Positions 1-20,299 of a stretch of 20,299 nucleotides of DNA are shown here, one piece after another. Source of the stretch: a virus; the IMG/VR virus record IMGVR_UViG_3300017963_000852, positions 1 through 20,299 of that record; one strand, written 5' to 3'. Every line of letters starts with the position of its first letter. The first letter of the stretch is position 1. The notes beneath the pieces were generated by a model. That model saw only the letters and a list, made by a program, of their open reading frames with translations. It ran no database searches and was not told the DNA's origin. Position numbers and translations under genes: made by a program.

Positions 1-198
1 AAGGAAATCTCAAAATCAACCGAACTGCCCTATCACACTGTCAGGCGCAATTTGCTGACGCTTGAATACCTGGGCCTGGCCGAGCGCCGCACCCAGGCTG
101 GCGAGTTGTGGAGAGTATCCGCCAAGCTGGTCGTGGAGGTCCCGCGTCGCGTAAAAGCGGCCTTTGAAGAGGCAAAAGTGGAAAACGGAATAAAATAA
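1..198 (+). CDS. C-terminal part of a winged-helix/helix-turn-helix protein (5' end outside window)
   Basis: The frame is open from base 1 to TAA at 196-198 and gives 65 residues beginning KEISKSTELPYHTVRRNLL. The segment STELPYHTVRRNLLTLEYLGLAERR looks like the recognition helix and wing of a winged-helix DNA-binding domain of the MarR/IclR type: a residue run that chooses DNA, then a strand pair leading to a basic Arg-Arg end. The final 25 residues are charged. The gene lies on the same strand as the transposition genes and is followed by a strong palindrome at 203-235, so it could be an early regulator, but no family can be assigned without the missing N-terminus. What is seen is the fold-like pattern; the regulatory role is inferred. 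Confidence 0.6.
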   Translation, partial: KEISKSTELPYHTVRRNLLTLEYLGLAERRTQAGELWRVSAKLVVEVPRRVKAAFEEAKVENGIK

Positions 199-202
199 AC
201 TT

Positions 203-235
203 GTGCCAATAAGTGCCGATTCGGCACCTATTGGC
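203..235. promoter_or_regulatory. Operator-like palindrome upstream of the transposition operon
   Basis: Positions 205-235 form a near-perfect palindrome: arms GCCAATAAGTGCCGA and TCGGCACCTATTGGC around a single T, with one mismatch in 15 pairs. Within it the pentamer GTGCC occurs at 203-207 and 213-217 and inverted as GGCAC at 223-227, so half-sites repeat every 10 bp, about one helical turn. This suits a dimeric regulator binding one DNA face. There is no T-run afterwards, so a terminator is less likely. It sits in the only gap (199-270) between the upstream HTH gene and the transposition operon. Confidence 0.5.
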
Positions 236-270
236 GAAGGTATAAACGGAAAAATAACCGGAGGTCAACC

Positions 271-1122
271 ATGAGTGAAGAAGCGGCATTAACGAAAAAG
301 ATGAACAAGAAGCAGAAGATGCACAACATCGAGGAGGTGTATCTTGGTGGCGCCACCTATGACGAGCGGCGCCTCTGGGATGAGATCGATTACGCGATCG
401 TCTCAATCCAGGACAACTATTACAAGATGGGCTTGAAATTTCTGGCCATCAAGGAGATGAAAGGTCACGGCGACTTCAAGAATGAAATTCAAAGGCGCTA
501 TGCGGACAAAGAGATCCTCTCTTATCGCACCATCGCCAAAACCATGCAGGTGGCGAAGTTTTTCCTCGACAACCCCAAGCTGACCAAGGCCCAGGGCTTC
601 AAGCAACTCTCCAAAGGCAAGCTCCTGGCCCTGGCGTCGGCCACCGAGGACGACGTGGACGAGGACGCCGGCACGGTGTTCGGCCTCACCCTCGAGGACG
701 CGCGCGCGCTCAAGATCAAGGACCTCCAGGCCAGGATCCAGGCCCAGGACAAGAAGCTCGAAAAGCAGGCGGCCGAGATTGACAAAGGCCGCGAGCAGCT
801 TCTGACCGCACGCGAGGAAGTGGACAAGCTCAAGAACAAGCATCGGGTCGTGGGGCAGGCCGTGGACGAGCTGCACGCGGAGGCGCGCCTGGAGGAGAAC
901 ACGAAAATAATCGAAGGCTGCCTGATAGAGATAGCGAACACCTGGGAGAAGGACAACGTCACTCCCCGCGTGGCGGCCCTTATCAGGGCGGCCGCGACCC
1001 AGGTCTTTCACTTGACGAGTCACTACACCGAGGTTATCCGGTGCAAGCTGGACGACTCGGCTGTTCCGAGCGACGAGGCCCTGGACGAGATCCTGGAGCA
1101 GGCGGGCATCATAACTAAATGA
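271..1122 (+). CDS. DUF3102-like DNA-associated coiled-coil protein
   Basis: The product has 283 residues. The ATG at 271 is preceded by an ACCGGAGG ribosome binding site. Residues about 35-100 (DEIDYAIVSIQDNYYKMGLK, HGDFKNEIQRRY and SYRTIAKTMQVAKFF) match the pattern of DUF3102-type proteins, in which a helical domain is followed by an HTH-like 'sYRTIakym' helix. Residues about 140-200 are a heptad-rich coiled coil (repeated K/E/Q with hydrophobic spacing). The C-terminus is helical and acidic. Its stop overlaps the transposase start (ATGA at 1119-1122), so the two are translationally coupled. Such proteins commonly lie just upstream of transposases in Mu-like prophages; a DNA-binding or accessory transposition role is inferred from that position. 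No mosaic element interrupts this gene. Confidence 0.6.
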   Translation: MSEEAALTKKMNKKQKMHNIEEVYLGGATYDERRLWDEIDYAIVSIQDNYYKMGLKFLAIKEMKGHGDFKNEIQRRYADKEILSYRTIAKTMQVAKFFLDNPKLTKAQGFKQLSKGKLLALASATEDDVDEDAGTVFGLTLEDARALKIKDLQARIQAQDKKLEKQAAEIDKGREQLLTAREEVDKLKNKHRVVGQAVDELHAEARLEENTKIIEGCLIEIANTWEKDNVTPRVAALIRAAATQVFHLTSHYTEVIRCKLDDSAVPSDEALDEILEQAGIITK

Positions 1123-2879
1123 ATCAAACAAAGGTACAAGCGGCCGCGAAGGCCATGGGATTGTGCAAGACGAGCGCTGAACGCCGAGCGGTAGTGGAGC
1201 GGCTCATGGCCTTGTGGAGTTGTAGCGAACGCACTGTCTATCGTCTGGCCATTAAGGGCGGCTGGGAATCCGGCCGCCAGGCCAGGCGGGACAAAGGCGA
1301 GCGCAACCTCGAGACCGAAGAAATAAAAAAGGTGGTCGGTTTTCTTGCCGGCTCCAAGAGAAAATCGAAAAGCATGATCATGGACACTGAGACAGCGCTC
1401 GGGATAGCGGTCGATTCCGGCCTGGTCGCGAACTCTGTCTCAACGGCCACGGTCAACCGATACCTCCGCCAGGATCGGCTCTCCAAAACCGACATGACCC
1501 GCGATATGGACGGCGGCCCTCACATCAACCTGGTATCTCTCTATTCTAACCACTGCCACCAATTCGACATCACGAATTGCACCCAGTATTTTTTCGACGA
1601 TAAAGGGCTCGGGCGGCGCGATATGAAAAACGAGTTTTATTTGGGCAAGCCCGAGAACTTCGCAAAAATCAAGCGGCACCTGCTCCGGTTCGTCTTAATA
1701 GACCACTATTCCGGGGCCTTCTACATCCAGTATTTTTACACATCCGGCGAGCGCTCGATCGACGTGGCCCACTTCTTAATAGAAGCCTGGGGAGGTCGCA
1801 ACCGCGACCTCGCCAGGTATCCATTCCGCGGATTACCCGAGATTTTCTACGCTGACAAGGGAAGCGCGGCCAACTCGGAGATGGTGTCAAACCTGCTTGA
1901 TTCCCTGGGCGTGGACAAAAAGACCCACGAGGCCGGGAATCCCAGGGCCAAGGGTATGGTCGAGGGCTTCATGCGGATTTGGGAGACCAAGTTCGAGTCC
2001 AGGCTGTCCGTGCAGGCCGCCCAGGACCTGGATCAGCTTAACAAGGCCGCGCTGGACTTCTGCGCGTTTTACAACGGCTCGAAGATCCTCACCCGCTCGG
2101 ACCTGGGCCAGACCCGCAGCCAGTTGTGGTCGAGCATTCCCCGCGACAAGCTCAGGCTTTTACCACCGGACGAGGTGTGCAGAGAGCTCTTACACACGCG
2201 GCCCGAGGAGCGCCTGGTCAAAGGCAACCTTTGCATCAACTACAAGGGCGCCGAGTTCCGGGTGTCCGACCCGAACCTCGAGGGCAGGAAGGTCTCGGTC
2301 ACCATCAACCCGTACCGCTGGACCGCTGACGAGGCGGGCCGCCGGGCCGTGATCGTCACCTGGATCGACGCCTGGGGCGACCGGTGTCAACTCGAGGCCC
2401 TCGAGGTGATGAGAGACCCGGTCAGCGGCTTCAGGATTGGCGAGAGGACCGCGGTGATTGGCGAAGAGTGGAACCGACACCCCGACTCGGCGAGCCGCCG
2501 AGGACTCAAAGCCGCGGGGATAATTTTGGAGACACAGCCGAATCCCCGCCGCGACCACGGAAGCGCGGAGGGGGCCGAGGACGACCAGGACCTCCGGGTC
2601 TTTGGCAACCACGCTGAAAAAATCGGCGAGCTTTACCACTTATCGCCACCTGGCGAACAGATCGAAATAAGCGACGGGATAACGCCCACAGCCGTCTCGA
2701 CCACATACGCCCTGGGCCTCCTGCGGGAAGCGCTCCAGAGGCCGCTCGAGCCTCATGAGGTTTTCGTGGTGGAGAACACACCGGACATTACCAGGGAGAT
2801 GATTGAACACCTGGCCGAGAAATTTCTAACCCTAGAAATTTCCGGATCGCAAAGCGAGGAGGACAACAATGCCTCTTGA
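1119..2879 (+). CDS. MuA-like DDE transposase (phage integrase/replicative transposition)
   Basis: The 586-residue product should cut and join phage ends during integration and replicative transposition. Residues about 15-50 include an HTH-like segment (WSCSERTVYRLAIKGGW). The catalytic RNase H-fold core spans about 145-300: first Asp in HQFDITN (D150), second in FYADKGSA (D246), and Glu in KGMVEGFMRIWE (E282). The second and third residues are 35 apart, as in DD35E enzymes. A beta-barrel-like region follows at about 350-450 (Mu-transpos_C type). Positions 2511-2568 (about residues 465-483) are an inverted-orientation mosaic element read in frame, lying between the core and the acidic C-terminal part that in Mu contacts MuB. 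The length is a little under the Mu protein's 663. It starts by ATGA overlap with the preceding gene, and its TGA stop is formed by the first bases of an element hairpin. Confidence 0.93.
   Translation: MNQTKVQAAAKAMGLCKTSAERRAVVERLMALWSCSERTVYRLAIKGGWESGRQARRDKGERNLETEEIKKVVGFLAGSKRKSKSMIMDTETALGIAVDSGLVANSVSTATVNRYLRQDRLSKTDMTRDMDGGPHINLVSLYSNHCHQFDITNCTQYFFDDKGLGRRDMKNEFYLGKPENFAKIKRHLLRFVLIDHYSGAFYIQYFYTSGERSIDVAHFLIEAWGGRNRDLARYPFRGLPEIFYADKGSAANSEMVSNLLDSLGVDKKTHEAGNPRAKGMVEGFMRIWETKFESRLSVQAAQDLDQLNKAALDFCAFYNGSKILTRSDLGQTRSQLWSSIPRDKLRLLPPDEVCRELLHTRPEERLVKGNLCINYKGAEFRVSDPNLEGRKVSVTINPYRWTADEAGRRAVIVTWIDAWGDRCQLEALEVMRDPVSGFRIGERTAVIGEEWNRHPDSASRRGLKAAGIILETQPNPRRDHGSAEGAEDDQDLRVFGNHAEKIGELYHLSPPGEQIEISDGITPTAVSTTYALGLLREALQRPLEPHEVFVVENTPDITREMIEHLAEKFLTLEISGSQSEEDNNAS
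2511..2568 (-). repeat. Mosaic element, inverse orientation, in frame inside the transposase gene
   Basis: Begins GCCGCGGGGATAAT and continues GACACAGCCGAATCCCCGCC, then GCGACCACGG and AGCGCGG. This is the same block order as the inverse copies at 8670-8720, 5313-5378 and 18833-18885. It contains no stop in the transposase frame and encodes roughly AAGIILETQPNPRRDHGSA. No hairpin remains at either side. Confidence 0.8.
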
Positions 2880-4494
2880 AGGTTTAGAACCTTCACAACA
2901 AAGCCGCGAGGCCGAGCGGGAGGCTGCTCACGACTTGGGCGCCGCGCGTTATCAGTCGCGGCGGGGATCAGGCGGGGTCGCGGACACTGACCGCGGCGTT
3001 GTCGTCAAGGGTTCAACCCTTGGAAAAAAGTCGCGCAGAAACTATCAGAAACAGCACCGGGACAAGCTCCAGAGCGAATCTGTGGCGGCGGCGGAGCGCT
3101 CGGCCGCGCCGTGGTCGGACGAGGAGATCGAGTATTTGTTGAGGTCCCTTTCCCAGGGGATCCCGAACATGGTGATAGCGAACAAGCTCAAGCGCACCTA
3201 TGCAGCGGTGCGGAGCATGGCGTCGAAGGAAAGGTTATTTCGAAGCCGCGAGGTCGGACGCGCGGTAGAAGCTGAACAGGAGCCGCGACCCAGGCATCGC
3301 GGCGTTGTCGTGGAGGGTTCAACCCTCCAAGCGGAGGAGGAGATGAAAAAGGAAAAGGATGAAAAGGACGGACCGTTGTTTTTGAAGGAGATCCTTCGAA
3401 AACACCAGATCAGTCAGCGGGAATTGTGCCGGGCGGTCAAGGTGCCGCCCTCTAACCTGTCGCTGTTTATTAACGGCGGCGAGATGACCGGAAAGGACGA
3501 GCGGGCCGGCTTGAAAGCCAGGATAATAACGGCCCTCAAGGATCGGGGCGTGAGCGGCGCGGAGCTGTTCAGCGCGTTCCGAAAAACGTCGGCGCCGGCC
3601 GCCGCGGTGGCGGGCCTGGAGCCCGAGGACGATGAATGGGAGGAGGCTGAAATGATTACGACAGAGGCGTTGGATTTTTTCAATTTAATTAACGATCCCT
3701 TCGAACGGGGCGCCGTCCGCTCGGCGGCTGACTTATACAAGTCGGCGGCGAGCCGCCGGGCGGCCGCGGCCCTTAAATCGGCCATCGACCGCAGAGGCTT
3801 TGTCGCCCTGATCGGCGAGGTGGGCACAGGCAAGACCTTGCTCATGACCGAGCTTGAGGGCGGCCTGGGCGCCAAATACAGGGTCATAAGACCCACCACC
3901 ATGGATAAGGACAGGCTCACGGTGAGCTCGCTTAGAGAGGCCATCATCATGGACCTGAAAGCCGCGCGGGACGATTACAGCGAGCGGGTTCGGCATAGCC
4001 GCGAGGCGCGCGATCGGCAGATTCGGGACCTGCTCAAATTACACGACGACGACGGGATCGCGGTGCTGCTGGTGATCGAGGAAGCCCACCGGCTGCCGAT
4101 GTCCACCTTGCGAGCTCTGAAAGTGCTGCACGAGATTCAGTTCGGGTACTCGGCCCCGCTGGCGATCGTGCTGATCGGTCAGCCCGAGCTCAGAGACGTG
4201 TTCGAGGATCTTCGAATTCGCGAGGTGACGCAACGGTGCCGCAAGATCGAACTGCCCAAGTTGCGCAAGCCCGAGATCCCCACTTACGTGAAGTTTAAGT
4301 TCAGCCGGGCGAACGAGGGAGTGTCGAAAGTATTCTCCGACAACGGCCTGGCGGCTGTGGCGGACTTCCTGCGCGCGGGCGCGTCGCCGCTCAAGGTCAA
4401 CAACTTTGTTACGAGAGCCATTAACTACGCCCAGGAGTTGGGCAAGCGAAAGGTAGACGCGGACCTCATCTATCAGCTCGTCGAGAGGAGGTGA
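2869..4494 (+). CDS. MuB-like AAA+ ATPase, transposition target selector, with SANT/Myb-like N-terminal extension
   Basis: The open frame of 541 residues starts at ATG 2869 behind a GAGGAGGACAACA site. Residues about 3-52 are translated mosaic element (2877-3022). Residues about 75-123 (PWSDEEIEYLLRSLSQGI...) resemble a SANT/Myb-like HTH. Residues about 125-153 are a second in-frame element (3241-3328). The classic MuB part could begin at the internal ATG 3343, behind GCGGAGGAGGAG, giving 383 residues (Mu B has 312). It comprises a lambda-repressor-like HTH (FLKEILRKHQISQRELCRAV), a Walker A GEVGTGKT at about residue 316 of the long form, and a Walker B LLVIEEAH near 400, then a C-terminal helical region. 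MuB ATPases bind target DNA and activate MuA. The Myb-like segment has no other in-frame start nearby, so it is either expressed through the translated element or not at all. The stop overlaps a GTG at 4491. Confidence 0.88.
   Translation: MPLEGLEPSQQSREAEREAAHDLGAARYQSRRGSGGVADTDRGVVVKGSTLGKKSRRNYQKQHRDKLQSESVAAAERSAAPWSDEEIEYLLRSLSQGIPNMVIANKLKRTYAAVRSMASKERLFRSREVGRAVEAEQEPRPRHRGVVVEGSTLQAEEEMKKEKDEKDGPLFLKEILRKHQISQRELCRAVKVPPSNLSLFINGGEMTGKDERAGLKARIITALKDRGVSGAELFSAFRKTSAPAAAVAGLEPEDDEWEEAEMITTEALDFFNLINDPFERGAVRSAADLYKSAASRRAAAALKSAIDRRGFVALIGEVGTGKTLLMTELEGGLGAKYRVIRPTTMDKDRLTVSSLREAIIMDLKAARDDYSERVRHSREARDRQIRDLLKLHDDDGIAVLLVIEEAHRLPMSTLRALKVLHEIQFGYSAPLAIVLIGQPELRDVFEDLRIREVTQRCRKIELPKLRKPEIPTYVKFKFSRANEGVSKVFSDNGLAAVADFLRAGASPLKVNNFVTRAINYAQELGKRKVDADLIYQLVERR
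2877..3022 (+). repeat. Complete mosaic element, forward, translated in frame in the MuB ORF
   Basis: Left hairpin 2878-2894 (GAAGGT-TTAGA-ACCTTC), then CACAACAAAGCCGCG, GAGCGGGAGGCTGC, TTGGGCGCCGCGCGTTATCA, GTCGCGGCGGGGATCAGG, GTCGCGGACACTGACCGC, GGCGTTGTCGTC and right hairpin 3007-3021 (AAGGG-TTCAA-CCCTT). At about 146 bp it is one of the best full copies. The transposase stop codon TGA (2877-2879) uses the first two hairpin bases. In the MuB frame most other forward copies read TGA or TGT at the GATGAGG/GATGTGG block; this copy reads TCA. Confidence 0.88.
3241..3328 (+). repeat. Composite mosaic element before the classic MuB start, in frame
   Basis: Starts CGAAGCCGCGAGG, then ACGCGCGGTAGAAGCTGA (also found at 8718-8735 and, inverted, at 4574-4591 and 19292-19309), then CCAGGCATCGCGGCGTTGTC and hairpin 3312-3328 (GGAGGG-TTCAA-CCCTCC). 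It is immediately followed by the internal ribosome binding site for ATG 3343. Confidence 0.8.
3330..3345 (+). promoter_or_regulatory. Internal ribosome binding site and alternative MuB start
   Basis: AGCGGAGGAGGAG directly precedes ATG 3343, in frame with the longer MuB reading frame. Starting here removes both translated elements and the SANT-like segment, leaving a protein of normal MuB architecture (HTH plus AAA+). Two products from one frame are possible. Confidence 0.55.
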
Positions 4495-4496
4495 GG

Positions 4497-4712
4497 GTGA
4501 GCGACCTTCGGCGCAACGCCGCGGAAGCTCGGAGCTTCACCCAACGCCGCGATGCCTGGTGGGCGGCGCCGGCTCAGCTTTTACCGCGCGTCCTGTGGTC
4601 GCGGCGCGGATGTGGCTGTATCGCGGACGGCAAGCGCGGCTATGTTGTGGAGGTTTCAAACCTCCAGTCCTCGGAAAACCAAGTCCCCGCCGCGACCACG
4701 GAATCGCGGGAA
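4497..4712 (+). repeat. Long composite mosaic element between MuB and Gam genes
   Basis: Contains a left-end remnant (GACCTTCGGCGCAACGCCGC), hairpin 4524-4538 (GAAGC-TCGGA-GCTTC), CCCAACGCCGCGATGCCTGG, GGCTCAGCTTTTACCGCGCG, GGTCGCGGCGCGGATGTGG, CGCGGCTATGTTGTGG, hairpin 4649-4665 (GGAGGT-TTCAA-ACCTCC), then an inverse fragment AGTCCCCGCCGCGACCACGG. The whole stretch is open in the frame starting GTG 4491/4497 and ending TAG 4718, giving a potential peptide of about 75 residues made only of element sequence. No conserved protein is recognised in it. Confidence 0.85.
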
Positions 4713-4720
4713 GGATAGTG

Positions 4721-5179
4721 ATGAAAATAAAGACGAAAGATGACGCGGAAAAGGCAGGGCTCTCGCACCTGGACATAGAGCGGGAGATCGCCGAGATCGA
4801 GGCGGAGCGCGATCGGAGAATTGCCGAGGCTCGCGAGGACGCCAAGCTCAAGCTGACGGCGCTCCGGGCGTCGGACAAGACCATCATGGAGAACCTGGCG
4901 GACTGGTTCTGGAGCCACGAGGAGCGGGACGAAAAAACCAAGGGGCAGCTCACATTGACGCACGTGAAGCTCACGCAGAGGGACACGCAGAAGTACGTGT
5001 ATCCGTCGCCTCTTACGAAGGTGATAGACAAAGCCAAGAAGATGGATCTCAAGCAGTTTGTGCGCGTGAAAGAGGAAGTGGACAAGGCCAGGATCAAAGC
5101 GGAAGCGAGCGAGGATCAGCTCAAGGTCCTCGGAGTGAAAGTGAAGGTGGAATCGACTGTGTACGTCGAGCAGGTGTAA
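4721..5179 (+). CDS. gam: Gam-like host-nuclease inhibitor (DNA-end binding protein)
   Basis: The product has 152 residues from ATG 4721, preceded by GGGAAGGATAGTG; the upstream in-frame extension is element sequence, so this start is preferred. The sequence fits the phage Mu Gam family: a long charged helix (residues 17-48, heavy in E/R/K/A), the conserved IMENLADWFWSHEERDE block at about 55-71, KGQLTLTHVKLTQRDTQKY, a KAKKMDLKQFVRVKEEVDK helix and a closing beta strand KVKVESTVYVEQ. Gam is a Ku-like dimer that coats double-strand DNA ends and shields linear phage DNA from host exonucleases. Its place right after the MuA/MuB pair matches Mu-like early regions. Length is slightly below the Mu protein's 174. 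The start region shows no element-derived residues, unlike several neighbours. Confidence 0.87.
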   Translation: MKIKTKDDAEKAGLSHLDIEREIAEIEAERDRRIAEAREDAKLKLTALRASDKTIMENLADWFWSHEERDEKTKGQLTLTHVKLTQRDTQKYVYPSPLTKVIDKAKKMDLKQFVRVKEEVDKARIKAEASEDQLKVLGVKVKVESTVYVEQV

Positions 5180-5189
5180 GTGGCGCCAT

Positions 5190-5214
5190 CAGGCCCCGCG
5201 ACATGCGGGGCCTG
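5190..5214. other. GC-rich 10-bp stem-loop after Gam
   Basis: Perfect arms CAGGCCCCGC (5190-5199) and GCGGGGCCTG (5205-5214) around loop GACAT, starting 10 bases after the Gam stop. There is no T-run, so it is a weak candidate for intrinsic termination. It could be an RNA-stabilising hairpin or a diverged member of the hairpins seen elsewhere; the 5-nt loop agrees with those, but the stem is longer. Confidence 0.5.
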
Positions 5215-5220
5215 GTGGGA

Positions 5221-5296
5221 AAAGCGGAGGCGTGGAGACGCTGGCGTGAGCAAAGGGGACGCTCAAAAAGTGGTACCCTCCACGTTTCCGCCTTTG
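5221..5296 (+). other. Structured intergenic segment (possible structured RNA)
   Basis: Positions 5221-5238 and 5279-5296 are complementary over 18 bases with one mismatch and two G-U pairs when read as RNA. The loop holds a second small hairpin (TGAGC 5248-5252 with GCTCA 5262-5266). None of the mosaic-element blocks occur here. It sits between Gam and the hairpin that opens the next element. No known RNA family is recognised and no gene is seen. Confidence 0.35.
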
Positions 5297-5386
5297 GGGC
5301 TAGCAGCCCCGCCCAAAGCCGCGGGCCATATCCGCGACACAACAGAGCCCGCGCCGCGACCACGAGGACTCGCGGCGCCCAAATAA
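5297..5386 (-). repeat. Mosaic element, inverse orientation
   Basis: Hairpin 5297-5311 (GGGGC-TAGCA-GCCCC), then CCAAAGCCGCGGGCCATATC, CGCGACACAACAGAGC, CGCGCCGCGACCACGAGG and CTCGCGGCGCCCAAATAA. It ends a few bases before AAAGGAGATGAACC, the ribosome binding site of the next gene. Confidence 0.82.
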
Positions 5387-5402
5387 CGAAAGGAGATGAA
5401 CC

Positions 5403-5981
5403 ATGAATCGCGGCGTTGAAAAAATGACGGTTGACATCAAAGGCGTTTTTCTCGTCTTGATCGTGGCGGCGATCCTCACGGGAAAAGGAATTTTTATAGT
5501 TCATCAGAGATCGGTCGAGCGCTGCAAGGCCCACGCCGCGACCATGGACGCGTGGCGCCCAAACGATAAGCCGTCGGTGCCCAGGCATCGCGGCTATGCG
5601 CCGAGGGCCGCTCGCCCTCAGGGGGGTGAAGGAAATGAGCGAGAAAACAACAAAGAAGTGCAAGGGCTGCGGTCGCCAGAGAGTGATCTATCGTCACGGC
5701 CTGTGCCGGCTCTGCTGGAAGAAGAGGCAACGCCCTCGGACCTGCCCGATATGCGACGAGGAGAAGGCCATCTACAGAAGCGGCATGTGTTATTTGTGCT
5801 ATCAGGATTGGCGCTCGACAATCCGGAAAAACGGCTCCAGCCGACGCGTGGTTCTGCCGCCGAAAATCTTCAAGGCCCTCGAACCGCACCTGAAAGCAAG
5901 AAGCTGCGAGCTGCAGCAAATGGTGATCGAGATCGTCGATCTTTACCTGGCGGACTCGAGAAGATCGGCAAGGCGAGATGA
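5403..5981 (+). CDS. Small single-pass membrane protein; frame runs on through an element and overlaps the next gene
   Basis: ATG 5403 follows an excellent AAAGGAGATGAACC site. Residues about 15-34 (FLVLIVAAILTGKGIFIV) are a clear membrane segment after a short charged N-terminus, suggesting a one-pass inner-membrane protein. The first codons (MNRGVE) and those of the small terminase (MTRGVE) both derive from element end sequence CGCGGCGTTGAAA. From about residue 43 the frame reads through an inverse element (5531-5620) and then, with no stop, along a different frame of the zinc ribbon gene to TAG/TGA at 5981. The tail is Arg/Pro/Gly-rich and looks non-native; the functional protein is probably the first 40 or so residues with a tail acquired by loss of its stop. 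No family is recognised. Confidence 0.45.
   Translation: MNRGVEKMTVDIKGVFLVLIVAAILTGKGIFIVHQRSVERCKAHAATMDAWRPNDKPSVPRHRGYAPRAARPQGGEGNERENNKEVQGLRSPESDLSSRPVPALLEEEATPSDLPDMRRGEGHLQKRHVLFVLSGLALDNPEKRLQPTRGSAAENLQGPRTAPESKKLRAAANGDRDRRSLPGGLEKIGKAR
5531..5620 (-). repeat. Mosaic element, inverse orientation (right part)
   Basis: CCACGCCGCGACCATGG, ACGCGTGGCGCCCAAACGAT, CCCAGGCATCGCGGCTATGC and hairpin 5603-5619 (GAGGGC-CGCTC-GCCCTC). The next ribosome binding site (GGTGAAGGAA) follows within 15 bases. It is read in frame by the small membrane protein gene. Confidence 0.85.
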
Positions 5982-6060
5982 CCGTGACGCAACAGAGACG
6001 GCCCCAGAGAAATGGACTTCTTCGAAGCCGCGAGGCCAGGCGGGAGGCAAGAATGGATGA
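5635..6060 (+). CDS. Tandem zinc ribbon protein with ribbon-helix-helix-like C-terminal region
   Basis: The product has 141 residues from ATG 5635, after GGGGTGAAGGAA; the longer upstream frame is element sequence. Two copies of a Cys-x2-Cys-x11-Cys-x2-Cys ribbon are plain: C9/C12/C24/C27 and C37/C40/C52/C55. They share flanking pattern (xxxIYRxGxCxLCxxxxR), so they arose by internal duplication. Residues about 70-105 (RRVVLPPKIFKALEPHLKAR, then ELQQMVIEIVDLYLAD) have the strand-helix-helix pattern of ribbon-helix-helix DNA-binding domains. Together these suggest a nucleic-acid-binding early regulator; the target is unknown. The last 13 residues (SSKPRGQAGGKNG) are encoded by a partial element (6021-6050), and the stop overlaps the next start by eight bases. 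Confidence 0.7.
   Translation: MSEKTTKKCKGCGRQRVIYRHGLCRLCWKKRQRPRTCPICDEEKAIYRSGMCYLCYQDWRSTIRKNGSSRRVVLPPKIFKALEPHLKARSCELQQMVIEIVDLYLADSRRSARRDDRDATETAPEKWTSSKPRGQAGGKNG
6021..6050 (+). repeat. Short mosaic element fragment at a gene junction
   Basis: TTCGAAGCCGCGAGGCCAGG followed by CGGGAGGCAAG matches the left conserved block (GCCGCGA..CC.GGCGGGAG) of forward copies, with only the last half of the hairpin left. It encodes the end of the zinc ribbon protein and contains the GGGAGG that serves the gene starting at 6053. Confidence 0.65.
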
Positions 6061-6247
6061 AGCGCTCGCAATTCTGAACGCTAACTTGCTGTTGATCCGG
6101 ATTGAAATGGAAGGAATGATCGCCGAGAACAGAGCGAGGGAGATCGAGGATAAGTGTCCAGCCTATGGAGAAGAGGCGTTTATGGACCTCAATCAGAAGA
6201 TCAAAAGTGCGTTTGAACAATATTCGTACGACATCGGAGCGGGATGA
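6053..6247 (+). CDS. Small helical protein of unknown function
   Basis: The 64-residue product starts at ATG 6053 with GGGAGGCAAGA upstream; in-frame codons further upstream are element sequence. The predicted protein is acidic and largely alpha-helical (EALAILNANLLLIRIEMEG and EAFMDLNQKIKSAFEQYSYD). There is no membrane segment, cysteine cluster or known motif beyond this. It overlaps the zinc ribbon gene by eight bases and the TSCPD gene by ATGA, so the three form a tightly coupled early block. Probably real given the spacing and lack of element sequence; the role is unknown. Confidence 0.55.
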   Translation: MDEALAILNANLLLIRIEMEGMIAENRAREIEDKCPAYGEEAFMDLNQKIKSAFEQYSYDIGAG

Positions 6248-6723
6248 AAAAAAGACCAAATCTTTTACGGGGCGAGACTCGTCGAGTTCGTATGGGTTGC
6301 GGGAACGTGTATCTCACCATCAATTTTTCCAATGCCGCGGACAAGGCTCTCGATACAGCCGAACAGAGCCCCGCGACCGATAACGCGCGGCGCTCAACCA
6401 GGCAGATTTTAAAAGACCATGCGTCGCGGCTTCGAAAAAACCCGATAGAGATTTTTATGAGGCTTGGAAAAAGCGGCGCGTGTCAGTCTTCCCTGCTCCA
6501 AGGCCTGGCCAGAGTGGCCTCCCTGGCGCTCCAGGCGGGCGTCCCGCCCGAGGCGCTGGCAAAGACGCTGGGTGGCATAGCCTGCACAGAAGCGCCACCA
6601 GGTGAGCCGGGAGAAACGTTTAAATCGTGTCTCGACTTTTTTTCCTTTCAACTCCGCGAGGCCTCGCGGGAGGCCAAGCATCGCGGTGTTGCGGCGGGGG
6701 CTGCCAGCCCCCAGGAGGAGTAA
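6244..6723 (+). CDS. TSCPD-domain protein with in-frame element insertion
   Basis: The product has 159 residues. The domain resembles the TSCPD module known from the C-terminus of B12-dependent ribonucleotide reductases and from stand-alone proteins: CGNVYLTINFS (residues 19-29), NPIEIFMRLGKSGACQSSL (about 66-84), then LARVASLALQAGVPPEALAK, GIAC and SCLDFF, the last being the variant of the family's terminal SCPD block. Between the first strand and NPIEIF, where the family normally has only a few residues, about 35 residues are encoded by an almost whole inverse element (6333-6436). The C-terminal residues from about LREASRE onward come from another element (6652-6712). The role in a phage is unknown; a metal or nucleotide-linked function is inferred from the family. 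It starts by ATGA overlap and its TAA overlaps the next ATG by one base. Confidence 0.75.
   Translation: MKKRPNLLRGETRRVRMGCGNVYLTINFSNAADKALDTAEQSPATDNARRSTRQILKDHASRLRKNPIEIFMRLGKSGACQSSLLQGLARVASLALQAGVPPEALAKTLGGIACTEAPPGEPGETFKSCLDFFSFQLREASREAKHRGVAAGAASPQEE
6333..6436 (-). repeat. Mosaic element, inverse, in frame inside the TSCPD gene
   Basis: GCCGCGGACAAGG, CGATACAGCCGAACAGAGC, CCCGCGACCGATAACGCGCG, CGCTCAACCAGG, then CCATGCGTCGCGGCTTCG follow the order of inverse copies (GCCGCGG, GACACAGCC, CCGCGACC, ACGCGCGGCGC, GGCATCGCGGC). Hairpins are lost. At about 104 bp, with no stop in the reading frame, it encodes roughly 35 residues in a loop of the domain. Confidence 0.72.
6652..6712 (-). 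repeat. Mosaic element fragment with hairpin at the TSCPD 3' end
   Basis: CTCCGCGAGGCCTCGCGGG, AAGCATCGCGGTGTTGCGG and hairpin 6696-6712 (GGGGGC-TGCCA-GCCCCC). It encodes the C-terminus of the TSCPD protein and is directly followed by AGGAGGAGTAATG, the ribosome binding site and start of the next gene. Confidence 0.8.
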
Positions 6724-7061
6724 TGCAATACAAAGTTAAGGTTAAGGCGTTCAAGGAAAAGACCGTTCTCGTTGCCGCCGACATGCACGTCGACATGGCG
6801 CTGACGGACATGGCCAACCTGTATGGCATCGCGCCCCTGGTAAAGGCCCTTTTGGATTCGGCCGAGGACTATGACGACATGATTCTGGTGTCGGAATATT
6901 TACAAAAGCAATGGAGAGATATCCAAAGCAAAGAACTCAAAAAGCCGTTTTTTAAAATCGATTTCGAAAAAGCCGTAAAAGACAATTACACGGCGAACGG
7001 CTGGGTTTATACGGGGCTGCCAAGGGATCGCAATGAGAAAAAAGAGGAGGAGAGCGAATGA
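6723..7061 (+). CDS. Hypothetical protein, 112 residues
   Basis: ATG 6723 follows AGGAGGAGTA, an ideal ribosome binding site located just behind an element hairpin. The protein has an N-terminal beta strand pair (YKVKVKAFKEKTVLVAADM), an acidic helical centre (VKALLDSAEDYDDMILVSEYL and KQWRDIQSKEL) and a charged tail ending EKKEEESE. There are no cysteines, membrane segments or motifs I recognise. It shares a one-base overlap with the TSCPD gene and an ATGA overlap with the winged-helix gene, so all three are likely co-translated. The reading frame carries no element sequence, and its codon pattern matches the neighbouring phage genes. Confidence 0.6.
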   Translation: MQYKVKVKAFKEKTVLVAADMHVDMALTDMANLYGIAPLVKALLDSAEDYDDMILVSEYLQKQWRDIQSKELKKPFFKIDFEKAVKDNYTANGWVYTGLPRDRNEKKEEESE

Positions 7062-7393
7062 GCGAACATGAAATAAAGCGGATCCTGGAAATTATCGAGA
7101 CGTCCTGCCGGGGACGTAAGCAGGCCATCTCCGCGCGCGTGCTCGCGCGCCAGGCCGAAGTGGACGAGCGCACAGCTAGAGACCTGGTGGCGGAGCTGGT
7201 GGTCGTACACAAAAAGCCGATCGGCAGTCATCCGGCGTGCGGGTTCTTCTGGATCGTGGATCGCGAGGATAAAGACCTGGCAAGCCGAAACCTGAGATCC
7301 CGAGGCGTGAAGATCCTGCAAAGATTGGCGGCCATCAACAAGACCGACGTGAAAGAAGAAGCGGTGCAGCTAACGCTTTTTCCCAAGAGCTGA
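7058..7393 (+). CDS. Winged-helix DNA-binding protein
   Basis: The 111-residue product starts by ATGA overlap. Residues about 5-55 fit a winged-helix fold: helix IKRILEIIETSC, then ISARVLARQAEVDERTARDL as the helix-turn-helix, and VVVHKKPIGSHPACGFFWIV as the wing. Similar small proteins occur in the early regions of many Mu-like prophages, where they may act as regulators or replication helpers; the role here is inferred. The C-terminal half is basic and helical (LRSRGVKILQRLAAI) and ends VQLTLFPKS. The TGA stop uses the first two bases (GA) of an element hairpin at 7392-7408, so the element marks the exact end of the gene. Confidence 0.68.
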   Translation: MSEHEIKRILEIIETSCRGRKQAISARVLARQAEVDERTARDLVAELVVVHKKPIGSHPACGFFWIVDREDKDLASRNLRSRGVKILQRLAAINKTDVKEEAVQLTLFPKS

Positions 7394-7602
7394 AGGTTTG
7401 AAACCTTCACAACGTCGCCGCGAGGATCGGCGGGAGACAATGCAGGATTTGGGCGCCGCGCGTTATAGGTCGCGGCGGGGATGAGGCTGTGTCGAAGGCG
7501 GAGATCGCGGCATTGAAAAAACCGCGCGTTGTAGGTCGCGGCGGGGATGAGGCGGTGTCGCGGACATTAACCGCGGCTACGTCGTGAAGGGTTCAACCCT
7601 TC
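7392..7602 (+). repeat. Mosaic element, forward, with internal tandem duplication
   Basis: Hairpin 7392-7408 (GAAGGT-TTGAA-ACCTTC), CACAACGTCGCCGCGAGG, ATTTGGGCGCCGCGCGTTAT, GGTCGCGGCGGGGATGAGG, then a second copy of the CCGCGCGTT...GATGAGG block starting 66 bases later (7456 and 7522), GTCGCGGACATTAACCGCGG and hairpin 7586-7602 (GAAGGG-TTCAA-CCCTTC). The ribosome binding site AAGGAG follows at once. No gene is seen in this 220-base gap. Confidence 0.92.
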
Positions 7603-7613
7603 AAGGAGAAAAA

Positions 7614-8162
7614 ATGACCGCAACCAGAAAACGAAAACAGACCGATGCCAGAACGGCGGATCTTAAAAAAATCTGGGTGGGGGCCAGGGCCCTGGGCCTG
7701 GACAAGGACCTCTTGTACGATCTGGCGGAGTCGCTCCTGGAGCGCTCCATCCACGACCCCGTTAAAGGCCGCAGATCGATCGGAAACCTGAACAAGATCG
7801 AGCGATGGACGATTATTAAAGAACTGTCAAGTAAGGGCGCTTTTATTTTTCGGAAGCTTGAGGGCGAGCGGCCCTCGACGCAACGCCGCGCTCCGGATCC
7901 GCGACACAGCCGAACCCGCGCCGCGACCACGAGGGCCGGGAAGGGGACGGACATCGTCTCGGCGAAGCAGCAGGCCTTTATCATCGATCTGTGGGAGCGC
8001 CTCGAGGCTTACGAGCCCAACGCAAGCGCGCCCGCGTGGAGAGAGGCCTTTACTTACAGAATCATTTCAGTAAAATATCCGCAGAAGAAGTGGGAAGCGG
8101 CAAGACTGATCGAGGCTTTGAAGAAACGAATTTCTCAATGCCGCCAAGGCTTGAAGCCTTGA
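7614..8162 (+). CDS. Mu gp16-like (DUF1018) regulator with element inserted between its halves
   Basis: The product has 182 residues from ATG 7614 with CAAGGAGAAAAA upstream; the in-frame MKGSTLQGEK further up is hairpin sequence and is rejected as a start. The N-terminal half (KKIWVGARALGLDKDLLYDL and LNKIERWTIIKELSS) and the C-terminal half (SAKQQAFIIDLWERLEAYEP, WREAFTYRIISVKYPQKKWE and ARLIEALKKR) match the two helical segments of Mu gp16-type proteins of early regions. Between them residues about 83-111 (EGERPSTQRRAPDPRHSRTR and so on) are encoded by an inverse element (7860-7945). The last residues (CRQGLKP) come from the next element, whose hairpin supplies the stop. Normal family length is about 130-150 residues, so the excess equals the insertion. 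The function in Mu is not firmly known. Confidence 0.75.
   Translation: MTATRKRKQTDARTADLKKIWVGARALGLDKDLLYDLAESLLERSIHDPVKGRRSIGNLNKIERWTIIKELSSKGAFIFRKLEGERPSTQRRAPDPRHSRTRAATTRAGKGTDIVSAKQQAFIIDLWERLEAYEPNASAPAWREAFTYRIISVKYPQKKWEAARLIEALKKRISQCRQGLKP
7860..7945 (-). repeat. Mosaic element, inverse, in frame inside the gp16-like gene
   Basis: Hairpin 7860-7876 (GAGGGC-GAGCG-GCCCTC), GACGCAACGCCGCGCTCC, CCGCGACACAGCCGAACC, CGCGCCGCGACCACGAGG. The loop GAGCG is the exact reverse complement of the CGCTC loop in right-end hairpins at 5603, 9766 and 12874, as expected for the opposite orientation. Confidence 0.88.
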
Positions 8163-8233
8163 CCACATAGCCGCGATGCCCGGCGGGTGGCTGCTCACAA
8201 CTTGGGCGCCGCGCGTTATAGGTCCCGGCGTTG
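8145..8233 (+). repeat. Mosaic element, forward (left half)
   Basis: Hairpin 8145-8161 (CAAGGC-TTGAA-GCCTTG), ACCACATAGCCGCGATGCCC, GGCGGGTGGCTGC, ACTTGGGCGCCGCGCGTTAT, AGGTCCCGGCGTTGAAAT. The hairpin encodes the last residues and TGA of the gp16-like gene. Confidence 0.87.
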
Positions 8234-8255
8234 AAATAAACACAAAGGAAGAAGA

Positions 8256-8489
8256 ATGATGTCGAATAACGAAGGAACAACGGCCACGTGCCTGTGTTGC
8301 GGCGGTCCCGTGCCCGACGACTGGGAAGCGCGGAAACTGTATTTGTTCACCTTTGCCGGCTCTGTAAAAATGCCGATCTGTCAGGAGTGCAAAGAGAACC
8401 ACTGCGTAAGCGTAATGGGTCCCGGGCGGATGTTTTGCGCTTGCGATCTTCATCCTCTCGAATCGAAAATTAACGCGCGGCTCCCGTGA
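8256..8489 (+). CDS. Small cysteine-rich zinc-binding protein
   Basis: The 77-residue product can start at ATG 8256 or 8259; AAGGAAG lies 6-9 bases upstream of either, so the start is not decided. The cysteine pattern is CLCC near residue 12, then CQEC near 47, NHC, and CAC near 66, with a late His, which suggests one or two structural zinc sites of the ribbon/knuckle type. The spacing does not match a family I know. It ends NARLP, where AACGCGCGGCTCCCG may be a fragment of element sequence. It closes the early block, just before the promoter-bearing gap. A regulatory nucleic-acid-binding role is plausible but unproven. Confidence 0.55.
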   Translation: MMSNNEGTTATCLCCGGPVPDDWEARKLYLFTFAGSVKMPICQECKENHCVSVMGPGRMFCACDLHPLESKINARLP

Positions 8490-8524
8490 CAAAACGCCGC
8501 CCGCCAGGCATCGCGGCGTTGAAA
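8490..8524 (-). repeat. Mosaic element fragment, inverse
   Basis: ACGCCGCCCGCCAGGCATCG followed by CGGCGTTGAAATAA is the reverse complement of the GCCGCGATGCCTGGCGGG block. It lies just upstream of the promoter in the 8490-8821 gap; between 8558 and 8640 I see leader sequence without a gene. Confidence 0.75.
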
Positions 8525-8528
8525 TAAC

Positions 8529-8557
8529 TTGACTAAAGCGTCTGAAATATATATCCT
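8529..8557 (+). promoter_or_regulatory. Sigma70-like promoter ahead of lysis and head genes
   Basis: TTGACT at 8529-8534 and TATCCT at 8552-8557 are separated by 17 bp, inside an AT-rich island (AAATATATATCCTAATAATA) that stands out from the GC-rich surroundings. It is the best promoter match I found in the window and sits at the early/late boundary. In Mu the equivalent middle/late promoters need phage activators; whether this one does is unknown. Confidence 0.6.
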
Positions 8558-8645
8558 AATAATAAGGAACCTTTTCATCGTTTCCTTTTAAGGCGCTCGC
8601 GGCAAAAGCCTCTGGCCGCGGCGCCCGCAGATTGAGTCCCCTTTT

Positions 8646-8810
8646 GAAGGCTAGCAGCCTTCGCCGCGACGCCGCGGTTATAGTCCCCAACACAGCTTAA
8701 TCCCCGCCGCGACCTAAAACGCGCGGTAGAAGCTGAGTGAAACGAAGTCCCGCCCTGGCGGGATCCCCGCAAATTAACCCAGTCCCCGCCGCGACCACAA
8801 GATGTGTGGA
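8646..8810 (-). repeat. Mosaic element, inverse, plus a second inverse fragment
   Basis: Hairpin 8646-8662 (GAAGGC-TAGCA-GCCTTC), GCCGCGACGCCGCGGTTAT, CCCAACACAGCTTAATCC, CCGCCGCGACCTAAAACGCG, GGTAGAAGCTGA; then the perfect palindrome TCCCGCC-CT-GGCGGGA (8748-8763) and a repeated AGTCCCCGCCGCGACCAC. It fills the leader between the promoter and the lysozyme gene. Confidence 0.85.
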
Positions 8811-8821
8811 AGGGGCGACAG

Positions 8822-9583
8822 ATGAGCGAAGCACGCACTCACATCAAGTACGATCTTCCCTTTATCGACAAGTATCGCGATCTGATCATATCCATTGCCG
8901 ACTCTTACGAGTTCGACCCCGCGCTGATCGCGGCCATTATGTCGCGCGAGTCGGGTGGCGGCCGGCACCTGGGCAAGGGCTCGTGTCCTCCGCTCACAGG
9001 AGATCGCGGGCACGGCCGCGGACTCATGCAGATCGACGACCGATACCATAAGGCCTTTATATCTATTCCCGACCTGTGGAAACAACCCTCCGCAAATATT
9101 TCCTATGGCTGCCACATCCTCAAAGAAAATCTCATCCACTTTATCGATAAATATTCCGGCGAAAGTCTTGCCGCCAATTTACGAGCGGCCACGGCCGCAT
9201 ATAACACCGGCACAGTGCGCGTGGGTCGAGCAATCGACCTGGGCAAAGACCCGGACGCGTACACCACCGGCCGGGACTACTCCGCCGACGTGTTCGAGCG
9301 GGCCTCGCTGCTCAGGGCTAAAGGATACCTGGGAAAAATGCGCAGTAATTTCGATATCGAGAACCAGGACGCGCGGCGCCCAAACGAGGAGCGGGAACGA
9401 AATAAGTGGATTCAGGAATCCCTTAACAAAATATTGGACCTGGGCCTTCGGGTAGACGGCATTTACGGGCCGGCCACGCGCTCGACAGTGATGAAGTTCC
9501 AGGCGCTGTACGGCCTGACGGTGGACGGCGTTTGCGGCCCGAGAACGGAAGCAAAGATTAAGGAGGTCCTTAATGGATCCTAG
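8822..9583 (+). CDS. Endolysin: lytic transglycosylase/lysozyme with C-terminal peptidoglycan-binding domain
   Basis: The product has 253 residues from ATG 8822, after GGAAGGGGCGACAG; a longer start (8804) is less likely. The N-terminal domain (about 12-165) fits the goose-type lysozyme/SLT fold: ALIAAIMSRESGGG with catalytic Glu43, GHGRGLMQID at about 63-72, and ATAAYNTGTVRVGRA as the AYN-type motif. It should cleave glycan strands of the cell wall at lysis. Residues about 195-253 (LNKILDLGLRVDGIYGPATR, VMKFQALYGLTVDGVCGP) form a PG_binding_1 domain. No signal peptide is seen, so export would need a holin, possibly the protein at 10384. The linker between domains (about 182-190, QDARRPNEER) is a short in-frame element fragment. 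The end overlaps the next start by 11 bases. Confidence 0.9.
   Translation: MSEARTHIKYDLPFIDKYRDLIISIADSYEFDPALIAAIMSRESGGGRHLGKGSCPPLTGDRGHGRGLMQIDDRYHKAFISIPDLWKQPSANISYGCHILKENLIHFIDKYSGESLAANLRAATAAYNTGTVRVGRAIDLGKDPDAYTTGRDYSADVFERASLLRAKGYLGKMRSNFDIENQDARRPNEERERNKWIQESLNKILDLGLRVDGIYGPATRSTVMKFQALYGLTVDGVCGPRTEAKIKEVLNGS
9368..9391 (-). repeat. Mosaic element fragment in the endolysin linker
   Basis: ACGCGCGGCGCCCAAACGAG and the following four bases are identical over 24 bases to positions within the element before the small terminase gene (about 10749-10775). It is the inverse form of TTTGGGCGCCGCGCGT and encodes part of the inter-domain linker. Confidence 0.7.
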
Positions 9584-9767
9584 CGACTTCATCTGGGAGT
9601 GTGAAGAGAAACTCCGAGAGATTATCGAGGCCCTTATGGACCTGATCGAGAGTTCGGGTGATCACGGCCTTTTAGAAAAGGCGCTTCTGGTAATCAGTCC
9701 GGGAACGTCAACGCGCGGCGCCCAAATCCCGCCAAGCCGGGACCCAGGCATCGCGGCTATGCGGTGA
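9573..9767 (+). CDS. Small acidic helical protein with element-derived tail
   Basis: The 64-residue product starts at ATG 9573, preceded by the strong AAGGAGGTCCTTA inside the endolysin gene, so coupled expression is likely. Residues 1-43 are acidic and helical (DFIWECEEKLREIIEALMDL). Residues about 46-64 (GTSTRGAQIPPSRDPGIAAM) are translated mosaic element, and the stop TGA lies in the bases just before the hairpin. The native protein was presumably shorter or ended differently. There is no membrane segment. Its place in the lysis block suggests an accessory there, but no function can be assigned. Confidence 0.55.
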   Translation: MDPSDFIWECEEKLREIIEALMDLIESSGDHGLLEKALLVISPGTSTRGAQIPPSRDPGIAAMR

Positions 9768-9782
9768 GGGCCGCTCGCCCAT
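9710..9782 (-). repeat. Mosaic element, inverse orientation (right part)
   Basis: AACGCGCGGCGCCCAAATCC, ACCCAGGCATCGCGGCTATG, then hairpin 9766-9782 (GAGGGC-CGCTC-GCCCAT, one lost pair). It is near-identical in layout to 5531-5620. The next gene's site GAAGGGGCAG follows. Confidence 0.85.
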
Positions 9783-9797
9783 GAAGGGGCAGAAAAA

Positions 9798-10031
9798 ATG
9801 TCACAACTAAAAAACATCGAGAACTGGCTGAAAAATTTTAACGCGCCGCTGGACAAAGACCAGGCGGTCGAGGTCCTGCGCGAGCACGGCCTCGATTACA
9901 CGGCCGATCTGATCGATATGATCGACCTCGACTATCTATATAACGTCATGCTGGAGGCCCAGGAAAAGCAGGACGTGATCCTGGCTGTGGGCTATAAGCT
10001 GCTGAGATGGCTCCAAGGCGACGAGGCTTGA
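9798..10031 (+). CDS. Hypothetical helical protein, 77 residues
   Basis: ATG 9798 is preceded by GAAGGGGCAGAAAAA. The product is acidic and almost wholly alpha-helical: IENWLKNFNAPLDKDQAVEV, LREHGLDYTADLIDMIDLDY, and VILAVGYKLLRWLQ near the end. The last helix is moderately hydrophobic but too polar to be a confident membrane segment. No family is recognised. The final codons and the TGA stop are part of an element hairpin: the stop lies within the TTGAA loop at 10028-10032, and the closing GDEA residues come from the stem. It is the third gene of the lysis block. Confidence 0.55.
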   Translation: MSQLKNIENWLKNFNAPLDKDQAVEVLREHGLDYTADLIDMIDLDYLYNVMLEAQEKQDVILAVGYKLLRWLQGDEA

Positions 10032-10128
10032 AGCCTCGACCACAACGCCGCGCGTTATAGGTCGCGGCGGGGATGAGGCGGAATCGCGGACAGAGAGCGC
10101 GGCTATGCGGCGAGGGCTGCTAGCCCTT
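10022..10128 (+). repeat. Mosaic element, forward, with internal deletion
   Basis: Hairpin 10022-10038 (CGAGGC-TTGAA-GCCTCG), CCACAACGCCGCGCGTTATA, GGTCGCGGCGGGGATGAGG, ATCGCGGACAGAGAGCGCGG, and right hairpin 10112-10128 (GAGGGC-TGCTA-GCCCTT). The GATGCCTGGCGGG...GGGCGCC stretch is missing between two GCCGCG copies, consistent with a recombination deletion. AAAGGAGAAG follows for the next gene. Confidence 0.9.
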
Positions 10129-10142
10129 AAAGGAGAAGAAGA

Positions 10143-10379
10143 ATGAAAATCATAGACATCGAAGAAATGACGAAAGAATTCAAAAAGTGGATGGACTCGA
10201 CCACAGCGGACGAGGTCGCGCGGGTGGTGGCCATTGCCGTGATACGAGGCGAGGAAGGCCGGGAAAAGGCGGAAACCATCGACCTCGATCCCGTGACAAG
10301 GACGGTGGCGTTTAATTTGGGCCTCGTTATCAGGTCCATCCTGGCCGAGGCCATCAAGACTCTCGTCTCGAGGGGCTAG
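10143..10379 (+). CDS. Hypothetical protein, 78 residues
   Basis: ATG 10143 sits behind AAAGGAGAAGAAGA. The protein is helical with an acidic first half (IEEMTKEFKKWMDSTTADEV), a hydrophobic segment ARVVAIAVIRG, and a C-terminal helix FNLGLVIRSILAEAIKTLVS that is amphipathic. It has no cysteines and no recognised motif. It stops four bases before the next start, so the two are likely co-translated. Position within the lysis block, between endolysin and a holin-like gene, makes a lysis accessory possible, but this is position-only inference. Confidence 0.55.
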   Translation: MKIIDIEEMTKEFKKWMDSTTADEVARVVAIAVIRGEEGREKAETIDLDPVTRTVAFNLGLVIRSILAEAIKTLVSRG

Positions 10380-10383
10380 ATAG

Positions 10384-10611
10384 ATGAACGATCAGGAGTT
10401 CCGCGACCACGTGGTGGGCACGCTTGCGCGGATCGAGACCAGGCTCAAGGTGATCGGCGACGATCAGCGAGACGGCGAAGCCGCCCACGAGAACCTGCGG
10501 CAAAAGGTCGAGGCGCAAGGGCGGGACATCGCCAGGCTGCAAGTTAAAAGCGGCGTGATCGGGGCCTTGAGCGGGGCGATCACAGCGGCGATCGGGAGCC
10601 TCATCAAGTGA
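10384..10611 (+). CDS. Holin/XhlA-like small protein with coiled coil and C-terminal membrane segment
   Basis: The 75-residue product starts at ATG 10384 with GAGGGGC upstream. Residues 1-50 are charged and heptad-like (GTLARIETRLKVIGDDQRDG and ENLRQKVEAQGRDIARLQVK), followed by SGVIGALSGAITAAIGSLIK, a small-residue-rich membrane helix ending in Lys. This cytoplasmic-coil-plus-C-terminal-anchor layout is that of XhlA-type and related lysis proteins found beside endolysins. It could form, or help form, the membrane lesion that releases the signal-less endolysin encoded at 8822. Alternatives are a membrane-bound structural accessory. The TGA stop shares GA with an element hairpin at 10610. Confidence 0.6.
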   Translation: MNDQEFRDHVVGTLARIETRLKVIGDDQRDGEAAHENLRQKVEAQGRDIARLQVKSGVIGALSGAITAAIGSLIK

Positions 10612-10775
10612 AGCTCGGAGCTTCACCCGGCGCCGCGATGCCTGGCGGGCGGCCTTTTACAATTTGGGCGCCACGCGTTTTAGGTCGCGGCGGGGACAAG
10701 GACGCATCGCGGACATTGACCGCGGCTATGAAAAAACCGCGACCTGTAACGCGCGGCGCCCAAACGAGGAGCTGA
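10610..10775 (+). repeat. Mosaic element, forward, with added inverse tail
   Basis: Hairpin 10610-10624 (GAAGC-TCGGA-GCTTC), ACCCGGCGCCGCGATGCCTG, GGCGGCCTTTTACAATTTGG, GCGCCACGCGTTTTAGGTCG, ATCGCGGACATTGACCGCGG, CTATGAAAAAACCGCGACC, then inverse ACGCGCGGCGCCCAAACGAG. It fills the 173-base gap before the small terminase; no gene is seen there. Confidence 0.9.
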
Positions 10776-10784
10776 CAACAAACA

Positions 10785-11342
10785 ATGACACGCGGCGTTG
10801 AAAATTACGGGGCGCGGTTTCGAGCGGAGGCCAAGGGCATTTTCCTGGATGTTCGGACCCTGGCCGGCGTGCAAAAGGAGCTCAAACGCCGCAAGTACAA
10901 AAAGGTCCCGGACCTGAAAACCCTGACCAGGTGGCGCGATCAGGAAGAGTGGATGCGGGAGCTGCGGGAGAGAGACGCGGCCATAAACATCGAGCTGGAT
11001 CCCGACGCCTCGGACATCGAGAAGATATATCAGAGAGCTCGAGCGTCACGCGAAACGCTTGAGGAAGATATGAAAAAACTCCGCAAAAAGGGCATGAAGG
11101 CCCAGGAGCTAACTCAGCTCCAGCACGCTTTCAACCGCGCGCTTTACACCGAGGCCCAGATCCTCAAGGTGAAGCTCGAAGCCGAGAGGATGGAAAAGCA
11201 GGCCACACCGACAGAGGTGATTTTCGCGGCCCTGATGGATCATCCGAGGTTCGGGCCTCTGCTCAGGAACAAGGTCGCGCGAAGTGAACTCGAGCAGCTC
11301 ATTGCCGAAAAACAGCTGGAGACATTAAAGCAGGGGATTTGA
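10785..11342 (+). CDS. Terminase small subunit-like protein (Mu gp27/DUF3486-DUF1804 type)
   Basis: The product has 185 residues from ATG 10785. Residues about 22-60 (VRTLAGVQKELKRRKYKKVP, DLKTLTRWRDQEEWMRELRE) carry an HTH of the kind that terminase small subunits use to bind packaging sites. Residues 85-150 are a long basic/acidic coiled coil suited to oligomer formation. The C-terminal helices (ARSELEQLIAEKQLETLKQG) may contact the large subunit. The first codons MTRGVE derive from element end sequence, as in the membrane protein at 5403, so a fragment of the element forms the N-terminus. The gene abuts the large terminase with a one-base gap and no element between them. The small-subunit call rests mainly on position and HTH. 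Confidence 0.65.
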   Translation: MTRGVENYGARFRAEAKGIFLDVRTLAGVQKELKRRKYKKVPDLKTLTRWRDQEEWMRELRERDAAINIELDPDASDIEKIYQRARASRETLEEDMKKLRKKGMKAQELTQLQHAFNRALYTEAQILKVKLEAERMEKQATPTEVIFAALMDHPRFGPLLRNKVARSELEQLIAEKQLETLKQGI

Positions 11343-11343
11343 T

Positions 11344-12750
11344 TTGAATACGGCCGTAAAAATACTCGGGGACTTTAAGGCCCAGTTAAAAAAACTCGAC
11401 CAGGCCGACGCGCGCGCTCGCGCCGAGCGGGACTTTGCGTATTTTTGCGAGACCTTTACGGCGTATTCTTTGCGATCATTTCACGAAACCTGGCTGCGGG
11501 AGATTCGGAACGAGCAGATCGCCCTGCTGCTCGCGCCCCGCGGCTCGTCCAAGTCCACCACCCTGACCATCAACCGGGTGGCGTGGCTGGCCATAAAAAA
11601 TCCCGATCTCAGGATCCTGATCGTCTCCGCCACCGGGTTCATGGCCCGGAGACTCATGCGCGAGATTCGATCGCTGCTTATGTCCGAGCCGGTGCGCGAG
11701 ACCTGGGGCGACCTCAAGGGCGACAAATGGACGGACAACGAGATCAACCTGGCCACCCGCACGCGCGCGCACAAGGAAGCCACTATCACGGCCCTGGGCG
11801 CGGGCGAGTCCATCATCTCGGGTCATTACGACCTGATCGTGGGTGACGACATGGTCAATGAGGAGTGGTGTCGATCGGCTCTCCTCAGAGATAAGATATT
11901 CGACTGGCTGCGATTCTCACTTTTGCCCACGCTCGAGCCGGAAGGGCAGCTGATTATCCTGGGCACCCGCTACCATTGGGACGACCTTTACGGCCGTTTG
12001 ATCGACTTGAAAAAGTTCCGCGTGTCCATCAAGAAAATAATCGCCAAAGCCATCCAGGACGACGGGAGCTCGTTCTGGCCGGAGAGGTTCCCGATCGAGG
12101 CTCTCGAGAAGCTCCGGAAAATGCTCGGCACGATCATATTTAACGCCCAGTACCAAAACGACGCCACGGCCATGCTCGGCAAAATCTTCAAGCCCGACTG
12201 GATCAAACGCTATAAGCGCCTGCCGGACGGAGTAATCAAAAAGGCCCAGGGAGTGGACCTGGCCATCGGCGAGAAAAAAACAAACGACTATTTCGCGCAC
12301 GTGACTATCGGCGTGGACAAACAAAAGAACATCTACGTGCTGGACGCGTACCGCGATCGAATCACGTTCGACGCGCAGCACGCGGCAGTCGAGCGGAAAT
12401 ACGAGGAGCACCACAAGACTAGCAGACCCGTTGTGTGCGTGGCCATCGAGTCGAACGCCTACCAGGAGGCTTTGGCGCAACGGATCCGGATGAACACCAT
12501 GGTGCCGGTCCGCTCGATTCACCAGACCCGCGACAAGGTCACCAGGGCGCAGTGGTTTCAGCCGCACATGGAAAACGGCAAAGTGTTTTTTCCGTATCAA
12601 GGCACGGACGATCTCGAAATGGAGATCCTCACGTTCGACGAGGGCGCCCACGACGATCTCCTGGACGCCCTGATCCTGGCGGCTATGGCGGCGGGCCTGA
12701 TCAAAAAACGCGGACGCGCGCGGGCGCGTTCCAAACCAAAAGGCTTCTGA
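11344..12750 (+). CDS. Terminase large subunit (DNA-packaging ATPase/nuclease)
   Basis: The 468-residue product begins with TTG 11344; AGGGG lies about eight bases upstream, and TTGAATACG follows directly on the small-subunit stop. The ATPase domain has Walker A APRGSSKST (residues 64-72), a conserved RILIVSATG coupling-like strand near 90, and Walker B YDLIVGDDM at 162-170, followed by LIILGTRYHWDDLY. The RNase H-like nuclease domain opens with QGVDLAIGEKKTNDYF (about 300) and includes VAIESNAYQEAL and the acidic end AHDDLLDALILAA. It should pump phage DNA into proheads and cut it. In Mu the equivalent protein packages by headful; the same is likely but unproven. The C-terminus is very basic (RGRARARSKPKGF). 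The TGA shares bases with an element hairpin. Confidence 0.9.
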   Translation: MNTAVKILGDFKAQLKKLDQADARARAERDFAYFCETFTAYSLRSFHETWLREIRNEQIALLLAPRGSSKSTTLTINRVAWLAIKNPDLRILIVSATGFMARRLMREIRSLLMSEPVRETWGDLKGDKWTDNEINLATRTRAHKEATITALGAGESIISGHYDLIVGDDMVNEEWCRSALLRDKIFDWLRFSLLPTLEPEGQLIILGTRYHWDDLYGRLIDLKKFRVSIKKIIAKAIQDDGSSFWPERFPIEALEKLRKMLGTIIFNAQYQNDATAMLGKIFKPDWIKRYKRLPDGVIKKAQGVDLAIGEKKTNDYFAHVTIGVDKQKNIYVLDAYRDRITFDAQHAAVERKYEEHHKTSRPVVCVAIESNAYQEALAQRIRMNTMVPVRSIHQTRDKVTRAQWFQPHMENGKVFFPYQGTDDLEMEILTFDEGAHDDLLDALILAAMAAGLIKKRGRARARSKPKGF

Positions 12751-12890
12751 ATGCTTGAAGCATTCATCACAAAGCCGCGATGCCTGGCCGGTGGTAAAGC
12801 CGGACGGGCGCCGCGCGTTGTAGGTCGCGGCGGGGACGTGGAAGTGTCGCGGACATTGGCGCGGCGTTGCGGTGAGGGCCGCTCGCCCTC
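12749..12890 (+). repeat. Complete mosaic element, forward
   Basis: Hairpin 12749-12765 (GAATGC-TTGAA-GCATTC), TCACAAAGCCGCGATGCCTG, GACGGGCGCCGCGCGTTGTA, GGTCGCGGCGGGGACGTGG, GTCGCGGACATTGGCGCGGC, GTTGCGGTG and hairpin 12874-12890 (GAGGGC-CGCTC-GCCCTC). The two end hairpins have entirely different stems and loops. AAAGGATT follows for the portal gene. Confidence 0.92.
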
Positions 12891-12905
12891 AAAGGATTGA
12901 ATAAG

Positions 12906-14657
12906 ATGGGCGCATGGAATTGGTTGAAGAACACGTTCTCATTCACCAACTGGGGTGGGCGCTTCAGTGGGCGTTACCGCGCGCGGGGCTCGGTGTATGA
13001 CAACGCTTACGCGTGGCTGGCGGATACTCCCGACCTGTCGGAATATTCCAATCCTTACGCCAAGGCCCCCGACCAGTGGATGAGCGTACACGATCAGTAT
13101 AGGCTGCAGCTCTACAAGTTCAACCGAGCCGTTTATTACGGCGACCATTACAACGCCTTTCGATTCGCGCAGTACCTTTACCGCTCCGGCATGCTGGATG
13201 ACGACACCAGGCTGGCGGACGTTTTCGGCCGGGGCGGCCAGGACGTGCTGTTTGTGGCCACCAACCTTTTCCAGCTTTGCTCGGACACGTTCGCCGACCT
13301 CATCTCCCAGGCCCTGGGGCCGATCACGCCGGTGGAGGACAACAAAACCGCTTACGAGGCGGTGAAGCGCATCTCGGACAACTCCAATTTGCGACGGCTG
13401 CTGCACACCTCGGCGGTGACGGGAAGTTACAAGGGAGACATCGTCTGGACTATTCACGGAATTTTCAACGACGGCAAAAACTCCAAGTCCGCAAAATCTC
13501 CACAAGTCACAATAAGGGGCCGGCGCGTGGATACCTGGTTCCCGACGGTCGATCCCCAGGACCGCTCGCGGTTTTCGGAGCATATGTTCGCTTACAAGAT
13601 GGACAAGGACGACAAGTCCTACGCCGTAATCGAGCGCTATTTGGAAGACGCCATCAAGCTCGAGGTCAAGGAGCTCAGTGGTAACGAGTTCAAGGGCGAC
13701 GCGCCTCCGGAGATATTCGCCGAAGTTTTTGGCCCGGACGCCCTGTCCGAGTATCCGGCGCAGGGCATGCAGGTGGTGCATGTGGCCAACAAGATCGGGG
13801 ACGATAACGACCCTTACGGCGACTCGGATTACGGCCGGGGAGTGCTCTCGCTGGCGGACGAGCTTAATCAGCGAGAGACGCAGCTCTCTTACGAGCTGGA
13901 CAAGCACGGCAAGTTGGGCATGAGCGGGCCGTATTTGGGCGGCGAGGAGACCGAAAACCCGGAAAACGACAACCCCACCAACCGGGGCGTGAGCGGCAGG
14001 TATATCGAGCGCGAAGGCGACGACCCCGAACCCAAGTATATCGACTATCCGACTAATCACTTGACCGTAACCATGGAGCGGATGGCCAAATTGTACGAAG
14101 AGATCCCCAGGCAGATGCGGATGAGTCCGCGGCTGCTGGGCTATAAGGCCGGGGCGGCCGAGGAGGCCTTTGACACGCTGCGACTGGCGTGTGTGAACAC
14201 GCTGCTGAGAAACAAGACCCGGATAATGCTTATCGACGAGGGAATTATCAAAGCCGTCAGGTCCGCAATGTCGCTGGAGCAGGAGCTGAAAGTCGACGGC
14301 GCGGTGGATCCCGACGAGGCCGAGATCAAGGTCCGGTGGGGAGATGGGTTTCCCATGGACGAGGAAAAGGCGGCGCGGATCTGGGACATGAGGGTGGGAC
14401 ACAAACCCACTGCGACCAGGCTCCAGGCTGTACAGGCCATGGACGGCGTCGAGGGGGCCGAGGACACGGTGGAGGCCATTCGGGCGGAGGAAAACGAGGA
14501 CATGGGAGCCGTGGTGGGCCTCCGCAAGGAGCGGCGGGATTTGAACCTGGACCTCGAAGGCGCGGAGCCGGGCGAGGGCGCCGGGGGAGAACCCGAGAAG
14601 GTCCCCGAGATAAATGCCGGCATGGAAGAAAAAGGACAGCCAACGCAGTCGAGGTAG
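12906..14657 (+). CDS. Portal protein (SPP1 gp6-like family)
   Basis: The product has 583 residues. I take ATG 12906 behind AAAGGATTGAATAAG rather than the in-frame TTG at 12897, because the spacing is better. Features of SPP1-type portals are a structured N-terminal region (YRLQLYKFNRAVYYGDHYNA), mixed alpha/beta centre, a beta-rich region with GDDNDPYGDSDYGRGVLSLA near 300, then MERMAKLYEEIPRQMRMSPR and a long channel-like helix with KAGAAEEAFDTLRLACVNTL. The C-terminus from about 530 is acidic and Gly-rich. Portals form the ring at the single capsid vertex through which DNA passes. Classical Mu uses a DUF935-type portal (gp29), so this one points to an exchanged head module. The length is in the usual 450-600 range. 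An antisense frame across it is rejected as a shadow. Confidence 0.8.
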   Translation: MGAWNWLKNTFSFTNWGGRFSGRYRARGSVYDNAYAWLADTPDLSEYSNPYAKAPDQWMSVHDQYRLQLYKFNRAVYYGDHYNAFRFAQYLYRSGMLDDDTRLADVFGRGGQDVLFVATNLFQLCSDTFADLISQALGPITPVEDNKTAYEAVKRISDNSNLRRLLHTSAVTGSYKGDIVWTIHGIFNDGKNSKSAKSPQVTIRGRRVDTWFPTVDPQDRSRFSEHMFAYKMDKDDKSYAVIERYLEDAIKLEVKELSGNEFKGDAPPEIFAEVFGPDALSEYPAQGMQVVHVANKIGDDNDPYGDSDYGRGVLSLADELNQRETQLSYELDKHGKLGMSGPYLGGEETENPENDNPTNRGVSGRYIEREGDDPEPKYIDYPTNHLTVTMERMAKLYEEIPRQMRMSPRLLGYKAGAAEEAFDTLRLACVNTLLRNKTRIMLIDEGIIKAVRSAMSLEQELKVDGAVDPDEAEIKVRWGDGFPMDEEKAARIWDMRVGHKPTATRLQAVQAMDGVEGAEDTVEAIRAEENEDMGAVVGLRKERRDLNLDLEGAEPGEGAGGEPEKVPEINAGMEEKGQPTQSR

Positions 14658-14687
14658 GTTTGCAAGATGATTAACCACAAAAGCAAC

Positions 14688-14758
14688 AGGTCGCGGCGGG
14701 GATGTGGCTGTATCGAGGACAAAGACCGCGGCGTTGTTGTGAAGGGTTCACCCCATAA
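14688..14758 (+). repeat. Mosaic element, forward (right half), degraded hairpin
   Basis: GGTCGCGGCGGGGATGTGG, TGTATCGAGGACAAAGACC, CGCGGCGTTGTTGTG and the decayed hairpin GAAGGG-TTCAC-CCCATA (14742-14758). The left end is lost, leaving the portal stop at 14655-14657 without a hairpin. Confidence 0.8.
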
Positions 14759-14767
14759 GGTGAATAC

Positions 14768-15664
14768 GTGTGCGGACTTGAAACATACGAACTCGCTATT
14801 GCCGAGATGAAAAGAATCTTCGAGGACGCCCAGCGGGAGATAACTTTCCTGTTGGCCAATTACGAGGCCATGGCGCTGCCCGGCTACGAGATCGGCCGCC
14901 AGCGCGTGCTGTTGAAGCAGGTCGAGGAAATCCTCGAGAAGATGGACGAGCCCGTGCTGCAATGGGCCGAGCGGTGGCTGCCGCGCTCGTACTCGCAAGG
15001 GTCGCTGTACGTTACCAAGAGCCTCCGCAAGATGGGCCTGGTCGGAGACGCGGCCATGAAAGCGGGGTTCTCTGTGGTGGACACCGGCCAGGTGTATGCC
15101 CTGGCTGAGAGCCTGGTGACAAACCTGGACGCCATCCAGGCGCAGGTCCTGCACAAGGTGGACCTGGCCATCCGGAGGAGTCAGCTGGCGCTGGCGGCCG
15201 AGCGGGAGGCCACCAGGACCATCGCCCGCGGGACGATCACGGGCCGGTCCATACCAGGGATGCAGCGGGACCTGTTGAACGGCGCCCTCCGGGGACAGAT
15301 CGCGCCCGGAGGATACCGGGGAACAATGACCTCTTACGCCGAGCTGTTGGCTCGCACCCGCACGCGCGAGGCGCAGATGACGGCGGCGCTCAGAAAGATG
15401 GATCAATTCGGCGTGAAGCTGGTGACCGTGCCCAAGCATGGCGGGGCGTGCGCATTATGCGCGCCGTGGCAGGGGGCCATTTTCAGCCTGGACGGCTCGG
15501 ATCCGAGGTTTCCGCCGCTGTCCGTGGTGGGCCTGCCGCCCTGGCATCCGAACTGTGCGGACGTGATCGCGCCGTTCGTCGAAAAGCTGGCCTCGACCCA
15601 GGAGATCGCGGCCGGTGAGAGGGTATCGACCGACGCGCTGAGAGCCGCGGAGAAGGCCGCATGA
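14768..15664 (+). CDS. Minor head protein (Phage_min_cap2/SPP1 gp7-like)
   Basis: The 298-residue product starts at GTG 14768 behind AAGGTGAATAC. It is mostly helical up to residue 215 (MKRIFEDAQREITFLLANYE, ERWLPRSYSQGSLYVTKSLR, AREREATRTIARG-type repeats). It then has the C-terminal module of phage minor head/Mu gp30-like proteins: YAELLARTRTREAQ, VPKHGGACALCAPWQG with C228/C231 and WHPNCADVI with H260/C263, the metal-binding CxxC...HxxxC signature. Such proteins bind the portal or capsid interior and assist head assembly or DNA delivery. The order portal, minor head, scaffold, capsid matches this. The stop overlaps the next ATG (ATGA at 15661-15664). Confidence 0.82.
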   Translation: MCGLETYELAIAEMKRIFEDAQREITFLLANYEAMALPGYEIGRQRVLLKQVEEILEKMDEPVLQWAERWLPRSYSQGSLYVTKSLRKMGLVGDAAMKAGFSVVDTGQVYALAESLVTNLDAIQAQVLHKVDLAIRRSQLALAAEREATRTIARGTITGRSIPGMQRDLLNGALRGQIAPGGYRGTMTSYAELLARTRTREAQMTAALRKMDQFGVKLVTVPKHGGACALCAPWQGAIFSLDGSDPRFPPLSVVGLPPWHPNCADVIAPFVEKLASTQEIAAGERVSTDALRAAEKAA

Positions 15665-15879
15665 TGGAAAAAGGGTGTGGATACGCGCCTGAAACGCTTT
15701 CGAGCGCGTTAAACACGTTTATGAACATTCAGAGGGCCAATCCCGCTGGAGCGGGAGGCCGAAATGTGGACGCGCGGAGCCCAAATGACGGATTGACGAC
15801 CGTCGGGCATCGCGGCGTTGTGCTGAAAGCTTCAAGCTTTCAATCCCGAGGGAGATCCTCGAGAGGGAGAAAAAAATGA
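15661..15879 (+). CDS. Possible small gene read through a mosaic element, coupled at both ends
   Basis: The 72-residue frame overlaps the minor head gene by ATGA at its start and the scaffold start by ATGA at its end, an arrangement typical of coupled translation. Residues 1-28 (MMEKGCGYAPETLSSALNTF and on) are unique. From about residue 27 it reads an inverse element (15741-15841), giving GRNVDARSPNDG and GHRGVVLKASSFQSRG. No recognised motif is present. It may be a genuine small protein extended by element insertion, or a frame kept open by chance; a ribosome passing through would keep the scaffold gene coupled. Confidence 0.4.
   Translation: MMEKGCGYAPETLSSALNTFMNIQRANPAGAGGRNVDARSPNDGLTTVGHRGVVLKASSFQSRGRSSRGRKK
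15741..15841 (-). repeat. Mosaic element, inverse, with hairpin
   Basis: Short palindrome TCCCGCTGGAGCGGGA (15741-15756), then TGGACGCGCGGAGCCCAAAT, GTCGGGCATCGCGGCGTTGT, GCTG and hairpin 15825-15841 (GAAAGC-TTCAA-GCTTTC). The scaffold gene's GAGAGGGAG site follows about 25 bases later. Confidence 0.86.
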
Positions 15880-16601
15880 AATTTTGGGAATTGATTATTA
15901 GGAGCCCGGAGCCGGGAGAACCCGCCGGTGGCTCGGACGACGACAAAACAAAAACAACCCCGGACCCGCCTGCGGATCCTCCCGTCAAAGACGACGGGGA
16001 TCCCGACGGCGATAAGGACAAAGACACCGACCCTCGAGTGGCGAAAGCGCGTGAAGAGGCGATCTCGGAACGGAAAAAACGCCAGGCCCTGCAAAAGGAA
16101 ATCGAGGATATCAAGGCGAGCGCCGCCGAAGGCGCGGACCTGAAAGAAAAGCTGCTCTCTATTCTGGGCGGCAAGGATGAGGACGACCCTGTGGCAATGG
16201 CGGAGAACGCTAAAGTCGAGGCGGCCGCGGCCACAGCGCGGGCGGAGAGCGCCCTTATCAAAGCGCAGGTGGTGGCCGAGGCGTCCAAAGCCGGGGCGGT
16301 GGATCCCGAGGTGGTAGCGCGACTGATCGACCAGGAGGGAATCTCGGTGGACCTGGAAAAAGGGACGGTCACAGGAGCCGAGGAGGCCGTGAAAGCCCTC
16401 CTCGAGGAAAAGACGTACCTGACCCAGGGGACAAAGCCGGCGCCCAATACCGGAGGAAGTCCTCCGGGCTCGGACCCGAACCCGAAATCGTTAAAGGTCG
16501 AGGAGCTGAAGGAACTCCAGAAAAAGGCGAAAGCCGGAGATTCTCAAGCGCTCCTCGAAGTGACAAAGCGCCTTGGAGAATTTCGAGACGCGGGCCTTTG
16601 A
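15876..16601 (+). CDS. Capsid scaffold-like protein
   Basis: The product has 241 residues from ATG 15876, preceded by GAGAGGGAGAAAAAA. Residues about 10-55 are a disordered Asp/Pro/Lys-rich stretch (DKTKTTPDPPADPPVKDDGD). Residues 55-140 form a long coiled coil (REEAISERKKRQALQKEIED, ENAKVEAAAATARAESALIK). A Pro/Gly/Asn linker (TKPAPNTGGSPPGSDPNPKS) leads to the helical C-terminus, LKVEELKELQKKAKAGDSQA. A low-complexity acidic head, central coil and short C-terminal helix, placed directly before the major capsid gene, is the layout of phage scaffolds (GP20-like) that guide head assembly and are then removed. No protease motif is visible here. No element lies inside the frame. Confidence 0.75.
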   Translation: MKFWELIIRSPEPGEPAGGSDDDKTKTTPDPPADPPVKDDGDPDGDKDKDTDPRVAKAREEAISERKKRQALQKEIEDIKASAAEGADLKEKLLSILGGKDEDDPVAMAENAKVEAAAATARAESALIKAQVVAEASKAGAVDPEVVARLIDQEGISVDLEKGTVTGAEEAVKALLEEKTYLTQGTKPAPNTGGSPPGSDPNPKSLKVEELKELQKKAKAGDSQALLEVTKRLGEFRDAGL

Positions 16602-16604
16602 AGG

Positions 16605-16688
16605 GGAGGTTCGAAACTTCCACAACAACGCCGCGATGCCTGGCGGGAGACAGTCCATAATTTGGGCGCCACGCGTCGGAAATCGCAG
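16605..16688 (+). repeat. Mosaic element, forward (left half)
   Basis: Hairpin 16605-16621 (GGAGGT-TCGAA-ACTTCC, one pair being G-T/G-U), CACAACAACGCCGCGATGCC, TGGCGGGAGACAGTCC, ATTTGGGCGCCACGCGTCGG, TCGCAGCAGGG. The GGGAG at its very end is the ribosome binding site of the major capsid gene. Confidence 0.88.
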
Positions 16689-16702
16689 CAGGGAGTAAAG
16701 CA

Positions 16703-18052
16703 ATGGATACTTTGATTTTTGCAATAAATGAAATCGTCAACCAGGTTCTTTCGAATCTGGACGTGGGCGGCCTTTCGGGCCTGCTGGCCTTCGGGCTCAT
16801 GGCCCTGGGCGTTATCCTTACGCCGGGCTTTCCCGGCAAGGCGGCTTTTGACACCACCCAGCCGGGTGGCGAGCACGCCGAGGACGTGTCGCCGCTAGTA
16901 AAGATTTTGTCGGAATCGGAAACTCCACTTCTGAGTTTCCTGGGGCTGGATCCGAAGCCCATAAACAACATCCGACACGAGTGGCTCGAAGACGAGCTCA
17001 TCCCGGACACCACTGTGCTCTCGGCGGCCCTGGGCGCGGGAGGAACCACGTTTACGGTTCCCGACGCCAATATGTTTCAGGTGGGAGAGCTGATCGCGGT
17101 GGGCTCGTTGCCTAATAACGAGGTAATGAGAGTCACCAACGTGAACGGAACCACCAACGTCCTGACCGTGACCCGCGGCTACGGCGCGACCGTGGCGGTG
17201 GCGCATGCGTCCGGCGCCGAGGTGCTCTTGATGGGCGAGTTGTCGCTCGAAGGCGATGACGCTCCTGACGCGCAGAAGACGGCCATGGAGAGGCCCTATA
17301 ACATCTCGCACATATTCAACTATGCCATCGAGATGACCGGCACCAGGGAAGCTATGATCCCCAGCCACCTGGGAGATATCGGCAACGAGTGGGCCTACGA
17401 GACCCAGAAGAGAACCAGGGAGGCCCTCAGAGACCTCGAGGCGGCTGTGCTGGCCTCGGAATGGAACTGGGTGGGCGCGGCCCCGACTCTGGGCTCGGCC
17501 ACAGTTCGCAGGTCCATGCGCGGAATCGTCAACCTCCTCCGATACGGCGTCATAATCGGCGGCGTGCAGACCACTCCGCCGGCTAACTGCTATCGGAACG
17601 TGGCGGCCGCGAATTTCACCTACGACAATTTCCGCGATCTTCAGCAGCAGGCGGTCTATAACAACGGCTCCCGCGAGGCGTCGCTGCTCCTGATTCCGCC
17701 CGCGCTCAAGGTCAGTGTCGGCAAGTGGAAACGCTCGGCCCAGGGCCTGATGCAGACAAACGCCAACCTGGACGACAAACGCATGACCGAAATCGTGGAC
17801 GTGATCGAAACCGATTACGGCCGGGTGGTGGTCATTATGGCCAAGCGCCTGTCGGTGCTCGGCAACGTGTCGCTCCTGCTTTGCCCGCAGCTAGTGCGGC
17901 CGAAATCGTTCGTGTCGAGGTCTTTCCATCTCCTGGAGATGGGCAGGACCGGAGACCGGATGAAAAAGGAGCTGGTGGGCGAGTACGGCCTCGAGATGGT
18001 GGGAATAACTCAGGGCTGGCACTCCCTCTGCTATAACTGGACCTCCTTATAA
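16703..18052 (+). CDS. Major capsid protein, SU10/DUF5309-like, with hydrophobic N-terminus
   Basis: The 449-residue product starts at ATG 16703 behind CAGGGAGTAAAGC. Residues 22-41 (GGLSGLLAFGLMALGVILTP) form a hydrophobic stretch of membrane-segment quality, unusual for a capsid subunit; no good start lies beyond it. From about 60 the sequence follows the SU10-type (DUF5309) HK97-fold pattern: TPLLSFLGLDPKPINNIRHE, WLEDEL, VLSAALGAGGTTFTVPDANM, MRVTNVNGTTNVLTVTRGYG (beta-rich insertion), NISHIFNYAIEMTGTREAMI, LRDLEAAVLASEWN (the E-loop/spine-helix area), and a C-terminal half with KWKRSAQGLMQTNANLDDKR and ETDYGRVVVIMAKRLSV. It would build the icosahedral head. The hydrophobic N-terminus could be a delta-like domain removed on maturation, but no protease gene is seen here. 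Confidence 0.82.
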   Translation: MDTLIFAINEIVNQVLSNLDVGGLSGLLAFGLMALGVILTPGFPGKAAFDTTQPGGEHAEDVSPLVKILSESETPLLSFLGLDPKPINNIRHEWLEDELIPDTTVLSAALGAGGTTFTVPDANMFQVGELIAVGSLPNNEVMRVTNVNGTTNVLTVTRGYGATVAVAHASGAEVLLMGELSLEGDDAPDAQKTAMERPYNISHIFNYAIEMTGTREAMIPSHLGDIGNEWAYETQKRTREALRDLEAAVLASEWNWVGAAPTLGSATVRRSMRGIVNLLRYGVIIGGVQTTPPANCYRNVAAANFTYDNFRDLQQQAVYNNGSREASLLLIPPALKVSVGKWKRSAQGLMQTNANLDDKRMTEIVDVIETDYGRVVVIMAKRLSVLGNVSLLLCPQLVRPKSFVSRSFHLLEMGRTGDRMKKELVGEYGLEMVGITQGWHSLCYNWTSL

Positions 18053-18150
18053 GCCGCGAGGCTGTGGAGGGAGGTATAACGTAATTGAGAGCCGCGCGTC
18101 CATGGTCGGGACACCCTGACAGGCTGCATCGCGGACCGTGGACGCGGCTT
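18053..18150 (+). repeat. Degraded mosaic element after the capsid gene
   Basis: GCCGCGAGGCTGTGGAGGG, GAGCCGCGCGTCCATGGTCG, AGGCTGCATCGCGGACCGTG, GACGCGGCTTT keep the block order of a forward copy (GCCGCG, GCCGCGCGT..GGTCG, GCGGAC, CGCGGC) without hairpins. It is the most worn copy and fills the 116-base gap. Confidence 0.6.
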
Positions 18151-18168
18151 TAAAAAACAAGGAGCGAG

Positions 18169-18720
18169 ATGAGCTTAACGGTTACAGCTTGCGGGACGGA
18201 TTCAAACAGCTACGTGACCATCGCGGAGATGGACGCGTTTGTGGCCGAGCAGATAACGAGTGACGCGGTGACGGCCTGGACGGCCTTGGTGGACGCCAAC
18301 AAGGAGAAGTACCTGATACAAGCCTGCCGGCAGATCGACCGCGCGCATCGATACGTCGGCCGAAAAATAACGTCCCTTACGGGCGACGACGCGCAGGCGC
18401 TCGAGTTTCCCAGGTTCTCGTTCGATTACACGGGCGGCAAGGCTAATCTGGAGGCGTATCGATCGGACGGGACTTACGCTGTGGACGAGCGCGTAAAACG
18501 AGCGCAGATGCTCCAGGCTTTGCACCTCGTGCAAATCGTCGAGGTCGAGGGAGGAGATCCCATGATCGGAGGAGGGACCCGAGCCAAGCTGCAGGCCGAA
18601 GGCGTGACCCAGATCAGGACCGGAAACACGAGCGAATCGTACAACGGGAAAGTGAACTCGTTATGCGCGGCTGCTGAGCAAGAGCTTGCCGCTCTTGTTC
18701 GGAAGGCTTCGAGGATTTGA
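18169..18720 (+). CDS. Head-tail connector-like protein (DnaT_2-type)
   Basis: The product has 183 residues from ATG 18169 behind AAGGAGCGAG. The N-terminus SLTVTACGTDSNSYVTIAEM followed by AFVAEQ, W near 40, KEKYLIQACRQIDRAHRYVG, RKI and QALEFPRFSF matches the pattern of phage proteins labelled 'putative DnaT-like ssDNA binding' (DnaT_2), which in practice are head-tail connector or adaptor proteins: NSYV, a domain-defining helix and the QALEWPR-type motif. It lies immediately after the capsid gene, the usual place for a head-completion protein. The C-terminal helices (VNSLCAAAEQELAALVRKAS) are typical. The TGA shares GA with the hairpin at 18719. Confidence 0.75.
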   Translation: MSLTVTACGTDSNSYVTIAEMDAFVAEQITSDAVTAWTALVDANKEKYLIQACRQIDRAHRYVGRKITSLTGDDAQALEFPRFSFDYTGGKANLEAYRSDGTYAVDERVKRAQMLQALHLVQIVEVEGGDPMIGGGTRAKLQAEGVTQIRTGNTSESYNGKVNSLCAAAEQELAALVRKASRI

Positions 18721-18885
18721 AAGCTTGAAGCTTTCAGCACAACGCCGCGATGCCTGGCGGGCGGCCTTTTGTAATTTGGGCGCCGCGCGTCCTCGTAGTC
18801 GCGGCGGAAGCTCGGAGCTTCACCCAACGCCGCGGTCACAGTCCGCGACACAGCCCAGTCCACGCCGCGACCTATAACGCGCGGA
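18719..18885 (+). repeat. Composite mosaic element: forward left half joined to inverse left half
   Basis: Hairpin 18719-18735 (GAAAGC-TTGAA-GCTTTC), GCACAACGCCGCGATGCCTG, GGGCGGCCTTTTGTAATTTG, GCGCCGCGCGTCCTCGTAGT, then hairpin 18807-18821 (GAAGC-TCGGA-GCTTC), CACCCAACGCCGCGGTCAC, AGTCCGCGACACAGCCC, AGTCCACGCCGCGACCTATA, ACGCGCGG. Half-elements of opposite orientation meet here. It fills the 210-base gap with no gene. Confidence 0.92.
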
Positions 18886-18930
18886 TGAGGCTGGAAAAAA
18901 GACGAGGCCCAGGCCTCGCGGAGACGAAGA

Positions 18931-19239
18931 ATGTTGAATGATCAGAATACACAGACGACTCAGATCACGGGCGCGGCCTCGACGCCGCAAGTGTGCTGGG
19001 CGATAACGGGCGCGTCGAATCGCGTGCGCTTGACCCGGAACAAAAAGTACCGGGTGCGGGCGGATTACGACGTGTATTTTCAGCAGAGCGCGACCGGCCT
19101 GGTGGCCGAGTTCGCAGTGCCGCAAGCGCCGATTCGAGACGGCTCGCAGGAGTTTTTCGTGACCACCGAGTGGGGCGAGTACGTGTTCATTCAGGCGGTG
19201 GCGACAAACGGACATGTCGTTTTTGAAGAGCAGGTCTGA
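18931..19239 (+). CDS. Small beta-rich structural protein, unrecognised
   Basis: The 102-residue product starts at ATG 18931 behind GCGGAGACGAAGA. It has a strand-rich pattern with short polar loops: VCWAITGASNRVRLTRNKKY, RVRADYDVYFQQSATGLVAE, AVPQAPIRDGSQEFFVTTEW, GEYVFIQAVATNGHVVFEEQ. There is one cysteine and no helix-rich segment. The alternating pattern suggests a beta sandwich or decoration/attachment domain. It stands between the connector and a LamG-like gene within the head block, so a capsid or head-tail component is likely, but it matches no family I can name. The TGA shares GA with the hairpin at 19238. Confidence 0.6.
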   Translation: MLNDQNTQTTQITGAASTPQVCWAITGASNRVRLTRNKKYRVRADYDVYFQQSATGLVAEFAVPQAPIRDGSQEFFVTTEWGEYVFIQAVATNGHVVFEEQV

Positions 19240-19322
19240 AGGCTTGAAGCCTTCACAACGACGCCGCGATGCCTGGCGGGTGACGCCGGCTCAGCTTCTA
19301 CCGCGCGTTATTGATCGCGGCA
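19238..19322 (+). repeat. Mosaic element, forward (left half), variant interior
   Basis: Hairpin 19238-19254 (GAAGGC-TTGAA-GCCTTC), ACAACGACGCCGCGATGCCT, GGCGGGTGACGCCGGCTCAG, CTTCTACCGCGCGTTATTGA, TCGCGGC. It shares the CGGCTCAGCTTYTACC interior with the copy at 4555-4595, replacing TTTGGGCGCC of other copies. AAAGGAAAG follows for the GTG-start gene. Confidence 0.9.
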
Positions 19323-19333
19323 AAGGAAAGTAA

Positions 19334-19930
19334 GTGACCACAAGAATCATAAAAGCTAACGGCGGAATCGCGGTTCCCGACTATGGGTGGGAGGCGAACG
19401 AGTATTTGGGCGCGGGCGTTCAGAGAACCCGGAACGCGGCCGGGATTCTGCGTGGGGATCAGGGGGCCATGTCGTGCTGGGTGTCGATTAACTATCCGGC
19501 TAATGACGGCGTCACTCATCCGATTATGGGCCTGGCGCCGATTAACGCCAATCCCGCCAGCCAGGTGGGCATAGTCAAGCTGAACGTCAATCAGCTGGGG
19601 CTGTTTATCGACAACGGCGGAGGCATTCAAGCCGCGAGTATCGGCGTAAGCCCTGCCGTTTTCCCGCGGTATCAGTGGCATCACCTGTATATTTCGTGGT
19701 CGGCGGCCGCCGGCGAGTTCTGGATGGATGGAACTCTCCGGAACAGCCGTGGAGCCACCAACGTGGGAGATCAGGTACTGCCTGCCGGCGCTGAGGTTTA
19801 TATGGGCAACATCGCCCTTGGCAACGCCAACGCCTGGATAAGAAATCCCATGTTCTGGAACGAACCACTGCCGCAAGAGCTCATCCCGAAGCTGTGGCGG
19901 ATGCCGATGGGCTTTTCAGGGGATATGTAA
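19334..19930 (+). CDS. LamG/concanavalin A-like virion protein
   Basis: The product has 198 residues from GTG 19334, behind AAAGGAAAGTAA. It has a jelly-roll-like pattern of beta strands: GAMSCWVSINYPA, HPIMGLAPINANPASQVGIV, LNVNQLGLFIDNGGG, then the typical LamG/laminin-like block YQWHHLYISWSAAAGEFWMD with G-T after it, VYMGNIALGNANAWIRNPMF, and the helix PQELIPKLWRMP. The W-H-H-L-Y-I-S-W / F-W-M-D-G region is the best evidence for the fold. Phages use such domains as capsid decoration or receptor/carbohydrate-binding units. Position among head genes favours decoration; the C-terminal 'MFWNEPLPQELIPKLW' resembles that of phage lectin-like proteins. The next gene follows directly (stop TAA, then ATG). 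Confidence 0.65.
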   Translation: MTTRIIKANGGIAVPDYGWEANEYLGAGVQRTRNAAGILRGDQGAMSCWVSINYPANDGVTHPIMGLAPINANPASQVGIVKLNVNQLGLFIDNGGGIQAASIGVSPAVFPRYQWHHLYISWSAAAGEFWMDGTLRNSRGATNVGDQVLPAGAEVYMGNIALGNANAWIRNPMFWNEPLPQELIPKLWRMPMGFSGDM

Positions 19931-20251
19931 ATGAGTCCCACCGACCATTTGCTTAATCAATCTGCCCAGTGGCTGGCGCGCACAGGCTGGGACGGACACG
20001 GGCAGCCCTCTTTTGCGGCCGCAGTCGAAATCCGCGCGCGGATCGAGGCTTGCGATCGAGAGATTCGATTCGGGAAGGACCAGGTCATAAAAGCGGACGC
20101 CAAGCTCTGGACGCGGGAAGAGCTGGCCGTGGCGGATAACGACAGGATCACGGCGAGCGGCAAGGACTACCGGGTGATAAAGACAGAAAGATTTCCCATG
20201 GTGACGGGAGAGCTGGATCACCTGGAGATTTTACTAAGCGAAGTGAAATAG
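19931..20251 (+). CDS. Head-closure/minor capsid-like protein
   Basis: The 106-residue product starts at ATG 19931, one base after the preceding stop. The second half has the pattern KADAKLWTREELAVADNDRI followed by ASGKDYRVIKTERFPMVTGE and LDHLEILLSEVK. This short beta barrel, with 'G.dYrVi..e.f....GeldHlEi.L', is that of head-closure/tail-adaptor proteins of the SPP1 gp16 / phage H-T join and minor capsid types. The N-terminal helix (LLNQSAQWLARTGWDGHGQP) is polar. Such proteins plug the portal after packaging and join the tail. The gene order fits. I am fairly unsure of the precise family. Confidence 0.6.
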   Translation: MSPTDHLLNQSAQWLARTGWDGHGQPSFAAAVEIRARIEACDREIRFGKDQVIKADAKLWTREELAVADNDRITASGKDYRVIKTERFPMVTGELDHLEILLSEVK

Positions 20252-20264
20252 ATGAAAACGTTGA

Positions 20265-20291
20265 AACCACAAAGACACGAAGGGCACGAAG
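20265..20291. repeat. Arm of a widespread ACACGAAG-type repeat at window edge
   Basis: AACCACAAAGACACGAAGGG followed by CACGAAG and a T-run. From general familiarity, such AACCACNAAG-NACACGAAG-type arms recur in many bacterial genomes, often as one half of an inverted pair. The frame from ATG 20252 is open to the window end (16 codons), so a short peptide or gene start cannot be excluded. The second arm lies beyond the window. Confidence 0.4.
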
Positions 20292-20299
20292 TTTTTTTG

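Follow-up and report, generated by a model that had tools for sequence, protein, structure and literature searches.

The window and its genes

The window, by which we mean the whole stretch of 20,299 nucleotides that was analysed, is a 20.3-kb viral contig of a Mu-like phage and represents a fragment only. Two of its genes have these coordinates:

271-1122: phrog_1748 gene
1119-2879, plus strand: MuA-like DDE transposase of 586 aa, carrying a repeat element in frame (PHROG 310 transposase, E 4.1e-50)

Further genes include those for a MuB-like ATPase, Gam-like and GemA-like proteins, an endolysin, terminase, portal, minor head protein, scaffold and an SU10-type capsid protein. The transposase is 29-35% identical to phage transposases and 48-51% identical to its best relative, and its fold groups with TnsB, IstA and retroviral integrases. 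Residues D150, D246 and E282, which are of the catalytic acidic type and would presumably serve in catalysis, are all preserved here and do not vary among 52 homologues. Since open reading frames in this phage read through repeats, annotated gene starts and ends can be wrong; for example, ORF 2869-4494 joins a small HTH/SANT-like gene to the MuB-like gene across two elements. The MuB start is likely ATG 3342, because the MuB of a relative begins at the matching position.

A modular palindromic repeat family

A family of repeated palindromic sequences is present in the window. Full copies read hairpin-A-D-hairpin, half copies also occur, and an end module, E, caps either side of the element in opposite orientations, with 26 end matches; in one full copy module D is duplicated (7456-7580). 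The terminal hairpins covary, with 31 double-changed cells versus 8.7 in shuffles, and 89.8% of hairpin cells are paired versus 72.0% in shuffles, although this pairing may be slightly overstated, the hairpin register having been set by eye. The copies at junctions and gene ends are:

2876-3022, plus strand: full element hairpin-A-D-hairpin, which supplies the transposase stop TGA 2877-2879
3254-3330, minus strand: element directly before the MuB-like gene
4492-4708, plus strand: composite element, MuB-like/Gam-like junction
5293-5419, minus strand: inverse half-element, junction after Gam
5522-5621, minus strand: element, junction
6645-6713, plus strand: element end, 3' end of ORF 6244
7390-7604, plus strand: full element, module D present twice, in the junction ahead of the GemA-like gene
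8146-8226, plus strand: element, junction
8465-8525, minus strand: element, junction
8643-8726, minus strand: half-element with hairpin, junction (94.3 bits)
9701-9780, minus strand: element, junction
10023-10130, plus strand: element, junction
10610-10800, plus strand: element, junction
12747-12893, plus strand: full element filling the terminase-portal junction
14677-14759, plus strand: half-element, portal/minor head protein junction
15762-15843, minus strand: element, junction
16605-16685, plus strand: element, scaffold-capsid junction
18051-18151, plus strand: degenerate element, junction
18717-18933, plus strand: element with the A module in forward orientation, then an inverse half-element, junction
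19236-19318, plus strand: element, junction

Elements make up 73% of the non-coding DNA (2076/2838 nt), a count affected by gene ends that were set by hand, four genes having been ended before element-coded extensions. Every junction wider than 40 nt is occupied by an element except the first (the 72-nt gap before 271), and tight or overlapping junctions hold none; both the orientation and the module content of the elements differ between junctions. In several cases the stop codon of the upstream gene lies inside the terminal hairpin of the next element (2879, 7393, 8162, 10031, 12750, 18720 and 19239), the stop being the TGA of TGAAGGCTTGAAGCC, and many copies have stops in several frames. 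The sole wide junction that lacks an element holds a near-perfect palindrome at 202-238 (GCCAATAAGTGCCGA..TCGGCACCTATTGGC), perhaps an operator.

Inspection by eye of the flanks of the copy at 12747-12893, a single copy with no close empty site, revealed no target-site duplication. We also considered whether the terminal dinucleotides TG..CA point to mobilisation by MuA and discarded the idea, because the palindromic hairpin itself produces them and they differ from copy to copy. At 7505-7525, 10726-10740 and 18145-18160 module D has alternative, truncated ends in which GCGGC(A/T)..AAAAAAC replaces the hairpin, and these are perhaps recombination junctions.

Relatives and database searches

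A search with the transposase only returned no close relatives; relatives were found through the terminase and a three-sequence alignment. Two of these loci, L013 and L014, share their gene order with the window and contain 0 copies of the repeat by either the profile or the covariance model, most genes of L014 being 37-59% identical to those of the window. The terminase-portal junction, which spans 146 nt in the window, has no gap at all in L014. A tandem 10-nt repeat, CCGAACAGAR, occurs in L013 at 940-1053.

No true copy was recovered from viral_contigs with four repeat-core patterns (six 17-mer matches were not extended by the models), nor from the 84,980 species genomes of genome_contigs with a 22-mer core (six isolated 22-mers were without the rest of the element). 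Core-pattern scans require exact cores, so that diverged relatives could escape them; the records closest to the window may also be missing from the collections. Searches of phages and plasmids (blastn) and of Rfam gave no match to the repeat.

The copy inside the transposase gene

The segment in the transposase gene belongs to the repeat family dispersed through the phage and has the following features:

2484-2568, minus strand: inverse half-element (module D and terminal hairpin), residues 456-483, DSASRRGLKAAGIILETQPNPRRDHGSA (covariance model R1 and profile D)
2486-2502: terminal hairpin of this copy, perfect 7-bp stem and 3-nt loop, CTCGGCG-AGC-CGCCGAG

A sequence-only reading of this DNA had placed an inverse copy of about 19 residues, in frame, free of stops and lacking hairpins, at 2511-2568. 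The presence of a copy at this place is borne out by a leave-one-out profile of module D, built from 12 other aligned copies with the transposase copy excluded, which matches 2507-2567 on the minus strand with 26.4 bits (E 1.1e-7), whereas the highest background scores were 8.9 bits over 1.47 Mb from other loci and 11.7 bits over 6 Mb of codon strings drawn at random with the phage's codon usage. The true copy is longer than proposed, since covariance model R1, made from ten half-elements with the transposase copy left out, extends it to 2484-2568 over the full length of the model (1-83/83; 56.3 bits, E 1.4e-11; best background 14.3 bits in 419 kb). The copy consequently includes the terminal hairpin at 2486-2502, contrary to the description of it as hairpin-less. 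This hairpin contributes about 20 bits (the covariance score without it is 36.2), has the same spacing as in other copies and is fully paired despite a different stem sequence; among 86 homologues it is the only one with a stem longer than 5 bp at the site. The other half of a full element, namely module A and the second hairpin, is absent. The copy begins at a codon boundary, and its approximately 84 nt are read in frame as 28 codons without a stop.

In an AlphaFold2 model based on 52 sequences (mean pLDDT 80.8) the main low-confidence segment covers residues 465-493, where pLDDT falls below 50 and disorder is predicted, as had been expected for a disordered surface loop; disorder is likewise predicted for the corresponding linker in the closest relative, at 48% identity (low segment 505-536). 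Homology to phages in tblastn stops near residue 464. The linker is a net 12 residues longer in the window than in the nearest relative. Between fixed columns its length ranges from 29 to 54 residues in 85 homologues, so that the 48 residues of the window are not unusual; only the nearest relatives have a shorter linker. Since linker length varies in this way across the family, the clean gap that had been anticipated in relatives is not found.

Conserved residues at this place in homologues lacking the element had been named as evidence that would speak against insertion. None were found for 2511-2568 in the nearest relatives, but the outer 27 nt are partly a different matter: among homologues free of the element, 94% carry T or S at position 457 and 74% carry K at position 464, and both positions fall under the outer hairpin end of the copy. 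Because these residues are conserved without the element, the comparison suggests that the outer 27 nt are ancestral codons. Either the hairpin end lies over ancestral codons, by chance or through target choice, or the inserted codons match them by chance.

Copies in other genes

Two further copies lie within open reading frames:

7858-7940, minus strand: half-element with hairpin, in frame in the GemA-like gene 7614-8162 (76 bits)
6320-6435, minus strand: degenerate copy that keeps the frame of ORF 6244-6723, on the N-terminal side of a TSCPD domain (23.6 bits by profile, 32.6 bits by covariance model)

The GemA copy is read in a codon phase different from that of the transposase copy, and we therefore rejected the idea of a conserved element-encoded peptide. 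The GemA of L014 is shorter at the element stretch, with no clean gap. A weak in-frame fragment (7.7 bits, near noise) is seen at 9357-9387 in the endolysin gene 8804-9583, between the SLT and peptidoglycan-binding domains.

Origin of the copies

We consider the best explanation, with a probability of roughly 0.7, to be that a modular, non-autonomous family of palindromic repeats has spread through this Mu-like phage and that the transposase gene carries one of its inverse half copies, kept in frame. Copies of such a family, which is presumably mobile, would insert across the phage genome, perhaps mobilised in trans by a separate transposase, and those that break genes would be removed by selection. 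Most insertions would come to lie after the stop codon of one gene and ahead of the next ribosome-binding site, a position in which they should do little harm, whereas copies within genes would survive only in frame and in tolerant segments, such as the transposase linker that joins the catalytic/beta-barrel region to the C-terminal region, or the middle of GemA. The enzyme would remain active despite the insert, and some linker residues may have been lost or overwritten at insertion. Once translated, the insert makes up some 28 residues of predicted flexible linker and is most likely a passenger whose peptide has no specific function, given that the GemA copy uses a different frame. This would be a compact transposable phage whose junctions are filled by a repeat family that has also invaded, at predicted linkers, the phage's own transposase and a second Mu-type early gene. 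Should this be confirmed, it would provide a small system with countable copies in which to study element tolerance, the conversion of palindromes to protein and the mobiliser.

Could the match in the transposase simply be a chance similarity of GC-rich coding sequence? The linker is indeed GC-rich and unconserved, and T/S457 and K464 look ancestral, yet codon-matched random sequence never approached the score of the copy and an independent hairpin stands at the right spacing, making this account extremely improbable. One may also consider the repeats as selected, functional intercistronic RNA modules that provide a stop codon, a hairpin and spacing to the next ribosome-binding site, rather than passengers, the coding copies being by-products or having an RNA role of their own. 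Such a function would fit the occupation of almost all open junctions, the stops provided by the terminal hairpin, the compensatory hairpin changes and the retention of a hairpin in both the transposase and the GemA copy. However, relatives with the same gene order do without the repeats, the junctions differ in orientation and module content, as a fixed regulatory part would not, copies inside genes have no intercistronic role, and templated correction between the arms could also produce the agreement of hairpin arms; on the whole we find this unlikely. Still more doubtful is a combined scenario in which the repeat is a phage-borne functional junction module, with stop codon and hairpin for operons, that stays structured even in coding sequence and is still spreading, perhaps mobilised by the phage's MuA-type transposase.

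Where the family came from is another matter. Most palindromic families of bacteria, such as BOX, RPE, ERIC and REP, are chromosomal (PMC3049150, PMC10969869), and the repeats may belong to a family of the host chromosome that was acquired during prophage residence, the phage being one of many targets. The lack of true copies of the 22-mer core in the species genomes argues against this, although the host may be absent from that collection. We regard the matter as evenly balanced, and a host source is also compatible with the spread of a non-autonomous family through the phage that we favour.

Comparison with known repeats

Gene-invading palindromic repeats are known from Rickettsia and from a few other bacterial chromosomes. 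The Rickettsia palindromic elements (RPE) are short palindromic repeats that lie in frame in protein genes and are translated (PMC10969869), and the parallel to them drawn in the sequence-only reading holds for in-frame insertion with the reading frame kept open, as in the MuA and GemA copies. It fails for the conserved peptide: the present repeat has no conserved encoded peptide or frame, and is modular in build with covarying end hairpins. Unlike RPEs it resides in a transposable phage, including the phage's own transposase, with most copies intergenic. Since the conserved-peptide feature reported for RPEs is absent here, we do not file the repeat as an RPE; no match to the exact core pattern was obtained from Rickettsia in genome_contigs, and the comparison is otherwise by description. 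We judge the repeat to be a new, apparently undescribed family of the MITE/BOX/RPE kind.

BOX elements are modular, their end modules flanking an inner module that can be repeated; they have predicted stem-loops and can form or extend ORFs (PMC3049150). By described build the pneumococcal BOX is similar in its fixed end modules and variable number of inner modules (one copy here has two D modules), while the present repeat differs in being in a phage and at nearly all open junctions. MITEs have inverted ends (PMC10969869), and the repeat resembles MITEs and REPINs in being non-coding and multi-copy, with inverted ends and without its own transposase; unlike theirs, its ends form hairpins in which changes of stem sequence are compensated. 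Among phage repeats, the ESAS of cluster K mycobacteriophages carry inverted repeats and lie just upstream of genes (PMC3203893), and are thus similar in being inverted-repeat-bearing phage sequences that adjoin genes. ESAS are short sequences tied to the starts of some of the non-structural genes, and related phages conserve them, whereas the present repeat follows stop codons, occupies most junctions in both orientations, enters genes and is absent from relatives.

Two hairpins with 10-bp stems lie outside the family, one in the 3' part of the transposase gene (2819-2842) and the other after Gam (5190-5214).
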